A DNA stretch of 64,000 bases from Methanomassiliicoccaceae archaeon (lineage in GTDB: Archaea > Thermoplasmatota > Thermoplasmata > Methanomassiliicoccales > Methanomethylophilaceae). Position 1 is the first letter of the stretch. Each line of letters starts with the position of its first letter. The translations under genes were made by a program, and so were the position numbers. Positions 1 through 64,000 of this stretch are shown in pieces. The stretch spans positions 62,001 to 126,000 of the forward strand of contig JAYFOZ010000003.1 of assembly GCA_034928305.1 (NCBI GenBank), written 5' to 3'. A model generated the notes under the pieces. That model saw only the letters and a program-made list of their open reading frames with translations, was not told the DNA's origin and made no database searches.

Positions 1-243
1 GACCGCAATGAATCTGGGCCCGAACCTGTCTTGCAGAATGCCTCCGAAGAGTATCCCTATGACGAATGCCGATAACATCACCGACGAAACAAGGGCTATG
101 TCGGCCGGAGACCTTTCCAGATATTCGGCAACGGGTGCCTTGAAAACCGCCCACATGTATATGACCCCGGCACATAGTTGCACTATCATTCCTGCAATCA
201 GTATCGCGTATCGTTTCCTCAACTGTGGTGCGTTGCTTTCCAT
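1..243 (-). CDS. OFA-family MFS transporter, N-terminal part (runs off the left edge)
   Basis: The complement strand is open from an ATG at 243 to base 1 and gives 81 residues. It starts MESNAPQLRKRYAIL, followed by a hydrophobic helix with the pattern GMIVQLCAGVIYMWAVF. This resembles the first transmembrane helix of oxalate/formate antiporter-like (OFA) major facilitator proteins. A second membrane segment (about residues 50-65) leads into a loop DRFGPR, the usual MFS helix 2-3 motif. Substrate cannot be told from this fragment. The promoter lies in the AT-rich stretch above 243, shared with the divergent gene at 705. The rest of the gene is outside the window. Confidence 0.75.
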   Translation of the reverse strand, partial: MESNAPQLRKRYAILIAGMIVQLCAGVIYMWAVFKAPVAEYLERSPADIALVSSVMLSAFVIGILFGGILQDRFGPRFIAV

Positions 244-704
244 AGGTATCCCGCTATTTTTTACAACCTTCAAGTGAGTTGTAGTATAATAAATTGCGTA
301 CATTAATGTATTATAATGTACATTGTATTATAATTATAATCATCGTGTGACGCTCAGAAAGTGATTGTCTCCTGTATTGCGTGTCATTAGGGCCGCATAT
401 GGACGATGATTGTTTCAGATTTCGCCAAAGTCGATATCGATTGCGGTCTCGGCCTCGGTTCACCGCGAGCTTGCTGGCATCTGAAAGATGTTTGATTGCA
501 TTTTGTATGCTATTTCGATGTATGTTGCCCGAGACCGGATCATAGGATCTACCACTTCGTTTTCTTCATCGATCGGACTTTTTCCCGAGAAAGAAAAAGC
601 TCTGCTTCGCGAGTAATGCGCCGACGACCGAAATTGCATACGATGGGCTCATCGAACCTGGAAAATAAAAGCAAATTAATACGTCCGCTGTACTGGGCAG
701 ATAC
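244..704. other. Intergenic region without a recognised gene
   Basis: This 461-base gap separates the divergent OFA transporter (start 243) and the PAPS-reductase-like gene (start 705). Bases 280-345 are strongly AT-rich and hold a palindrome (298-321). Close to the right-hand gene, AAATTAAT at 673-680 is a plausible TATA box that would start transcription almost at the ATG. Short open frames at 496-717 (+) and 549-734 (-) have neither protein-like composition nor family resemblance. No tRNA or other RNA fold was recognised. Confidence 0.5.
298..321. promoter_or_regulatory. Inverted repeat, possible operator of the OFA transporter
   Basis: GTACATT at 298-304 and AATGTAC at 315-321 are perfect inverted 7-base arms separated by 10 bases. 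The repeat lies 55 bases upstream of the OFA transporter start, in the AT-rich promoter region. A dimeric repressor site is the natural reading. No regulator gene is adjacent. Confidence 0.4.
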
Positions 705-2636
705 ATGGCGGCCGTGAGACTTGGTAAAAATCATCTCAGATGGTGCGGGGGATGCAACCTCCCGATAATGGAAAGCAAAAACTGTCCCGTATGCGGTTCT
801 CAGACGGATGAAGTTGTCCTGACCCCGCCTGCAGACTCACGCCCAGCGTTCGACCAAGACATCGAAAAAATACGCGGAATAATCGATGCGACCTACGGAG
901 AAGGTTCGGGAAACGCGGTCATACCTGACGATCATATCGTAATTCTTAACAAAGTACCCGGTCTCGACCGCATGGACGAGGTCGTATGCGACGGTACAGT
1001 CATAGCGACCATGAGGTTCGACCTCGGCGCCGGATGGAAATGCATATTGAGGATGCAGGGCGCGATGCGCCTAGAAGGGACCCTCAGCAAAGGGTATGTG
1101 ATCTGCGACGACGGCGCCGTCAAGTTCGTCCAGGAAAGCAAAAACCTAATGGCCCCCGGCGTTAACTCCGTACATCCGGATGTAAAAACAGGCGACGAGG
1201 TCGTCATAATTACTGCGGACGGCAAAGTCATAGCTGCAGGCAGCGCCAAGATGCCGGCCTCGGAGATGGTCGGAGGGAAAGGCGTGGCCGTCAAACCGAG
1301 ATGGTACAAACCCGAAGAAAAGCTTCAGCGCCCTGCAAGGCATGATTGGAAAGAAGTCGTCGAAGCCAACAGGGAAGTTATAGGCAAAAGGGTCGAAGAA
1401 GCTGTCGGATTCATAAAGAACACGATTGAGAAGAACCAGATTCCCGCCATTGTCTCTTTCTCCGGCGGCAAGGACAGCCAGGCCTGTCTGCTCCTGACAC
1501 TGGACGCGGGGCTTAAACTGCCTGTGCTTTTCGTCGACACCGGACTAGAGTTCGACGAGACCGTTCTGTTTGTTCACGATACCGTAAAAAGACACGACCT
1601 GGAACTTATCGAAGAAAAGGCTCCGACCGATGCCTTCTTCGGGAACCTCGTGTATTTCGGACCTCCCGCAAAAGACTACAGATGGTGCTGCAAGACGAAC
1701 AAGCTCGGGCCTACTGTCGGAGCTATCAACAAGAACTTCCCGAACGGTGTGCTCTCATTCATTGGACAAAGAAAATACGAATCCGAGGCCAGGAACGCCA
1801 AGCCCCGCATTTGGAGGAACCCCTGGACACCGGGGCAGCTCGGAGCGTCGCCGATACAGAACTGGTCCGCGATGCACGTATGGCTATACATCTTCAGCAA
1901 AGAGGAACCGTTCAACGTCTGGTACACCAGAGGGCTTGACAGGATCGGATGTTTCCTCTGCCCCGCATCGGACCTTGCAGAGTTCGATGCGATAGAGGGA
2001 AAAAGCGCAAGATTTACACAATGGGATGAATATTTGGATAAATATGCAGAGGACCACGGCCTACCGCCCGAATGGAAAAAGTTCGGCCTATGGAGATGGA
2101 AGTCGGCCCCTGCGTCCATACGCGAGGAGATCGAGAGGGTGACAGGCAAAAAGGTTTCCGAAATCGTAAAACAAAATACGTCGGGAGACGGTGGCCCGCT
2201 GAAGATCAAGATCCAAGAAGGATATTCGCCGTGCTCCATGGGATACAGCGTAGAGGCCGCGCTTTCCAGGCCGATAGATCTGAAGAAGGTCAAACCGTTC
2301 TGCCACTCGCTCGGCTGGGTGGTCGAGGAGGACCCCGACGGCGAATACCTCTCCGCAAACTACGTTACGATATACCGTGAGGGCGCGATCTCGTCGAAGG
2401 CCAATGTGGAGAGTGACGCAAGGAAACGCGTTCACCAGGCCTGGCAAGCGGTAGTCCGCGCAGAACAGTGCGTGGGATGCGGCCTGTGCGCCACGAGATG
2501 CAGGCCCGGGGCGATGTATATGGAGAATGGAAAAGTGCAGATAAACGAGGATAACTGCATATTCTGCAGGGAATGCTTCGGCCCCTGCCCGTCGGCCGAC
2601 TTCTCGGAGGGCGCCGACACGGACTTCGAGCAATGA
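705..2636 (+). CDS. PAPS-reductase-family protein with zinc ribbon, PUA and two [4Fe-4S] motifs
   Basis: This 643-residue protein starts with a zinc ribbon (C14xxC17, C27xxC30). A PUA-like domain follows at about 140-205. The PP-loop domain carries SGGKDS at 253-258, typical of phosphoadenosine phosphosulfate reductase-family enzymes. The C-terminal end has two ferredoxin motifs, [11 protein letters not shown] and [12 protein letters not shown]. This multi-domain form is known from archaea and methanogens. It may reduce (adenylyl-)sulfate or handle sulfur for biosynthesis; the PUA domain also leaves RNA thiolation possible. Serine acetyltransferase and cysteinyl-tRNA synthetase follow directly, which favours a role in cysteine/sulfur supply. 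The ATG at 705 is preceded by a TATA-like AAATTAAT about 28 bases upstream, implying a very short leader. Confidence 0.85.
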
Positions 2637-2682
2637 TGTCCGCACAGGAATAATAAATAAACCAAATCCATTCTGGTCAACC

Positions 2683-3330
2683 ATGATTATCGACCCGGAG
2701 GACTTGGCCGCCGCAATGGAGCTAGATCCTGCCCTCATTGACGAAGATGACGCCGTAAGATTCCACCACGGCCTGCACGCCGTTTCCATGTACAGAGAGA
2801 GTCACAAACTCTGGCTCCAGGGCAAGCTCAAGGATGCCCGTGAGATAAACTACCGGGCCCACCAGCTCACCGGATGCGACATACACCCCGGCGCTACGAT
2901 AGGCAAGAGGTTCTTCATCGACCACGCCACCGGAGTCGTGATAGGCGAGACCGCGGTGATAGGCGACGATGTCGTGATCTACCAGGGAGTAACTCTGGGA
3001 GGAGTCTCTTTCTCCAAAGGCAAAAGGCACCCTACAGTGGGAAACCATGTCGTCATCGGGGCCAATGCCACCGTCCTCGGAGACATAAAGATAGGCGATA
3101 GGGTGCGCATAGGCGCCGGGTCGGTCGTCCTTAAAGACGTCCCCAACGGATGCACGGTTGTCGGTGTACCGGGCAAAGTGATCAGAAAGGCAGGCGTTGC
3201 CGGATGCGAGGACGAACTGAAGCACAACGAGCTTCCCGATCCCGTCAAGGACCGCTGCAACGACCTGGAGAGGGAACTTGACAGCCTGAAAAAAGAGGTG
3301 TCGGAGCTCAAGAAGCTGATCAAGGGCTGA
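2683..3330 (+). CDS. cysE: Serine O-acetyltransferase
   Basis: The 215-residue product has an N-terminal helical part and a left-handed beta-helix built from hexapeptide repeats (about residues 60-165). Typical segments are [22 protein letters not shown], split around the catalytic histidines, and YQGVTLGG. It acetylates L-serine with acetyl-CoA, giving O-acetylserine for cysteine synthesis. The last 40 residues are charged and heptad-like ([17 protein letters not shown]), a likely coiled coil for oligomerisation. It lies 46 bases after the PAPS-reductase-like gene and 45 bases before cysS, so the three may be expressed together. No O-acetylserine sulfhydrylase is adjacent; the MetY homologue at 60582 is the only related enzyme in the window. 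Confidence 0.92.
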
Positions 3331-3375
3331 TTGGGTCCGATTTATCTATTACCTACGACATAGAGGTCCGATCCG

Positions 3376-4779
3376 ATGTCGATACTGATCAAGAACACGC
3401 TTTCTGGAGCAAAAGAAGAATTCGTCCCCCATGAGGACGGAAAGGTGAAAATCTACGTGTGCGGCGTCACCGTGTACGACGACATCCATATGGGACATGC
3501 TCGCAGCATGATCGTTTTCGATATGATCGTCAGATATCTGAGGCACTGCGGTTACGAAGTTACGCATGTCACCAACTTTACAGATGTTGACGATAAGATC
3601 ATCAGAAGGGCCGCCGAAGAGGGCGTCGAAGCATTAGAGCTCTCCGCCCGTTACGTAAAGCACTATTTCGAGGACGCTGCCAAGCTGGGAGTGCACAAGG
3701 CCGACATCTACCCAAAGGCAAGCGAGGAGATGGGGCCCATAATAGAAATGGTCAAAGAGATCATCGATAAAGGTTTCGGTTACACCACCGAGGACGGGAG
3801 CGTTTACTTTTCGGTGGATAAGGTCAAAAACTACGGAAGGCTCACGAAACAGAAGATCGAGGACATGGAATCCTCGGGAAGGGTCGCCCTGGATGAGCAG
3901 AAGAGGAACCCCATGGACTTCGCGATATGGAAGGCAGCTAAGCCGGGAGAGGTGTCCTGGGACTCCCCATGGGGATCGGGCCGCCCTGGCTGGCACATCG
4001 AGTGTTCTGCTATGATACGCAAGTATCTCGGCGACGAGATCGATATCCACGGCGGAGGCAACGACCTGATATTCCCGCACCATGAGAATGAGATCCTCCA
4101 GACAGAGGCCGTGACGGGGAACCCGCTTTCGAAATATTGGATGCACAACGGGATGTTGCAGGTCCAGGGCGAGAAGATGTCGAAATCCCTGGGCAATTTC
4201 TTCAGGGTACGCGACGTATCTCAGAAATTCGACCAGTATGCCATACGTTTTTACTTCCTCAATACGCACTACATGAGCCCGCTCCTCTACAGCGAGGACA
4301 TGCTGACCGAAGCGAGAACGTCTTTGGACAGGCTTACCAATAACTACACGGACCTTAAAGCGTACGTTAAACAGGGCCCATCGGGCGATGGGGATGTTTG
4401 CGACCTGACGGACGAATACAGAAGCAATTTCATGGATTCGATGAACGACGATTTCAACACCAGGGCCGCCATCGAAGTGATGTTCCAGCTTGCGAGGGTC
4501 ACCAACAAGTCCATGTCGGAAGGCACACTCAGCAAAGAGGGTGCGGCTAAGTTCGTCAAGCTACTGGGAGAATTCAACGGAATCTTGGGGATATTCCCCG
4601 AGGACGACGGAGGCGACGACGGAACCCTCGATTCGATAATGCAGATACTCATAGACCTTAGAGCAGAGCTCAGGAAGCGCAAAGCGTACGATCTGTCAGA
4701 CCTTATCCGCGACAGGCTTGGGGATGCAGGCGTCCGTCTTGAGGACGCCGGGGACGGAGTAAAATGGAAAAAGATCTGA
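3376..4779 (+). CDS. cysS: Cysteinyl-tRNA synthetase
   Basis: This 467-residue class I aminoacyl-tRNA synthetase has the HIGH signature as HMGH (in DDIHMGHARS) and the KMSKS loop in GEKMSKSLGN. Zinc ligands are in the expected places: the cysteine of YVCGVTVYD, the cysteine in HIECSAM, and the histidine/glutamate in HHENEI. The C-terminal DALR-type helical domain is present. Length is normal. Its presence means that this organism can charge tRNA-Cys directly, rather than relying only on the SepRS/SepCysS route of some methanogens. The end of the gene overlaps the start of the radical SAM gene by 16 bases, so the two are probably translated from one transcript. Confidence 0.95.
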   Translation: MSILIKNTLSGAKEEFVPHEDGKVKIYVCGVTVYDDIHMGHARSMIVFDMIVRYLRHCGYEVTHVTNFTDVDDKIIRRAAEEGVEALELSARYVKHYFEDAAKLGVHKADIYPKASEEMGPIIEMVKEIIDKGFGYTTEDGSVYFSVDKVKNYGRLTKQKIEDMESSGRVALDEQKRNPMDFAIWKAAKPGEVSWDSPWGSGRPGWHIECSAMIRKYLGDEIDIHGGGNDLIFPHHENEILQTEAVTGNPLSKYWMHNGMLQVQGEKMSKSLGNFFRVRDVSQKFDQYAIRFYFLNTHYMSPLLYSEDMLTEARTSLDRLTNNYTDLKAYVKQGPSGDGDVCDLTDEYRSNFMDSMNDDFNTRAAIEVMFQLARVTNKSMSEGTLSKEGAAKFVKLLGEFNGILGIFPEDDGGDDGTLDSIMQILIDLRAELRKRKAYDLSDLIRDRLGDAGVRLEDAGDGVKWKKI

Positions 4780-5798
4780 TAGTTCGTAAAAAATCAGAGC
4801 TGGCACTCGGCGGTCCCGTTAAACTGCCGGAGGGTTATGTGCTGCCTTGGAGGCTTTCTCGCTCTACGGCAGGACCTGGAGCGGGTTCCGCCGGAGCCGT
4901 GTTCTCTTTCGAAGGTGTCCGGGTAAAAAAGGCAGTAAAGTACGATTCGGGAGATTTTGAACTCCACGACGACGGAGATACCATGTCGCTGACCCGTGGC
5001 GGCAGACCTTTCCTTGAAAGAGTTAAATTAGAGCCTGTGGTCTATCATTGCCCCGAACAGGCATTCTTCAATCTGGACCAGCGTTGCATATATCATTGCG
5101 CTTTCTGCGCCTCCCCGAGACTTGGTAACGATGTTACAAAAAACCTGACCGATGATAAGATCGTATCGATGGTCAGGAAGGCCTTGGACGACGGAATGAC
5201 CATCAATGCCATTTCATTGACAAGCGGTGTGGTTGGAAGCCCCGAAGAGACCGTGGGAAGATTTGTCTCCTGTGTCAAAGCGCTCAGAGCGGAATTCCAC
5301 GACATACCCATAGGCGTAGAACCTTATGTCTCTTCTAAAGAAGACGTGCTGAAATTAAAAAATGCAGGCGCGACCGAGATAAAACTGAACATTGAATCGC
5401 CAAGCCGCGATATATTCGAAAAGGTGTGTCCCGAACTAGGATTCGACGAGATACTGGCACATTTGAGCGACTCGGTTAAGATATTCGGAAAGGGCAACGT
5501 TCAATCGAACATGATATACGGAATGGGCGATACGGACGAGGAGGTGCTTTCGATGGTTGAAACCCTATGTTCCATGGGAATAATACCGGTCCTAAGAGCG
5601 CTGAGGATCGGAGACCTGAGCCGCAGCAGCTTGGAGTCTGCAATAGGCAAGACTGTGCCAGTGACCGCGGACCGCTCAATATATCTAGTTTCTGAACAGA
5701 AGAAGATAATGGAGAAGTACGGGCTGTCATCGGCACGTTGCCTGACCATGTGCAACAGGTGCGGATGCTGCGACCTGGTTCCTTTCAAAGACCTTTGA
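4764..5798 (+). CDS. Radical SAM protein of unknown function
   Basis: The 344-residue protein has a radical SAM cluster motif C108xxxC112xxC115 (CIYHCAFC), preceded by a glycine/alanine-rich N-terminal region. The C-terminus is cysteine-rich (CLTMCNRCGCC), which could bind a second iron-sulfur cluster. A TIM-barrel-like run follows the motif, with ISLTSG and VEPYVSS strands. I do not recognise the substrate. The start ATG at 4764 lies inside the end of cysS and has GGAG five bases upstream, which supports it. Being fused transcriptionally to cysS suggests, but does not prove, a job in tRNA, cysteine or cofactor metabolism. Confidence 0.8.
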   Translation: MEKDLIVRKKSELALGGPVKLPEGYVLPWRLSRSTAGPGAGSAGAVFSFEGVRVKKAVKYDSGDFELHDDGDTMSLTRGGRPFLERVKLEPVVYHCPEQAFFNLDQRCIYHCAFCASPRLGNDVTKNLTDDKIVSMVRKALDDGMTINAISLTSGVVGSPEETVGRFVSCVKALRAEFHDIPIGVEPYVSSKEDVLKLKNAGATEIKLNIESPSRDIFEKVCPELGFDEILAHLSDSVKIFGKGNVQSNMIYGMGDTDEEVLSMVETLCSMGIIPVLRALRIGDLSRSSLESAIGKTVPVTADRSIYLVSEQKKIMEKYGLSSARCLTMCNRCGCCDLVPFKDL

Positions 5799-5908
5799 TA
5801 TTCCGGAACAAGGTACGTATCCGGAGCGATACGCCGTTCGCCGGAAAGACATCTCTCGAACTCATATTCAGCGGAGCTGATGTTGTGCCAGCGGCATCAA
5901 CGCATCGA

Positions 5909-6829
5909 TCAAATGTCCGATATGCGGCTTTTAAGCATCTTTTCGTACTCACATGCCTTGCATACCTTGCCCACGCAAGGCTCCCCGCATGTACAGGTGT
6001 TAAGCTCAACCGATGGGTATTTCTCATAAAGCATCGGTTTTATCTCGTCGTACGAAGCGAGGATGCTGAACTTGATTCCGGGAGTCCTGTATTCCAGATT
6101 GTCTATGGTATCGCGGTACTGGTTCCTCAGCGCCTCTGTCCAGTATGGACACTCCCCGTCCCAGAACGGTATCCCGGCCACAATGGCATATAGGAGCGAT
6201 TCCGATTCCGGAATCGTCCTCAGGGGATGGAACCTCGGTATAAGTCCCGCCCTTATCCTTTCATGAGGGCCGAGCCTTGCAAGGCGTTCCACGTCTCCGC
6301 GGGCAAAATCCATCATGATCGATTGTGCCATATCATCGAGGTTGTGTCCCGTAGCTAAAAATCTGGCGCCCATCTTTCTCGCCTCGTCGTTCATCAGCTT
6401 GCGTCGGAACACGCCGCAATACGTGCACGGGCTATTCTCTCCCGTTACAGAAGAAACGGAGTCCATTGTCAAACCCAACTCGGAGAACGAACGGATGCTG
6501 AGCGGGATGTCGCCCGCGGTGCAGTATTCCTTTACGATCTCGACGCTTGGCGGGCGGTAGCCTTCTATCCCTTCGTCGATTGTTATCACATGAATTTTGA
6601 CATCGGGACGGCGCCCGAAAACATCGTTCAGAATTTTCAACGTGACCATACTGTCCTTACCGCCGGATACTGCAACGGCGATCGTGTCCCCGGACCTTAC
6701 ATCGATCTGCTTGCGTATCTCCTTCTTAACCCTCTTCTCTACATATTTCATGAAGTGCTCGCCGCAGAGGTGCGAACCGTTGTAGACGATGAACGTCACG
6801 GCTTCCGAGGAGCAGAGGTCGCATCTCAT
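5909..6829 (-). CDS. ncsA: tRNA 2-thiolation enzyme, NcsA/Ncs6/TtcA family
   Basis: This 306-residue protein opens with a zinc motif (CDLCSSEA ... LCGEHF). It then has the PP-loop AVSGGKDS at about residues 52-59, the CTYCGVFRR segment and ATGHNLDD, and closes with a second zinc knuckle (CTCGEPCVGKVCKAC). This layout is that of the archaeal NcsA / eukaryotic Ncs6-Ctu1 group. Those enzymes adenylate U34 of tRNAs and insert sulfur, using a [4Fe-4S] cluster held by cysteines of the core. It ends 110 bases from the convergent radical SAM gene and starts four bases after the end of the orc1/cdc6 gene, so it is probably the last gene of that transcript. Confidence 0.88.
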   Translation of the reverse strand: MRCDLCSSEAVTFIVYNGSHLCGEHFMKYVEKRVKKEIRKQIDVRSGDTIAVAVSGGKDSMVTLKILNDVFGRRPDVKIHVITIDEGIEGYRPPSVEIVKEYCTAGDIPLSIRSFSELGLTMDSVSSVTGENSPCTYCGVFRRKLMNDEARKMGARFLATGHNLDDMAQSIMMDFARGDVERLARLGPHERIRAGLIPRFHPLRTIPESESLLYAIVAGIPFWDGECPYWTEALRNQYRDTIDNLEYRTPGIKFSILASYDEIKPMLYEKYPSVELNTCTCGEPCVGKVCKACEYEKMLKSRISDI

Positions 6830-6833
6830 TTTA

Positions 6834-8018
6834 TCATATCTCTTCCGCCGATGCCACCGTTCTTCCCTCCAGCAAAGCCTCGAGCTTCTTGGCCAGCACC
6901 TTTGAAGGGATATCGGGCAGCGAGATGTAGGTCGAGCGACCCCCTTCCTTCTCGCTTCTTACAACCGTCTCCAGAATGTTCTGCCGGTCCATGTCCTGCA
7001 CGTAGGTCCAGAACTGCGTGTGCTTTCTAGGCTCGTGGCCATACTCTTCGCACACGACCGCATACGTCTTTTCGGCGACTGTGATGCCGATGTAGAGATT
7101 ACTCTTCATGGCCCTTGCGATAGCCAGGAGCGCAAGCTTCCTATTGGTGTCCAGCCCTGTGAGTTTGCTTTCTGTGACGACGCTGTTTATGTTGGCCTTC
7201 GCTTCTCTGACATCCTCGGTGTCGATAAACCCCTGCGGATGGCCCTCGGCTATGGCGGCCGAGTCTCTGAGAAGTTCGATGGCGAACCTCGCGTCCCCGA
7301 ATTCGGAGGCCACGTCTGCTATCAGTTCGATCACATCGTCGGAGTATCTTCCGCCGATAAGAGACTCTTCCGCCCTGACCTTGGCTATTGAATACAGCTC
7401 GTCCCTGGCGTACTTGTCGAAAGTTATTGCGTTGCCCCTCCCAAACGTAGACATAGACGCTTCATCGAGCATCCCATAAATGGAATGCTGCGATATCAAT
7501 ATCAGGGATATTCCCGCTTTACCTCTGGCCACATCGGAAAAACGTGTAAGCTGATAAACCAGATCGACGTTGTTCTTCTTCAAGAGCACATCGACCTCGT
7601 CCAGCACTATGATCACAGGAACGCTTCCGGATTCGATGTGGGCGGTGAACGCCCTCATCATCTCGTCTGACGAGAATCCTCTTTCCGGAAAACCTTTATC
7701 GAAATGCCTCAGAAGCTCAAGTATCACTCCGGCCTCGGTATTTCTGTTCCTACAGTTGACGAATATCACATCTATCGGCCTTCCCGACCTGGATAAATGC
7801 CTGGCTGTGTTTTCGCAGAAACGTTTCGCGGTCGCCGTTTTACCGGTACCGACGTTGCCTGTCAAAAACGCATAGCTGGCCGTTCCGCTCTCGGCGAGAG
7901 GGCGGAAGTACATCTCCAGACGGGACATCTGCCCTTCTCTGTGGACCAGCCTCTCCGGTACGTAATTGAAGGAGAGCTTATCCATATCGCGGATGACCGT
8001 AGATGCCTTGTCGAACAT
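6834..8018 (-). CDS. cdc6: Orc1/Cdc6-type replication initiator
   Basis: This 394-residue AAA+ ATPase has Walker A GNVGTGKT at 54-61 and Walker B VIIVLDEVD around 135-143. Sensor 1 is at LILISQHS, and a C-terminal winged-helix region spans about 290-390. It binds origin DNA and loads the MCM helicase. The gene follows the NIF3-like gene with a one-base gap and precedes ncsA by four bases, so the start of transcription is probably at 8983-9080, divergent from the clamp-loader gene rfcS. Archaeal origins often lie beside this gene. No clear ORB repeats were seen in the small flanking gaps. Confidence 0.9.
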   Translation of the reverse strand: MFDKASTVIRDMDKLSFNYVPERLVHREGQMSRLEMYFRPLAESGTASYAFLTGNVGTGKTATAKRFCENTARHLSRSGRPIDVIFVNCRNRNTEAGVILELLRHFDKGFPERGFSSDEMMRAFTAHIESGSVPVIIVLDEVDVLLKKNNVDLVYQLTRFSDVARGKAGISLILISQHSIYGMLDEASMSTFGRGNAITFDKYARDELYSIAKVRAEESLIGGRYSDDVIELIADVASEFGDARFAIELLRDSAAIAEGHPQGFIDTEDVREAKANINSVVTESKLTGLDTNRKLALLAIARAMKSNLYIGITVAEKTYAVVCEEYGHEPRKHTQFWTYVQDMDRQNILETVVRSEKEGGRSTYISLPDIPSKVLAKKLEALLEGRTVASAEEI

Positions 8019-8019
8019 T

Positions 8020-8982
8020 TCAGTTCCTGCTGTGGCGTATCAGGCCCGAGCATCCGAAGACCTCGATTCCTTTCTCCTCCCACACATCGCATATCAGGTT
8101 TATACCTATAGAATCGGACGCCATGTGGCCCGATATTACAAGATTGATGCCTGCCTTCCTGGCTTCTTCTATGTGGCTCTCCGGGAAGTGCATCCCCACT
8201 ACAGTACCGACCCCGGCCTGCGAGAACTTATCGTATATCTCCTTGGGCCCGGAGGTTCCGCCGGTCATCTTGGCAACCGCTCTTCCGCACCTGTTGTCTT
8301 TGCTCCCTACTATGATCGTGGGAGGATTGTTATATTTAGCTGCCTGGATCATCTCCGGTTCCTTGAGTAGTCTGTCGACTATGTCCCCCAAATTCCTGGG
8401 CTGGAGGTCTTCCAGCAATCTGTCCATATGCTTCTGCACCATATTATCGGCCGGAGAATGGATATTGAACATCGGGATGCCCAGAAGAGTTGCGGCGTCC
8501 GAGGACTGATTGAAATTGGAGCCCATTACGTTCCTGAGAACCTCGTCCATCCTCGGCTTCATCAGCGATTCACAGACATTTATCGGCACCCCCTCGGAGG
8601 CGTACATATCGGTCTGCATGCGCATGACCTCCGGGAACGGGACCTTGGACATGCCGGTCGGGTGGTGTGCTACGACAGCGGATATGGTCTGTCCTTTCTC
8701 CCTGAGCCTGTCGGCCAGGAGCATTTCTCCGGTACCTATGTCGATGCCCCACATGAACCTCTCGGCTTCCAGTTCCTTCGATTCCTCGATAAGCGCTGAA
8801 AATCTCGAATCGGCATATGGGTTCCAGAGCCTCTCCTGATCGTACAACTGCTTCTTATCGTCGGAAAGCGAGTCGAATTTGGCCTTCTCCTCTTTTATGG
8901 CTATATCCACTTCGGCCTGGGAACGAGGGTCGTTCTTCTTACCTGTCTCGATAGCCAGTTTGTAGGCCTCGTATATCTTCAT
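8020..8982 (-). CDS. NIF3-like metal-binding protein
   Basis: The 320-residue protein has two signatures of the NIF3 (NGG1p-interacting factor 3 / DUF34) family: VVAHHPTGM at about residue 123 and, near the C-terminus, ISGHMASDSIG. These supply the histidines and acidic residues of the dinuclear metal site. The function of the family is unsettled; annotations as GTP cyclohydrolase are not secure. The first 75 residues are a helical, charged extension not usual in short NIF3 proteins. It heads the transcript that continues into orc1/cdc6. Confidence 0.7.
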   Translation of the reverse strand: MKIYEAYKLAIETGKKNDPRSQAEVDIAIKEEKAKFDSLSDDKKQLYDQERLWNPYADSRFSALIEESKELEAERFMWGIDIGTGEMLLADRLREKGQTISAVVAHHPTGMSKVPFPEVMRMQTDMYASEGVPINVCESLMKPRMDEVLRNVMGSNFNQSSDAATLLGIPMFNIHSPADNMVQKHMDRLLEDLQPRNLGDIVDRLLKEPEMIQAAKYNNPPTIIVGSKDNRCGRAVAKMTGGTSGPKEIYDKFSQAGVGTVVGMHFPESHIEEARKAGINLVISGHMASDSIGINLICDVWEEKGIEVFGCSGLIRHSRN

Positions 8983-9104
8983 GAGTTCCCGAATGTAAAA
9001 CAGACGTATAATCTATTCTTACCTGCGCTATGAAACCTTTTTGTCCGCTCAAGAAAAAAGCAGGGTAAATTTATCATAGAATGAACAGATTGACCATTGA
9101 TAAA

Positions 9105-10064
9105 ATGAATGAAATCTGGACGGAGAAGTACAGGCCGAAGGTCTTGAAGGATGTTGTAGGTCAGCAGAACGTCACCGAGAGGCTCTCATCATATGTAATG
9201 TCCAGGAACATGCCGCATCTGATGTTTACAGGCCCTGCCGGCACAGGAAAGACCACCTGTGCCCTGGCCCTAGCAAGGGAGATGTTCGGAGACCAGTGGA
9301 GGGGCAACTTCATAGAGCTAAATGCCTCGGACGAGAGAGGCATCGATGTGGTGAGGGGGAAGATCAAGGAATTCGCCAGGACATCTCCGCTCGGCGGTGC
9401 CGACTTTAAAATAATATTCATGGACGAGGCAGATGCGCTCACGAACGACGCCCAATCCGCTCTGAGAAGGACAATGGAAAAATATTCCAAGATCTGCCGT
9501 TTCGTACTGTCCTGCAACTACTCATCGAAGATAATCGACCCCATTCAGTCCAGATGTGCCATATTCCGTTTCAGGCCACTGACCAGAGAGGATGTGGAGA
9601 AGTACTTGGGAATGATTATCGACAAAGAAGGCATCAAAATCCAAGATGACGCACTTCAGGGACTGGTACATGTGGCCAGAGGAGATATGAGGCGCGCGGT
9701 GAACTCGCTCCAGGTCGCCGCATCCCTGGGAAGACAGATCGATATAGATACGATATACCAGACCACCGGAATAGCAAACCCGGACGAGGTCAAGAAAATA
9801 CTGGAGACCGCACTGGCAGGCAACTTCGTACTGGCCAGGGACATGCTCGACCAGACGATGATAAACTTCGGGCTGTCCGGACAGGACATAGTCCGCCAGA
9901 TACATTCGATGTTCTTCGAGCTCAGCATCTCCGATGCAGAGAAGGTCCGTCTTGTGGACAAGACCGGAGAGATCGAGTTCCGGATCGTCGAGGGAAGCAA
10001 CGAGAGGATACAGCTCGAAGCGTTGCTGGCCTACCTCGTAATGATCGGCGGAGCCAAGCGGTGA
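9105..10064 (+). CDS. rfcS: Replication factor C small subunit
   Basis: This clamp-loader ATPase starts MNEIWTEKYRPK, the usual N-terminus of the family. It has Walker A GPAGTGKT, Walker B IIFMDEAD, and the arginine-finger motif SRC in IQSRCAIFRF. The helical collar domain completes the normal length of 319 residues. With RfcL it loads the PCNA clamp. An in-frame ATG at 9081 would add eight residues. I prefer 9105 because a TATA-like AAATTTAT at 9068-9075 would place the transcription start near 9098. It is divergent from the NIF3-like/cdc6 transcript, putting two replication genes around one promoter region. Confidence 0.93.
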   Translation: MNEIWTEKYRPKVLKDVVGQQNVTERLSSYVMSRNMPHLMFTGPAGTGKTTCALALAREMFGDQWRGNFIELNASDERGIDVVRGKIKEFARTSPLGGADFKIIFMDEADALTNDAQSALRRTMEKYSKICRFVLSCNYSSKIIDPIQSRCAIFRFRPLTREDVEKYLGMIIDKEGIKIQDDALQGLVHVARGDMRRAVNSLQVAASLGRQIDIDTIYQTTGIANPDEVKKILETALAGNFVLARDMLDQTMINFGLSGQDIVRQIHSMFFELSISDAEKVRLVDKTGEIEFRIVEGSNERIQLEALLAYLVMIGGAKR

Positions 10065-10087
10065 TTTTGACATCTGGAACTTAATTA

Positions 10088-11323
10088 TCAGTACCTATTG
10101 TCGAACATCCTGCTGGTCTTCTTCTCGCTGCGGGGGAGATCTCCTACATTGACGGCTTTCGGATTGATAGTCGCACCGACCTTAACCCTGAAACGGTCCT
10201 GAACTTCCTTCTCGAGAACCTCGCGTTTAGACTCTGGCACTGCTGTCTCGAAGTACAAGGTGAGGATGTCCTTGCCATCAAGATGGTCTATCATGACCTG
10301 ATATTCGGATTCAGGGCCTTCCGTCTCGCTTAGGACCTCTTCGAACTGTGCAGGGAACATGTTCACGCCTTTCACTTTGACCATGTCGTCCGTGCGTCCG
10401 GTGATGATGTCGATACGAGGGAACCTGGAACCGCAAGGGCAGTTACCCGGAATTATGCGGGTCAGGTCATGCGTCCTGTACCTCACCAGGGGGGCCCCTT
10501 CTTTCAGGAGCGTGGTGATAACAAGCTCCCCTACTTCTCCGTCCGGAAGGTTCCTTCCCGTCTTCGGATCGACTATCTCAAAATAGATGTAGTCGTCCCA
10601 GAGGTGTATTCCGTTGGCGTAATCGCAACTTATGCCTATTCCAGGGCCGTATATTTCGGTGAGCCCGTAAATATCGTAAAGCTTGACGCCGAGATCGGAC
10701 GCGATCCTGTTGCGCATCTTCTCTCCCCATCTCTCTGATCCGATTATGCCTTTCTTGAGGGACAGCTTTTCCTTTATCCCGCGCTTCTTTATCTCCTCGG
10801 AAAGAAGAAGAGCATAGGAGGATGTGGCACATAGGGCTGTCGAATGGAAGTCAATCATAAATTGTATCTGTTTCTCCGTGTTCCCGGGACCCATTGGCAG
10901 CGTCATCGCACCCAATCTTTCGGAACCGTTCTGAAATCCGATACCGGCGGTCCATAGCCCATATCCCGGCGTTATCTGTATGCAGTCCTCTTCTGTCAGC
11001 CCTGCCATCCTGTAACAGCGCTCGAACATAATGGCCCAGTCGTCTATGTCGTGCTGGGTGTAAGGTATTATGACAGGGGTACCTGTGGTCCCGGAGGACG
11101 AGTGTATCCTGACTATGTCTTTTTCAGGTACGGCGGCAAGCCCGAGAGGATACGCATCGCGCAGATCGGCCTTGTCCGTAAAAGGCAGACCTTCGAAACT
11201 TTCCTGGTCGACCACTTTGGATAGGTCGATCCCTGCGAACTTTTTCCCATAGAAAGGACTGTCCGTTTTTATGGTAGAAAGACGGCGTTTTACCGTTTCC
11301 AGCTGATACTCGTTCATCATCAT
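10088..11323 (-). CDS. paaK: Phenylacetate-CoA ligase family protein (AMP-forming)
   Basis: This 411-residue adenylate-forming enzyme has the AMP-binding loop SSSGTTGTPV, the YGLTEIYGPG motif, the YRTHDLTRI motif and a conserved C-terminal domain. PaaK-type ligases activate aryl acids to CoA thioesters. In methanogens they are thought to pair with indolepyruvate oxidoreductase to salvage or oxidise aromatic amino acid carbon, but no iorAB is present here. It ends 24 bases from the convergent end of rfcS. An AT-rich gap at 11324-11400 carries its promoter. Confidence 0.85.
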   Translation of the reverse strand: MMMNEYQLETVKRRLSTIKTDSPFYGKKFAGIDLSKVVDQESFEGLPFTDKADLRDAYPLGLAAVPEKDIVRIHSSSGTTGTPVIIPYTQHDIDDWAIMFERCYRMAGLTEEDCIQITPGYGLWTAGIGFQNGSERLGAMTLPMGPGNTEKQIQFMIDFHSTALCATSSYALLLSEEIKKRGIKEKLSLKKGIIGSERWGEKMRNRIASDLGVKLYDIYGLTEIYGPGIGISCDYANGIHLWDDYIYFEIVDPKTGRNLPDGEVGELVITTLLKEGAPLVRYRTHDLTRIIPGNCPCGSRFPRIDIITGRTDDMVKVKGVNMFPAQFEEVLSETEGPESEYQVMIDHLDGKDILTLYFETAVPESKREVLEKEVQDRFRVKVGATINPKAVNVGDLPRSEKKTSRMFDNRY

Positions 11324-11400
11324 GGTAATAAGCGATTAACACTAACTAAGAATATAATAATGATGATTATTTTAGGTAAATGGTGTACATAAATACACAA

Positions 11401-11778
11401 TCAAATTGATTCATATTCTTCTGCTCCGAGCAGCTTTTGGATGTCATTGGGATCGTCCAGCTCGATCTCGGCAAGCCATCCGTCAGAATATGGGGACGAG
11501 TTCATGAGTGCGGGTTCGTCCTCCAATGTCCGATTGATAGAAGCGACCGTACCTGTCACAGGTGAAATCACCGGTGAGATCGCTTTGAAGCTCTCTATAG
11601 CTCCGATCTCATCGTTCCTCGATATGTGCCTGCCGACAACCGGCGGCTGAACGTAGATGACTTCCCCCAGTTCCTCCTGGGCACGGTCAGATATTCCTAT
11701 TTTAGCTCTGGAGCCGGAAATCCCGACCCACAATCCTTCTTTGGTGTATAGAAGCCCTTCCTTGACTACGGTCATCAT
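11401..11778 (-). CDS. gcvH: Glycine cleavage system H-like lipoyl protein
   Basis: The 125-residue product is full length for GcvH. It contains IESFKAISPVISPVTG, whose lysine matches the lipoylated residue of the family (ES-x-KA). H proteins carry the aminomethyl group between the P, T and L proteins, or act as lipoyl donors. No gcvP, gcvT or lipoate ligase gene is nearby. Its ATG overlaps the stop of the Sel1-repeat gene upstream (ATGA), so it is translationally coupled to that gene. The pairing with Sel1 proteins is unexpected. Confidence 0.88.
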   Translation of the reverse strand: MMTVVKEGLLYTKEGLWVGISGSRAKIGISDRAQEELGEVIYVQPPVVGRHISRNDEIGAIESFKAISPVISPVTGTVASINRTLEDEPALMNSSPYSDGWLAEIELDDPNDIQKLLGAEEYESI

Positions 11779-12509
11779 CCCTCAAGGGCATTGGATGATA
11801 AAATCGCTTTCGCTTCCTCACTGCCCCTGGCCGCAGCCTTCGAAAACCATCTTTTTGCGTTTCGGACGCTCTTTACCATACCGTCCCCCGACAGTGACAT
11901 CTTACCAAGCTGGCACATTGCTTCCTCTGATAGAAGTTCCGCCGCTTTGATCAATGTTTTCGCGGCCCCTTCCGGGTCCTTAGCCATGCCCCTTCCCTCG
12001 AGTTGCATAAGTCCCAGGCGGTATCCGGCCTTTGAATATTCCTCAGAAAAACAGGCACGGTAAATCTCTGCGGACATTTCATAATCGATATCTGCTCCCC
12101 TTCCGAGCTCGTACATAACCCCCAGCCTATAGTAGGCCGGAATAGAACCGTGTGCGGCCGCCTTTTCGTACCAGAAGCGGGCCTGTTCCCAATCCTGTTC
12201 CGTACCTCGGCCGTCGGAATAAAGATCGGCAAGATTGAACATCGCCCTGGGATACCCTAGCTGAGCAGATTTCTTGTAAAGTTCAAAACCTTTCTCGAAG
12301 TTGCAGGAAAGTCCTTCACCATGGACCCTCATGTAACCAAGGTTGCAGATTGCCTCTGCGTTACCTTGGTCCGCGGCCTCACCGAACCATCTCGCCGCCT
12401 CTCTGCGGTCGCGCACGACACCGTTACCTGTAAAGAAAAGATATCCCAGCGCGGTCTGCGCGTTCTGGTCGCCTGCCCGGGCTGCCTCCAGCTGCTCCTT
12501 GAAACCCAC
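11775..12509 (-). CDS. Sel1-repeat protein (244 aa)
   Basis: The whole protein is made of about six Sel1-like repeats of roughly 36 residues. Examples are ALGYLFFTGNGVVRDRREAARWF, split over the A/L/G positions, and MFNLADLYSDGRGTEQDW. Sel1 repeats form alpha-helical solenoids that bind partner proteins. There is no signal peptide or membrane helix, so it should be cytoplasmic. It follows the next Sel1 gene by four bases and overlaps gcvH by four, so the three genes form one operon. The partner is unknown. Confidence 0.85.
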   Translation of the reverse strand: MGFKEQLEAARAGDQNAQTALGYLFFTGNGVVRDRREAARWFGEAADQGNAEAICNLGYMRVHGEGLSCNFEKGFELYKKSAQLGYPRAMFNLADLYSDGRGTEQDWEQARFWYEKAAAHGSIPAYYRLGVMYELGRGADIDYEMSAEIYRACFSEEYSKAGYRLGLMQLEGRGMAKDPEGAAKTLIKAAELLSEEAMCQLGKMSLSGDGMVKSVRNAKRWFSKAAARGSEEAKAILSSNALEG

Positions 12510-12513
12510 GGCC

Positions 12514-13608
12514 TCACCTGTATTTTCCTATGGACCTTCTCACATGAAGCTCCGGGTGCTCCATGAACATCCCCAGGTAATACAATGCGGAAAGATACCC
12601 TCCGGCGGCGGCCATGGTGTAATATTTTATGGCATCGACCTCGCTCTCCGCGAGACCTCCGCCCACATCGTATAGGCGGGCAAGCATGAACTGTGCGTCC
12701 GCAGATCCTGCGTCCGCAGCCCTTGTGAGCATTCCAAGAGATTTCTGCATATTGCGTCTGACATACATTCCTTCACGATACATCAGAGAGAGAAAGAACA
12801 TTGCGTCCGGGCTGCCCAGTTCGGCAGCTTTCTCGAAATTTTTAAACGATTTCTCATAATCTCCCTCGTCGAGATATTTATTGGCAAGAACTAACGCGGA
12901 ATCCCTTGTGTCGCGCTCTATCGCGGAGTCCGTTTCGCTGAGCTTTTTCATCCTGGAAATAAGGGTGTCTTTCTTTCCTCCCTCAAGGCTCAAAAGAACG
13001 AGGTTCCAGCATAGTAGGCATCCCTCATGTCCCATATCTGCACCGTACTTGTACCATCTTTTGGCCTCCACTTCATTGTGTATTATACCGTTAATACCGA
13101 ATTCGTACTGCAAACCTATCTCCATGAACATGTCCGCATTGCCCGTTATGGTAGCGGAGGAGTACCATAGCTCTGCCTCGGTTCGGCTCTTCTCCGTGCC
13201 GATGCCGCGGCCGTACATGTACCCCAGATAGAACTGGGCCATTGGAACACCTTGCTTGGCGGATGTTGACATCCATTTGAAAGCTTCCTCATAGTCCAAA
13301 GAAACGAGGATCCCTCTGGTGCATTCCATAGACAGTGTAAGCTGGGCCTCCGGGTTGCCCATCTCGGATGCATTGCGCAGATGCCTGAGATATTGATAGA
13401 TATCCTGGTCGAAGATTATGCCGTCGCGGTACATCTTGGCAATCTCCCACTCGGCCCTCGTGCACCCTGCCTCGGCTGCACGGAGATACCAAGTGATCGC
13501 TTTGTCGAGGTCCTGATCGAGACCTTTGCCGTAGTGATACATGTATGCGACACCGAGACAGGCGTAGGGGTCTCCGTCACTTGCATCCCTTAGGATAGGA
13601 TCTTTCAC
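12514..13608 (-). CDS. Sel1-repeat protein (364 aa)
   Basis: This protein contains about nine Sel1-like repeats, some degenerate in the middle (around residues 205-245, where the regular A-x-x-x-LG pattern is lost). Recognisable units include YLGYMYGRGIGTEKS and MFFLSLMYREGMYVRRN. It has no signal sequence. It is the first gene of a short operon with the 244-residue Sel1 gene and gcvH; the 71-base gap above it (13609-13679) holds an AT-rich stretch that could be its promoter. Function beyond protein binding cannot be inferred. Confidence 0.85.
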   Translation of the reverse strand: MKDPILRDASDGDPYACLGVAYMYHYGKGLDQDLDKAITWYLRAAEAGCTRAEWEIAKMYRDGIIFDQDIYQYLRHLRNASEMGNPEAQLTLSMECTRGILVSLDYEEAFKWMSTSAKQGVPMAQFYLGYMYGRGIGTEKSRTEAELWYSSATITGNADMFMEIGLQYEFGINGIIHNEVEAKRWYKYGADMGHEGCLLCWNLVLLSLEGGKKDTLISRMKKLSETDSAIERDTRDSALVLANKYLDEGDYEKSFKNFEKAAELGSPDAMFFLSLMYREGMYVRRNMQKSLGMLTRAADAGSADAQFMLARLYDVGGGLAESEVDAIKYYTMAAAGGYLSALYYLGMFMEHPELHVRRSIGKYR

Positions 13609-13679
13609 GCCCCCGTAAGGTACCCATTGATTTATTTAGTTTTCATCTGAGCCTTTAATTCAGAGGAAAACTGTTGGAA

Positions 13680-15131
13680 TCACGCCCGGAGTTGCTCCAA
13701 TAGGGATGAGGCGTCAGGATCGCCCTGCTTTGCTGCGAGCTTCAAATATTTTTTTGCAAGCGGCATGTTCTTCTTCACGTGCTTGCCTTCCATTAAGAGC
13801 CTGCCGAGATAGAACTGTCCGTCCGAGAAACCGGCGTCCGCCACCTCTTTGATCAAAGCCATTCCGGCTTCCGTATCGGTTTCCGTTCCTACGCCGGTCA
13901 CCATCATCATGCCGTAGAATGCCTTGGCTGCAGGATGCCCCTGTTCCGCTGCGGCGCTGAACCACATCGCAGCCCTCTTTTCGTCCTTCGGCACCCCCCT
14001 GCCCTCGTAACAGAAGCAGGCAAGAGCATACTGAGAATTGGGCTCCCCGGCCTCGGCTGCATCGGTGAACAGCTGGACAGCTCTTTCATCATCCTTTTCA
14101 AAATATGTGCCGTTGCCGTACATGCATGCGAGACAGTATTCGGCTGTGGCGTTGAACTGTTCGGATGCCTTGCTAAACCATTTCGCCGCTTCCGCGAGGT
14201 TCTTTTCCAATGCCTGGCCCTCAAAGCGCATGTTCGCATAATCCAGCATCGCCTGGGAATGACCTTTCTCGCATGCTTCGGTCAGTAGCGCTATGGCCTT
14301 GGCAGGATCTCTTGAAACACCCTGCCCGTAAGCGTAAAGCATTCCTAGCTGGTACATGGAGTCCATTTCTCCTTGGTCCGCGGCCTTTGCGAAGAGCGTC
14401 GCCGCCTTTTTGAAATCGGGACGTCTGTCTGACAGGTAGAGGACAGCGAGATCGTGCTGTGCCTCCGAATGGCCTGCGGCCGCAGCTGATTCATACCATC
14501 TCAGCGCCTCCTTCGGATTCTGTTTCACACCGTTTATACCGCGTTGATATGCATCGGCGATGTGGAACATTGCTTCTGCGTTCCCTGCCTCGGCCGCCGA
14601 CATAAGCCAGTATTTGGCCCTATCTTTGTCCTTGGGGACGCCTTTACCCATCAGATACATGAATCCGATCTTGTTCTGGGCCGAGGCATCGCCCTTCTCC
14701 GCGTTAACCGTATACCAACGAACGGCCTCGGAATGGTCCTTCTTAACGCATTTCTTACCATTGTCATATATGTCGAAAAGCTTAGCACACGCATCTGTGT
14801 CGCGCTGTTCGCCTTTGAGCTTGAGCATTATGAGCGCATCTATCTTTTCGTTGCCCCCGTCCCCTATCTCTGCCAGGGTGCGGGCCGCCTGTTCGTTCCC
14901 TGATGCTGCAGATACGGACATCAGTTCCATGGCGGCAGACCGGTCCTCAAGAAGTATTGTTCCGGTGTAAAGAAAAAGCGAGAAAAGATAGGAAGCATCG
15001 ACATCGCCGCCGGAAGACAGGTCCTCCAACATGGAACATGCCTTCCTGAGATCGTATTCTCTGCTCCCAACGTCCATAAAGCGGAGTGATATGCTCTCTG
15101 CTGAGAGACGATCTGCGGTAACCTCTGACAT
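13680..15131 (-). CDS. Sel1-repeat protein (483 aa)
   Basis: This is the largest Sel1 protein in the window. About eleven regular repeats follow a less regular first 100 residues. Repeats such as KIGFMYLMGKGVPKDKDRA and QLGMLYAYGQGVSRDPAKA match the consensus closely. No signal peptide or membrane segment is visible. It reads in the same direction as the two shorter Sel1 genes downstream and is divergent from a fifth repeat gene at 15242. The cluster looks like local gene duplication followed by divergence. Confidence 0.87.
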   Translation of the reverse strand: MSEVTADRLSAESISLRFMDVGSREYDLRKACSMLEDLSSGGDVDASYLFSLFLYTGTILLEDRSAAMELMSVSAASGNEQAARTLAEIGDGGNEKIDALIMLKLKGEQRDTDACAKLFDIYDNGKKCVKKDHSEAVRWYTVNAEKGDASAQNKIGFMYLMGKGVPKDKDRAKYWLMSAAEAGNAEAMFHIADAYQRGINGVKQNPKEALRWYESAAAAGHSEAQHDLAVLYLSDRRPDFKKAATLFAKAADQGEMDSMYQLGMLYAYGQGVSRDPAKAIALLTEACEKGHSQAMLDYANMRFEGQALEKNLAEAAKWFSKASEQFNATAEYCLACMYGNGTYFEKDDERAVQLFTDAAEAGEPNSQYALACFCYEGRGVPKDEKRAAMWFSAAAEQGHPAAKAFYGMMMVTGVGTETDTEAGMALIKEVADAGFSDGQFYLGRLLMEGKHVKKNMPLAKKYLKLAAKQGDPDASSLLEQLRA

Positions 15132-15241
15132 ATTTCACCAATTATTGACTTTGCCTTTATTCCTTTCGTTTGGGATATTCGACGATCAACTAGGTTTTCT
15201 GTTAAGTAAAGAATATATCCGAAACCGCGCTCTACTTCCGT

Positions 15242-15916
15242 ATGGGCGATATCCGGTCTGGTCCTAACGATGACCCAAGAGAATCTCTTGAGTGGGCCAA
15301 GGCTGTCCTTAGGGGCAGGTCCGAGAAAGACTATGCGCTCGCTTATTCCGTCGTGGTCGACGCCGCAAAGGAAGGTTCCGAGGATGGAAAGTTCTGCCTC
15401 GGCCTCATGTATGCACGCGGCCAGGGTGTTACAAGGGACCTTTCGGCTGCGGCAGAATGGTTCTCTCGCGCTGTAGAAAGCGGCAGCCGCAGCGCAATGT
15501 ACTATCTGGGCAAGATGTACTTCCGCGGTTACGGCGTAGGAAAGAATATAGCCAGGGCTGCAGAATTATTTGCGGTGCCTGCCAAAGAGGGCGATGCCCG
15601 GGCCCAATACTCCTTAGGACTGATCTACTTCGAAGGCGATACCGTGGCAAGGGACCTCGATGAATCTGCCAAATGGGTAACTCTGGCCGCAGAGCATGGA
15701 CATGCCGATGCGCAGTTCGTGCTGGGCCAATTCTATAAGACCGGTTGCGGCGTAGACCGCGACATTAGCACATCCGTCGATTGGCTCGTCTCTGCCGCAA
15801 TGAACGGCAACAAGGGCGCACAGATTCTTTTAGGCAACATGTACACAACTGGCGACGGAGTTCAGGTCGACCGCGACGAGGCCGACCGCTGGTACGATAT
15901 GGCCGACGGCAAGTGA
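15242..15916 (+). CDS. Sel1-repeat protein (224 aa)
   Basis: About six Sel1-like repeats fill the protein (for example CLGLMYARGQGVTRDLSAA and YLGKMYFRGYGVGKN). It is the only member of the cluster on the plus strand. A TATA-like AATATAT at 15212-15218 lies about 26 bases before the ATG, implying a leaderless transcript. It ends two bases from the convergent end of the formate-THF ligase gene. The protein is likely cytoplasmic; partner unknown. Confidence 0.85.
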   Translation: MGDIRSGPNDDPRESLEWAKAVLRGRSEKDYALAYSVVVDAAKEGSEDGKFCLGLMYARGQGVTRDLSAAAEWFSRAVESGSRSAMYYLGKMYFRGYGVGKNIARAAELFAVPAKEGDARAQYSLGLIYFEGDTVARDLDESAKWVTLAAEHGHADAQFVLGQFYKTGCGVDRDISTSVDWLVSAAMNGNKGAQILLGNMYTTGDGVQVDRDEADRWYDMADGK

Positions 15917-15918
15917 TC

Positions 15919-17589
15919 TCACTTCAGTCCCACTATCTTTCCGTCCGGCATGAGGTCCATGCGCATTGCGGCGGGAACCGACGGCAGGCCAGGCATGAGG
16001 GTCATAGAACCGCATACCGGAACGACAAAACCCGCTCCTGCAGAGAGCTGTACTTCCCTCACGTTGAGGTCCCAGCCCCTTGGTGCACCCTTTATCTTCG
16101 CATTGTCGGTAACGGATGCCTGGGTCTTTGCTATGCATACAGGTAGTCTCCCAAAACCGCGTTTCTCCAGTTCGGACAACATCTTCTCTGCAGCGGCAGA
16201 GTATGAAACCGTTCCGGCGCCGTATATTTTCTTTGCCACGGTCTCTATCTTGGATTTTAGAGTGGCGTCATCTTCGTAAAGGAGGCTAAATTTCTTGGGC
16301 TTGGCACATTCTTCGACGACTGTCTCCGCAAGATCTATGGCACCCTCCCCTCCTTTCAAAAATGCCTCCGATTGGACGCAACGGACGCCAAGACTCTTGC
16401 ACCTGGCACTTATGATATCCATTTGTTCTTCGGTGTCCGAGGAAAACCTGTTGATGCTGACGACCAGTGGGATGCCGTAAAGCCTCATATTCTCCACGTG
16501 CCTGTCCAGGTTTATCAGCCCTTCTCTAAGATTATCGAGGGTCATCGTGCCATCGTCCTTCAGGTCTGCACCGCCATGCATCATAAGGGCGCGCACGGAC
16601 GCAACTATGACCACGCAGTCGGGGGACAGCCCGGACTGTCTGCAGACTATGTCCATGAACTTCTCCCCTCCCAGGTCCGAAGCGAAACCGACCTCGGTCA
16701 CAACGTAATCTCCGAGCTTCAGCGCCGATCTCGTAGCCAATATGCTGTTCGCACCATGGGCGATGTTCGCGAACGGAAACCCATGAACGAACACGGGCTC
16801 GCCTTCCAGAGTCTGGACCAGGTTGGGGCATATAGCGTCCTTGAGAAGAACCATCATACCTCCGACACAACCGAGGTTTCCGGCAGTTACCGGATCGCCT
16901 TCCATGTTGTACGCTACTACGACCCTCTCCAGTCTCGCTCGTAGATCTTCATATCCTGTGGAAAGTGCCAGAATGGCAGAAATTTCAGATGCGGACGTTA
17001 TTAGAAAACCGCTTTCGTGAGGGATGCCCCCGACCGTACGGCCTCCGAGCCCGACAACGATGTCCCTTAGCTCCCTTGCGTTCATATCCATCGTCTTCTT
17101 CAGCACGACCCTTGTGGGATCGATGCCGAGATTGTTCCCTTTCACAAGGTGGTTCTCTACGACCGCGGATAATAGATTGTGAGCGGCCGAAACCGCATGG
17201 ATATCGCCGGTAAAGTGAAGGTCGATGTTCCACATGGGATATACTTGGGACATGCCTCCTCCTGTGGCTCCTCCCTTTATACCGAAAACCGGGCCCAACG
17301 AAGGTTCTCTCAGGGCCCCGACAACCTTTTTGCCTATCTTTCCGAGGCCTTGTATAAGCCCTATCGTGGTGACCGTCTTACCTTCCCCGGCCGGAGTGGG
17401 CGTTACGGCGGTGACCATGATGAGCTTGCCGTTTTTGTTCTCCTCGAAACGCTTGAGCACATCCAGCGGCACTTTGGCCATGTACTTACCGTAAGGACTG
17501 ATATCCTCATTGCCGAGTCCGAGTTTAAATGCGATTTCTGAGATCGGTTCTGCTTCCGCCTCATAGGCAATCTCTATGTCGGTTTTCAT
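15919..17589 (-). CDS. fhs: Formate--tetrahydrofolate ligase
   Basis: This 556-residue enzyme has the P-loop TPTPAGEGKTVTTIGL and the family segments REPSLGPVFGIKGGATGGG and NLGCVGGM. It forms 10-formyl-THF from formate, ATP and THF. Many methanogens use tetrahydromethanopterin instead; a folate-dependent enzyme fits Methanomassiliicoccales, which lack the methyl branch and need formyl units for biosynthesis. The gene is monocistronic by position, with a 183-base promoter gap upstream. Length and motifs are normal for the mainly bacterial family, so an old transfer from bacteria is plausible. Confidence 0.95.
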   Translation of the reverse strand: MKTDIEIAYEAEAEPISEIAFKLGLGNEDISPYGKYMAKVPLDVLKRFEENKNGKLIMVTAVTPTPAGEGKTVTTIGLIQGLGKIGKKVVGALREPSLGPVFGIKGGATGGGMSQVYPMWNIDLHFTGDIHAVSAAHNLLSAVVENHLVKGNNLGIDPTRVVLKKTMDMNARELRDIVVGLGGRTVGGIPHESGFLITSASEISAILALSTGYEDLRARLERVVVAYNMEGDPVTAGNLGCVGGMMVLLKDAICPNLVQTLEGEPVFVHGFPFANIAHGANSILATRSALKLGDYVVTEVGFASDLGGEKFMDIVCRQSGLSPDCVVIVASVRALMMHGGADLKDDGTMTLDNLREGLINLDRHVENMRLYGIPLVVSINRFSSDTEEQMDIISARCKSLGVRCVQSEAFLKGGEGAIDLAETVVEECAKPKKFSLLYEDDATLKSKIETVAKKIYGAGTVSYSAAAEKMLSELEKRGFGRLPVCIAKTQASVTDNAKIKGAPRGWDLNVREVQLSAGAGFVVPVCGSMTLMPGLPSVPAAMRMDLMPDGKIVGLK

Positions 17590-17805
17590 AATATAAAAAA
17601 TCGAATCGGGTCTGCCGTTAATAAAAGGTGCGCGGAACGACCATCTGCTGGCACCGGGATTTTAATGCGTACTGTTTGTTCCATATGATAGAATTCAATG
17701 GTATTTTCGGGCTCCGCATTAATAAAATTGTACAAATATGTCCTACGATGATGTTAAGTATACCTTTTACTAATGTGGAACCGCAGTTACGGAAAAAGTG
17801 ATTTC

Positions 17806-18690
17806 ATGGATAATAACAGGCACGAGATTAACAAGGAATTCGCAAGGAAACTGGCCGGCGGCGTGATAATGGACGTCACCACTCCTGAACAGGCAAAGAT
17901 CGCAGAAAATGCGGGCGCCTGCGCAGTTATGGCCTTGGAGCGGGTACCTGCGGACATCCGAGCCGAGGGCGGGGTATCGAGGATGAGCGACCCGAAAATG
18001 ATCAGGTCGATACAGGAAGCAGTATCTATACCGGTGATGGCCAAATGCCGCATCGGACACTTCGTCGAGGCCCAGGTCCTTGAAGCGATCGGCATAGACT
18101 GCATCGACGAAAGCGAAGTCCTTTCGCCCGCGGACGATATCTACCACATAAACAAGACTGCATTCAATTCACCGTTCGTCTGCGGAGCCAGAGACCTCGG
18201 CGAAGCCCTTAGAAGGATATCCGAGGGAGCCGCCATGATCCGGACGAAGGGAGAGGCGGGAACAGGCGACGTCGTCCAGGCCGTAAGCCACATGCGCATG
18301 ATAAACTCCGAGATACGCTATGTAAAAACCGTGCTGGAAGACGAGCTGTACGAAACCGCAAAAGAGATGCAGGTCCCATTGGACCTGGTGAAGTACGTGC
18401 ACAAACACGGAAAGCTGCCGGTCGTGAACTTCGCCGCAGGCGGAGTGGCAACTCCTTCGGACGCGGCTCTGATGATGCAGCTCGGCTCAGATGGTGTCTT
18501 CGTAGGCTCAGGCATATTCCGGTCCGGAGACCCGGCGAAACGCGCCTCGGCCATCGTGAGGGCGGTGGCCAACTTTGACAAGCCCGAAATAATCGCCGAA
18601 GTGTCATACGACATCGGAAAGGCGATGGTCGGAATAAGCATGGAAGAGCTGTCGCTCCGCGGTACAAAGATGGCAGACCGCGGTCAGTGA
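17806..18690 (+). CDS. pdxS: Pyridoxal 5'-phosphate synthase, PdxS subunit
   Basis: The product is a (beta/alpha)8 synthase that builds PLP from ribose 5-phosphate, glyceraldehyde 3-phosphate and ammonia. Family blocks are [42 protein letters not shown] and [10 protein letters not shown], with catalytic lysines in the last part and near AKCRIG. I chose the ATG at 17806 (294 residues). A longer frame from 17773 adds eleven unrelated residues, and a TATA-like TTAAGTATA near 17753 puts the transcription start about 17783. The glutaminase partner gene pdxT is not adjacent. Confidence 0.93.
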
Positions 18691-18728
18691 ACGGACACAT
18701 GTCTGCAGCCGTCGGTGAGCTCGTGTCC

Positions 18729-18825
18729 CGAGAATGTATAGCGGAGAGCATGTTCGATAGGAAAATCTGAATAATGGCTAAGTCATCTCTATCGAAAATG
18801 AAGGGATATTCGCTATACATTTTCG
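18729..18825. repeat. Nested inverted repeat around the HAD start codon
   Basis: Outer arms are 18729-18743 (CGAGAATGTATAGCG) and 18811-18825 (CGCTATACATTTTCG), pairing at 14 of 15 positions. Inner arms are 18749-18760 (CATGTTCGATAG) and 18789-18800 (CTATCGAAAATG), pairing at 11 of 12. The 28-base loop contains the ATG at 18774. In RNA this would be a long interrupted hairpin enclosing the start codon. It looks like an inverted copy of the first coding bases placed in the leader. Confidence 0.65.
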
Positions 18826-19415
18826 ACCTCGACGGTACGCTCGTCGATTCCGCCAACGGACTCGTCGTATCCTACAGGAAAGCCCTTGATAAAATGGGGC
18901 TATTGTACGACGAGTCTTGTCTGGCTGAATTCACCCGTGAGCCGCTCTACGCCACGTTCAGCAGGTTCGAACGCCCTGGAATAGACTATAAGACGTTCGA
19001 AGAGGTCATGTTCGACGAGTACCGGCTTTCGCTCGACCCGAACAGCTTCCCTTTCCCCGACACCCGTTATGCGCTGCAGAGAATCGCCGACGAGGGCCTC
19101 CCGATGTGTGTGGCCACCCGCAGCTCGAGCAAAAGGGCCAGGAACGTCATGACGATCCACAAGATCATACAATACATCGACCACACCGTGGGATATGACA
19201 ACGTAGCAAGACAGAAACCCGACCCGGAGTGTCTGAAGGTTTGCATGGCGCATTACAGCATACGCAAGGACGGAGTCCTCTTTGTGGGGGACGGGGAGAC
19301 CGACATGATGGCGGCGGAAGCGTTCGGGATAGACGGAGCGCTGATTGACCGCAACGATTTAGGCGGGGACTGCAGGTGCACATACAGAATAAAGAGCCTG
19401 AGGGAACTGTTTTGA
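18774..19415 (+). CDS. HAD-superfamily phosphatase (phosphoglycolate phosphatase-like)
   Basis: This 213-residue hydrolase has HAD motif I as FDLDGTLVDS, motif II as ATRSSS, the motif III lysine in RQKPDPE and motif IV as GDGETDMMAAE. The helical cap between motifs I and II is of the C1 type found in Gph/pyrophosphatase-like enzymes. The substrate cannot be assigned; pdxS upstream raises the possibility of a phosphate ester in PLP metabolism, but the 83-base gap makes linkage uncertain. The beginning of the gene forms the right arm of a long inverted repeat. Its end overlaps the next HAD gene. Confidence 0.83.
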   Translation: MAKSSLSKMKGYSLYIFDLDGTLVDSANGLVVSYRKALDKMGLLYDESCLAEFTREPLYATFSRFERPGIDYKTFEEVMFDEYRLSLDPNSFPFPDTRYALQRIADEGLPMCVATRSSSKRARNVMTIHKIIQYIDHTVGYDNVARQKPDPECLKVCMAHYSIRKDGVLFVGDGETDMMAAEAFGIDGALIDRNDLGGDCRCTYRIKSLRELF

Positions 19416-20032
19416 AATACGGCACCTACATTTTCGATTTTGACAATACTCTGTTCGACACCCGAGGGGGATATGAAGCATGCTACAGGAAAGCGTTCGG
19501 GATATTCGGCATCGCCTATGACCCTTCGAAATATTACCAGTATATCAGAACGCCTCTACATGCGATATTCGAAAAACACTATCCTGGATGTCCGTGCAAG
19601 TACCGTGAGTTCGTGGCCGAGTTCATGAAGGAGGCGGAGAACTCCGTAGTCGATACGGCCATTCCTTTTCCGGAAACGATAGAATGCATCGAAAGGCTGG
19701 CGGACTCGGGAAAGAAGATGGCGATCGTGTCCGGTTCGTCCGAGTCGTATATCAACGACATTCTGAATAACAACGGCCTTAGGGGCCACTTCGGGACGGT
19801 CGTCGGGTACGAGAACAGTTTGCGCCCTAAACCTGACCCGTATCCGATCAACCTCTGCCTTAAAAACCTCAGCACCGGGCCCAACGACTGTGTTTATGTA
19901 GGGGACAGCCCGGACGACATCACGGCGGCGAAACGCGCCGGCATCGGCAAGATACTCGTCAACCGCCATGGTGGCGATTGGGAAAGCGAAGCGGACCATA
20001 TAATTTCGGACCTTATCGAACTATTGGGATGA
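19412..20032 (+). CDS. HAD-superfamily phosphatase, paralogue of the preceding gene
   Basis: Motif I is FDFDNTLFDT, motif II is VSGSSES, the motif III lysine is in RPKPDPY and motif IV is GDSPDDITAAKRAG. It is a second C1-cap HAD protein, related to its neighbour. I chose a TTG start at 19412: it overlaps the upstream stop (TTGA) and has GAGGGA seven bases before it. An ATG at 19376 would add twelve residues lying inside the preceding gene. The two are translationally coupled. Substrate unknown. Confidence 0.8.
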   Translation: MKYGTYIFDFDNTLFDTRGGYEACYRKAFGIFGIAYDPSKYYQYIRTPLHAIFEKHYPGCPCKYREFVAEFMKEAENSVVDTAIPFPETIECIERLADSGKKMAIVSGSSESYINDILNNNGLRGHFGTVVGYENSLRPKPDPYPINLCLKNLSTGPNDCVYVGDSPDDITAAKRAGIGKILVNRHGGDWESEADHIISDLIELLG

Positions 20033-20034
20033 GA

Positions 20035-20046
20035 TTGACCAGTCAA
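20035..20046. promoter_or_regulatory. Palindrome beside the DHA2 exporter promoter
   Basis: TTGAC and GTCAA are perfect five-base inverted arms around a two-base centre. The right arm abuts an AT-rich TATA-like stretch (20045-20056), 23-34 bases before the exporter ATG. A TetR-like or MarR-like repressor site would fit, but no such regulator is adjacent. Confidence 0.3.
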
Positions 20047-20078
20047 TATAATATAGCACAACTCGGTTTCAAATTTTT

Positions 20079-21521
20079 ATGGGTGAGCCGTCCGTACGTT
20101 CCGAAAAGCTTCTGCTTCTGGCTGTTGCCGTAGCGGTGCTGATGGACGGCATGGACGGCAGCATAGTGAACGTGGCCCTTCCGTCGATCGCAATAAGCCT
20201 CGGGACGGATACCGCGTCCGCATCGTGGGTGACCGTCGTATATTTCATGATGCTCGCCGGGCTTATCCTTTTCTTTGGAAGGATCGCGGACCGTGGCGCC
20301 GTACGTAAGGTCTTCGTATCCGGCTTTGCCATATTCACATTGGCGTCGCTCTTTTGCGGAATCTCGGATTCGCTTAACATGTTGCTGGTTTCCAGAGCCG
20401 TACAAGGCGTAGGCGGGGCGATGATGGCCGCTGGGGCACCGATGTTATGCGTCAAATATGTGTCCAGGAGCAAATTGGGCCTCGCTCTGAGCGTGGCGAC
20501 CCTTGGCAGTGCAATGGGATATGCCGTAGGTCCGGCATTGGGCGGCATCTTGACAGATATGCTTTCATGGCACTGGATATTTCTCATAAACATCCCCATC
20601 TGCGCCCTGGCGATACCCCTTGCCATGTACGTCATACCTAAAGACGGCCCTGTGGAGAAAAGGTCCCTGGATTTCCCCGGCACTGCATTTCTTTTCGGCG
20701 CTATAATTACAGGAATATATGCCCTGGAAATAAGCGGGAGTCCGGGCTCGGGAGACTTTTTCTTCATTGCGCTTGTGGCATGCCTGATACTGCTTGTGCT
20801 TTTCATCATACGGGAGCTGAAGTTTCACAGACCGCTCATCGACGTGCGGATCTTCAAGTCCCGGACATTCGACTTTATGTTTTTGGCTTTCATGCTTTAC
20901 AACCTTGCCTACATGGGAATATTCTATCTCTTGCCGTTCTACATGGACCTTAGCTTGGGATTCTCGTCCAGCAAGACGGGGCTTTATCTGTTGATACCTT
21001 CCGCCATAACTGCCATAATTTGCCTGCCGCTCGGCAGGTGGTCTGACCGCAAGGGCAGAAGATGGTTCGCCGTGGCTGCCTGCCTGTGTCTCGTAGCTTT
21101 CAACGTCCTGCTGTGGCTGATGAATGTGACCCATGACCTCTGGACCCTTATTCCCATAGTGGTCCTGATGGGCGTATCGTGGGGATTGGCCGGCGGACCG
21201 ATGGGGGGGCGCGTCGTCGAGCACGCCCCCAAAGGCAACGATGGAATGGGTTCTTCGGTGATGTCCATGTCCATCTATCTGGGAGGTGGCCTGGGAACGG
21301 CTCTCTTCGCGGCCTTCTTCTCGATCACATCCGGGGCCCCGGGCAAGAGCTTCTCGTTGCTAAGCATTCCCGAGTTCACCAGCGGATTCTCCGCAGCTTT
21401 GCTGCTTGCCATCGTCATCTCCATGATAACAGTGCTAATGTCCTTCGCCGTAAAGGACTCGGACACCGTTCCTTTGGAAGCCGATACATCCGAAACGGAC
21501 GACGGGAAAAGAACCGTCTGA
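20079..21521 (+). CDS. MFS multidrug exporter, DHA2 (EmrB/QacA) type
   Basis: The 480-residue protein is hydrophobic with about 14 membrane helices. It opens with [18 protein letters not shown], the first helix motif typical of the DHA2 drug:H+ antiporters. It continues with [13 protein letters not shown] (loop 2-3) and a motif C-like stretch [14 protein letters not shown] in helix 5. It probably exports toxic organic molecules in exchange for protons. It has its own promoter region with a short palindrome. The substrate is not predictable from sequence. Confidence 0.87.
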
Positions 21522-21583
21522 ACTGCTTCAAACGGCGCTCTCGCATACTAAAAATAAATAAACAGCGAATTCCATGGATGCCC

Positions 21584-21721
21584 ATGAAGTACGAGTGCTT
21601 GCTCTGTGGCTATATCTATGACGATAGCAAGGAAGACGTTCCGTTCAGCGAACTTCCCGATGATTGGGTCTGCCCGGACTGCGGTTCCCAGAAATCAGAT
21701 TTCGAATACTGCGAAGACTGA
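21584..21721 (+). CDS. Rubredoxin (short form)
   Basis: The 45-residue protein has the two rubredoxin knuckles CLLCGY and CPDCGS, with PDDWVC before the second. It binds one iron atom through four cysteines and carries single electrons in the cytoplasm, for example in oxygen or peroxide defence. It is about eight residues shorter than common rubredoxins; the loop between the knuckles is trimmed ([15 protein letters not shown]). An alternative ATG at 21578 would add two residues. A TATA-like AAAATAAATA at 21550-21559 suggests a leaderless message. A much longer frame on this strand from 21179 is only an overlap with the exporter gene. Confidence 0.9.
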
Positions 21722-22684
21722 TCAATCCTTACCGTTACCGTCGATGCAGATGAACTGGGTGTTCTGTGCCCTCCGAAGCTCTTCCAGCAGTTGCTTTGCC
21801 TCCTCGCTACCTTGCTCGGCGGCCTTGGACATGGACTTTAGTCCCCTGTCGGGGTCGCAGTCCGTTCCTGTGCCCTGGATCTCCATCCTGCCTTTAAGGA
21901 ACGATGCGTCGGCATCTCCTTCATCGGACGCTTGGGAATAGAGCTCGTAAGCCTTCTCCAGATTCCTCTGGGTGCCTCTGCCCTCGTAGTGCAGGGTCCC
22001 CAAACTTACTTTCGCAGTGGTAATACCGGCATCGGCTGCCTTGGAATACCATCTGAAAGCCTCATCTTCACCTCCCGGGATCCTGCCTGAAAACGAGAGT
22101 TCCGCCATCTTCATCTGCGCCTCGGGAAGGCCCTCTTCCGCTGAACGTCTGAAAAGCTCGGACGCCTTATCCTGGTCCTTTTCCGTACCGACCCCTTCCT
22201 CATACATGTAGCCGGCCTTGAACATCGACACCACGTCATTGGCCTCTGCCGACCTTAGGAACCATCTGAAGGCTGCGCGCATGTCCCTCTCTGTCCCGTA
22301 GCCGTTGAACAGATACTCGGCTACATAAGCAAAGGCCTCGAGCATCCCTGCCTCGGCGGCCACCAAAAAATGCTTGTAGGACGCCTCGGGGTCCGCTGGA
22401 AGCCCGTAATCGCCCGTGTAGATCATACCCAATCTGAAGCTGGATTCTACGTGCCCCGTTGAAGCCGCCTTTTCATACAGCCCCTTGGCGCGCTCTTGGT
22501 CTTGGGTGGCTCCGTAACCTACCATGAGTATCTCGGCTAGACCGAAGATCCCCTGGGAAAATCCCTCATCGGCGACCGCTGAGAAGATACGGGCCGCCTC
22601 GTCCGGACGTCTCTCGTATCCTCCTGTTCCCGTCATATACATTACAGCTTCGCGGCAAAGCTCCGCTGCTTCTTCGGAATTCAT
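21722..22684 (-). CDS. Sel1-repeat protein (320 aa)
   Basis: About eight Sel1-like repeats make up the protein (for example FRLGMIYTGDYGLPADPEA and MFKAGYMYEEGVGTEKDQD). The C-terminal 25 residues are polar and unrelated to the repeats. There is no signal peptide. It ends directly at the convergent rubredoxin gene and has an AT-rich divergent promoter region (22685-22836) shared with the SMR pair. It is the fifth Sel1 protein in 11 kb, so this genome uses the family heavily. Confidence 0.85.
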   Translation of the reverse strand: MNSEEAAELCREAVMYMTGTGGYERRPDEAARIFSAVADEGFSQGIFGLAEILMVGYGATQDQERAKGLYEKAASTGHVESSFRLGMIYTGDYGLPADPEASYKHFLVAAEAGMLEAFAYVAEYLFNGYGTERDMRAAFRWFLRSAEANDVVSMFKAGYMYEEGVGTEKDQDKASELFRRSAEEGLPEAQMKMAELSFSGRIPGGEDEAFRWYSKAADAGITTAKVSLGTLHYEGRGTQRNLEKAYELYSQASDEGDADASFLKGRMEIQGTGTDCDPDRGLKSMSKAAEQGSEEAKQLLEELRRAQNTQFICIDGNGKD

Positions 22685-22757
22685 ATCCGCATAATACGTT
22701 TTATATTCATCATACTTCGCATGTCGATTTTAAAAATACAGTATTTAAATGTTCTCA

Positions 22758-22773
22758 TTAGTATAATTACTAA
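22758..22773. promoter_or_regulatory. Small palindrome in the Sel1/SMR divergent promoter region
   Basis: TTAGTA and TACTAA are perfect inverted arms around TAAT. The site lies in a very AT-rich stretch between divergent genes, about 65 bases upstream of the first SMR gene. It may be an operator, but chance is possible in such biased sequence. Confidence 0.25.
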
Positions 22774-22836
22774 AAAATAGAATTATTTGATTTATTATCG
22801 AATCAATTATAAAGTTAATCGATATCTTAATAAGGC

Positions 22837-23169
22837 ATGGATGTTGCATGGATATATCTTATCGCAGCCAGTCTGCTTGAGCCCGTTTGGGTGATATGTT
22901 TAGAAAAATCTGATAATTTCAAAAACCTTAAGTGGAGCTTTTGGTTCATTGTTTCAATATTCCTCTGTCTTTGGCTACTCGCACTCGCCGTCGAAGATAT
23001 TGGTCCCGGAATATCTTACACGGTCCTTGCCGGAATCGGTTCCGTTCTTACGGTCGCTGCCGGAATAACGCTCTATAAAGAGACCGCCAGTTTCAAAAGA
23101 ATAATATTCATCGTCATGATAATAATCGGTATAATTGTCGTCCGCCTCTCCACGGGAGGAGTATTATGA
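22837..23169 (+). CDS. SMR-family exporter, subunit 1
   Basis: This 110-residue protein has four membrane helices and the conserved glutamate in helix 1 (SLLEPVWVICLEKS). This layout is that of small multidrug resistance transporters, including the guanidinium exporters (Gdx/SugE, YkkCD). The GISYTVLAGIGSVLTV segment corresponds to the conserved helix 3 region. The next gene encodes a second SMR protein and overlaps it by four bases, so the two probably form a heterodimer with opposed orientation. Export could be of guanidinium or quaternary ammonium compounds; sequence alone does not decide. Confidence 0.85.
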   Translation: MDVAWIYLIAASLLEPVWVICLEKSDNFKNLKWSFWFIVSIFLCLWLLALAVEDIGPGISYTVLAGIGSVLTVAAGITLYKETASFKRIIFIVMIIIGIIVVRLSTGGVL

Positions 23170-23507
23170 AATTCTCCAACGAGAAGAACAAGGGCTGGAC
23201 GCTCATCCTGATCTCGGCAGTGTGCGAGATAATCTGGGCAATATGCATCGATTTTACGCAAGGCCTCAGAGTAATGACATGGAACGCGGTCGTTGTGCTG
23301 TTCCTGGCGATCAGCGTGGTCCTTCTTTCGATGAGCATAAAGACCGGTATCCATCTTAGCACTGCCTACGCAGTCTGGACGGGCATCGGAATCGTAGGCA
23401 CGGTCGTAATATCGGCGATCATGGGGCTGGACGTTATCACCGCCATGACGATGGTAGGACTTGTGCTGATAATAGCAGGCTCCGTGGGACTGAAAACTGT
23501 GGACTGA
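23166..23507 (+). CDS. SMR-family exporter, subunit 2
   Basis: This is the second half of the SMR pair (113 residues, four membrane helices). Helix 1 keeps the proton-coupling glutamate (SAVCEIIWAICID), and helix 3 reads STAYAVWTGIGIVGTVV, very close to the Gdx/SugE signature. The N-terminus has about nine extra polar residues compared with subunit 1. Start and stop of the pair overlap as ATGA, which couples their translation. Closest functional guess: guanidinium-type or small-cation exporter subunit. Confidence 0.85.
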   Translation: MKFSNEKNKGWTLILISAVCEIIWAICIDFTQGLRVMTWNAVVVLFLAISVVLLSMSIKTGIHLSTAYAVWTGIGIVGTVVISAIMGLDVITAMTMVGLVLIIAGSVGLKTVD

Positions 23508-23544
23508 CGTCTTCGGCAAACCTCTTATCTTTATCTTTTTATAA

Positions 23545-23576
23545 TTGAACATTCATTCAATTGAGCATATATTCAA
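23545..23576. promoter_or_regulatory. Tandem ArsR/CadC-type operator
   Basis: Two 16-base imperfect palindromes lie end to end: TTGAACATTCATTCAA (23545-23560) and TTGAGCATATATTCAA (23561-23576). The TGAA/TTCA core is that of ArsR/SmtB-family operators. They follow a TATA-like TTTTTATAA (23536-23544) and end 12 bases before the ATG of the arsR gene, so binding would block its own transcription. Confidence 0.7.
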
Positions 23577-23588
23577 TTGGGTGACCAT

Positions 23589-23954
23589 ATGGAAAATTAC
23601 GATCGAGATATCTGCGATGTGCACGTGACACATCAGGACGTTGTAGAACTTGTAAGAAAAAGCATACCCAAAGAGGAGGATGTTTTCAGGCTTTCCGAGT
23701 TCTTCAGCCTGTTCGGCGACAGCACCAGGGTCAAGATATTGATGGCGCTGGAAGTGAGCGAGATGTGTGTTTGCGACATCGGCGCATCTCTGATGATGTC
23801 GGATTCTGCAGTCTCCCACCAACTTAAGGCGCTTAAAAGGTCCAGGCTCATCAAATCCCGCAGGGACGGAAAATTCGTATACTACTCGCTTTGCGACGAC
23901 CACGTCAAATCGATAATCGACTTCGCGTCCGAGCATCTGGGGGAGGAGAAATGA
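23589..23954 (+). CDS. ArsR/SmtB-family metal-responsive repressor (CadC-like)
   Basis: This 121-residue winged-helix repressor carries the CVCD cysteine pair in helix 3 (EMCVCDIG), as in CadC, and an N-terminal cysteine (DICDVH). The last helix has the full zinc-site spacing D-x-H-x10-H-x2-E (DDH ... EHLGEE), as in SmtB and CadC. Both metal sites are therefore plausible, for cadmium/lead and zinc. I chose the ATG at 23589 because GGTGA lies just upstream; a TTG at 23577 would add four residues. It starts an operon with the HMA carrier and the P1B-ATPase and is preceded by its likely operator. Confidence 0.9.
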   Translation: MENYDRDICDVHVTHQDVVELVRKSIPKEEDVFRLSEFFSLFGDSTRVKILMALEVSEMCVCDIGASLMMSDSAVSHQLKALKRSRLIKSRRDGKFVYYSLCDDHVKSIIDFASEHLGEEK

Positions 23955-24172
23955 GAGCCGCTTTCGTCATCGAGAACCTTGGGTGCGCGAACTGCGCAGC
24001 CAAGATGGAAAGGAAGATCTCCAAAATACAAGGCGTTAGATCCGCGTCCGTAATATTCATGTCCAAAAAGCTGATCATCGATGCCGACGAAACAGATATC
24101 AGCCGAATAGAGATGGAGGCCGGAATCATAGTCAAAAGTATAGAGCCGGACTCCAGATTGATAAGGGGTTGA
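23951..24172 (+). CDS. Stand-alone heavy-metal-associated (HMA) domain protein
   Basis: This 73-residue protein is a single ferredoxin-like HMA fold with the metal motif GCANC near the N-terminus (LGCANCAAKMERKI). Such proteins are chaperones for soft metals or are the N-terminal domains of P1B-ATPases. Here it overlaps the arsR stop (ATGA) and lies six bases before the ATPase gene, whose product lacks an HMA domain. It most likely supplies metal to that pump. The upstream in-frame ATG at 23891 lies inside arsR and is not used. Confidence 0.87.
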   Translation: MRAAFVIENLGCANCAAKMERKISKIQGVRSASVIFMSKKLIIDADETDISRIEMEAGIIVKSIEPDSRLIRG

Positions 24173-24178
24173 ACCCAC

Positions 24179-26020
24179 TTGCGTCGAAGAACAGCAGAAG
24201 TTCTGATCTCGGGCTTGCTCTTTGCAATCGGTGCCTTGTTGCATTACACCGGTCAGGAGACGGCCTCGATGGCCGTTCTCATAACAGCTTATGCGATTGC
24301 AGGCTATGTTGTGGCCATCTCCGCGGCAAAGAGCCTCCGTTACGGCATGATACTCGACGAGAACTTCCTGACCATCATCGCTTCCGCCGGCGCTTTCATC
24401 ATCGGTGCAAGCGTCGAAGGTGCGGCGGTAATACTATTCTTCTGCGTCGGGGAGCTGTTCGAAGAGGCCGCTGTACAAAAAACAAGAAAGTCCATCTCCG
24501 AACTGGTAGAGATGCAGCCTGTTTCAGTAAGAGTGGTCAGGAACGGTTATGAGCTCGCCGTCAAACCGGAGGACGTCGCTATAGGCGAACATTTCGTAGT
24601 GCTTCCCGGGGAACGTATCCCGATAGACGGAACCATACTGTCCGGCTCTTCGTCTCTGGATACTAAAGCGCTCACCGGCGAGTCGATGCCGAGGGACGTC
24701 GCTCCCGGGGAATCCGCCCTAAGCGGATGCATAAATATGACTGGCACCCTTGTGATAAGGGCGGACAGAGAATACTCTGATTCAGCGGTCGCACGCGTCC
24801 TTGCAATGGTCGAGGAGTCGGGGTCGAGAAAAGCAAAGACAGAGAAGTTCATAACCACTTTTGCAAAGTACTACACGCCCGCTGTCGTCGCTGCCGCAAT
24901 TATAGTTGCGACCGTTCCGACGCTTTTGTTTGGACTACCTTCCGACATATGGGTCTATCGCGCGCTGGTGTTCCTTGTGGTTTCCTGCCCATGCGCCCTT
25001 GTCATATCTGTGCCGCTGACGTTTTTCTGCGGGGTAGGACGTGCCTCAAAATCCGGCATCCTGATCAACGGAGGGGATGTAATGGATAGGCTGGCACTAG
25101 TAGATACAGTCGTGGTGGACAAAACCGGCACCGTTACCAAAGGATCGTTCGACTTCAGCGGCATCCATGCTTACGGAGTCACAGAGGACGACCTGCTGGA
25201 GTATGCCGCGAAATCGGAGTATCACTCGGACCATCCGATATCCGCGGCGATAATAGGCCGCTACGGACGCGTTATCGACCCTGAGGATATCGGAGAATCG
25301 GTGAACATAGCAGGAAAGGGCATAAGGACCGAGGTCAACGGACACACTGTTCACACGGGGAATGCCAGGCTCATGCGGGAAATAGGCATAGAACCGTGCG
25401 GCACACACGATGGCGTTACCAATATACACGTCGCGATCGACAGCACGTACGGCGGCCATATTTCCATATCGGACGAGCCGAAGGACGATTCCGCCGAAGC
25501 CATCCGCGAGATGAGGGAGCTGGGCGTGAAGGACGTGATAATGCTGACCGGCGACAACAGAACATCGGCCAGCCGGGTGGCGGAAATCGTCGGAATAACG
25601 AACGTCCACAGCGAACTGCTTCCGGAGGACAAACTGGACAGGCTTGAAGATTATCTCGGACTCGAAAACAGATCGGGTTCCCTGGCATATGTCGGAGACG
25701 GCATCAACGACGCGCCTTCGATAGCAAGGGCCGATGTCGGAGTGGCAATGGGGGGCATAGGTTCCGACAGCGCAGTAGAGGCAGCGGACGTGGTCATAAT
25801 GAACGATTCCCTCAGGAAGCTGCCGGAGGCCATCAGAATATCAAGGAGGACACGAAAAATCGCATACCAGAACATTGTTTTCTCACTGGGGTTCAAATTT
25901 GCCGCACTGGGACTTGCCACTTTCGGCCTGGCCGGGATGTGGTTTGCAATATTCGCCGACGTTGGGGTTGCAGCGATAGCCATCGTAAACGGTACCAGAG
26001 CTTACGGGAGATTCCTATGA
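24179..26020 (+). CDS. zntA: Zinc/cadmium/lead-exporting P1B-type ATPase (ZntA-like)
   Basis: This 613-residue pump has the intramembrane CPCAL motif, the phosphorylation site DKTGTVTKG, the HP locus in SDHPIS, and GDGINDAP. The last membrane helices contain a lysine in NIVFSLGFKF and D-x-G in FADVGVAA, which are the P1B-2 signature for Zn2+/Cd2+/Pb2+ rather than copper. There is no N-terminal metal-binding domain; the preceding gene encodes one separately. I use the TTG start at 24179, as no ATG fits the N-terminal helix. With the ArsR repressor it forms a metal-efflux operon. Confidence 0.93.
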   Translation: MRRRTAEVLISGLLFAIGALLHYTGQETASMAVLITAYAIAGYVVAISAAKSLRYGMILDENFLTIIASAGAFIIGASVEGAAVILFFCVGELFEEAAVQKTRKSISELVEMQPVSVRVVRNGYELAVKPEDVAIGEHFVVLPGERIPIDGTILSGSSSLDTKALTGESMPRDVAPGESALSGCINMTGTLVIRADREYSDSAVARVLAMVEESGSRKAKTEKFITTFAKYYTPAVVAAAIIVATVPTLLFGLPSDIWVYRALVFLVVSCPCALVISVPLTFFCGVGRASKSGILINGGDVMDRLALVDTVVVDKTGTVTKGSFDFSGIHAYGVTEDDLLEYAAKSEYHSDHPISAAIIGRYGRVIDPEDIGESVNIAGKGIRTEVNGHTVHTGNARLMREIGIEPCGTHDGVTNIHVAIDSTYGGHISISDEPKDDSAEAIREMRELGVKDVIMLTGDNRTSASRVAEIVGITNVHSELLPEDKLDRLEDYLGLENRSGSLAYVGDGINDAPSIARADVGVAMGGIGSDSAVEAADVVIMNDSLRKLPEAIRISRRTRKIAYQNIVFSLGFKFAALGLATFGLAGMWFAIFADVGVAAIAIVNGTRAYGRFL

Positions 26021-26156
26021 TACTGTCCCCTGCGGAATTCGTAATTTGATTTTTCCGGAAATAAAGTGGGGGCCGGCAATAGCCAGTTTACGGATTTCGT
26101 ATTGATTTGCCAAGTATTAAATCGGTCGAGCACATACGCGTGACTGGGATGCATGG

Positions 26157-28187
26157 ATGAAGGTAGGTATTGACCTCGGGACAACCTACTCAACGATAGC
26201 TTATTACGATAAGGACAGCTGCGAGGCTGTCATAATCCCCGACGCACACGGTAACTTACTTACTCCTTCCGTAATCTGTTTCTGCCCTGATGGAACGATT
26301 CACGTCGGTGAGACTGCAAAAAGCTTGCAGTCTCGGGGGGAGGGCATTATTGCAGCCTCGTTCAAACGCGCAATGGGCGACACCCAATATTCTATGACTG
26401 CATACGGCGCAAGGTACTCGGCAGAAGACCTTTCCGCCATGTTGCTGAGATATCTTATTGCCGGCGCCGAGGCGAGGACCGGACATAAAATTGATTCTGC
26501 AGTTATAACGGTACCCGCATACTTCAATGATTTTCAGAGAACCGCCACCATCAGGGCCGGCGAGAAATGCGGGATTGATGTTCTTAAGATCGTCAACGAG
26601 CCTACTGCCGCGGCCGTTTCGTACGGATACAACAACGCAGGCAACAAAACAGTAATGGTATACGACCTCGGAGGAGGCACTTTCGACATAACCGTCGTCC
26701 GCATCGAAAACAGGAACATAAACGTACTTGGCACGGAAGGAAACCACATTCTCGGCGGAAAAGACTGGGACCAGGCGATAATGTCGTATTTCTGCGGAAA
26801 GTTCAATGACGAGTTTAACATCGATCTCAGGGACTGTGAATCTGCAAAGAACAAACTGATAGTGGTCGCCGAGGACCTTAAGAAGGAACTGTCTGAAGCC
26901 GATTGCGTCATAACCCACCTTGAATATGAGGGCGATGCCGCCGATTATACGCTCACCAGGGACCAGTTCAACGATATGACCGAGCCTCTTTTCGATTCGA
27001 CCCTGGAAGTCTGCGAAAGGGTGCTGGCAGATATTAGGTTAGAATGGAAGGATATTGACGAGATCCTCCTCGTCGGGGGTTCTACAAGACTCCCCGGCAT
27101 TCCGGGCCGCCTGGCCAGAATATCCGGGAGGAAGGTGATCAAGCACGCTGACACCGACTTGGCGGTTGCCAAGGGCGCCGCGCTGACCGCATATCTTTTC
27201 GGAATCGAAGGCAGGAAGCCCATGGGCGTGACCGATGTCACTTCCCACAGCCTCGGGGCCCTTTCTGTAAGGGAAGACGGCAAGAAATTCATCAACGAAA
27301 TAATGATAAAACGCAACTCCAGCGTCCCATCGTCGGTTAGGAAGCCCTTCAGGATCGAACCGGGGAACCTGACCGACAGCATCGAGCTCTTCACGCTACA
27401 GGGCGAATCGCGCAATCCGCTGGACTGTGTGATCCTTGCAAGGATGAAGATATCCGGGATAATGAACAACGGAGAGGGCGTTGTCGTCGAGATAGGGTAC
27501 AATTACGACGAGAACGGAGTTGTATGCATATCAGCTTTCCAAAACGGGAGCGAGCTGGCAGTGGAATCCGAAACGCTGCCCGGAGATATATCATGGATGG
27601 GGGGACGTCCTGAAAACAGACCTTCCAACGCCCCGGTCCAGAAGAACATTGTCATTGCGATGGACATTTCACGCAGTATGAAGGACGAGCCGCTGGGAAA
27701 GGCTAAGAAGGCAATGTCCAGATTCATCAGGGAGGTCGCCGATGTAAACACCAAATTCGGATTGATTGTTTTCGGCGACAAGACGATAGTCGTCAGGGAT
27801 CTCACTCTGGACCGCTACGCTATAGCCCGCTCGATAGAGGGCCTGCAATTAAAAATGGCCGGGAGGGGTACCGATGCCTCTCCGTTCAAAGAAGCGCGGA
27901 GGATGCTGATGGGCAAGGCGGGCAACAATATCATAGTGGTCCTTACCGACGGGAAGTGGGGGAACAGAGACATGGCCGTAATTCAGGCCATGGAATGCCG
28001 TATGGACGGGATCACGACCGTGGCTGTCGGTTACGGGGAAGCCGACAGGTCGTTCCTCAGGCAGATCGCAACGGCCGACGAGGATGTGCTATTTACAACG
28101 ATCGATCAGTTGGGAGATACTTTCGGAACTATAGCCACTGCGGTGAGCTCCGGCGGAATAGGGCTGTGCGACATTGAAAAGGGATGA
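26157..28187 (+). CDS. Hsp70-like ATPase with a C-terminal VWA domain
   Basis: Residues 1-350 are an Hsp70 nucleotide-binding domain. Phosphate-1 is GIDLGTTYST (4-13), the catalytic-type lysine is K70, phosphate-2 is DLGGGTFD (170-177), the connecting motif is VNEPTAAAV (146-154), and the adenosine motif is LVGGSTRLP (305-313). Residues 355-480 resemble the beta part of the substrate-binding domain. The helical lid is missing; instead residues about 495-676 form a von Willebrand factor A domain with a complete metal site (DISRS at 503-507, T572, D598). This is not the housekeeping DnaK. It starts an operon; a TATA-like AGTATTAAAT lies about 40 bases upstream, and the stop overlaps the next gene. 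Confidence 0.88.
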   Translation: MKVGIDLGTTYSTIAYYDKDSCEAVIIPDAHGNLLTPSVICFCPDGTIHVGETAKSLQSRGEGIIAASFKRAMGDTQYSMTAYGARYSAEDLSAMLLRYLIAGAEARTGHKIDSAVITVPAYFNDFQRTATIRAGEKCGIDVLKIVNEPTAAAVSYGYNNAGNKTVMVYDLGGGTFDITVVRIENRNINVLGTEGNHILGGKDWDQAIMSYFCGKFNDEFNIDLRDCESAKNKLIVVAEDLKKELSEADCVITHLEYEGDAADYTLTRDQFNDMTEPLFDSTLEVCERVLADIRLEWKDIDEILLVGGSTRLPGIPGRLARISGRKVIKHADTDLAVAKGAALTAYLFGIEGRKPMGVTDVTSHSLGALSVREDGKKFINEIMIKRNSSVPSSVRKPFRIEPGNLTDSIELFTLQGESRNPLDCVILARMKISGIMNNGEGVVVEIGYNYDENGVVCISAFQNGSELAVESETLPGDISWMGGRPENRPSNAPVQKNIVIAMDISRSMKDEPLGKAKKAMSRFIREVADVNTKFGLIVFGDKTIVVRDLTLDRYAIARSIEGLQLKMAGRGTDASPFKEARRMLMGKAGNNIIVVLTDGKWGNRDMAVIQAMECRMDGITTVAVGYGEADRSFLRQIATADEDVLFTTIDQLGDTFGTIATAVSSGGIGLCDIEKG

Positions 28188-31100
28188 CCATGGCTAAGAT
28201 AGAGAACTACTGCATGCTGCTGGGACTCAACCCTCTGAAAGAATATTCCTATTCGCCCGAGTCTATTTCAGTGGCAATAGACGAAAAAGAGAGGAAATGG
28301 ACTGAGGAGAGCAGGGACCGTCAGAACGATGTGAGCCGCAGGTTCAGGTCCCAGAGCTACCTAGACATCGTACCTGAGATCCGTCGCGTGATGGATGACC
28401 CGAAACTTAGGGAAAACGAGTTCGAAGAGGCCCTCAAACTACTGACCTCGAAGGCATCGAGACTCAGAAGGGAGTCCGTGACGCTTCATGACGGGACCCC
28501 TGTGCGTGTTTCCGGTGCTGCTGAATCAATTGTCAAAAAACTTAGATGGGACGGCATAGGTACGGAAGACCTGGTCAAACTGTCCGGAGTTAAGGAGTAC
28601 GATCCATCTTATGTCGCGTCGGATACCGTCCTGACAGCTTACCAGGCGCTAAAGGTCGTGGATGCGTTCACTCCGTCGGAGATGCTGAACGACCTTATCT
28701 CCAACGAAGAGCTCGAGATTGAAACAGATGAGCTGAATGACGGCAGTTCTCCGGAAGATGTCCGGAAAACGTTCGAGCAATGTGAAAAAAGGGTCAACAA
28801 CGTGCGCCCCGAGACCCTTCCCAAGCAGGACTCGTATATACAGGCCATGAGGGCTGTGAAGCTGGCCCTGAAATCTGACGGGCTGCTGTGCGAACTTACT
28901 GAATTCGGCAGGTGCCAAAGGGCCTTGGCCCCTATATTCGAAATTATCGAAGATGAATACACGCATCCGCAGAACCGGGCATATGTCGACGAGCTGATGT
29001 CGATCTATCTCTCCGATCCCGGCCTCGATGTCGACCTGGCTGTCCGCGTCATGGAGGATTACTGCATCAAGAAGAAGTTCATCATCAATTTCTCGGAAAC
29101 GGACAGTCGCATGATCAGATGTCCGGATTGCAAGGCGTTCGTCGAAACAGGGAGCGATGTCATGTGCTGTTCGATCTGCGGCCATGCAATAAAGGCAGTA
29201 TGTCCCAAATGCAACACTAAACAGTCATCTTCCAACCGCGCATGCGTGAAATGCGGGTTCGACATGAAGGCTAGCTGGGAAAAAGCCATTGAGATGGAGA
29301 ATGCAGTCTCCGAACTCGCTTCTGCCGGGCTGATTTCCGCCGCGGAGAAGATATTGGACGGGCTCAGAGAGGAATATTCCACATACCCACCGATAGACAG
29401 CCTTGAAAAGAAGATCGATATCGCAAGGGGCCATTTACTTTCTGGAAGAAAAAAGATAGAACAATCCTATAAACTAAAAAGATACAGCAAAGCTGTGGAC
29501 CTCACGCGAGAAATGCTTGTCCATTACAAGCGTTTCATCGAAGAGGACACATCGACAGAAATTCTCTACAAAGAATCGGAAAAACGCCTTTACGAGGCGG
29601 ACAGGCTGTTGGAGAAAGCAGGAAGGGCCAGCGATGCCAGGGCGCGTATGGACCTTTATATTATGGCAGCCGAAAGGTGTCCGGACCATGAGATGATCAG
29701 GTCCGTGCTGGGAAATAATGCCCCGGACCCTCCGGCGGACGCCACGGCAAAGGTCAGCGACGGCAAGGTCCTGATAAGATATGCCATACCGGAAGAAAGA
29801 AGCGGCATTACTTTCTGCATCTACAGGGAGGAATTTTCCGTACCGGAGGTCGATGAGGGAATAATACCGCTGGCGGAAGTCAACAACGGTTATTATATGG
29901 ACGAGGCCGCCGAGCCGGGAGTGGATTATTATTATATCGTAATGTCAAAACGTTGGGGCGTACTCTCAGAGGAGGGTGCCTATTGCGGCCCCGTTTCAGT
30001 GTTCGCCGAGGCTCTGAACGTCGGCATCGACCCGCTAGAAGACGGACTGCGTTTATATTTCGAGAAACCGAAGAACTGCACCAGAGTAAGAATATGGAGG
30101 AAGAGCGGTTCGGACGGCGAGGAAGTGGAGATCGAAGGTGATGGCCCGGCCATAGAAGACAGAGGACTCTGCGGCGGATGTACATACTATTACCTTTTTG
30201 TCGCTGAATACGAATCACCGGACGGACGTGTGAACAGATCTTCCGGGTCCGTTTATTCAGGAACTACGGCTGTCTTCCCTGACCCGGTCAGGGATCTGAA
30301 GGTCTATTGGAACAAATCTGACGGAACGTTCACCGCCGAATGGACCGGTGACGAAAACGTTGTGCTCTATTCTTCGCCCAAGAGCATCAGGATGTACGGG
30401 CTGCTGATCAAGATAGAAGATATAGATTCCTGGATGACACCGATAGAGCCTATTGAGAAGAAGAGGGGCAAAATGCGCTTTTCGCTACCGGACGGAGCAG
30501 TACAGTACATTTACCCGATGATACCGGTCGGCAGATATGCTGTCAGGGGCCTCGAGGTGCTGGTGGCGGACCTGAAACCGTTCAGGGACATGAACAAAGA
30601 TATCATGGGTGGCGACTGTATTCTCACGATGTCATGGCCGCAAGGCGCCGAATCCGCCATCCTCGTGATCACAGATTCGGGAAACCCTGCCTCCGGACCG
30701 AATGATCTGGACGGGGAGAGGATGACCGTCTCTGCCGAAGCGTATTCTAAGGACAGGATGATCAAGGTCTCTGTAGGCAACCGGCCGCGCAGGACCGTCA
30801 CCATATTTGCAGTCTACGACGCAGATGGGAAGAAGATGACCTCCCGCGGGATGAGCTTCGACATAGTATCAGGAACGTACAGAGCAGTAAGGTACAGCGC
30901 AGATGCGGACCCTTCCAAGAATGGCAAAATAAGAGTGGCCATAGAGGCGGACAGCGATGTGGAGTTTCTTCCTCCGATCATCGCGGTATGCACGGGCGAG
31001 GGCATACCGCTCAGACGGAACGACGGAGAGGTCATCTGGAGATCGGAGGTGCCGATGAGGCTCAGCAAAGGCCGCAGCGTCTTTAATATCAATACGGAGC

Positions 31101-31195
31101 AGGGCACGGACATCAGACACATGAGGATATTCTTCGAAAAAGACGAGGACTACAGCAGCTTCAGGTTCGTTCATCCGCTTTACAGGGGGAATTGA
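28184..31195 (+). CDS. Large zinc-ribbon/FN3-like protein with possible degenerate J-domain
   Basis: This 1003-residue protein overlaps the Hsp70-VWA gene by four bases. Its first 85 residues (YCMLLGLNPL ... DDPKLRENEFEEAL) have the spacing and helix pattern of a J-domain but lack HPD; this is my inference. Two zinc ribbons follow: C313xxC316 with C329xxC332, and C340xxC343 with C354xxC357. Residues 365-510 are helical, perhaps coiled coil or TPR-like. From about 515 onward the protein is beta-rich, with repeated fibronectin-III-like units (YYYIVMSKRWG, YYYLFVAEYES). No signal peptide or membrane helix is visible. It may be an adaptor bringing clients or partners to the Hsp70-like proteins. 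A second ATG at 28190 is also possible. Confidence 0.75.
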   Translation: MTMAKIENYCMLLGLNPLKEYSYSPESISVAIDEKERKWTEESRDRQNDVSRRFRSQSYLDIVPEIRRVMDDPKLRENEFEEALKLLTSKASRLRRESVTLHDGTPVRVSGAAESIVKKLRWDGIGTEDLVKLSGVKEYDPSYVASDTVLTAYQALKVVDAFTPSEMLNDLISNEELEIETDELNDGSSPEDVRKTFEQCEKRVNNVRPETLPKQDSYIQAMRAVKLALKSDGLLCELTEFGRCQRALAPIFEIIEDEYTHPQNRAYVDELMSIYLSDPGLDVDLAVRVMEDYCIKKKFIINFSETDSRMIRCPDCKAFVETGSDVMCCSICGHAIKAVCPKCNTKQSSSNRACVKCGFDMKASWEKAIEMENAVSELASAGLISAAEKILDGLREEYSTYPPIDSLEKKIDIARGHLLSGRKKIEQSYKLKRYSKAVDLTREMLVHYKRFIEEDTSTEILYKESEKRLYEADRLLEKAGRASDARARMDLYIMAAERCPDHEMIRSVLGNNAPDPPADATAKVSDGKVLIRYAIPEERSGITFCIYREEFSVPEVDEGIIPLAEVNNGYYMDEAAEPGVDYYYIVMSKRWGVLSEEGAYCGPVSVFAEALNVGIDPLEDGLRLYFEKPKNCTRVRIWRKSGSDGEEVEIEGDGPAIEDRGLCGGCTYYYLFVAEYESPDGRVNRSSGSVYSGTTAVFPDPVRDLKVYWNKSDGTFTAEWTGDENVVLYSSPKSIRMYGLLIKIEDIDSWMTPIEPIEKKRGKMRFSLPDGAVQYIYPMIPVGRYAVRGLEVLVADLKPFRDMNKDIMGGDCILTMSWPQGAESAILVITDSGNPASGPNDLDGERMTVSAEAYSKDRMIKVSVGNRPRRTVTIFAVYDADGKKMTSRGMSFDIVSGTYRAVRYSADADPSKNGKIRVAIEADSDVEFLPPIIAVCTGEGIPLRRNDGEVIWRSEVPMRLSKGRSVFNINTEQGTDIRHMRIFFEKDEDYSSFRFVHPLYRGN

Positions 31196-31196
31196 T

Positions 31197-32444
31197 TTGC
31201 AGAAAAAGAATGAGAACACGTACATTTGCCCTTTCTGCTTCAACACCGTAGACCTTGGAAACATCCACTACCAATGCACGAACCAATCGTGCACAAGGCT
31301 GTTCGTCAAGGCGATAGATGCAGGAAAAGTGGAGAACGGAAAAATATACAGGTCAAAATCCGAAGACGAGGAGATCGATGTCGAGAACAGCACTTTCCTG
31401 GAAAGAGATCCCGACGGAAAAGATTCTGTTCGGACAAAACAGCACATAATTCGAAACTCCACAGGGATATGCGACATATGCCGCAGGCCGGTCCATAAGA
31501 GATTGTGCCCCGTTTGCCACAGCTGCATCCCTCAGGAGGCAGAGGGCGGCAAAAATATCATATTCATTATAATCGGTGCAAGAGGCGCGGGGAAGAGCCA
31601 CTATATTTCGGTGCTTATCAACCACCTAAAAAATTCGTTCGCCCCTGAATTCAATGCAATAGTGACCCCCGCATCCGACCGCACGACCTTGAAGTACCGC
31701 GAATACTATTACAGACGCCTCTACGAGGACGGGAGAAAATTGCCCCCTACCAGAACGTACGAGAACATCAAGGATTTCAAGGAGCCCATGATATATTATA
31801 TAAGGTTCCCAGACAAAGAGGGATCCAACAGTGCCACGCTTGCATTTTTTGACACTGCGGGAGAGGGACCGGACGATAAGTTGCCGAGCATCGGTTTCAA
31901 TTCATTTCTCTCCAGCGCCTCCGGGATCGTCTATCTGGTCGACCCTTTGCAGATACCTTACGTAAACGAAAGGATAAGAGCGGAAAACATACCTAAGCCG
32001 TCCCATGATGTGAGCAAAGCCATATCGGCCGTGAGTGAAATGATACGGTCCAGCATGGGGATTCCATCCAACAAGAAAATACCCATTCCTTTGGCTGTTG
32101 TCTTGACCAAGTGCGATATTCTGCTCAAGGCCCCCGAAAATGAGGAAGAAGAGAAAGTACTGCTTGACATCAGTTCCTCGGTCCGCATGCCAAGGGAGCG
32201 CGGAAAGATAGACTACGATAATTTCATGCAGATAGACGCAGAGCTGAACGAGTATCTGCGTCGCGCCATATCAGGCGATTTCATAGACACGGTGGATGGT
32301 TTCGAAAAGCATTGCTTCTTCGCGGTGTCGGCATTGGGCTGCAACCCCGAAGGCAGCATCCTGAACAGAGGAATATCGCCTTTGAGGGTCGAAGACCCGC
32401 TGATATGGATGCTGGGGTGCTACGAATCCGAAGCCCCGTACTAA
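31197..32444 (+). CDS. Zinc-ribbon P-loop GTPase
   Basis: Two small zinc motifs come first (C11xxC14 ... C27, C32; and C92xxC95 ... C104xxC107). The GTPase core then has G1 GARGAGKS (127-134), G3 DTAGEG (219-224), G4 TKCD (304-307) and G5 VSALG (377-381). All loops look functional. The core resembles the TRAFAC-type 'double-GTPase' proteins reported in bacterial conflict and signalling loci, but I cannot confirm the family. The TTG start at 31197 follows the upstream stop by one base and has GGGGGA before it. The stop is TAA, rare in this window. It belongs to the operon of the Hsp70-VWA gene. Confidence 0.8.
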   Translation: MQKKNENTYICPFCFNTVDLGNIHYQCTNQSCTRLFVKAIDAGKVENGKIYRSKSEDEEIDVENSTFLERDPDGKDSVRTKQHIIRNSTGICDICRRPVHKRLCPVCHSCIPQEAEGGKNIIFIIIGARGAGKSHYISVLINHLKNSFAPEFNAIVTPASDRTTLKYREYYYRRLYEDGRKLPPTRTYENIKDFKEPMIYYIRFPDKEGSNSATLAFFDTAGEGPDDKLPSIGFNSFLSSASGIVYLVDPLQIPYVNERIRAENIPKPSHDVSKAISAVSEMIRSSMGIPSNKKIPIPLAVVLTKCDILLKAPENEEEEKVLLDISSSVRMPRERGKIDYDNFMQIDAELNEYLRRAISGDFIDTVDGFEKHCFFAVSALGCNPEGSILNRGISPLRVEDPLIWMLGCYESEAPY

Positions 32445-32520
32445 AAAAATTCACATACTCAGCAAAGAAAAATTAATACCAATGGACATACAGATATCAA
32501 CGGAAAGGAAGGGATGAAAA

Positions 32521-34059
32521 ATGAAAGAAGACTATTGCATAGGTATCGACCTAGGTACCACTTACTCATGCCTCGCATACATAGACGGAGAAGGAAACCC
32601 GGTCGTTGAAAAGAACTTCGAGCAGGAAGATACTACACCCTCCGTCGTACTTTTCAACGAGAACGGCGAGATAATCGTCGGCTCTCCCGCAAAGGACATG
32701 GCCGTCATGTATCCGGCCAACAGGACGATCGCATCTGTGAAAAGACAGATGGGCACAGACTATAAAGTGAACATCGACGGCGACGTGTACACTCCGGTAA
32801 CTCTTTCGGCGGCCATCCTAAAAAAGATGATCAACGACTTCAACGAAGCTCATGGATGCGATGTGAAGAAGGCCGTCATAACCTGCCCCGCATATTTCGG
32901 TCAGAATGAAAGGGACTCCACCAAGTACGCAGGGAAGATCGCAGGGCTTGAGGACGTTACAATAATCAACGAGCCTACCGCCGCCGCCATATCCTTCGGC
33001 TACGGAGGGGACGGAAGCAAGAAAAGGGTCATCGTATACGACCTGGGAGGGGGGACGTTCGACGTTACCATACTCGAAATCGAGGGCAACTCCTTCACTG
33101 CCGTCGCAACGGACGGAGAGCGCCTGCTGGGAGGCAAGGACTGGGACAAGGCGCTGGCCTCATTGATAAAAAACAAAGTGTCACAGTCTTCCGGAATTTC
33201 CATAGAGGAAATCGAAGAGGACAAAGATGCGGCAGTGATGCTGGACCTCGACGCCGAATCCATCAAGAAGAGATTGACCACCGCCGAGTCGACAAGGGGA
33301 ACACTTATAATAGGGGGCATAAAGACAGTATATTCCGTCACAAGAGGGGAATTCGAAAGCATCACCGCCCCGCTCCTGAACAGGACGCTTGAAATTATTG
33401 ACAGTGTGCTCGCATCCAAAGCGTTCACGTTGGACGATATAGATGACATAATCCTTGTAGGCGGTTCTTCCAGGATGCCCCAGATAAAGAACGGCATCTC
33501 GGCGAAATATCCGAGTGCCAAGGTCAGGCTGTTCGACCCCGACAGGTCCATAGCCAAGGGCGCGGCTATTTTCGCAAGGTCCAAGGAGCTTAACTACTCG
33601 GACAAGGTCGATGCTCAGAAACTCACGGTGAAGAATGTTTTGAGCAAAACGTTCGGCATCAGAGTCGACTTCAACGGCAAAGAAATGATTTCGAACATCA
33701 TCTACAGGAACGAGACCCTGCCGATAGAGAGTATAAAACTTTACTATCCGATCGAAGACGGGCAACCTTCCGTGCTGGTAGAGATATTCGAAAATTCCAC
33801 GCTGCGCTCTGACAATGTTCTCAGGACCGAGCTTATCGACGGCAATTCCGTCGGAGAGTTCGAAATGGCTCTGCCTGATGGCATAACTATCAACACGCCT
33901 ATCAAGGTCACCTTCAGGGCTGCCGACGATGGTACGATAACAGCTGAGGTAGAATGCATGAGCCAGGTCAAAAAATATAACTTGAAGAGCGACCTGAGCA
34001 TCACCGAAAGCGAAGTGGAAACGTCACAGGGGCTAATTGAAAGGGTCACAAAGGTATGA
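32521..34059 (+). CDS. Second Hsp70-like ATPase, without lid domain
   Basis: This 512-residue protein has a complete Hsp70 ATPase domain: GIDLGTTYSC, the lysine in SVKRQMG, YDLGGGTFDVT, NEPTAAAIS and LVGGSSRMP. Residues about 375-490 are beta-rich and match a substrate-binding beta-domain in position. The protein stops there, so the alpha-helical lid and the usual EEVD-like tail are absent. It differs from the first Hsp70-like protein in lacking VWA. A 76-base gap with a TATA-like AAAAATTAATA separates it from the GTPase gene, so it may have its own promoter. AAGGAAGGG upstream supports the ATG at 32521. It ends directly against the convergent cfbB gene. Confidence 0.87.
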   Translation: MKEDYCIGIDLGTTYSCLAYIDGEGNPVVEKNFEQEDTTPSVVLFNENGEIIVGSPAKDMAVMYPANRTIASVKRQMGTDYKVNIDGDVYTPVTLSAAILKKMINDFNEAHGCDVKKAVITCPAYFGQNERDSTKYAGKIAGLEDVTIINEPTAAAISFGYGGDGSKKRVIVYDLGGGTFDVTILEIEGNSFTAVATDGERLLGGKDWDKALASLIKNKVSQSSGISIEEIEEDKDAAVMLDLDAESIKKRLTTAESTRGTLIIGGIKTVYSVTRGEFESITAPLLNRTLEIIDSVLASKAFTLDDIDDIILVGGSSRMPQIKNGISAKYPSAKVRLFDPDRSIAKGAAIFARSKELNYSDKVDAQKLTVKNVLSKTFGIRVDFNGKEMISNIIYRNETLPIESIKLYYPIEDGQPSVLVEIFENSTLRSDNVLRTELIDGNSVGEFEMALPDGITINTPIKVTFRAADDGTITAEVECMSQVKKYNLKSDLSITESEVETSQGLIERVTKV

Positions 34060-35391
34060 TCACACGCACCTGGAGATGAAACCGGAGGCCCAGTCTCCGG
34101 TGGACAGTGCATGCTGATGCATGTAGGTTCCCAATGTGCTTTTGCGGACGAGCCCGTCCATTCCATCCGCTATGCCTGCTCCGCGTGATAGGCTGTAACC
34201 GAGCTTCGCCTCATGCTCCAAGAAAACGTCAGAATAATGATACTCGTGGGCCCGCACTTCTGATGTGAAGAGAGGATTCGCCGGCGTCGCCTTGGCCATT
34301 ACGTACGTAGGGCCGTGCCTGATTCCGGTCATTTCTGCCCTGGCATCGAATATGCCTGCCATCTTGTGCAGGCGACCATTGGAATCCTTGAGGGTCCGGC
34401 ACATCGAGAGCAATCCTCCGCATTCCCCCAAGATGGGCTTCCCTTCTTCGGAAGCGTTCCTGATCCCTTCCAAGAAATCGGTGTTGGAGGAGATGTCTTC
34501 GGCATGAAGCTCGGGATATCCCCCTCCCATATAGTAGATATCCGCATCCGGAAGGGATTCCCCCTCGGTGGGCGCGAACTCCTTTATCCTGACGCCGGAG
34601 GCCTCAAGGCATTCTATGTTCTCCCTATAATAAAAACAGAACGAATCATCAATAGGAATTGCTGCGCTCAGCCCTGTCTCCCTGCGGACATAGGGGCATT
34701 CCTGCGGAAGCTCTGTATCGGAAGATTCGGCGATTTCCATCAATCTGTCCAGGTCCACGCCCTCGGCCATCTCATAAAAGGGGGCGATATCGGGCCTCTC
34801 CTTCGAATTCGGAGTTACAAGGCCCAAATATCTTTCTTTCGTGGGCCTCTCGGACATTTTGCGCACCTTTCCAATGACCTCTTGTTCGCAATATCTGCCC
34901 ATGACCTCGTCGAGCTTCGTCTCGTGCTGCGAACCGGAAATGTTGTTGAGTATCAGGCCCTTGATATTAACTTCCGGGTCGAAGGCCGCAAAACCATTTA
35001 CAATTGCGGCAACGCTCCTGTTCAGAGATCTGACATCGATAGTCAAGACCACGGGAAACCCCAGGGCCTTGGCCAGCCTGGCCGTGGAGCCTACGTCCGA
35101 TTCTGCCGAAAAACCCTCGTACAATCCCCTGACCCCTTCGACGATGCAGATATCCGCATCCTTGGAAGCATATCCGACTATGTTCCGGATCGTGTCATCG
35201 TCCATCATAAAAGAGTCGAGATTTCTGGATCTTCTGCCGGAAGCCAATGTGTGGTACATCGGATCGATAAAGTCCGGACCGGCCTTGAAGGCCTGAACTC
35301 TATAGTCCTTCGAAAGCCTGGATAAAATACCAGTGGTTATCGAAGTCTTTCCGACACCACTTCCTGTACCGGCTATCACCACGCCTTTCAT
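34060..35391 (-). CDS. cfbB: Ni-sirohydrochlorin a,c-diamide synthase
   Basis: This 443-residue CobB/CbiA-family enzyme has an N-terminal dethiobiotin-synthetase-like ATPase (AGTGSGVGKTSITTG) and a C-terminal class I glutamine amidotransferase (catalytic cysteine in ILGECGGLLS). It amidates the a and c side chains of nickel-sirohydrochlorin in F430 synthesis. The corrin homologue CbiA lies elsewhere (52641), and location inside the cfb operon decides the assignment. It is the last gene of cfbC-A-E-D-B, directly after cfbD. Confidence 0.9.
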   Translation of the reverse strand: MKGVVIAGTGSGVGKTSITTGILSRLSKDYRVQAFKAGPDFIDPMYHTLASGRRSRNLDSFMMDDDTIRNIVGYASKDADICIVEGVRGLYEGFSAESDVGSTARLAKALGFPVVLTIDVRSLNRSVAAIVNGFAAFDPEVNIKGLILNNISGSQHETKLDEVMGRYCEQEVIGKVRKMSERPTKERYLGLVTPNSKERPDIAPFYEMAEGVDLDRLMEIAESSDTELPQECPYVRRETGLSAAIPIDDSFCFYYRENIECLEASGVRIKEFAPTEGESLPDADIYYMGGGYPELHAEDISSNTDFLEGIRNASEEGKPILGECGGLLSMCRTLKDSNGRLHKMAGIFDARAEMTGIRHGPTYVMAKATPANPLFTSEVRAHEYHYSDVFLEHEAKLGYSLSRGAGIADGMDGLVRKSTLGTYMHQHALSTGDWASGFISRCV

Positions 35392-36468
35392 TTACTCCCC
35401 CCTTATGAGCTCCCTCAATGTCTCGGCGGTCTCCATCGTTATTATCCTGTCGACCCCCATCACCATGGAATGCGATGATATCTCTCCGACAGAATTGTGA
35501 AATCCGGCATTTATGTAATTGGAGAGTTGCCTGGGCTGATCTGTGATCAGTATATCGTCCTCTCCGATACCAGGATATGCATGGCATATTCCTACGATGA
35601 CCGTAAGGTCGGGGCCGAACCCGTTCACTTCCTCTTTCATAAGTCCGCCGATGACCGCATATTCATCGAGCCCGCCCACCACAGAATCTATAGAAACATT
35701 ATTTTCTTTAAGCTGGGACATTATATCCTCAGAGTATTTGCGAACCCTCGGCAGACCTTTTTCGACATCTGTGTTGGACACAAAGAATGTACTGCCCCCC
35801 AGCGTCCTGCGTGCTTCATCCATGGCAAGAAAAATGTCTGAAAAACGGTATGCCAGCTCCTTCTTGGCATTCATTACGACCGCTACCTTTCCCCCGGAAG
35901 AAAGAACCTCACATATCTTCCTGCATACGCTGAGCTTGGTGGCACCGGAGGAGGGCTTCAGATAGACCTTACTGGCGAGACCTCTGTTCCTCTCCATCTC
36001 GGTCGCCGCTTTCATAAGTCCTATCTGACGCTGGGTTTCCTCAGCAGATATTATTCCGGCATCGTGACCGGCCTCCAATGCCTTGATCGCTCCTGCGGTA
36101 TTGTCCATCATGCATCCGTGTGATTCCACCGGAAAAACAATACTTTCGATCCCGGCCCTTTTAATCGAAGATGCCATATCTTCTCCGATTATCATACTGG
36201 CACATGTGCCAACGACTGCGATGTAATGTGGATGGAACATCTCATACGCGGCCCTCAGCGTATCTACCAGCTGCTCCGAACCTCCAAAAATAAGGTCTGT
36301 TTCCGATAATGCGGAGGTAATCACTCTGACGCCGGCCTGCTCCAGTGACCCTGAAGCCATAAATCCACAACCTGACGGCCCATGAAGCAGGATAACATCG
36401 ACGTCCATGTCCCTGAGAGTGTACATTGCCGCAACTATCGGATTGGGACGCGGGTGTATTATCTTCAA
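35392..36468 (-). CDS. cfbD: Ni-sirohydrochlorin a,c-diamide reductive cyclase, NifD-like subunit
   Basis: The 358-residue product is related to nitrogenase NifD. Cysteine-bearing blocks that could hold the iron-sulfur cluster are GPSGCGFM, VVGTCASMI and ESHGCMMDN. With CfbC it carries out the six-electron reduction and lactam ring formation that turn nickel-sirohydrochlorin diamide into 15,17-seco-F430 acid. It overlaps cfbE by four bases and abuts cfbB. The stop codon is TAA. Presence of this gene is strong evidence of methanogenesis or a related Mcr-based metabolism. Confidence 0.93.
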   Translation of the reverse strand: MKIIHPRPNPIVAAMYTLRDMDVDVILLHGPSGCGFMASGSLEQAGVRVITSALSETDLIFGGSEQLVDTLRAAYEMFHPHYIAVVGTCASMIIGEDMASSIKRAGIESIVFPVESHGCMMDNTAGAIKALEAGHDAGIISAEETQRQIGLMKAATEMERNRGLASKVYLKPSSGATKLSVCRKICEVLSSGGKVAVVMNAKKELAYRFSDIFLAMDEARRTLGGSTFFVSNTDVEKGLPRVRKYSEDIMSQLKENNVSIDSVVGGLDEYAVIGGLMKEEVNGFGPDLTVIVGICHAYPGIGEDDILITDQPRQLSNYINAGFHNSVGEISSHSMVMGVDRIITMETAETLRELIRGE

Positions 36469-37679
36469 GTGTAACCTTCCTTTACAAAAATAATCACAGG
36501 TCCGGTTGATTCGGGAATTGCCGGCATTGTTCCAGATCCGTCGGTTATGAACATAATGACGTTGTACTCAGCAGCTACTTTTTTTATTGCGTCTACGTCT
36601 ATCTTGCAACATACTTTTTTGTTTACCGGATTTAAAACGGCAACGGCACAATTCAGCGAATTCATCTCTTTCAACGTTGAAAAAGTACGTTCCACGGAAT
36701 CTGCGGATATACCGGGATTACGTTCAGTTACGGTCCACCTTCCATCAGACAAGGATATTTCTCCTCTACCCGGCACGCCGATAAAGGATGACAGCCCGTC
36801 TTTTACATATGATTCTGGAATTCCCATCCTCTCACATACCTCAAGCGCCATTTCCATGGCATCGATGTATTCGAGTGCCAGATAACTTTTTTTTAAATGA
36901 ACTTCAAATCCTTTACCGTAATCGACCTGTACCTTGACGATCTCTCCGAGCTTCGGTTTCCCAAGGACCTTGACTCTTCCGCCGTATCCGATAACTCTCC
37001 CGATCCCATAACCTCTCCAGAATTCGATCTCATCTTTCGGAACGATATTTGTTTCCTTGTTCAATATCGACATCTTGCCTTCGGACGCATTCCTCGTTCC
37101 GGCCGCTATCGGATAATCTTCTATCAGGTTTGTGATACAGGATATGTCGGCCTTCCCGGACCCGCCTAAAGAAACTTCGCATATTACGATATCATAATCG
37201 CCGTCCGGCAAAGTTAGCATCGACGGCGGAGCTATACTGATCTTTTCTTCTACCTCGAGTATGCCATCGGCCCATCTGCCTCTGCCCCTCGATGTCTGAA
37301 CAAGAACCTTTCTTCCGGCCGCCGTGAGGACGTGAGCCAGAAGACAACAGGAGCTTGTCTTTCCTTTAACACCTGTGACCTCTATCCTAAACCTATGGTC
37401 ATCGATCAGTTCGCCGACAGACTGACTGAAAAATATTCTTTTCCTGAATGTCACTCCTTTGAGGAAACTGTCGGAACAGTGTATCGGCATCAGTACCGTA
37501 TCATACTCTCCCTCGGGGACTTCCGTGGATACGATATAGCCTTTCCTCATCAGGCGGTTTATCTCGTCTGTCGTAGTAACCCTATAGACATCGACGCATG
37601 TCACGTCGTCTCCCTTTTTTGGGTATTTATCGGCGATGATGCCACCGCCGTGAACCGTATCCAATATCAATATCTTCAT
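36465..37679 (-). CDS. cfbE: Coenzyme F430 synthetase (Mur ligase-like)
   Basis: This 404-residue Mur ligase-family protein has the ATP loop GVKGKTSS and the central and C-terminal ligase domains. It performs the last step of F430 synthesis, forming the cyclohexanone ring from the 17-seco acid at the expense of ATP. Its start overlaps the end of cfbA and its end overlaps cfbD, each by four bases, so all are translated from one message. Length is ordinary for the family. Confidence 0.92.
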   Translation of the reverse strand: MKILILDTVHGGGIIADKYPKKGDDVTCVDVYRVTTTDEINRLMRKGYIVSTEVPEGEYDTVLMPIHCSDSFLKGVTFRKRIFFSQSVGELIDDHRFRIEVTGVKGKTSSCCLLAHVLTAAGRKVLVQTSRGRGRWADGILEVEEKISIAPPSMLTLPDGDYDIVICEVSLGGSGKADISCITNLIEDYPIAAGTRNASEGKMSILNKETNIVPKDEIEFWRGYGIGRVIGYGGRVKVLGKPKLGEIVKVQVDYGKGFEVHLKKSYLALEYIDAMEMALEVCERMGIPESYVKDGLSSFIGVPGRGEISLSDGRWTVTERNPGISADSVERTFSTLKEMNSLNCAVAVLNPVNKKVCCKIDVDAIKKVAAEYNVIMFITDGSGTMPAIPESTGPVIIFVKEGYT

Positions 37680-38458
37680 ATTCCGTATTTTTCCAGTTTC
37701 TTTACGAGCACTTCTACAAGGCGGGGGTCATCCCCAACAGGCATGGCATAATAGATGTTGACCTCTCGGCCGTACAGGTCGCTGACGCCGCCGTAGCTGT
37801 TCATCGGGATTCCCAATTTTTCAGGTATTTCCTCGGCAAGATGCGCCCCCGAGGCTATAAAAAGCGGAAGTACCGCAATATCCTGTGCTCCAGACCCTAC
37901 TGCGACGGACATCGCTGCTTCGATAGACGGGTCGTTGAATTCGTTGAATCCATAATATACATTTTCGTAGCCTCTTTCGGTCAGTCTCTCGGCATTGGCT
38001 TTAACCACCTCCCTGTTGTACTGAAGCCTGGAGCCGTGACCGATCACGACGATGGAACATTCTTTTTCCCGGCAAAGGTCACTGATTCTCTCTTCTAAAA
38101 TATCTGTCAGATTAGGGTCGTCGCCGAACGGCTGTTCTAAGTGAACTGTCACTTTCTTGCCTGCGATAATCGTTTTTCCGCCGGACGAACCCTCCGGTAT
38201 ATTCAGCTTCCTGGGTATGTCCCTTGTTATGTGTAGTCCGGAGGCTATGAAAAAAGGGATCGCGATGATCTCCTCTATCCCGGAGCCTACCATTTCTTCG
38301 GCTACCGCATCTACCAATGGTGCAGTGGTTTCGTTATAAGCGGTCCATACAGGTATGCCTGTTCGTTCCTTCAGCGCGTTGGCCTGGGCTTCGATCGCCT
38401 CCCTGTTGTGGTTCAGCCTCGATCCGTGACCTATGAACAATATCCCTTTTTTCATCAA
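37676..38458 (-). CDS. cfbA: Sirohydrochlorin nickel/cobalt chelatase, tandem two-domain form
   Basis: CfbA inserts Ni2+ (or Co2+) into sirohydrochlorin. Most archaeal versions are about 130-145 residues and act as homodimers. Here the 260-residue protein is a direct tandem repeat with an exact 130-residue period: GHGSRL at 10-15 and 140-145, IASG-x-H at 71-76 and 201-206. Both halves therefore keep both metal-binding histidines (H11/H76 and H141/H206). It is the only sirohydrochlorin chelatase in the window and could serve both F430 and cobalamin. It lies six bases after cfbC. Confidence 0.92.
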   Translation of the reverse strand: MMKKGILFIGHGSRLNHNREAIEAQANALKERTGIPVWTAYNETTAPLVDAVAEEMVGSGIEEIIAIPFFIASGLHITRDIPRKLNIPEGSSGGKTIIAGKKVTVHLEQPFGDDPNLTDILEERISDLCREKECSIVVIGHGSRLQYNREVVKANAERLTERGYENVYYGFNEFNDPSIEAAMSVAVGSGAQDIAVLPLFIASGAHLAEEIPEKLGIPMNSYGGVSDLYGREVNIYYAMPVGDDPRLVEVLVKKLEKYGI

Positions 38459-38464
38459 TACCCC

Positions 38465-39247
38465 TCATTTCTTTTTTTCTAATTTCAATCCGCCCTCAGA
38501 ATCGTCCGAACGGCGAAATATCTCATTTGCAAGTCTTCTGTAATTTTCAGCCATATCGGAGTCCGGGGCATTCCTTATGACCGTGCGTCCGACGGCCTCG
38601 CCTTTCTGTACTTCCCGGTCCCTCGGCAGACGGTATATGACATCTGTACCCATCTCATGGGCGGCCTTGTCGATTATTTCGTTTTCACGCTCGATTCCGC
38701 GCGAATTTTGTATGAGACCAGAGAATTCGGCATACCCGTCATCGGCAAATCCGTTCACCGCCTGACGTATATTGTCTGCCGCGTAGAGCGACATCATCTC
38801 TCCCGAGGTCACTACGAATACGTTTCTTGAGTATCCATTGCGGATGGGCATTGCGAATCCCCCGCAAACAACATCCCCCAAAACATCATAGACTACTATG
38901 TCAGGCCTGTAATTCCCAATCATATCCAGAAGTTCCAGCTGGTTGAACGCTGCAATGATCCCTCGTCCGGCGCACCCCATTCCTGGCCTGGGACCTCCGC
39001 ATTCAACGCAGAATACACCGCGCCCGGTGTCATGTACCGAGTCGGAAAGTTTCATGTTCCCGTCCCTTATCTGATCCAATACTGTTGCGGGCGAATGTCC
39101 GCCCATCAGTAATTTGGTGGAATCCGCCTTCGGATCGCAACCGATCTGAATGACCCTATGCCCCATCTCGGCAAAGGCCTCGCTGACGTTGGAAGACACG
39201 GTAGACTTGCCTATTCCGCCCTTTCCGTATATAGCAATTCTGCGCAA
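38465..39247 (-). CDS. cfbC: Ni-sirohydrochlorin a,c-diamide reductase, NifH-like subunit
   Basis: This 260-residue NifH homologue has the P-loop [14 protein letters not shown] and the two cysteines that bridge the shared [4Fe-4S] cluster in the dimer (GMGCAGRG and VVCGGFAMP). It hydrolyses ATP and passes electrons to CfbD. No other nif genes are present, so it is not a nitrogenase reductase. It is the first gene of the F430 operon. The 80-base leader contains the palindrome ATGGAT-N5-ATCCAT, shared with the cobalamin and tetrapyrrole operons. Confidence 0.94.
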
Positions 39248-39300
39248 TAAAACACAGATAGTGTTGACGTTAATAATACTTTCAATTAGATTCGTGCTAA

Positions 39301-39317
39301 ATGGATGTATAATCCAT
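39301..39317. promoter_or_regulatory. Tetrapyrrole palindrome upstream of cfbC
   Basis: ATGGAT-GTATA-ATCCAT is a perfect 6-5-6 palindrome 54-70 bases upstream of the first F430 gene. Read in the cfbC direction it contains a TTATAC TATA-like core. It matches sites 45395, 45427, 48352, 48448 and 60520 in arm sequence and spacing. Confidence 0.6.
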
Positions 39318-39327
39318 CATATAGATA

Positions 39328-40077
39328 TCAAAGACCCAGCCGCCTGTAGAGCTCGGCACGCTCGGCTTTTGTCAGGTCCCTGTAACGGCCGACCTTCATA
39401 TTCCCGATCTCTATATTCATTATCCTGATGCGTCTTACGCCTGTCGCAGTATAATCCAGCTGTTCACACATCCTACGTATCTGACGGTTGAGCCCCTGTT
39501 TCAGTATTATGCGGAACTCCCTCTTGCCGGTGAGTTCCACGAAGCATTTCCTGGTTACGTGGCTACCTCCCATGATGGGTACTCCCGATGCCATGTTCCT
39601 GAGGAATTTATCTGTGATATCCTTGTCTACGGTAACAATATATTCTTTCTCATGACCGCTGCTGGAATGCATTATACTGTCTGCCAGTTCGCCGTTGTTG
39701 GTCATAAGGATCAAACCCTCTGAATCCTTATCGAGACGTCCGACCGAATATATGCGCTTTGGATATCCGATAAAATCGATTACATTGTCTGGATCTTCCG
39801 GATTTGATGTGCAGGTTATACCGACAGGCTTGTTGAAGGCAAGAATGATATCATCTGTTTCGGGCGATATCTTCTCGCCGTCCACTCTTACATCTGCCCC
39901 GGAGGGAACACGGTCTCCGAGCACGGCCATCCGACCATCGATGGTAACGCGTCCTTCTTCGATCATGCGGTCTGCAGCACGTCTCGAAGCAACTCCCGAG
40001 TCGCTGATATATTTGTTCAGGCGCGCGCCCCTGTCTTCGTCTTCGGGAGAAACCATGGGAATTGCATAGCCGGGCAT
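39328..40077 (-). CDS. RsuA/RluB-family pseudouridine synthase
   Basis: The 249-residue protein has an S4 RNA-binding domain (RLNKYISDSGVASRRAADRMI, split after 20) and a pseudouridine synthase core with the catalytic aspartate in GRLDKDSEGLI. RNA-binding blocks LKQGLNRQIRRM and VRRIRI follow. The RsuA/RluB/RluE/RluF group modifies bacterial rRNA and is uncommon in archaea, so acquisition from bacteria is likely. It is a single gene between the F430 operon and a divergent pirin gene; the start may also be the internal ATG eight codons in. Confidence 0.85.
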   Translation of the reverse strand: MPGYAIPMVSPEDEDRGARLNKYISDSGVASRRAADRMIEEGRVTIDGRMAVLGDRVPSGADVRVDGEKISPETDDIILAFNKPVGITCTSNPEDPDNVIDFIGYPKRIYSVGRLDKDSEGLILMTNNGELADSIMHSSSGHEKEYIVTVDKDITDKFLRNMASGVPIMGGSHVTRKCFVELTGKREFRIILKQGLNRQIRRMCEQLDYTATGVRRIRIMNIEIGNMKVGRYRDLTKAERAELYRRLGL

Positions 40078-40137
40078 CGTTTAAGATTATTTCTGAACGA
40101 AGTAAGGTCTTTTTAACCGGCCCGCATATCAACCAAC

Positions 40138-41232
40138 ATGGGCCTGTTCAGAAAAAAGGCATCCGGGGCCGTTCTCAGGTACGTAGACTTCGACTCGCAC
40201 TGGGACACAGAAGATCCGTTCATATTCGCTTCCCATCACCGGGACAGCTATCCTAAGGGCAACTTGCAACAAGCCCCGCCGTTAGATATGATCGGCTGGA
40301 GAGATCTGGGCCACGATTACAAAAAACATGGCGGATTCCGCATGTACCACGGCAAAGTGGTTCCCGGGTTTCCCATGCATGCACACTGGGGGTTTGAAAC
40401 GTTCACTGTCGCCGAAATCGGTTACATCGATACTTTCGATACCGAAGGCAACCAATCAAGGTTCGGTTTCGGAGATGCGCAATGGGTTACTGCCTCGAGC
40501 AAATATCAACACTGTGAAATGTATCCCTTGGCTTTCCAAGACCGCCCCAACCCAAATGACATTACCCAGATTATGATAAACCTTCCACTGGAAATGAAGG
40601 GGTCTATAAATAGGGTCGATATGATTTGGTCCAATAGTATTAATACCCTGGATCATGAGGACGATCAAGGTAGGAAAACAAAGACAATTGTATATGCTGG
40701 CACATATGGGGGAGCCACCACTCCGGTGCCTAACCCCGACTCATGGGCTGCAGACCCGGAGCACGGAGTTAAAATCATACAGTTCTATATGAGCCCGGGG
40801 GCGGAAATCATCATTCCTCCATCCTCCGATAGGGTCTCCCGCAACTTGTACTTTATCTCGGGCAGCAACGCAGACGTCGGCGGATTTACAGCGGATGCCG
40901 GTTACCGCATTAAATTGCGGCCCGATATCGAAATTCCGGTTAAAAACGGTGAAGTTGAATCACGCATGTGGCTTCTCGAGGGAGTCCCGATCAAACAAAA
41001 AATGTCTTCCTATGGACCGGCCGTTCTCAAGAACGACAAGGCTGTACGCGAGGCTTTGAAAGACATCCGGAAGGATGAGTATGAGACTTGGCCTTGGAAC
41101 ATTATCGATAAAACCCAGCCGCTGGGCGCCCCAAGATTCATCATGTATGCGGACGGTCGCGGAGAGTACCCCGATGGGAAGCCTGAAGGATTCGAGCCTT
41201 CGGAAAAAAGATCGGTTCATAGCAAAGAATAA
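40138..41232 (+). CDS. Pirin-like bicupin protein (divergent)
   Basis: This 364-residue protein has the pirin metal site in altered form: MHAHWGFETFT in place of HPHRGFET, and QWVTASSKYQHCE for the second pair of ligands. Three histidines and a glutamate could hold iron. Pirins act as redox sensors or quercetinase-like dioxygenases; the role here is unknown. It is longer than usual pirins, with an extra N-terminal 60 residues. Its TAA stop and last 16 bases overlap the convergent end of cbiO. It belongs to neither neighbouring operon. Confidence 0.75.
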   Translation: MGLFRKKASGAVLRYVDFDSHWDTEDPFIFASHHRDSYPKGNLQQAPPLDMIGWRDLGHDYKKHGGFRMYHGKVVPGFPMHAHWGFETFTVAEIGYIDTFDTEGNQSRFGFGDAQWVTASSKYQHCEMYPLAFQDRPNPNDITQIMINLPLEMKGSINRVDMIWSNSINTLDHEDDQGRKTKTIVYAGTYGGATTPVPNPDSWAADPEHGVKIIQFYMSPGAEIIIPPSSDRVSRNLYFISGSNADVGGFTADAGYRIKLRPDIEIPVKNGEVESRMWLLEGVPIKQKMSSYGPAVLKNDKAVREALKDIRKDEYETWPWNIIDKTQPLGAPRFIMYADGRGEYPDGKPEGFEPSEKRSVHSKE

Positions 41233-42350
41233 GGTATATCTGTCCCAAATTTGGATATGCGACTTATCTTTGATATTAGAAGATCGGTCAGCACCTTGTC
41301 GCAGCATATCAGCGTATCGTTGCCATGCATTGACTCCAGTATACATCCCTCATCGGCCCCGAAAAAATAATCTATCGGTAATTTCGACATTTGCACTGAC
41401 TTTCTTGCCTTTGTACCATAAACGCCTGTTGCAGAACTGCCGGTACTGGATATCAGAGAAGAGAACCCGTCCGGGTCCACATTCCCATCCACAGGAAATA
41501 TGTGCACGGTTCCCGGATTCTCGGATGGCATTGCCTTTGCAACCAGTTGCGGCAGTGTTTTGGGATAGGGTTCCGCGGGGTCTCCGATAAGTTCGGACAT
41601 ATTAATGTTCATATCGTACATAGCCGGCTCGACAAGCCCCGAAAGATAAACGTCCGAAGTATTATCATAGAAACCTTCCGAGTCCCCTGAATAGATGTTG
41701 CGTCCGCCTCTGAGCACATGTATCTCATCTGCCCAGGAATATGAAAGGTCGACATCGTGAGTGGAAAATATCACAGTGGTTCCGACATGATGGAGCTCGT
41801 CCGCGAGCTCGATAAGTTCTTTGGACATCTGAGGATCTAGACCTGCAGTGGGCTCGTCCATTATCAATACCTTGGGGTGCATGGCCAGCGCCCCTGCGAG
41901 GACGACCCTCTTCTTCTGGCCATAGGATAGTTGCATCACGCTACGGTTCCTAAGGGACTCGATGCCCGTCAAATAGAGGGCCTCCTTGACCCTTTCGTCC
42001 ACCATCTGAGCGTCCAGGCCCAAGTTTTTCGGGCCGAACGCTATGTCGTCAGATACTTTTGGAGCGAAAAGCTGGTCGTTGGGGTCCTGCAACATAACTG
42101 CAACCTCAGAACGCAGATTCCTGAGCGCCTTTCCGCGGTGAGGCATCTTTTCGCCGCGGTAGTAAATTTTTCCCTTGGTTGGCTTAAGGACTCCGTTCAA
42201 ATGATAGAAAAATGTAGATTTCCCCGCGCCGTTCGCACCCATTAAAACCGTCCTTACACCGTCTCTGATCGTGATGTTAACATCTGCCAGAGCATTTCCG
42301 TGCCCTCCCTCGTATTTGAAAAACAGCCCCTCGGTACAGAACAACGGCAC
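41217..42350 (-). CDS. cbiO: Cobalt ECF transporter ATPase, copy 1
   Basis: Residues 1-235 are an ABC ATPase with Walker A GANGAGKST, signature LSYGQKK, Walker B VLIMDEPTAGLD and the H-loop STHDVD. About 140 further residues follow, ending in a domain with YGTKARKS and FFGADEGCI. The extra domain is shared with the second copy. It powers uptake of cobalt (or nickel) with CbiM, CbiN and CbiQ. It is the last gene of cbiMNQOO, two bases after the other cbiO. Confidence 0.9.
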   Translation of the reverse strand: MPLFCTEGLFFKYEGGHGNALADVNITIRDGVRTVLMGANGAGKSTFFYHLNGVLKPTKGKIYYRGEKMPHRGKALRNLRSEVAVMLQDPNDQLFAPKVSDDIAFGPKNLGLDAQMVDERVKEALYLTGIESLRNRSVMQLSYGQKKRVVLAGALAMHPKVLIMDEPTAGLDPQMSKELIELADELHHVGTTVIFSTHDVDLSYSWADEIHVLRGGRNIYSGDSEGFYDNTSDVYLSGLVEPAMYDMNINMSELIGDPAEPYPKTLPQLVAKAMPSENPGTVHIFPVDGNVDPDGFSSLISSTGSSATGVYGTKARKSVQMSKLPIDYFFGADEGCILESMHGNDTLICCDKVLTDLLISKISRISKFGTDIPYSLL

Positions 42351-42352
42351 GC

Positions 42353-43498
42353 TCAGAGTACCAGCTCCTTGATCTTTATCTCTGTTCCATACTCTCTGAG
42401 CGCATCAAAGGCCTCCAAAACAGAGCTTTTCAGGCCGCTGTCGAAGATTATCAAAGAATCGTGGTTGACCATAGCTTCCCTGATACACCCCTCTATCCCA
42501 TTGAAATAGAAATCGACCCTGAGCTTCGATTCGGAAACCGATCTGCGAGCCAACGACCCATAGACCGCAGTAGGGATCCCCTCCCTGCCGATGGCTTCCT
42601 CAAGGGCGGCCTGGTCGATCCTGCCTCCTTCTGTCCGATACATATAGACCGTTCCTGTGAAAGATCCAACAGGGAACAATTTACTTACCACTTGGCTCAT
42701 TGTCTTGGGATACGGCTTAGGCATCCTTCCTCTAAGCGATTCTATATTATGGTTGATACCGAAGATCGACGGTTGTTCCAGCCCAGAAAGATAGACGGAC
42801 GAACGGTCGGAGAAGAACTCGTCCGGGCCTCCACAGAATACAATGCGACCGTTGCGCATTACATAAAGATCGTCCACCCACGGATATATCAGATTCACAT
42901 CGTGTGTCGATACCACGACCGTTATTCCTTCCCTGTTGAGGGAAGCGGTTATCTCCATAACTTCCCTGGACATCTGAGGGTCGAGACCTGCCGTCGGCTC
43001 GTCGAGGATCAATATCTTTGGATGCAATGCCAGCGCGCCCGCCAGAGAAACTCTTTTTTTCTGACCGTAAGAAAGGCGCTGAACAGGCACTTCCGCGAAC
43101 CCCAGCATCCCGACACGATCCAGGGACCACTCTATCCTTTCTCCCACTTCTTCATGCGAAAGACCTAAATTTAGAGGGCCGAAAGCCACATCCTCTTCGA
43201 CGGTTGAAGAAAATATTTGATCGTCGGGATTCTGGAGAACGACTGAAACATCGGAACGGAGTTCGGAAAGGAACGCCTTGTCGTAAGATATCGGTTCATC
43301 CCCATAAAGCACTGTGCCAGATAGAGGCTTGTATACTCCGTTGAGCTGATAGATCAGCGTTGACTTCCCGCACCCGTTTTCTCCCAAAATCGCAGTTCTC
43401 CTGCCATTGGCGGTCTTGAAATCCACTGAATCTATGGCGTTGTACTTTGCATTGCTGTATCTGTAACTGACCTTTTCGGCACGCAGGTCCCTGGCCAT
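42353..43498 (-). CDS. cbiO: Cobalt ECF transporter ATPase, copy 2
   Basis: This ABC ATPase has Walker A GENGCGKST, signature LSYGQKKRV, Walker B ILILDEPTAGLD and the same ~145-residue C-terminal extension as copy 1 (YGSLARRS, FNGIEGCI). The correct start is the ATG at 43498, which overlaps the cbiQ stop by one base; a longer frame to 43573 lies inside cbiQ. Two unequal ATPases next to each other suggest a heterodimer, as in EcfA-EcfA'. Confidence 0.9.
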   Translation of the reverse strand: MARDLRAEKVSYRYSNAKYNAIDSVDFKTANGRRTAILGENGCGKSTLIYQLNGVYKPLSGTVLYGDEPISYDKAFLSELRSDVSVVLQNPDDQIFSSTVEEDVAFGPLNLGLSHEEVGERIEWSLDRVGMLGFAEVPVQRLSYGQKKRVSLAGALALHPKILILDEPTAGLDPQMSREVMEITASLNREGITVVVSTHDVNLIYPWVDDLYVMRNGRIVFCGGPDEFFSDRSSVYLSGLEQPSIFGINHNIESLRGRMPKPYPKTMSQVVSKLFPVGSFTGTVYMYRTEGGRIDQAALEEAIGREGIPTAVYGSLARRSVSESKLRVDFYFNGIEGCIREAMVNHDSLIIFDSGLKSSVLEAFDALREYGTEIKIKELVL

Positions 43499-44322
43499 CA
43501 AACCGCCCCCAGGACGATCGTCGCCATGTTGGGAGAGGGTGCAAAATATCCGAAAACATAGATCGTGGTACATACCATCACGGTGAGTATGACCCAGTAA
43601 AGTCCTATCTTGTTCGGCATCCTGTAAATCGGAAAACTGCCGCTGTAGTTCCTGCTCTCCAAAGCAGGCTGGGAACGTTCAGCAATCTCCAAAGATGTGA
43701 TGAAGACGTTAACAAGTATTCCCGCGGTCGTGGACATAGAGCGCCTTGCCCCATTGAATCCCAGGCGGCACTTCGCCGCGTTCCACATTACTTCGGCCCT
43801 CTCCAGAAGAAGGAACGCATATCTGTAGACAAGAACGACTATCTCAATGACCTCTTTCGGGACCTTCATTTGCTTTAGTGCGTGCGCAATATGGGGGATG
43901 GGCGTAGAGGATGCGAAAGAAAGCATCAGCGTGACGCCGGCTATAGCGCGAAACATGATGAGCCAGGCATGGTTGAAACTGTTGGCGGTGATATGGATGT
44001 CGATCCACAGTAACTCCCCGGTACCATTGAGCAATACTGCCGGTTCGGAGGAATCTCCGAGTATCGAGACCATGCCGCATCCGATGACCATTATCAGAAT
44101 TGCCTCGAGTATTGCAAGCCCGATGATCGGTGGCAATCTGAAGTTGGTAGAATAGGCCATAAGGCCCAGGCCTATGCAGAATGTGATGATTGGGACGAAT
44201 ATGTTGTCGGATACAAGTGCCAATATCAATAATGAAAAGGTAAAAAGAAGTTTACCGAGGGGTGCCCAGCGGATCATCCTCGAACCATATGCCAGGACGT
44301 CCATCTGAACTTGCTCCGACAT
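43498..44322 (-). CDS. cbiQ: Cobalt ECF transporter transmembrane protein
   Basis: The 274-residue protein has about five or six membrane helices and the CbiQ/EcfT pattern. The charged coupling region ALKQMKVPKEVIEIVVLVYRY and the ERAEVMWNAAKCR segment probably contact the ATPases. I use the ATG at 44322; a TTG three codons earlier is possible but is too near the GAGG sequence upstream. It sits between cbiN and the two cbiO genes. Confidence 0.9.
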   Translation of the reverse strand: MSEQVQMDVLAYGSRMIRWAPLGKLLFTFSLLILALVSDNIFVPIITFCIGLGLMAYSTNFRLPPIIGLAILEAILIMVIGCGMVSILGDSSEPAVLLNGTGELLWIDIHITANSFNHAWLIMFRAIAGVTLMLSFASSTPIPHIAHALKQMKVPKEVIEIVVLVYRYAFLLLERAEVMWNAAKCRLGFNGARRSMSTTAGILVNVFITSLEIAERSQPALESRNYSGSFPIYRMPNKIGLYWVILTVMVCTTIYVFGYFAPSPNMATIVLGAV

Positions 44323-44334
44323 AATAATCAAGCC

Positions 44335-44658
44335 TCATTGCTTTTTCAGCAGTTTTCCTTTCTTGGCCTTGTCGACGGCACGGAAATACCCTACAACATA
44401 GCCGATTATTAACGCACCTATGGCGGCCTGGAGTGCAAAAAGCATGCTTTCGGTCTCGCCCGGCAACTCATAGCTTCCCCATATGCCGTCCCACCACGGT
44501 TCGTAGCTTGGATCTATCTCGGTAATGGCATCCCCGCCCTGGTCATCGGCACCTGAGAACTCGAACCCGTTTGCTGCGCCATAAGCAAGAATTACAATGA
44601 GTATTGCAGCGATGATCGCAAAACCGAGAAGATAAAAAGCCTTGTTGGTTATCTTCAT
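44335..44658 (-). CDS. cbiN: Cobalt transport protein CbiN
   Basis: This 107-residue protein has two membrane helices (about 7-28 and 70-90) around an outside loop, the usual CbiN form. It helps metal loading of CbiM. It overlaps cbiM by four bases and lies twelve bases before the cbiQ start. Its presence marks the transporter as cobalt-type Cbi rather than the NikMQO form. Confidence 0.88.
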   Translation of the reverse strand: MKITNKAFYLLGFAIIAAILIVILAYGAANGFEFSGADDQGGDAITEIDPSYEPWWDGIWGSYELPGETESMLFALQAAIGALIIGYVVGYFRAVDKAKKGKLLKKQ

Positions 44659-45326
44659 GCGGATGCGACCTCCTCATATTTGGGCTCCAGCCCGAATATC
44701 TGCGGCCTGGTGTCTGCGAGGTACTTGGCAAACATGGAGAAGATTATTCCCTCGATGAACGCCAAGGGTATCTGCGTTATAGCAAATATCGTCATAAAGT
44801 CGATAAACGCCGTTCCGTAACCTGCTGCGCTCCCGAAGGCCAATGTAAGCTGCAACGCCGTAACTATGTATGTTACAAGATCGGCCACCAAGGCCGCAAA
44901 GAACATCGAAACGGGCACGCCGACTTTCGCACGCCTGAGGGTATGCCATATAAGAAAAGCCACCGCAGGCCCTGCTATTCCCATAGAAAATATATTCGCG
45001 CCCAGCGTAGTTATTCCCCCGTGTGCCAGAAGCAATGCCTGGAACACCAAAACGATGGTCGCAAGGAAAGCAGTGCACGAAACGCCGTAGAGCACTGCGG
45101 AGAGCCCTGTTCCGGTAGGATGCGAACTTGAACCGGTCACAGACGGCAACTTAAGCGATGACAGCAGAAAGATGAATGCGCCCGAAAGAGCTATTATCAT
45201 CTTCTGTTCCGGGTTCTCTCTTATGACCTGGGTTATTTTCTTTATTCCAAAAAATACGATCGGCAACGATATTATGAACCATACCAGACACCATTGCCAT
45301 GGCAGGTAACCTTCCATTATATGCAT
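44655..45326 (-). CDS. cbiM: Cobalt ECF transporter substrate-binding subunit
   Basis: The 223-residue protein starts MHIMEGYLPWQW. In CbiM/NikM the N-terminal Met-His forms part of the metal site, so the start at 45326 is fixed; AGGTGA lies just upstream. The remaining sequence has about six or seven membrane helices, with the conserved SSSHPTGTGLSA segment. It captures Co2+ (possibly Ni2+) for the corrin and F430 pathways. It is the first gene of the transport operon. Two copies of the tetrapyrrole palindrome flank its TATA box (TTATAAAT, about 45417-45424). Confidence 0.94.
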   Translation of the reverse strand: MHIMEGYLPWQWCLVWFIISLPIVFFGIKKITQVIRENPEQKMIIALSGAFIFLLSSLKLPSVTGSSSHPTGTGLSAVLYGVSCTAFLATIVLVFQALLLAHGGITTLGANIFSMGIAGPAVAFLIWHTLRRAKVGVPVSMFFAALVADLVTYIVTALQLTLAFGSAAGYGTAFIDFMTIFAITQIPLAFIEGIIFSMFAKYLADTRPQIFGLEPKYEEVASA

Positions 45327-45394
45327 TTCATCTCACCTTTTCCTAGAGCGAAAACTCTCCCGAACCCCACGGATGTACCGCTACCAAATCGTAA

Positions 45395-45409
45395 TGGATG
45401 ATATATCCA
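45395..45409. promoter_or_regulatory. Tetrapyrrole palindrome at the cbiM transcription start
   Basis: TGGAT-GATAT-ATCCA (5-5-5 arms) lies about 25 bases downstream of the cbiM TATA box, where transcription should start. It is the weaker of two sites here. Confidence 0.5.
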
Positions 45410-45426
45410 GCTACATTTATAATACG

Positions 45427-45443
45427 TTGGATTGGTAATCCAA
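45427..45443. promoter_or_regulatory. Tetrapyrrole palindrome upstream of the cbiM TATA box
   Basis: TTGGAT-TGGTA-ATCCAA has perfect arms, which extend by G/C on each side. It directly precedes TTATAAAT of the cbiM promoter, at the place of the BRE element. Confidence 0.65.
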
Positions 45444-45453
45444 CCTATATCGT

Positions 45454-46038
45454 TCAGACCTCGCCTTTGTAGTATATCATGGCGTTGCATATCGCCGCGG
45501 CGATGTTGCTTCCGCCTTTCCTGCCCCTGGCAACGATGAATGGAATTCCCGCTTCGGTGATTAGCTCCTTAGCCTCGACGACATTGACAAACCCGACAGG
45601 TACGCCGATTATCAGCACCGGCTTCACTTTGCCTTTCTTAATCATTTCATCAAGTTGGATCAGAGCTGTGGGAGCGTTTCCCACCACGAATATGGTGTCG
45701 CCGCTCAGTGCCGCTCCGCGTTCCATGGAAACGGCCGCTCTGGTGCATCCTCTGGCCTTCGCCTCGGCTAACACCGATTCGTCGCTTATGAAGCAATATG
45801 CGTTTCCTCCATAGGATGTAAGACGGCTCTTGTTTATTCCCGAATATGCCATCTTTGTATCGGTTACGATGTTTGCTCCCGCCCTAATGGCCATAATACC
45901 AATTTTAGCCGCTTCCTCTGAGAAGGTGAGATTTTCGGCATAATCGAAATCCGCCGACGTATGGATACACCTCTTGACGATGGAAAACTCCGGCTCGGGC
46001 CATGTACGGCCACCGAGCTCAGATTCGATGATCTCCAT
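45454..46038 (-). CDS. cbiC: Cobalt-precorrin-8 methylmutase
   Basis: CbiC moves a methyl group from C11 to C12 to give cobyrinate. Family blocks are KRCIHTSADFDYA, GANIVTDTKMA, GNAPTALI and GVPVGFVN. The annotated frame from the ATG at 46038 gives 194 residues. The bases just above it, in frame, encode a sequence (KPEDIEKRS) that looks like the normal N-terminus of the family, but no ATG, GTG or TTG is present before the stop shared with cbiH. The true start may thus be a rare codon such as ATT at 46071. It is the last gene of cbiL-F-H-C. Confidence 0.92.
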   Translation of the reverse strand: MEIIESELGGRTWPEPEFSIVKRCIHTSADFDYAENLTFSEEAAKIGIMAIRAGANIVTDTKMAYSGINKSRLTSYGGNAYCFISDESVLAEAKARGCTRAAVSMERGAALSGDTIFVVGNAPTALIQLDEMIKKGKVKPVLIIGVPVGFVNVVEAKELITEAGIPFIVARGRKGGSNIAAAICNAMIYYKGEV

Positions 46039-46092
46039 GCTCCTCTTCTCGATATCTTCCGGTTTTACAATTTCAAATGCCGTAAGATCACC

Positions 46093-46827
46093 TCAGATGC
46101 TGTATCCCCTGGGTGTGATGATCCACCCATTCGAAGTATATGTCTGTGAGTTGCCGACGGTAACTATGGAGAACATATCCACCTTCTCGTACTGGATGTC
46201 TCCCAGCGTGGTGATCGTCTTCTCCTGCCCTTCGCGCCCAGCATTGCGAACGATACCTACAGGAGTCTCGGGCGACCTGTATTTCATGAGAATCCCCGCG
46301 GCCCGAGAGAGATAGTCTTTACGCGTTTTGCTGCGCGGATTGTAAAGGCACACTATCATATCTGCCTGCCCAGCACAGTCAACGCGCTTCATTATGAGGT
46401 CCAACGGAGTCATCAGGTCAGATAGGCTTATTATCGCCATATCGTGCATGAGGGGCGCTCCAAGGACCGAAGCTGCGGAGGAGGCCGCCGTAACTCCCGG
46501 GACCACTTCGATATCGATATCGGCTTTCATCTCCTCGATGAGCTGATAGACTATTCCCGCCATGCCGTATATCCCTGAATCTCCGCTACTGACCATGGTC
46601 ACGTTCTTGCCGGACAAAGCATCTTCTATTGCCGATCTGCATCTGTCGACCTCCTTCATCATCCCAGTCGCTTTGAACTGTTTTTCCGGAAAATATTCTC
46701 TGAGAATATCCACATATGTCGTATATCCTGTGACTATATCGGCGGCCTCTATCGACTTCGCGGCCCTGAATGTCATGTCGTCCTTCGAACCTGGGCCGAA
46801 CCCGACCACCGTGAGTTTTCCTTTCAT
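46093..46827 (-). CDS. cbiH: Cobalt-precorrin-3 C17-methyltransferase
   Basis: This 244-residue SAM-dependent tetrapyrrole methyltransferase has GFGPGSKDDMTFRA at the start, SSGDSGIYGMAG for the substrate loop, and VVPGVTAASSAASVLGAPLMHD (shown in two parts in the protein) for the ring contact. It methylates C17 with ring contraction. The start ATG is at 46827, one base after the cbiF stop; a longer frame lies inside cbiF. Confidence 0.92.
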   Translation of the reverse strand: MKGKLTVVGFGPGSKDDMTFRAAKSIEAADIVTGYTTYVDILREYFPEKQFKATGMMKEVDRCRSAIEDALSGKNVTMVSSGDSGIYGMAGIVYQLIEEMKADIDIEVVPGVTAASSAASVLGAPLMHDMAIISLSDLMTPLDLIMKRVDCAGQADMIVCLYNPRSKTRKDYLSRAAGILMKYRSPETPVGIVRNAGREGQEKTITTLGDIQYEKVDMFSIVTVGNSQTYTSNGWIITPRGYSI

Positions 46828-46828
46828 C

Positions 46829-47587
46829 TCATTCCTCCGTTCCTTTGCGGTATTCTGTGGTGAAGCTCTTATCATAAAGCTTGGAAAGACTGTATTCATC
46901 ACCGAGGAAGTCCCCCACTACCGTGAGGGCCGTCTTCTTTATTCCGGCATCTTTGACCTTCTTAGCTATATCTTTTAATGTGCCAGTAACTATCTTTTGC
47001 TCTGGCCAGCTTGCTTTATAGACAACGGCTACGGGAGTTTTATCGGTGTATCCGCCGGCGATAAGCTGCTGGGACATTTCCTCGAGGAAGCCCACGCTCA
47101 AGAATATCACCATGGTAGCGCGGTGTTTCGCCAGGTCCTGAAGCCTTTCTCCCGGGGGCATCGGCGTACGGCCCTCCATTCTTGTGAAAATAACCGTCTG
47201 ACTGATATCGGGAAGGGTGTATTCCTTTTTCAGTGCGGCCGCAGTAGCAAAGGCCGAACTTACTCCCGGAACGACCGTGCTTTCAATGCCTAAGTGGTCC
47301 AGACGATCTATCTGCTCCCTTATAGCGCCGTATATTGCGGGGTCGCCCGTGTGGACGCGGGCGGTGCTCAGGCCTTTGGACTCTGCATCCTTCATTACCT
47401 CGATGACCTCGTCCAGATTCATCTCCGCACTGTTGTAGATCCTGGCACCATTTTTTGCCCCGTCTAGGACGGCGGGATTTACCAAGGAGCCTGCATATAT
47501 TATCACGTCGGCCGAATCGATTACTTTCTTTCCTCTGATGGTCAGCAGTTCGGGGTCGCCGGGACCCGCTCCGATGAATGTTATCAT
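46829..47587 (-). CDS. cbiF: Cobalt-precorrin-4 C11-methyltransferase
   Basis: This 252-residue enzyme of the same fold has FIGAGPGDPELLTIRG, the HTGDPAIYGAIREQ loop and VVPGVSSAFATAA. It adds the C11 methyl group in the anaerobic corrin pathway. It overlaps cbiL by four bases and precedes cbiH by one base, so the genes are one translational unit. The alternative CobM (aerobic) name is excluded by the CbiG/CbiD context. Confidence 0.92.
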   Translation of the reverse strand: MITFIGAGPGDPELLTIRGKKVIDSADVIIYAGSLVNPAVLDGAKNGARIYNSAEMNLDEVIEVMKDAESKGLSTARVHTGDPAIYGAIREQIDRLDHLGIESTVVPGVSSAFATAAALKKEYTLPDISQTVIFTRMEGRTPMPPGERLQDLAKHRATMVIFLSVGFLEEMSQQLIAGGYTDKTPVAVVYKASWPEQKIVTGTLKDIAKKVKDAGIKKTALTVVGDFLGDEYSLSKLYDKSFTTEYRKGTEE

Positions 47588-48297
47588 TCTTCCTCACCAT
47601 TCCTTTTCTTTACGATTACCGTGGTGAAGTAACCATATTTCCGCCCGAGATCGATCGGGCCGATATACTCTCCTTCCATCCCTATGTTGCTTATCACCGT
47701 GGCATTATCTTCACTTAGACCGTGTTTCTTCATGACTTCTAAAAGGATATCCATGGAATTCCAAGCCTTCATGACCACTATGTTCTCGAATCCCGAGATT
47801 GCGGACTCCAGCGAGGTGTTGTTGTTTTTTGCCAATGACACCACAGCAAGACCTTCGTTGCCGATCATGAGCGGTATCCGGGCCTTTGCCGCACCGCTGC
47901 AGAACGAAGGTATCCCCGGGACGACTTCTGTTTCGTATCCCAAATTCTTGATCTCTTCGTCGACATACATGTAAGTGCTGTATACCCCTACGTCGCCCAG
48001 CGTGACCATGGCTACGTCCGAGCCCTCTTCCAGGATTCCGGCGAGCTCCCTTACGGCATCGGACCTGCATTTCCTGCGGACACGGTCGTCAGGGTCCATA
48101 TTGAACAATAACTCTATAATGCGCTTTCCCGAAACATCTACCGCGCCCCTGACTATCTCGAGCGCCGTGCTGTCCTCTCCTCTCCTGTTGACCGGATAGG
48201 CTATGGCTGCGGCTTTCTCCAGCATGCACTTCGCTTTAACCGTTAATAATTCCGGGTCGCCGGGACCGACGCCTATGCCGAATAATTTTCCTGCCAT
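47584..48297 (-). CDS. cbiL: Cobalt-precorrin-2 C20-methyltransferase
   Basis: The 237-residue methyltransferase starts MAGKLFGIGVGPGDPELLTV and has MVTLGDVGVYSTYMY and VPGIPSFCSGAA. It methylates C20, the first step after cobalt insertion. GGGAGA lies eight bases upstream of the ATG. It is the first gene of cbiL-F-H-C and is divergent from cbiD; the 183-base region between them holds two tetrapyrrole palindromes. Confidence 0.92.
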   Translation of the reverse strand: MAGKLFGIGVGPGDPELLTVKAKCMLEKAAAIAYPVNRRGEDSTALEIVRGAVDVSGKRIIELLFNMDPDDRVRRKCRSDAVRELAGILEEGSDVAMVTLGDVGVYSTYMYVDEEIKNLGYETEVVPGIPSFCSGAAKARIPLMIGNEGLAVVSLAKNNNTSLESAISGFENIVVMKAWNSMDILLEVMKKHGLSEDNATVISNIGMEGEYIGPIDLGRKYGYFTTVIVKKRNGEEE

Positions 48298-48351
48298 TCG
48301 AATTCTCCCGTAAATATCCTACGACACAGGCAAGAGTTGCGGATATTTAAG

Positions 48352-48368
48352 TTGGATGGTACACCCAA
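48352..48368. promoter_or_regulatory. Tetrapyrrole palindrome at the cbiL promoter
   Basis: TTGGAT-GGTAC-ACCCAA has one mismatch and is extended by G/C outside. In the cbiL direction it directly precedes the TATA-like TTAAATAT (48343-48350). Confidence 0.6.
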
Positions 48369-48447
48369 CTCAAAAAAAATGTCATTGATAAAACTCGAAC
48401 ACTTTTATTATATCCAACATACGTTTTACCAAGGCAATCGTTATAAT

Positions 48448-48464
48448 TTGGATATGACATCCAA
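48448..48464. promoter_or_regulatory. Tetrapyrrole palindrome at the cbiD promoter
   Basis: TTGGAT-ATGAC-ATCCAA is a perfect palindrome ending 16 bases before the cbiD ATG. It would overlap the transcription start region of cbiD. A lone half-site ATCCAA lies at 48412-48417. Confidence 0.65.
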
Positions 48465-48480
48465 CCCTATCTGGTGAATT

Positions 48481-49632
48481 ATGGCGCATAATGTGATCGA
48501 TAACAGAATGTACATCGATGTCGGAGGGAAAATGCTCCGCAGGGGATATACCACCGGAACCTGTGCGACCGCCGCTTCGAAGGCCGCGGCGGAAATGCTG
48601 ATCGCCGGAGGGGACGTTCTTTCTGTGACGGTCATTACACCTAAAGGGATTGTTCTGGACCTCCCTATTGAAGACATAACCCGTGGCGACGGGTGGGTGC
48701 GGTGCGCTGTCAGGAAAGACGGCGGGGACGATATCGACGTCACGGATGGTTCGCTCGTCTACTCGGAAGTACATCTGGCAAGGTCCGGAATAAACATCGA
48801 CGGTGGACAGGGAGTGGGAAGGGTCACTAAGAAGGGGCTCGACCAGCCCGTCGGCGCCGCAGCAATAAACCGAGTGCCCAGAAGTATGATATCCGAGGCC
48901 TTGGAAGGCATTCGCATGACGCTCGGATATAACTATGGATTCTACGTAGTAATATCTATACCTAATGGTCAAGAACTTGCGAAAAGGACGTTTAATCCGC
49001 GTCTCGGAATCGAAGGAGGGATATCGATACTAGGTACCTCCGGAATAGTAGAGCCTATGAGCGAGAGAGCTGTGGTCGAAACTATAAAGGCTGAAATGAA
49101 CGTCAGAAAAAATGAAGGATGCAGATATCTGTTGGTTGTCCCGGGGAACTACGGCGCAGGATATATCGGATCTATAGGCGGCCTTGATCCGGAATCCGCA
49201 GTGAAATGCAGTAACTTCGTCGGTGAAACATTGGATCATGCCTGTGAACTGGGTTTCGAGGGATTGCTTTTAGTGGGAAACCTAGGAAAACTGGTGAAAC
49301 TGGCAGGGGGCGTAATGAACACACATTCGCGCGAGGCGGACGCCAGAATGGAGATCCTTGCCGCAAACGCGGCACTGTCCGGAGCATCCGTCGATACGGT
49401 CCGTAAAATAATGGAATGCATCTCGACCGATGATGCGCTCGACGTTTTGGACAGGGATGGGGCGATCCCATTGACGATGGACCTCATATCGAAAAAAATT
49501 GAATTTTATATGAACCACCGCACAGGCGGAAGAATAAAATGCGGAGCGTTCGTATTTTCATCGAAATATGGCCTGATAGGCGGTACCCCTGGGGCCGCCG
49601 ACCTGCTGAAGGCAATGGGTGGGACGCTATGA
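48481..49632 (+). CDS. cbiD: Cobalt-precorrin-5B C1-methyltransferase
   Basis: This 383-residue enzyme has the CbiD N-terminal block RRGYTTGTCATAASKAAAEM and later GTSGIVEPMSE and NLGKLVKLAGGVMNTHSR. It methylates C1 after loss of the two-carbon fragment by CbiG. It starts the plus-strand operon cbiD-G-JET-A. Its stop overlaps the start of cbiG (ATGA). Confidence 0.93.
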   Translation: MAHNVIDNRMYIDVGGKMLRRGYTTGTCATAASKAAAEMLIAGGDVLSVTVITPKGIVLDLPIEDITRGDGWVRCAVRKDGGDDIDVTDGSLVYSEVHLARSGINIDGGQGVGRVTKKGLDQPVGAAAINRVPRSMISEALEGIRMTLGYNYGFYVVISIPNGQELAKRTFNPRLGIEGGISILGTSGIVEPMSERAVVETIKAEMNVRKNEGCRYLLVVPGNYGAGYIGSIGGLDPESAVKCSNFVGETLDHACELGFEGLLLVGNLGKLVKLAGGVMNTHSREADARMEILAANAALSGASVDTVRKIMECISTDDALDVLDRDGAIPLTMDLISKKIEFYMNHRTGGRIKCGAFVFSSKYGLIGGTPGAADLLKAMGGTL

Positions 49633-50663
49633 TCTATATCGTGGCTTTCTCGGCCAAAGGATGTTCGACAGCAGCGAATATATCCCGGACACTTGAAGAA
49701 AAAGAGTTCCGCTTATTCTCCAAGACCTCGGGAGACTCGCGTTGCGAGAAGATCGATGTTCCAATATCCGAATGGACCGGGGCCGCTTTCCAAGAGGCGG
49801 AGGGCATTGTCTTTGTAGGGGCCGCGGGCATAGCCGTAAGGGCGATAGCTCCCCATCTCAAAAGTAAGATGACGGATCCGGCCGTTGTGTGTGTCGACGA
49901 GCTGGGCAGATACTGCATCCCGCTTTTATCGGGACACATTGGCGGCGCCAATATTCTGGCGCACAGCATTGCTTCCGCCATAGGCGCAGAGCCCGTGATC
50001 ACTACCGCGACCGACATCAACGGCAAGTTCTCGGTGGATTCGTTTGCTGTCTCCCTGGGAATGAACATCGAGAACATGACGCTCGCCAAGGATGTCTCCG
50101 CCGCCGTATTGGACGGCAGGTCCGTAGGACTGAAAAGCGACTATCCTATCCATGGCGACATCCCGCATTGCCTCACTCCATCGGAAGGCGGGGACATTGG
50201 AATTTACATCACATCCAGCTTTGAAAAAGAACCATATATGAGGACTTTGCGCCTTTTCCCGAAAAACCACATACTGGGGATAGGATGCAGAAAGGGAACC
50301 CGCAGGGAAGACATAGAGAAACTGGTATTGTCCGTGCTGGATTCCGCGGACGTATCGATCAATAGCGTAAGGATGGTCGCGAGCATCGATATTAAAGAAG
50401 ACGAAGAGGGGCTCGTCAAGTTTGCCGCAGAAAATAAGATCCGTACTGTATTCTACTCGTCATCGGAACTTAACATGCTCCCGGACATCGGATATTCAAA
50501 ATCTGATTTTGTCAAAGGTACGACCGGAGTGGACTGTGTATGCGAGAGGGCAGCGATGGCGGCCTCGCACGGAGGCGAACTAATCATAAAGAAGACCAGC
50601 GATGGCGGCGTGACCGTGGCGGTCGTAAAGGAACCTTTCTCGGCGGATTTTGGAGATGAATGA
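49629..50663 (+). CDS. cbiG: Cobalt-precorrin-5A hydrolase
   Basis: The 344-residue protein has the CbiG N-terminal and middle domains (GAAGIAVRAIAPHLKSK, LSGHIGGAN) and the C-terminal domain with LGIGCRKGTRREDIEKLV. It opens the delta-lactone and releases acetaldehyde, the defining step of the oxygen-independent route. The start is the ATG at 49629; a longer frame from 49539 is inside cbiD. It ends two bases before the next gene. Confidence 0.93.
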   Translation: MIYIVAFSAKGCSTAANISRTLEEKEFRLFSKTSGDSRCEKIDVPISEWTGAAFQEAEGIVFVGAAGIAVRAIAPHLKSKMTDPAVVCVDELGRYCIPLLSGHIGGANILAHSIASAIGAEPVITTATDINGKFSVDSFAVSLGMNIENMTLAKDVSAAVLDGRSVGLKSDYPIHGDIPHCLTPSEGGDIGIYITSSFEKEPYMRTLRLFPKNHILGIGCRKGTRREDIEKLVLSVLDSADVSINSVRMVASIDIKEDEEGLVKFAAENKIRTVFYSSSELNMLPDIGYSKSDFVKGTTGVDCVCERAAMAASHGGELIIKKTSDGGVTVAVVKEPFSADFGDE

Positions 50664-50664
50664 T

Positions 50665-52644
50665 ATGATTGGTAGAGCATTGGTGTTTGCCGGTACCACG
50701 GAGGGGCGCGAGATAACGGAATTTCTTGCCCGTAACGGAATAAAAGTCACGGTCAGCATGGCGACAGAATACGGAATGACGGTCATAGAGGAAAGCGAGA
50801 ACGTCAGAGTCGACAGCATACGCGGAGTTATGGAAATGGCAGAGGAGATGAAAGAATACGACGTGGTCGTCGATGCCACACACCCGTACGCCGTCCGCAA
50901 ATCCGCCCATATAATGGAGGCCTGTGACATCAGCGGTTGTCCCCTCATACGCATAACAAGGCCTGAAAGCATCAGTAATAAACAGTTTGTCACCGTGCCG
51001 GACACCAGATCCGCTGCCGAATTTTTGATCGGTAAAGAGGGCAACATTCTAGTGGCCACAGGAAGCAACGAACTGGCAGAATTTACATTGATTCCCGAAT
51101 ACAGGAAAAGAGTTTTCGCAAGGGTCCTTTCCATCCCTTCCGTCGCAGAAAAATGCTCCCGTCTAGGCTTCGAAGGAAAGAACCTGATATGTATGGAGGG
51201 TCCCTTCTCTGAAGAACTGAACTATGCTATGCTGAAACATGTCGATGCCGAGTATCTCGTCACCAAGGATTCCGGCAGCGCGGGGGGGTTCGATGAAAAG
51301 ATCGCGGCCGCCGCAAGAGCAGGAGTCAAAGTAATAGTTATCGGGCGTCCGTCAGAGGAAGATGGTGTTGCTCTGGAGGAAGCGGAAGAGATACTTTTGA
51401 AGGTATTCTCGATCCGAGAACCGAAAATCGGCAAACGCCTCGTAACCATCGTAGGGATAGGCGTCGGAAACACAGACGGCATTACGTTCGAAGTGCTCAA
51501 CGCGATTGCGGATGCAGACCTGGCGATAGGCGCCTCCAGGATGCTGGAGTCCGTAGATACAGGCAATGCAGACACATATGTAGAATATCGTTCCGATAAA
51601 ATTGCCGACTACATAGACAGTAACGTTCATTACCGTAAAATCATAGTACTGATGTCTGGAGACACGGGATATTACAGCGGGACCAAGGGACTTATCGACA
51701 GACTGGACCATAATAAGCTCGAAGTCAGAGTACTGCCCGGAATATCGTCGGTTTCGTACTTCTTTTCAAAGATCGGGACTTCGTGGGACGATGCTTTTTT
51801 GACCAGTGCCCACGGCAGGGACTGCAATCTCGTTGGACTTGCGAAACGCCACAAAAAGGTCTTCACCCTGCTCAGCGGAGAAGATTCGGTCCGGAGAATG
51901 TGTTCCGAACTCGTCGACTACAATATGGGCAACGTAAACTTGACCATAGGTCAGGATTTCGGGACTCGGGAAGAGAAGGTCACAGTTGGAAAACCGCATG
52001 ACCTCCTCGACGAGGAATTCGGGGTGCTTTGCGTAGCTCTCATAGAGAACCCCGAGGCTTCGGATAAAAATCCCATAAGTATGCCGGATGACGATTTCAT
52101 AAGAGGCGATGCTCCTATGACCAAGAGCGAGGTCCGTTCCCTGTCGGTGGCCAAGCTTAAACTGTGCAGTGATTCCGTGGTCTATGATGTCGGGGCCGGG
52201 ACGGGCTCCGTTTCAGTGGAAATGGCATCTGTTGCCGTATCCGGGCATGTTTATGCCGTTGAGAAGGATGATGCGGCCTCTGCGCTAATATCGCTCAACT
52301 GCAGGAAGTTTGGAACACCCAACGTCACCGTTGTCAGAGGAGAGGCGCCCGAAGCGCTTGCGGGCCTTCCTGCACCCACACATGCATTCATAGGCGGGTC
52401 GACGGGTAAACTGAAAGACGTGATGAACACATTGCTTGAAAAGAATCCAAAAATACGTATTGCGATCACTTCGGTCACCTTGGAGACCATGGCTGAAACC
52501 GCGCGTTGCATGAAGGATCTGAACGTCATAGAAGAAGAGACTCTTTGCGTCAACATATCTAAAGCCAGGATCGCCGGCAGCTATCATCTGATGACGGCCC
52601 ATAACCCCGTGTATATAACATTGTGCAGGGGGAGCTCTGCTTGA
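50665..52644 (+). CDS. cbiJET: CbiJ-CbiE-CbiT three-domain fusion
   Basis: The 659-residue protein joins three enzymes. Residues 1-245 are cobalt-precorrin-6A reductase CbiJ (ALVFAGTTEGREITEFL; KDSGSAGGFDEKI). Residues about 260-455 are cobalt-precorrin-7 C5-methyltransferase CbiE (VTIVGIGVGNTDGITFEV; MSGDTGYYSG). Residues about 475-655 are cobalt-precorrin-6B C15-methyltransferase and decarboxylase CbiT (VYDVGAGTGSVSVEMA). CbiE-CbiT fusion (CobL) is common; adding CbiJ is not. I chose the ATG at 50665, with GGAGATGA about six bases upstream; TTG 50650 and ATG 50656 are alternatives. It overlaps cbiA. Confidence 0.92.
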   Translation: MIGRALVFAGTTEGREITEFLARNGIKVTVSMATEYGMTVIEESENVRVDSIRGVMEMAEEMKEYDVVVDATHPYAVRKSAHIMEACDISGCPLIRITRPESISNKQFVTVPDTRSAAEFLIGKEGNILVATGSNELAEFTLIPEYRKRVFARVLSIPSVAEKCSRLGFEGKNLICMEGPFSEELNYAMLKHVDAEYLVTKDSGSAGGFDEKIAAAARAGVKVIVIGRPSEEDGVALEEAEEILLKVFSIREPKIGKRLVTIVGIGVGNTDGITFEVLNAIADADLAIGASRMLESVDTGNADTYVEYRSDKIADYIDSNVHYRKIIVLMSGDTGYYSGTKGLIDRLDHNKLEVRVLPGISSVSYFFSKIGTSWDDAFLTSAHGRDCNLVGLAKRHKKVFTLLSGEDSVRRMCSELVDYNMGNVNLTIGQDFGTREEKVTVGKPHDLLDEEFGVLCVALIENPEASDKNPISMPDDDFIRGDAPMTKSEVRSLSVAKLKLCSDSVVYDVGAGTGSVSVEMASVAVSGHVYAVEKDDAASALISLNCRKFGTPNVTVVRGEAPEALAGLPAPTHAFIGGSTGKLKDVMNTLLEKNPKIRIAITSVTLETMAETARCMKDLNVIEEETLCVNISKARIAGSYHLMTAHNPVYITLCRGSSA

Positions 52645-53990
52645 GCCTTCCCCGGTTTATGATAGCCGCTCCGGCCAGCGGAAGCGGTAAAACGTTGATC
52701 ACATGCGGAATCCTCCAAGCGCTGGTGGATCGCGGGATGAAGGTCGCTTCGTTCAAATGCGGCCCCGATTACATCGACCCGATGTTTCACAGTCGCGTGA
52801 TAGGTACCAGGTCGAAGAACCTCGATGCTTTCTTTTGCAACGACGATATGCTCAGGTATCTGTTCGCAAGGTCTGCCGATGGCATGGACATCTCGGTAAT
52901 CGAGGGAGTTATGGGATTTTATGACGGGATCGCAGCAGCTTCCACAGAAGCGAGCTCATACGACGTGTCCGAAAAAATAGGGGCGCCCGTGATATTGATG
53001 ATAGATTGCAAAGGTACCAGCGTATCCTGTATTCCTGTAATAAACGGTTTTTTGAAATTCCGCAAAAACGGCATACGCGGGGTAATACTGAACCAGATGT
53101 CCGAGCGGATATACAAGGAGCTTAAACCTGCAATCGAACGCGAGACCGGGACGGAGGTTTTAGGATACGTTCCCAAGGTGACCGATCTGTTACTGGAAAG
53201 CAGGCATTTAGGACTTGTTCTACCGAATGAGATCGAAGGGCTGAAAGCCAAACTTTCAGGGCTGGCTAAATTACTTGAAAATACTGTCGATATTGACCGG
53301 ATAATCGAAATCGCCGGCCATGCGCCTGATATCGAAGTTAATGTCCCGGTAATAAAAAAACTAAGAGAGAAGATCAGGATCGCTGTGGCCCAAGATGATG
53401 CTTTCTGTTTTACATATGAAGATAATTTGGAACTGCTGGCACAATGCGGTGCCGAGATCGTGGGATTCTCCCCTTTGACCGACAGCAAACTTCCGGAGGG
53501 AATCAAAGGACTTGTCTTATCAGGGGGATATCCAGAAATGCATGCCGAAGCTTTGAGCAAAAACAGTTCGATGCTTGAGGACATCCGTTCAAAACTTGAC
53601 GGAGGAATGCCTTGCATGGCTGAATGCGGAGGATTCATGTATCTCCACGAAGAACTTGAAGATCATGAACACAAATTCTGGCCGATGGTCGGATATATCA
53701 AAGGAAAGACCTTCAACACGCGCAGACTTACAAGATTCGGCTACGTCACCCTGGTCCCCAGCAATGGCCAGATGCTTCCTGAAAATAGCTCCATCAAAGG
53801 CCATGAATTTCACTACTGGGACAGTGAAAGCTGCGGTCAGGATTGGACAGCAGAGAAGACCTCTGGAAAAAAGTACACATGCATCCACGGTTCCGACAGA
53901 GTCATTGCAGGATTTCCCCACATATACTATTACTCGAACCCGGAGCTCCCATATTCATTCCTGAGGGCCTGCGAAAAATACAACGGATGA
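52641..53990 (+). CDS. cbiA: Cobyrinate a,c-diamide synthase
   Basis: The 449-residue CobB/CbiA enzyme has the ATP loop APASGSGKTLITCG and the amidotransferase cysteine in MAECGGFMYL. It amidates the a and c groups of cobyrinate, using glutamine and ATP. A TTG at 52641 (TTGA overlap with the preceding stop, GGGGGAG upstream) is the likely start; GTG at 52623 is an alternative. Position after CbiJET, not in the cfb operon, distinguishes it from its paralogue CfbB. It ends exactly against convergent hemD. Later corrin genes (cbiP, cbiB, cobS) are not in the window. Confidence 0.92.
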   Translation: MSLPRFMIAAPASGSGKTLITCGILQALVDRGMKVASFKCGPDYIDPMFHSRVIGTRSKNLDAFFCNDDMLRYLFARSADGMDISVIEGVMGFYDGIAAASTEASSYDVSEKIGAPVILMIDCKGTSVSCIPVINGFLKFRKNGIRGVILNQMSERIYKELKPAIERETGTEVLGYVPKVTDLLLESRHLGLVLPNEIEGLKAKLSGLAKLLENTVDIDRIIEIAGHAPDIEVNVPVIKKLREKIRIAVAQDDAFCFTYEDNLELLAQCGAEIVGFSPLTDSKLPEGIKGLVLSGGYPEMHAEALSKNSSMLEDIRSKLDGGMPCMAECGGFMYLHEELEDHEHKFWPMVGYIKGKTFNTRRLTRFGYVTLVPSNGQMLPENSSIKGHEFHYWDSESCGQDWTAEKTSGKKYTCIHGSDRVIAGFPHIYYYSNPELPYSFLRACEKYNG

Positions 53991-54764
53991 TTAGATCCCC
54001 GTTTCCGACGCGATTGCTTCGAGTAAATCGCGGAATGTGGAATTTTTAGGTACAATATCGGGCTCTCTGCCGAGCATGCGCAGGGCTTCAGATGTCGGCC
54101 TGCCTATTGCAGCGACTTTGATATCTCCCATGATCTCGACAGCTCTCGAATCTCCGACCTGATCTCTAATTTGGGAGTAGAATATTTTAGCTGATAACGG
54201 ACTTGTAAATGCCATAACGTCTACCTTTCCACCTTTTATCGCCGTTATAAGGTGAAGCAACGCGCTGTTAATTCCGAACTCTTCAAGCTTGTAGGTTGCA
54301 ACGCTTACCGTTTCCGCGCCTGCTGCCCCGAGACCGTTGTAAAGTACGTCGGAACCGCTGTCGGACCTCATCAGCAGTACGGTCTTTCCTTTGACCGAAT
54401 CCTTAAGGAGATCTACGATCCCGGCAGAGGAGAACTCTTCGGGCAATGCGTCGGTGCTGATGCCCGCCGATTTCAGAGCGTTCCCGGTGCTGGGACCTAT
54501 GGATATTATCTTGATCTTGCTGAACAGCCGAACGAAGTCCTCGCCGTACGCTTTAACACATTCTTCGACAGCCGTCACGGAACCGAACACCGCAAAGGAG
54601 GCCGTGCCTGATAAAATCATATGCCTGGCTCTTTCGAATTCATCCCTGTCTCCCGAAATTATCTTCATTGAAGGGGCGGCAATTACATCGAACCCCATCT
54701 CCTCGGCCTCTTTGATGGAATCTTTCAGCCTTTCGATAGGCCTTGTAAATCCGATCATGGTCAT
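53991..54764 (-). CDS. hemD: Uroporphyrinogen-III synthase
   Basis: This 257-residue protein has the weakly conserved two-domain HemD pattern, with GFTRPIERLKDSI at the start, SIGPSTGNALKSAGI in the middle and AIGRPTSEALRMLG near the end. It closes hydroxymethylbilane to uroporphyrinogen III with inversion of ring D. It overlaps cobA (ATGA) and ends the tetrapyrrole operon. Its stop is TAA. Confidence 0.88.
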   Translation of the reverse strand: MTMIGFTRPIERLKDSIKEAEEMGFDVIAAPSMKIISGDRDEFERARHMILSGTASFAVFGSVTAVEECVKAYGEDFVRLFSKIKIISIGPSTGNALKSAGISTDALPEEFSSAGIVDLLKDSVKGKTVLLMRSDSGSDVLYNGLGAAGAETVSVATYKLEEFGINSALLHLITAIKGGKVDVMAFTSPLSAKIFYSQIRDQVGDSRAVEIMGDIKVAAIGRPTSEALRMLGREPDIVPKNSTFRDLLEAIASETGI

Positions 54765-55504
54765 TGCATGTCCCCCAGCTTCTCGCGTAACGATGCGACG
54801 CTGCCTATTACCATTATACCGGGGGGCACCATATTTTTCTCGGCGATGGTGCCTGCCAGCTTTGAAACGACTGTCAATTCGACACGCTGTTCCGGAGTGG
54901 ACCCGCTGGTTATTACGGCGGCCGGAGTATCCGGTGACATTCCGCCATCGATCAGACCTTTCGATATCGCGCCCGCGTTCCCGAGTCCCATAAGGACGAC
55001 GATCGTACCGTGACTGTCTGCCAGCGCCTTCCAGTCTACCCTGTCTCCCTTGCGGTCCTCCTTCTCGTGACCGGTGACGAATGTTACCATTGATGCATGG
55101 TCTCTGTGAGTTACGGGAATGCCCGCAAGCTCAGGAACGGATATTGAAGAAGACACGCCTGGCACTACGTGTACCTCTGCGCCCGCTTCCCTAAGTTCCT
55201 CGGCCTCTTCGGCACCTCGCCCAAAAAGGAACGGGTCTCCTCCTTTAAGCCTGACGACCGTCTTTCCTTCGTTTGCGTATTTTACCAGAAGCTCGTTGGT
55301 CTCCCACTGCCTGAGATGATGGTCCCCGCCCCGCTTACCTGCATCTATGAGGTCTGCACCTTCCTTGCAAAGTGCCAGCAGTCCCGGGTTGGAAAGCGCG
55401 TCGTACATCACTACGTCCGCCTCCATAAGAATCTCTCTTCCCCTGACCGTTATGAGCCCCAGATCTCCCGGCCCTGCACCGACCAGATATACTTTTCCTT
55501 TCAT
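54761..55504 (-). CDS. cobA: Uroporphyrinogen-III C-methyltransferase
   Basis: The 247-residue SUMT enzyme begins MKGKVYLVGAGPGDLGLITV and has RLKGGDPFLFGRGAEE and VVPGVSSSISVPELAGIPVT (two conserved blocks). It methylates C2 and C7 to make precorrin-2. The ATG at 55504 overlaps the hemC stop; a longer frame of 61 extra residues is inside hemC. Its C-terminal end overlaps hemD. It is not fused to HemD or Met8. Confidence 0.94.
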   Translation of the reverse strand: MKGKVYLVGAGPGDLGLITVRGREILMEADVVMYDALSNPGLLALCKEGADLIDAGKRGGDHHLRQWETNELLVKYANEGKTVVRLKGGDPFLFGRGAEEAEELREAGAEVHVVPGVSSSISVPELAGIPVTHRDHASMVTFVTGHEKEDRKGDRVDWKALADSHGTIVVLMGLGNAGAISKGLIDGGMSPDTPAAVITSGSTPEQRVELTVVSKLAGTIAEKNMVPPGIMVIGSVASLREKLGDMQ

Positions 55505-56382
55505 AATTTCAGCCTCGGCCTCTTCCCAGTAAGATAGTCCGCGATATCCAGAAGTTCGTCCATGATGTAAGCTTCCGGTATAGTTGTGTCCACGTAGACC
55601 GGTTCGGGCGTATATGTGAAAGATATCGCCCTGACTCTGATCTCGTCCCCTTGGTATTTTGCATTTATTCCTACAGGCGAAGAACAACCTGCTCCCATGA
55701 ACTTCATGATACCTCTCTCGGCTCCTGTCTCGAGGCGAGATATATAATCATTGACTTTGAGCAGCTTGGATTTCGTTTCCTCGTCATCGTCCCTGCACTC
55801 TATCGCTATGGTCCCCTGAGCAGGCGCAGGGATAAAGATATCCGGGTCCAGGATGAATGCCGGACGGTCGATGCCCATCCTTTCGAGGCCGGCCTTTGCA
55901 AGCACTATAGCGTCATATTCGCCACTGTCCAGCTTGTAAAGTCTCGTGTGTATGTTACCCCTCAGTTGATTGATCTTTAGGTCCGGCCTTATGTGCCTCA
56001 GGAGATGCTCTCTCCTTACCGAAGCTGTACCTATCACGGCCCCTTCCGGAAGTTCTTCCAATGGACAGGGGAGAATAACATCCTCGGGGCTGTCCCTTTC
56101 CAGAACCGCACCTATCTTCAGCCCCTGCCTCAATGTCGTAGGAATATCTTTGAAAGAATTCACGGAAACATCTATGTCCTTCCTCAGCAGGGCATCGTCC
56201 AGCTCCCTGACGAACGCGCCGACGGCGCTCATTCCGTTCAGAGGTGATTTTAAGTCTTTGTCCCCTAGGGATTTTATGGCTACGATTTCACACTGGGTAC
56301 CGACGCAACTCCCCTGCAGCCTTTTGATGAATATCTCTGTCTGCCTCATCGCGAGTTTACTTTCTCTCGTTCCTACGATCAT
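55501..56382 (-). CDS. hemC: Hydroxymethylbilane synthase (porphobilinogen deaminase)
   Basis: The 293-residue enzyme starts VGTRESKLAMRQTE. It holds the dipyrromethane cofactor through the cysteine in FMGAGCSSPVGI. Conserved arginine blocks TASVRREHLLRH and QLRGNIHTRLYKLD bind the growing chain. It polymerises four porphobilinogens. It overlaps hemL by four bases and cobA by four bases. Confidence 0.94.
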   Translation of the reverse strand: MIVGTRESKLAMRQTEIFIKRLQGSCVGTQCEIVAIKSLGDKDLKSPLNGMSAVGAFVRELDDALLRKDIDVSVNSFKDIPTTLRQGLKIGAVLERDSPEDVILPCPLEELPEGAVIGTASVRREHLLRHIRPDLKINQLRGNIHTRLYKLDSGEYDAIVLAKAGLERMGIDRPAFILDPDIFIPAPAQGTIAIECRDDDEETKSKLLKVNDYISRLETGAERGIMKFMGAGCSSPVGINAKYQGDEIRVRAISFTYTPEPVYVDTTIPEAYIMDELLDIADYLTGKRPRLKL

Positions 56383-57644
56383 CTTACCGCTCCTTTCAGG
56401 AAAGAACCGAACGCCTCGACCGTTGCCGCTATGTCCTCGGAGTTGTGCGCCGCAGATACGAACCAGTCCTCCAACGCGGAGGGTGCCAGATATATTCCCT
56501 TACCTAGCATGTGTTTGAACATTCTGTTAAACATATCGCGGTCTGTCTTGGAAGCATCGGATCCATTGGTTACCGATTCGATACCGAAATATACGGTCAT
56601 CATGGAGCCGACCCCGTTGACACAACCCTTTACCTTGCTGTCCTCCAACAGATCCGACAGCGATTTCCTCAGAGTATCCGAACGTTCGTTCAGCTCGGTG
56701 TATCTGATGCCTTTGCTCATGTAGTTTATCTGTGCCATTCCCGCAACTGCGGAAATCGGGTTCCCTGCATATGTGCCAGCGGCGTAAACTTTACCGGAGG
56801 GAGCGATTTTTTCCATTATCTCGCGCCTGCCCATCAAAGCCGATCCGGACAGCCCGCCTCCCATGACCTTTGCGCATGTGGTCATGTCTGGGGTGACACC
56901 ATATAGCTCCTGTGCACCTCCGCTCGTCAGTCTGAATCCTGTGATCACTTCGTCGAATATGAGGACCGTTCCGGCCTCCTTGGTTATCTTTCTGACCTCT
57001 TGAAGATATCCTTTTTCAGGCGGGACCACCCCTATGTTGCCCATGACCGGCTCCATTATTACGCATGCGGGTTTTTCCGCATCGATGACCTCCGCCAGCC
57101 CCTCGATGTCATTGTATTCCGCTATGAAAGTATTTTTTACAGCGTCTTTCGGCACACCTTCGGAGCTGGGTCGGCTGCGGTATCCTTCATCGCGTTCGGC
57201 CAGAACGGAGTCGTGCGCGCCGTGATATCCGCCGTTCATCTTGACTATGCCGTCCCTTCCCGTGAATCCGCGAGCGGCGCGGATAGCATGCATCGTGGCC
57301 TCGGCACCGGAACAGGCGAGCCGGACCATCTCGGCCGAAGGGATCCTGGAAGATATCAGTTCGATCAACTGGAGCTCCGGCTCCGAAGGCGCACCGAAAA
57401 GCGTGCCTCTGTCCAGATAGCTTTTGACTGCATTGATGACTTCCTCGCAGGCATGTCCTGCCACCATCGGCCCATATGCCATGCAGTAGTCGATATATTC
57501 ATTTCCGTCGGCGTCTTTTATTTTGCTGCCCTTTGCACTTTCTATAAAGAGCGGATTGGGCATGAACGCCCTGACGGGACTGGACACTCCTCCGGGCGTG
57601 ACCTTGAGGGCACGTTCGAATAATTCTGAAGAGCGGTCTTTCAT
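56379..57644 (-). CDS. hemL: Glutamate-1-semialdehyde 2,1-aminomutase
   Basis: This 421-residue PLP enzyme has the PLP lysine block AKVMGGGLSGSALMGRRE, TPGGVSSPVRAF at the N-terminus and GSGAEATMHAIRAARGFTGR-type substrate blocks (here CSGAEATMHAIR). It converts glutamate-1-semialdehyde to 5-aminolevulinate. The LPVGA of most homologues is LSGSA here, a small change near the active site. It lies one base after the hemB stop. Confidence 0.95.
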   Translation of the reverse strand: MKDRSSELFERALKVTPGGVSSPVRAFMPNPLFIESAKGSKIKDADGNEYIDYCMAYGPMVAGHACEEVINAVKSYLDRGTLFGAPSEPELQLIELISSRIPSAEMVRLACSGAEATMHAIRAARGFTGRDGIVKMNGGYHGAHDSVLAERDEGYRSRPSSEGVPKDAVKNTFIAEYNDIEGLAEVIDAEKPACVIMEPVMGNIGVVPPEKGYLQEVRKITKEAGTVLIFDEVITGFRLTSGGAQELYGVTPDMTTCAKVMGGGLSGSALMGRREIMEKIAPSGKVYAAGTYAGNPISAVAGMAQINYMSKGIRYTELNERSDTLRKSLSDLLEDSKVKGCVNGVGSMMTVYFGIESVTNGSDASKTDRDMFNRMFKHMLGKGIYLAPSALEDWFVSAAHNSEDIAATVEAFGSFLKGAVR

Positions 57645-57645
57645 A

Positions 57646-58620
57646 TCAAATCAATTTCCTCGCTGCTTCCTCTGCAAAATATGTGATGATTATATCTGCA
57701 CCTGCCCGCTTTATTCCGAGAAGGGATTCCATCATCACACGGTCCTCATCTATCCAGCCATTCCTTGCGGCCGCTTTTATCATGGCATACTCGCCCGATA
57801 CCTGGTAAGCGGCCAGCGGGAGATCGAACATTTCGGCCGCGTCGCGTACGATGTCGAGATACGGCCCGGCCGGCTTTACCATTATGATGTCTGCGCCTTC
57901 CTCGATATCGAGCTCTATCTCCCTGATCGCTTCCTTCCTGTTACCGCAGGGCATCTGGTATCCGGCGCGGTCCCCGTGGCCGGGCGCGCTGCATGCCACG
58001 TCTCTGAAGGGGCCGTAATACGCACTGTAGAATTTTGCGCTGTACGCCATTATCGGAATTTCTTTGAACCCGGCATCGTCAAGTGCTGTACGGATAGCGG
58101 ATATCTGGCCGTCCATCATTCCGCTGGGGGCTATGATGTCCGCACCGGCGGCGGCCTGCGAAACTGCGGTTTTGGCATAAAGTTCCAAAGTCTCGTCGTT
58201 CTTCACCCAGCCGCTTTTATCCAAAATGCCGCAGTGACCGTGGTCTGTGTACTCGCATAAGCAAAGGTCTGCTATCACGAGAATGTCCGAATTCTCCTTG
58301 ATCCCGCATATGGCTTTCTGGACCACGCCATCCACGGCGTAAGCGCCCGAACCTTGGGGGTCTTTCTCGGCAGGGACTCCGAAAACCAGAACAGAGTTGA
58401 CACCTGAACTCTGTATTCCGGACGCAATTCCGTCATATCCGCCAAGCGGGAACGTCCTGACACCGGGCATCGAGTCGTTGATCTTCACTTTGGATAGTTT
58501 CTCGTCAAAGAATATCGGCAGCACGAACTCGTCCTGGTGCAGCCTTGTCTCTGCTGTGAGGTCTCTTACTCTCTTGTTCTTCCTCATCCTTCTCATGCGC
58601 ACATTTGGATACATTTTCAT
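57646..58620 (-). CDS. hemB: Porphobilinogen synthase (5-aminolevulinate dehydratase)
   Basis: The 324-residue enzyme has the zinc-type cysteine block CLCEYTDHGHCG and the two Schiff-base lysines in YSAKFYSAYYGPFRD and VKPAGPYLDIV. It joins two 5-aminolevulinates. The N-terminus (YPNVRMRRMRKN) matches the family, which supports a start at 58620 or at the ATG two codons on. Its first ~38 codons overlap the end of hemA in another frame. Confidence 0.95.
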   Translation of the reverse strand: MKMYPNVRMRRMRKNKRVRDLTAETRLHQDEFVLPIFFDEKLSKVKINDSMPGVRTFPLGGYDGIASGIQSSGVNSVLVFGVPAEKDPQGSGAYAVDGVVQKAICGIKENSDILVIADLCLCEYTDHGHCGILDKSGWVKNDETLELYAKTAVSQAAAGADIIAPSGMMDGQISAIRTALDDAGFKEIPIMAYSAKFYSAYYGPFRDVACSAPGHGDRAGYQMPCGNRKEAIREIELDIEEGADIIMVKPAGPYLDIVRDAAEMFDLPLAAYQVSGEYAMIKAAARNGWIDEDRVMMESLLGIKRAGADIIITYFAEEAARKLI

Positions 58621-59854
58621 TTACTCCGAACAGTTCAGCAACGGTGTCGCAGATATCCCCGCGGCCGTTCCTCGACGCTTTCCTGAGGTTGCGATACACC
58701 TCAGCGGTTATTTTGTTTACCAGCGCCCTAGACATATCGTCAAGGACCTTGCGGGTATCGATACATTTAGACCTGGATATTGCGGTTTCGAGCTCCCCGT
58801 CACGGATACCGGAAAGCTTGAGGCTTATCATGCGGATAACTTCATCGGCATCGTGCTCCCTCTGCTCCGCATCGATCTTTGCAAGCTCTTGCCCTAAGAT
58901 CTTCTCGGCTTCGTTAACCTCGTTCCTGCGCCTGTTGGCGTTCTCCATTGCTATGCGTTCCAGGGAATCCATGGTGTCCAGTTCGACATTTGCCACTTCG
59001 GCCACGTCCTCCGACACGTTCCTTGGGAGCGATACGTCGATGATCAACAGCCTTTTATCGGAACGGCGCGACATTACCTCCTCTACGTGCTCGCGTCTCA
59101 ACACCGCATGCGGTGCAGAGGTTGCGACTAGCACGAGGTCGCTGAACTCCATCGCTTCTATCCTGCGGCTCATGGGTATGGCCACGCCGTTGAGTGCCGC
59201 GGCCAGTTCGTTGGCGCGCTCGAATGTCCTGTTTGAAACGAATATTGTATTGGGGTTCTTCCCGATTAGATTTTTTGCTATCACCGTCGCCGTATCCCCG
59301 GCCCCCAGGATAGTTATGTTTTTTCCGTCCAGAGTGCCCAATTTTCTTGTGGCGAGCTCCACCGCCGCCGAACCGACAGATACGGCGCCCTTGTTCAGGG
59401 CCGTCTCTGACCTTACGCGCTTGCCGACCGCGAGGGTGCGGTCGAAAAGATGAGACATTATTTTTCCAACGTGGCCTTCCTCTCTCGCCTTAGCATAGGC
59501 CATCTTGATCTGGTGCTGTATCTCGTTCTCGCCCACAATGAGCGAGTCGAGTCCGCAGACGACCCTGAACAGATGGCCGATACTGTCCGCGTCCTCCAAT
59601 ATATATGTCATTTTCCTGGTGTCGTAGGGGAAGATCTTCCGTATCATCCCGAGAAATTCTTCGACCGCGTCCTCGTTATCATCCGTCGCTGCGTATAATT
59701 CGAATCGGTTGCATGTACTGATTATTACATACTCCTGCACTGACGATATGTTCGAAATCATAGAGCTGATCCCGTTTCCGAGTTTCGGGACTATGTCGTG
59801 CAGGCATTCTGTGCCGTCCGCAGATTCGTGGGTGGCATGAAGGCTCACAATCAT
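58505..59854 (-). CDS. hemA: Glutamyl-tRNA reductase with overprinted C-terminal tail
   Basis: This 449-residue enzyme has the catalytic cysteine in ISTCNRFELYA and an NADPH domain with ITILGAGDTATVIAKNL. A dimerisation helix domain follows. It reduces glutamyl-tRNA to glutamate-1-semialdehyde, the first committed step. The usual end would be near AELFGV; here the frame goes on for about 36 polar residues (CAHEKDEEEQESKRPH and so on) that lie over the start of hemB. It overlaps met8 by four bases. Confidence 0.94.
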   Translation of the reverse strand: MIVSLHATHESADGTECLHDIVPKLGNGISSMISNISSVQEYVIISTCNRFELYAATDDNEDAVEEFLGMIRKIFPYDTRKMTYILEDADSIGHLFRVVCGLDSLIVGENEIQHQIKMAYAKAREEGHVGKIMSHLFDRTLAVGKRVRSETALNKGAVSVGSAAVELATRKLGTLDGKNITILGAGDTATVIAKNLIGKNPNTIFVSNRTFERANELAAALNGVAIPMSRRIEAMEFSDLVLVATSAPHAVLRREHVEEVMSRRSDKRLLIIDVSLPRNVSEDVAEVANVELDTMDSLERIAMENANRRRNEVNEAEKILGQELAKIDAEQREHDADEVIRMISLKLSGIRDGELETAISRSKCIDTRKVLDDMSRALVNKITAEVYRNLRKASRNGRGDICDTVAELFGVNENVSKCAHEKDEEEQESKRPHSRDKAAPGRVRAADIL

Positions 59855-60486
59855 TTCAGGCCTCCTTCTTTCTTGGCAGCATAAAATGCTCCTTCCTCAT
59901 CGCCCGAACGCAACAGATTCCATATGTCCGAGTCGTTGATAATTCGTTCCAACGCTTCGGCCCTTTCCGGCTGTGATTTTATCTGCTCCATGACCGAGGG
60001 CCTCAGTTTTACAAGCAGTACGAGCATCTTTTCATATGAATTGTCAAGAAAATTATCAATCTGGGTCATTACATAGGGTGGAAATGAGGGGGCGCGTCCC
60101 TCTGACGACACGGCAACGGTGAAACCTCCCCTGCGCAGTGTAGAAGGTATAAGGACATCTCCTCCGCCGTGGGCGGAGTTCACCGGAATGCCTTTTTCCA
60201 TGGCAATGTCCCGTATCGTCCCGTTAAGGGCCTTTGAACTTGTTGCGGCGATCACCATTTCTGCGCCGTCCATGAATGACCCTGCATTTTCCGCTGTAAC
60301 GGTGGACCTGACGAAAGTCTCCGCAACCGCGGCTATCTCAGGGAGCATCTCCTCGGCTATGACCTTTATCCTGAACCCGTCGAAATGCCTGCATTTCCTC
60401 AGCGATACGTTGCCTCCGCCGAACACCACTATCTTCCGTCCGGCCGGGACCAGGAACACAGGGACCATCCTGCCGCCTTCTGACAT
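59851..60486 (-). CDS. Precorrin-2 dehydrogenase (Met8/CysG-N type)
   Basis: The 211-residue protein has the NAD-binding GRKIVVFGGGNVSLRKC and the Met8 helical domain (RAPSFPPYVMTQID). It oxidises precorrin-2 to sirohydrochlorin, the branch point for siroheme, F430 and the anaerobic corrin route. I set the start at the ATG at 60486. A longer frame to 60528 would start inside the promoter palindrome, upstream of the expected transcription start. It heads the seven-gene operon met8-hemA-hemB-hemL-hemC-cobA-hemD. Confidence 0.88.
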   Translation of the reverse strand: MSEGGRMVPVFLVPAGRKIVVFGGGNVSLRKCRHFDGFRIKVIAEEMLPEIAAVAETFVRSTVTAENAGSFMDGAEMVIAATSSKALNGTIRDIAMEKGIPVNSAHGGGDVLIPSTLRRGGFTVAVSSEGRAPSFPPYVMTQIDNFLDNSYEKMLVLLVKLRPSVMEQIKSQPERAEALERIINDSDIWNLLRSGDEEGAFYAAKKEGGLK

Positions 60487-60519
60487 CGATGGAGTTAGAA
60501 CGTTACTGATATTCAATAG

Positions 60520-60536
60520 TTGGGTCATATATCCAA
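60520..60536. promoter_or_regulatory. Tetrapyrrole palindrome at the met8-hemA operon promoter
   Basis: TTGGGT-CATAT-ATCCAA (one mismatch, extended by G/C) lies 34-50 bases upstream of the met8 ATG at 60486. Read in the gene direction, its centre is a TATA-like ATATAT, so a bound regulator would cover the promoter. Confidence 0.6.
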
Positions 60537-60581
60537 CCGCATTTTTCCCTACGTCTGCTTCATATTTTCATGAACAGCGGT

Positions 60582-61913
60582 TCATGCCTTGTTCAGAGCC
60601 TGATCCAGGTCGGCTATTATGTCATCTATGTGCTCGCATCCTATCGAAAGACGGATGGTCGACGGTGTTATTCCTTGCTCCACCAGCTCCTTTTCTGAAA
60701 GCTGGGAGTGGGTGGTGCTTGCCGGGTGTATCACCAGCGACTTGACGTCCGCCACGTTAGCAAGAAGGGAAAACAGCTCCATGCTGTCCGCGAACCTTTT
60801 CGCCTCGGTCTTTCCGCCCTCGATCTCGAACGTGAATATCGATCCTGCCCCGTTTGGGAAATACGTCTTATAGAGGGCGTGGTCAGGATGGTTTTTGAGC
60901 ATCGGGTGATTAATCTTTCTGACCTTCGGGTGCTTTGACAGAAATTCTATGACCTTCTCTGTATTCTCGACCTGTCTTTCGACCCTGAGCGAAAGGGTCT
61001 CGAGCCCTTGCAGCAAAAGAAAAGCGTTCATCGGCGAAATGCATGCGCCCATATCCCTGAGTATTATCGCCCTCATCCTAGTGCAGAACGGTGCCTCGGG
61101 ACTGTCCCTTGCAAAGCTCATGCCGTGGTAGCTTGGATTGGGATCGGCGAGCCCCGGAAACCTTCCCTGCGTATAGTCGAACTTCCCCGATTCAATCACG
61201 ACCCCGCCGAGGGCCGTACCGTGGCCTCCGATGAACTTGGTCGCACTTTCGACTACGATATCGGCCCCGTGCTCCAGGGGTCTGAACAGGAACGGGGTGG
61301 CGAACGTGTTGTCGATGACCAGCGGGACGCCGTGCTTATGGGCAACGGCCGCCAGCGCTTCGATGTCTAGCAGATTCGCGTTCGGATTTCCTATCGTTTC
61401 GGCGAATACGCATTTGGTCCTGGAGTCTATGGCCTTGTCGAATCTCTCGATGGCACCCTTACCGAACGGATCTATGAATTTGGTCGTTATTCCAAAGTCT
61501 GGCAACGTATGCGCCAGGAAATTATATGTGCCGCCATAGAGGGTGGTGGCCGATACCACGTTGTCGCCGACCGAGGCCAGGTTCTGCACCGTGTATGTTA
61601 TTGCCGCCGCCCCCGAAGCAACCAGCAGTGCCGCGCTGCCCCCTTCGAGCGCGGCAATGCGTTTTTCGAACGCCGCCTGAGTATCGTTTGTCAGCCTTCC
61701 ATAAATGTTTCCCGGCTTCCTCAGCATGAATACGTCGGCCGCATGGTCGCAGCTATCAAAAACATAGGACGTCGTCATGTAGATCGGTACCGCTCTCGCC
61801 CCGGTCGCGGGGTCGGGCTCTTCCTGTCCTGCATGGAGCTGTATGGTCTCGAACTTCATTCCCTTTCTGTTTCCGGGGCCACCGGGAACGTTTCTGTCGT
61901 CCTTGAATGTCAT
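60582..61913 (-). CDS. metY: O-acetylhomoserine sulfhydrylase / Cys-Met metabolism PLP enzyme
   Basis: The 443-residue PLP enzyme has the lysine block SATKFIGGHGTALGG and family motifs NIYGRLTNDT and ALLVASGAAA. It most likely forms homocysteine from O-acetylhomoserine and sulfide, giving methionine; use of O-acetylserine for cysteine is possible. GAGGGA five bases before the ATG at 61913 supports the long start (KFETIQLHAG follows 19 codons in). It stands alone after the tetrapyrrole operon. Confidence 0.92.
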   Translation of the reverse strand: MTFKDDRNVPGGPGNRKGMKFETIQLHAGQEEPDPATGARAVPIYMTTSYVFDSCDHAADVFMLRKPGNIYGRLTNDTQAAFEKRIAALEGGSAALLVASGAAAITYTVQNLASVGDNVVSATTLYGGTYNFLAHTLPDFGITTKFIDPFGKGAIERFDKAIDSRTKCVFAETIGNPNANLLDIEALAAVAHKHGVPLVIDNTFATPFLFRPLEHGADIVVESATKFIGGHGTALGGVVIESGKFDYTQGRFPGLADPNPSYHGMSFARDSPEAPFCTRMRAIILRDMGACISPMNAFLLLQGLETLSLRVERQVENTEKVIEFLSKHPKVRKINHPMLKNHPDHALYKTYFPNGAGSIFTFEIEGGKTEAKRFADSMELFSLLANVADVKSLVIHPASTTHSQLSEKELVEQGITPSTIRLSIGCEHIDDIIADLDQALNKA

Positions 61914-61974
61914 AATTTCCCTCTGCGTAATATCGCGGATGATGCTAGCAAAACTGAATACTTAAATCCAGCCA

Positions 61975-62781
61975 TCAAAGGCGCTTATCGCCCAAAGGCA
62001 TGGCTATCCCGATAGATCTTAGATAAAAGGAATCGTTGTGATAACGTCCCCGGACCCTTTTTCCGTCGAAGATGATCGCGCTTTGGGGACACATGTCCAG
62101 GCAGCCCATGCAGAGACTGCATGAATCCTTCTCCCAGGATGCTGTCCTACCATAAACTCTGATCACGCGCTCCGGACATAGCCGCTCGCAGAACTTACAC
62201 CCGATGCACTCCTCTGTGGACTTGAACAGCTTTGTACTACAGACCTCTTCATACGCTTTCCTGTTTTTCTCCGCATCGGCCGGATTGTAATTTCCGCGAA
62301 TCGTGCGTATGGCTCCGCTCCGGCGATCCTCGATGTCCTCGATTATCGCTTCCAGCTCCTCTTCGGCCCTGGATAGTTTCTCTGCCACGGTATAATCGTC
62401 CTCGGGGTCCATGAACACCAGCGCGTTGTTGGGCATTATAAGTGTATAGTGTGCATCCAGAATGTACCCTACATCCTCCAGCACTTCATCGAGGTCCTCG
62501 GGAGCGGACCCGCATCCGGAACCGCAGGTCATGACCGCATAGATGTAATGATCCCCGTTGCTGGATATTTTCATCTTCGAAACATATTCTCTCACCGCCT
62601 TAGGTATCGTCCCGAAATATACCGGAAAGATGATTCCCAGGGTTTCGTTGAGTTCTAATGCCAGATTAAAATTATTATTGTGCAGTCTGCGCGCTATGTC
62701 GACAATAGTCCCTCCGACTGCCTCCTGTATCGTCTTGCTGGCAGAATACGAGTTACCTGTTCCCGAATAACATATCAGCAT
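61975..62781 (-). CDS. EFR1-family flavodoxin-ferredoxin protein
   Basis: The N-terminal 150 residues are flavodoxin-like, with the FMN phosphate loop YSGTGNSYSASKT and IIFPVYFGTIPKAV. The C-terminal end has two [4Fe-4S] motifs, CIGCKFCERLCP and CSLCMGCLDMCP. Such EFR1 proteins are frequent in anaerobes and carry electrons between unknown partners. It is divergent from the QueG-like gene with 76 bases between. Confidence 0.87.
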   Translation of the reverse strand: MLICYSGTGNSYSASKTIQEAVGGTIVDIARRLHNNNFNLALELNETLGIIFPVYFGTIPKAVREYVSKMKISSNGDHYIYAVMTCGSGCGSAPEDLDEVLEDVGYILDAHYTLIMPNNALVFMDPEDDYTVAEKLSRAEEELEAIIEDIEDRRSGAIRTIRGNYNPADAEKNRKAYEEVCSTKLFKSTEECIGCKFCERLCPERVIRVYGRTASWEKDSCSLCMGCLDMCPQSAIIFDGKRVRGRYHNDSFYLRSIGIAMPLGDKRL

Positions 62782-62857
62782 AGCTTGGAATTGCCTGCAG
62801 AAGATAAAAGCATACGGATGCAGAAAGGTTGTAGTATGCGCATGTTACTTTCACAAT

Positions 62858-63616
62858 ATGGATACCGGGTACAATGCTGTCTTATCATCGCTCAACGGCC
62901 TCGGGATAAGTATCATAGGATCTTGCAGCGCAGATGACTGGGACACCGATCCACTGGTATCGTCCACGGTGCCGCCGGAAGGAAGGCCCAGATCTTTGAT
63001 GCCGGGATGTATGTCGGCACTGGTGATTGGAATTCCGGTCCAAAAATGCATAATTGATACGTCGCCATCGATCTGGTACAGAGAGCATTACAAGGTTCTG
63101 AACGCATACTTGGACATGGCGGCGGAACGGGCGGTCCTGGAATTCGAACGCAACGGCATATCCGCCGTGGCCATTCCCCGCGACGGATATATGGGCATAA
63201 AGGGGCTCCAGAAAAGTCCTTCGTCCTTCTTTTCCCATAGACACTCCGCATACCTGTGCGGCCTCGGGACGTTCGGAATGAACGGTATGATCCTGACCGA
63301 GGAATATGGCCCCAGGATCAGGCTTGTTACAGTGCTCACCGAAGCAGTGCTACCGGAAGGACACGTGAGGGTCGGGCATATATGCAACAGATGCGGCAAA
63401 TGTATCAGATCGTGTCCTGCCCACGCTATCACCGATTCGATTTACCCTGACGGGAAATTCGACGTCGGCGCCTGCGTGGACCGGCATGTCAGCCTCGCCT
63501 CCGATGGCACTTCGCCTTGCGGCATATGCATTGGTGTGTGCCCGATAGGTTCCGACGCCCGCCGGCAGGGGCCGGCGGGGGCGGCTCTTAAAAATATAAG
63601 AAGCTACAGACTATGA
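62858..63616 (+). CDS. QueG-like iron-sulfur protein
   Basis: The 252-residue protein has the C-terminal double [4Fe-4S] arrangement of epoxyqueuosine reductase-like proteins (CNRCGKCIRSCP, then CGICIGVCP). The N-terminal half has the core AYLCGLGTFGMNGMILTEEYGP, part of the QueG fold. QueG itself is a cobalamin enzyme of tRNA modification, but short archaeal forms are of unknown role. It ends exactly at the convergent neighbour. Confidence 0.75.
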   Translation: MDTGYNAVLSSLNGLGISIIGSCSADDWDTDPLVSSTVPPEGRPRSLMPGCMSALVIGIPVQKCIIDTSPSIWYREHYKVLNAYLDMAAERAVLEFERNGISAVAIPRDGYMGIKGLQKSPSSFFSHRHSAYLCGLGTFGMNGMILTEEYGPRIRLVTVLTEAVLPEGHVRVGHICNRCGKCIRSCPAHAITDSIYPDGKFDVGACVDRHVSLASDGTSPCGICIGVCPIGSDARRQGPAGAALKNIRSYRL

Positions 63617-64000
63617 TCATTTGATAAGTGCCAGACCTTTCTTTGTAACCTTATAGCGCTGGTTCCTGCTGGTGGGCTTGTCGCATGTCCTCTCGATGAA
63701 ACCGTCCTCTATGGCCGGCTCCATGTAGTTCGACATGAAGGTGGGCCTGTGCTTGAATTCCAGACGGCCCATCAGCTCTTTTGCGGAAACCTCTTCTCCA
63801 CCTACAGCGGCAAGAAGGCTGGCTATGCGGAACTCCCTGGTCCTGGTGTCGCGGTCTTTGACCTCTCCTGCAACTATCACGGGCTCATTAGAGAGGACAG
63901 GCTCCGGCTGCTCTGCCTCCGGATGCTCGGCATCGACATCTGGCGCCCGGGGCTCCAGCGTGAAAGTGACGGCGAAATCGTCTTTCGAAGCATCTATCGT
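63617..64000 (-). CDS. C-terminal end of an AlbA_2/RecG-like ATP-binding regulator (partial)
   Basis: The frame on the complement strand is open to the window edge and codes for 127 residues without a start. The segment at the right edge (DASKDDFAVTFTLEPR) and the terminal winged helix (LLAAVGGEEVSAKELMGRL ... YKVTKKGLALIK) resemble the tail of AlbA_2 (Schlafen-like) / divergent ATPase regulators of COG2865. A proline/glutamate-rich linker lies between them. A shorter frame from a GTG at 63880 is possible but leaves coding-like sequence unexplained. Confidence 0.6.
   Translation of the reverse strand, partial: TIDASKDDFAVTFTLEPRAPDVDAEHPEAEQPEPVLSNEPVIVAGEVKDRDTRTREFRIASLLAAVGGEEVSAKELMGRLEFKHRPTFMSNYMEPAIEDGFIERTCDKPTSRNQRYKVTKKGLALIK

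Follow-up and report, generated by a model that had tools for sequence, protein, structure and literature searches.

The window analysed here, a stretch of 64,000 nucleotides from a Methanomassiliicoccaceae archaeon, holds four neighbouring genes that encode two Hsp70-like proteins, a large protein with zinc ribbons and FN3 units (referred to below as the scaffold) and a GTPase. Do these genes specify the parts of a single machine, is that machine new, and what might it do? A first-pass annotation of the sequence had proposed one machine that senses or handles proteins, with a composition that was possibly undescribed.

Composition of the locus

All four reading frames are intact on the plus strand (Table 1), and the coordinates, overlaps and gaps reported in the first-pass annotation were confirmed: genes 1 and 2 overlap by four bases, genes 2 and 3 are separated by a single base and genes 3 and 4 by 76 bases. 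The TTG start of the GTPase gene is supported by the ATG found at the equivalent position in most congeners. The domain calls, namely lidless Hsp70s, a VWA metal site, zinc ribbons with FN3 units and a GTPase, were likewise borne out by Pfam, by alignments and by AlphaFold2 models compared through Foldseek.

Table 1. Features of the four-gene locus and its surroundings, numbered from the first base of the window.
Feature	Position	Strand	Length and start	Description
Sel1-repeat gene	21722..22684	-		Pfam Sel1; candidate associated component; divergent from operon
Two operator-like repeats (putative)	26031-26043, 26089-26101	no strand		5' of operon; like TACGRATTTCGTA; conserved in congeners
Gene 1, Hsp70-VWA	26157..28187	+	676 aa	Pfam HSP70 1.4e-105, VWA 4e-17
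Gene 2, scaffold	28184..31195	+	1003 aa	J-like (borderline) N-terminus, helical region, double zinc ribbon, TPR-like helices, FN3 array
Gene 3, GTPase	31197..32444	+	415 aa, TTG start	DO-GTPase-like TRAFAC GTPase, two N-terminal zinc ribbons
Gap between genes 3 and 4	32445..32520	+		GrpE gene sits here in sister genera
Gene 4, second lidless Hsp70	32521..34059	+	512 aa	Pfam HSP70 3.5e-97, profile 2-502 of 599

The Pfam HSP70 matches of genes 1 and 4 end at profile positions 489 and 502 of 599, short of the lid region, and when both proteins are aligned with DnaK of the same organism the nucleotide-binding motifs and SBD-beta are intact and the lid is missing in each. The VWA domain of gene 1 begins at about residue 497, at the position of the missing lid, and has an intact MIDAS motif (D503ISRS, then GRGTD and LTDG, supplying DISRS, T and D). 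Neither protein is DnaK by the equivalog test, in which they score 339.8 and 319.9 bits where 648 is required, and the genome carries normal dnaK, grpE and dnaJ genes grouped together elsewhere, away from the locus.

The AlphaFold2 model of the scaffold (pLDDT 82.6) has a helical N-terminus, two ribbons, TPR-like helices and beta-sandwiches, the last confirmed as an FN3 array by a Foldseek match to fibronectin FN7-10 (E 1.5e-11). Pfam finds the double zinc ribbon of the window protein below threshold, and its eight cysteines (313-357) are invariant among relatives and also between archaea and bacteria. When a profile built from the first 80 residues of archaeal and bacterial scaffolds was searched against 177,635 PDB sequences, J-domains were the best five (best E 0.0016), and HHalign aligned this region to a set of J-domains, one of them taken from the same genome, with an E-value of 1.6e-5. 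Pfam gives no DnaJ match for the scaffold N-terminus, and the HPD tripeptide between helices II and III by which J-domain proteins are recognised is absent, being replaced by QND in most archaeal proteins of the window's locus type (type A) and by HPS, HPT or HPG in some bacteria. The N-terminus thus appears J-like at the borderline of detection, with a degenerate HPD, and the replacement of this motif makes classical ATPase stimulation by the scaffold doubtful.

Pfam DO-GTPase2 (PF19993) matches the window GTPase below threshold (E 1.6e-5) and its sister-genus counterparts over the cut-off (6e-11 to 1.6e-7). The P-loop, DTAG, TKxD and SAL motifs and eight N-terminal cysteines are invariant among relatives; E223, which accompanies DTAG, is nearly so, and the class description, in the sections available, names a conserved Walker B Glu without giving its exact position. 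The structural model has low confidence (pLDDT 56), and its Foldseek matches are GTPases.

Relationship to GAP1-N2 GTPase-centric systems

No named system emerged when the window proteins were searched one by one against PADLOC, NCBIfam and the PDB. The set as a whole nevertheless corresponds to the second theme of the GAP1-N2 GTPase-centric systems, predicted computationally by Kaur et al. (2020; PMC7159879), so that the composition can no longer be called undescribed. As described in the available sections of that survey, the second theme combines HSP70 and GrpE with an FN3 protein that carries a DnaJ or TPR fusion, and a subset has a second HSP70 lacking the peptide-binding domain; the GTPase of the class usually bears two zinc ribbons, and the systems are present in a few archaea. 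In the literature searched, this survey was the one account of Hsp70-type DO-GTPase systems and there was no biochemistry for any member. Since the class exists as a prediction only, the proposal of one machine that senses or handles proteins stays inferential.

Bacterial homologues of all four proteins lie in GAP1-N2 operons, with the genes GrpE, Hsp70, Hsp70-VWA, scaffold, DO-GTPase, GAP1 and second DO-GTPase. The succession Hsp70-VWA, scaffold, DO-GTPase and then a GAP1-type gene was found in Desulfobacterales, Azospirillum, Aminicenantes, Alkalihalobacterium, Lachnospiraceae and Gardnerella, a small sample that consists of the loci retrieved with archaeal-derived patterns. In five of these loci the Pfam match to GAP1-N2 is far over the cut-off (down to 1e-39), the gene of Lachnospiraceae being judged from its start alone as the contig end interrupts it. 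Wherever the flank was sufficient, GrpE, a second Hsp70 and a second GTPase were present too.

Several features of the window locus agree with the second theme as set out in the sections cited: its GTPase is DO-type 2 with two N-terminal zinc ribbons, its scaffold unites FN3 units with borderline J-like and TPR-like parts, an Hsp70 is accompanied by a second truncated Hsp70 (in the window both are truncated, with SBD-beta kept), GrpE is found in sister archaeal genera, and the bacterial homologues sit in operons of this kind. In contrast to the theme so described, the window locus lacks GAP1, a second GTPase and a variable effector; its gene order differs, a dedicated GrpE has been lost from its genus, and its position is stable rather than mobile with variable effectors. 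The Hsp70-VWA fusion is unmentioned in those sections. We consider it close to certain that the locus is homologous to the published class, and it would best be seen as an archaeal derivative, without GAP1, of the Hsp70/GrpE theme in bacterial GAP1-N2 DO-GTPase systems. We use derivative rather than member because GAP1 is a defining part of the class.

Two better-known kinds of machine resemble the locus in part. Like the DnaK-DnaJ-GrpE machine, it combines Hsp70 nucleotide-binding and SBD-beta domains, a J-like domain and, in sister genera, GrpE; unlike it, the locus has no lids, a VWA domain in place of one of them, a degenerate HPD and a GTPase linked through the genes. With MoxR-vWA pairs (RavA-ViaA, midasin) it shares the pairing of an NTPase with a metal-site VWA domain thought to bind partners, but the motors are an Hsp70 and a TRAFAC GTPase instead of a MoxR AAA+ protein, and are not homologous.

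Distribution and gene order in archaea

In ten relatives the locus is colinear, with the same order and every member of the set that their contigs cover. Across about 45 Methanomethylophilaceae loci outside the window's genus, judged as far as each contig extends, the genes always run Hsp70-VWA, scaffold, GTPase, GrpE, Hsp70. The fifth gene scored over the Pfam cut-off as GrpE in three of four sister-genus proteins tested; GrpE is missing from the locus solely in the window's genus, where the genome studied has the housekeeping GrpE only. An order-wide search found the GTPase in 67 of 147 genomes (5 of 30 genera), and in the phylum as a whole a single family accounts for all scaffold genes (20 of 293 genomes, 5 of 138 genera). 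Weak order-level matches to the scaffold beyond the confirmed set (E 1e-7 to 5e-4) cover the zinc-ribbon or FN3 region only and were rejected as homologues. Named matches include Candidatus Methanomethylophilaceae and Candidatus Methanoplasma, many of them from animal-gut, rumen or termite samples.

No GAP1-N2 is found in the genome that holds the window, even at E<=1, and type A archaeal loci lack both GAP1 and the second GTPase. Seven of the 147 genomes of the order have GAP1-N2 over the cut-off. In the five of them that were retrieved, the gene is part of an additional, distinct locus (type B; loci L143-L147, genus code g4) composed of GTPase, GAP1, Hsp70-VWA and scaffold, with a GrpE match alongside and an Hsp70 match in four of the five. 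The GTPase, Hsp70-VWA and scaffold of type B are homologous to those of the window's locus type, and the two types share an archaeal clade in the Hsp70 tree, but type B has its own GAP1-N2 and another gene order. At least three type B genomes also keep a GAP1-less locus, and the two loci in one genome make a natural comparison pair.

In a tree of Hsp70 nucleotide-binding domains, a quick tree with long branches and a single DnaK as root, the two Hsp70s form two clades, each with bacteria and archaea, and archaeal types A and B group together (support 99-100). Since both clades unite bacteria and archaea, the Hsp70 pair probably moved together, and the tree suggests that archaeal lineage A has probably lost GAP1.

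The expectation of the first-pass annotation that the genes form one conserved unit was well founded: they occur together in every archaeal locus examined, within contig reach, and the same set is linked, not apart, in Methanomethylophilaceae and in several bacterial phyla. Its inventory needs qualification; the four genes stand, whereas the missing GAP1, second GTPase and GrpE and the linked Sel1 gene had been overlooked. All four genes have dN/dS values of 0.05-0.10 (0.075 for the adjoining cfbB), which indicates strong purifying selection on each. Linkage by chance was rejected because the genes are colinear in ten relatives and show these low dN/dS values, and they are linked in bacteria besides. 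We also give very little credence to the view that the genes are mere neighbours without shared function, held together by the general synteny of small related genomes. The relatives do come from a single family and have further gene order in common, Sel1-ArsR for instance; the same set is, however, linked in several bacterial phyla and in the rearranged type B locus, and the cfb neighbours are not conserved beyond the genus.

Two related genomes have an in-frame TAG at the same position of the scaffold gene (L148:5453-8425 in G096; L150:4006-6042 onward in G109), in the context ESS-A/S-TAG-E-M/V-YNA, and the homologous frame runs on past it. As the order is pyrrolysine-using, this TAG may be a pyrrolysine codon or be subject to amber read-through.

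Proposed mechanism and role

The reading that we favour, held with moderate confidence when taken as a whole, is that the locus encodes a GTPase-switched, lidless-Hsp70 protein-handling complex, a GAP1-less derivative domesticated for a constant role in the cell. The four proteins would form one cytosolic complex, their mutual binding being deduced from gene order. The FN3 array of the scaffold would hold a client or partner, and its J-like and TPR-like parts would dock both Hsp70s; docking in place of classical ATPase stimulation is proposed for the J-like part because its HPD is degenerate. Without lids, the Hsp70s would bind partners reversibly and not trap extended peptides, and the VWA domain in the lid's place could use its metal site to grip an acidic side chain. 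The DO-GTPase would act as a switch that permits assembly or release. GrpE may reset the Hsp70s in sister genera, with the housekeeping GrpE or spontaneous exchange serving in the window's genus. The role would most likely be constant protein handling, in assembly or quality control, and not rapidly diversifying defence.

That the locus is instead still a conflict system, antiviral or inter-microbial, strikes us as rather unlikely. The GTPase and Hsp70s would then detect or assemble on invader proteins and bring about arrest via an effector that is unlinked or has escaped recognition, for which the Sel1-repeat protein is a possibility. Kaur et al. (2020; PMC7159879), in the sections available, read the class as conflict systems with Hsp70-like multimeric effectors and proposed FN3 arrays as invader sensors, and the locus is patchily present across genera of the family. 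Against this, the dN/dS values reveal no diversifying part at gene level; no variable effector gene adjoins the operon, and gene content and order are fixed in the roughly 45 loci. No copy of the locus was found on viral contigs, plasmids gave two distant Rhodococcus matches and no close copy, and in PADLOC-DB 2.0 three of the proteins had no match and the GTPase weak P-loop matches only, none of them convincing. The low dN/dS, with which immunity would be compatible too, would together with the absence of mobility and of an effector favour a constant role in the archaeal lineage.

A protein-handling complex of constant role also admits a more specific history, which we put forward tentatively: a predicted bacterial conflict system may have been captured by gut archaea, lost GAP1 and any effectors, and become domesticated as a GTPase-gated lidless-Hsp70 machine with VWA as surrogate lid and a Sel1-repeat partner. 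The lineage offers a minimal natural version, with four genes, no GAP1 and no dedicated GrpE, under strong selection, and the survival of this version means that the core of the machine can be defined without sensor and effectors. Should the loss of GAP1 be possible with the Hsp70, GTPase and scaffold core retained, both the notion of GAP1 as constant coordinator and the purely conflict view of these systems need revision. A VWA domain at the lid position of an Hsp70 is a directly testable mechanism.

Neighbouring genes and regulatory elements

Directly 3' of the operon lies a convergent coenzyme F430-type cluster (cfb-like B, D, E, A and C; 34060-39247). This bears on a further reading, to us quite improbable, in which the locus would be devoted to the assembly of a single large metalloenzyme or surface complex in these methanogens, comparable to MoxR-vWA pairs such as RavA-ViaA, and not a general quality-control device. 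A VWA domain with intact MIDAS beside NTPases, the limitation to one archaeal family within the phylum and the adjoining cofactor cluster would all suit it; yet the cfb-like genes are linked to the operon in the window's genus only, bacteria that are not methanogens, Gardnerella and Azospirillum among them, have homologues, and no client emerged from the analysis.

In 26 of 29 genomes (four genera) the best relative of the Sel1-repeat gene lies no more than 12 kb from the operon, with different contigs in the other three; it directly adjoins the operon in several loci and is reversed in orientation in three. Neither the type B loci nor the bacterial ones showed it. Sel1 genes abound in these archaea, and its link to the operon as a possible extra component of the system is for that reason suggestive only.

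The operon is preceded by two repeats that may act as operators, and a conserved TATA-like stretch (about 26112-26122) lies 3' of both. A genome-wide search found one further perfect site (C1:2716 of the same genome), between an apt-like gene and a gene cluster that includes a zinc-ribbon protein, and the location of this sole other site means that a heat-shock regulon cannot be argued. Rfam gave no match between 21 and 40 kb of the window. The 76-base gap has a similar length in five congeners, with an AT-rich TATA-like stretch (about 32468-32480) invariant in the alignment, suggestive of a separate promoter for the second Hsp70 gene.

The window has an ArsR-type regulator (23577-23954), which may act on the operon or on the metal-pump gene only, and a metal P-type ATPase (together 23577-26020) between its Sel1 gene and the operon, an arrangement shared by some genera; in other genera only ArsR lies directly next to the operon. 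Three further Sel1-repeat genes are clustered on the minus strand at 11775-15131.
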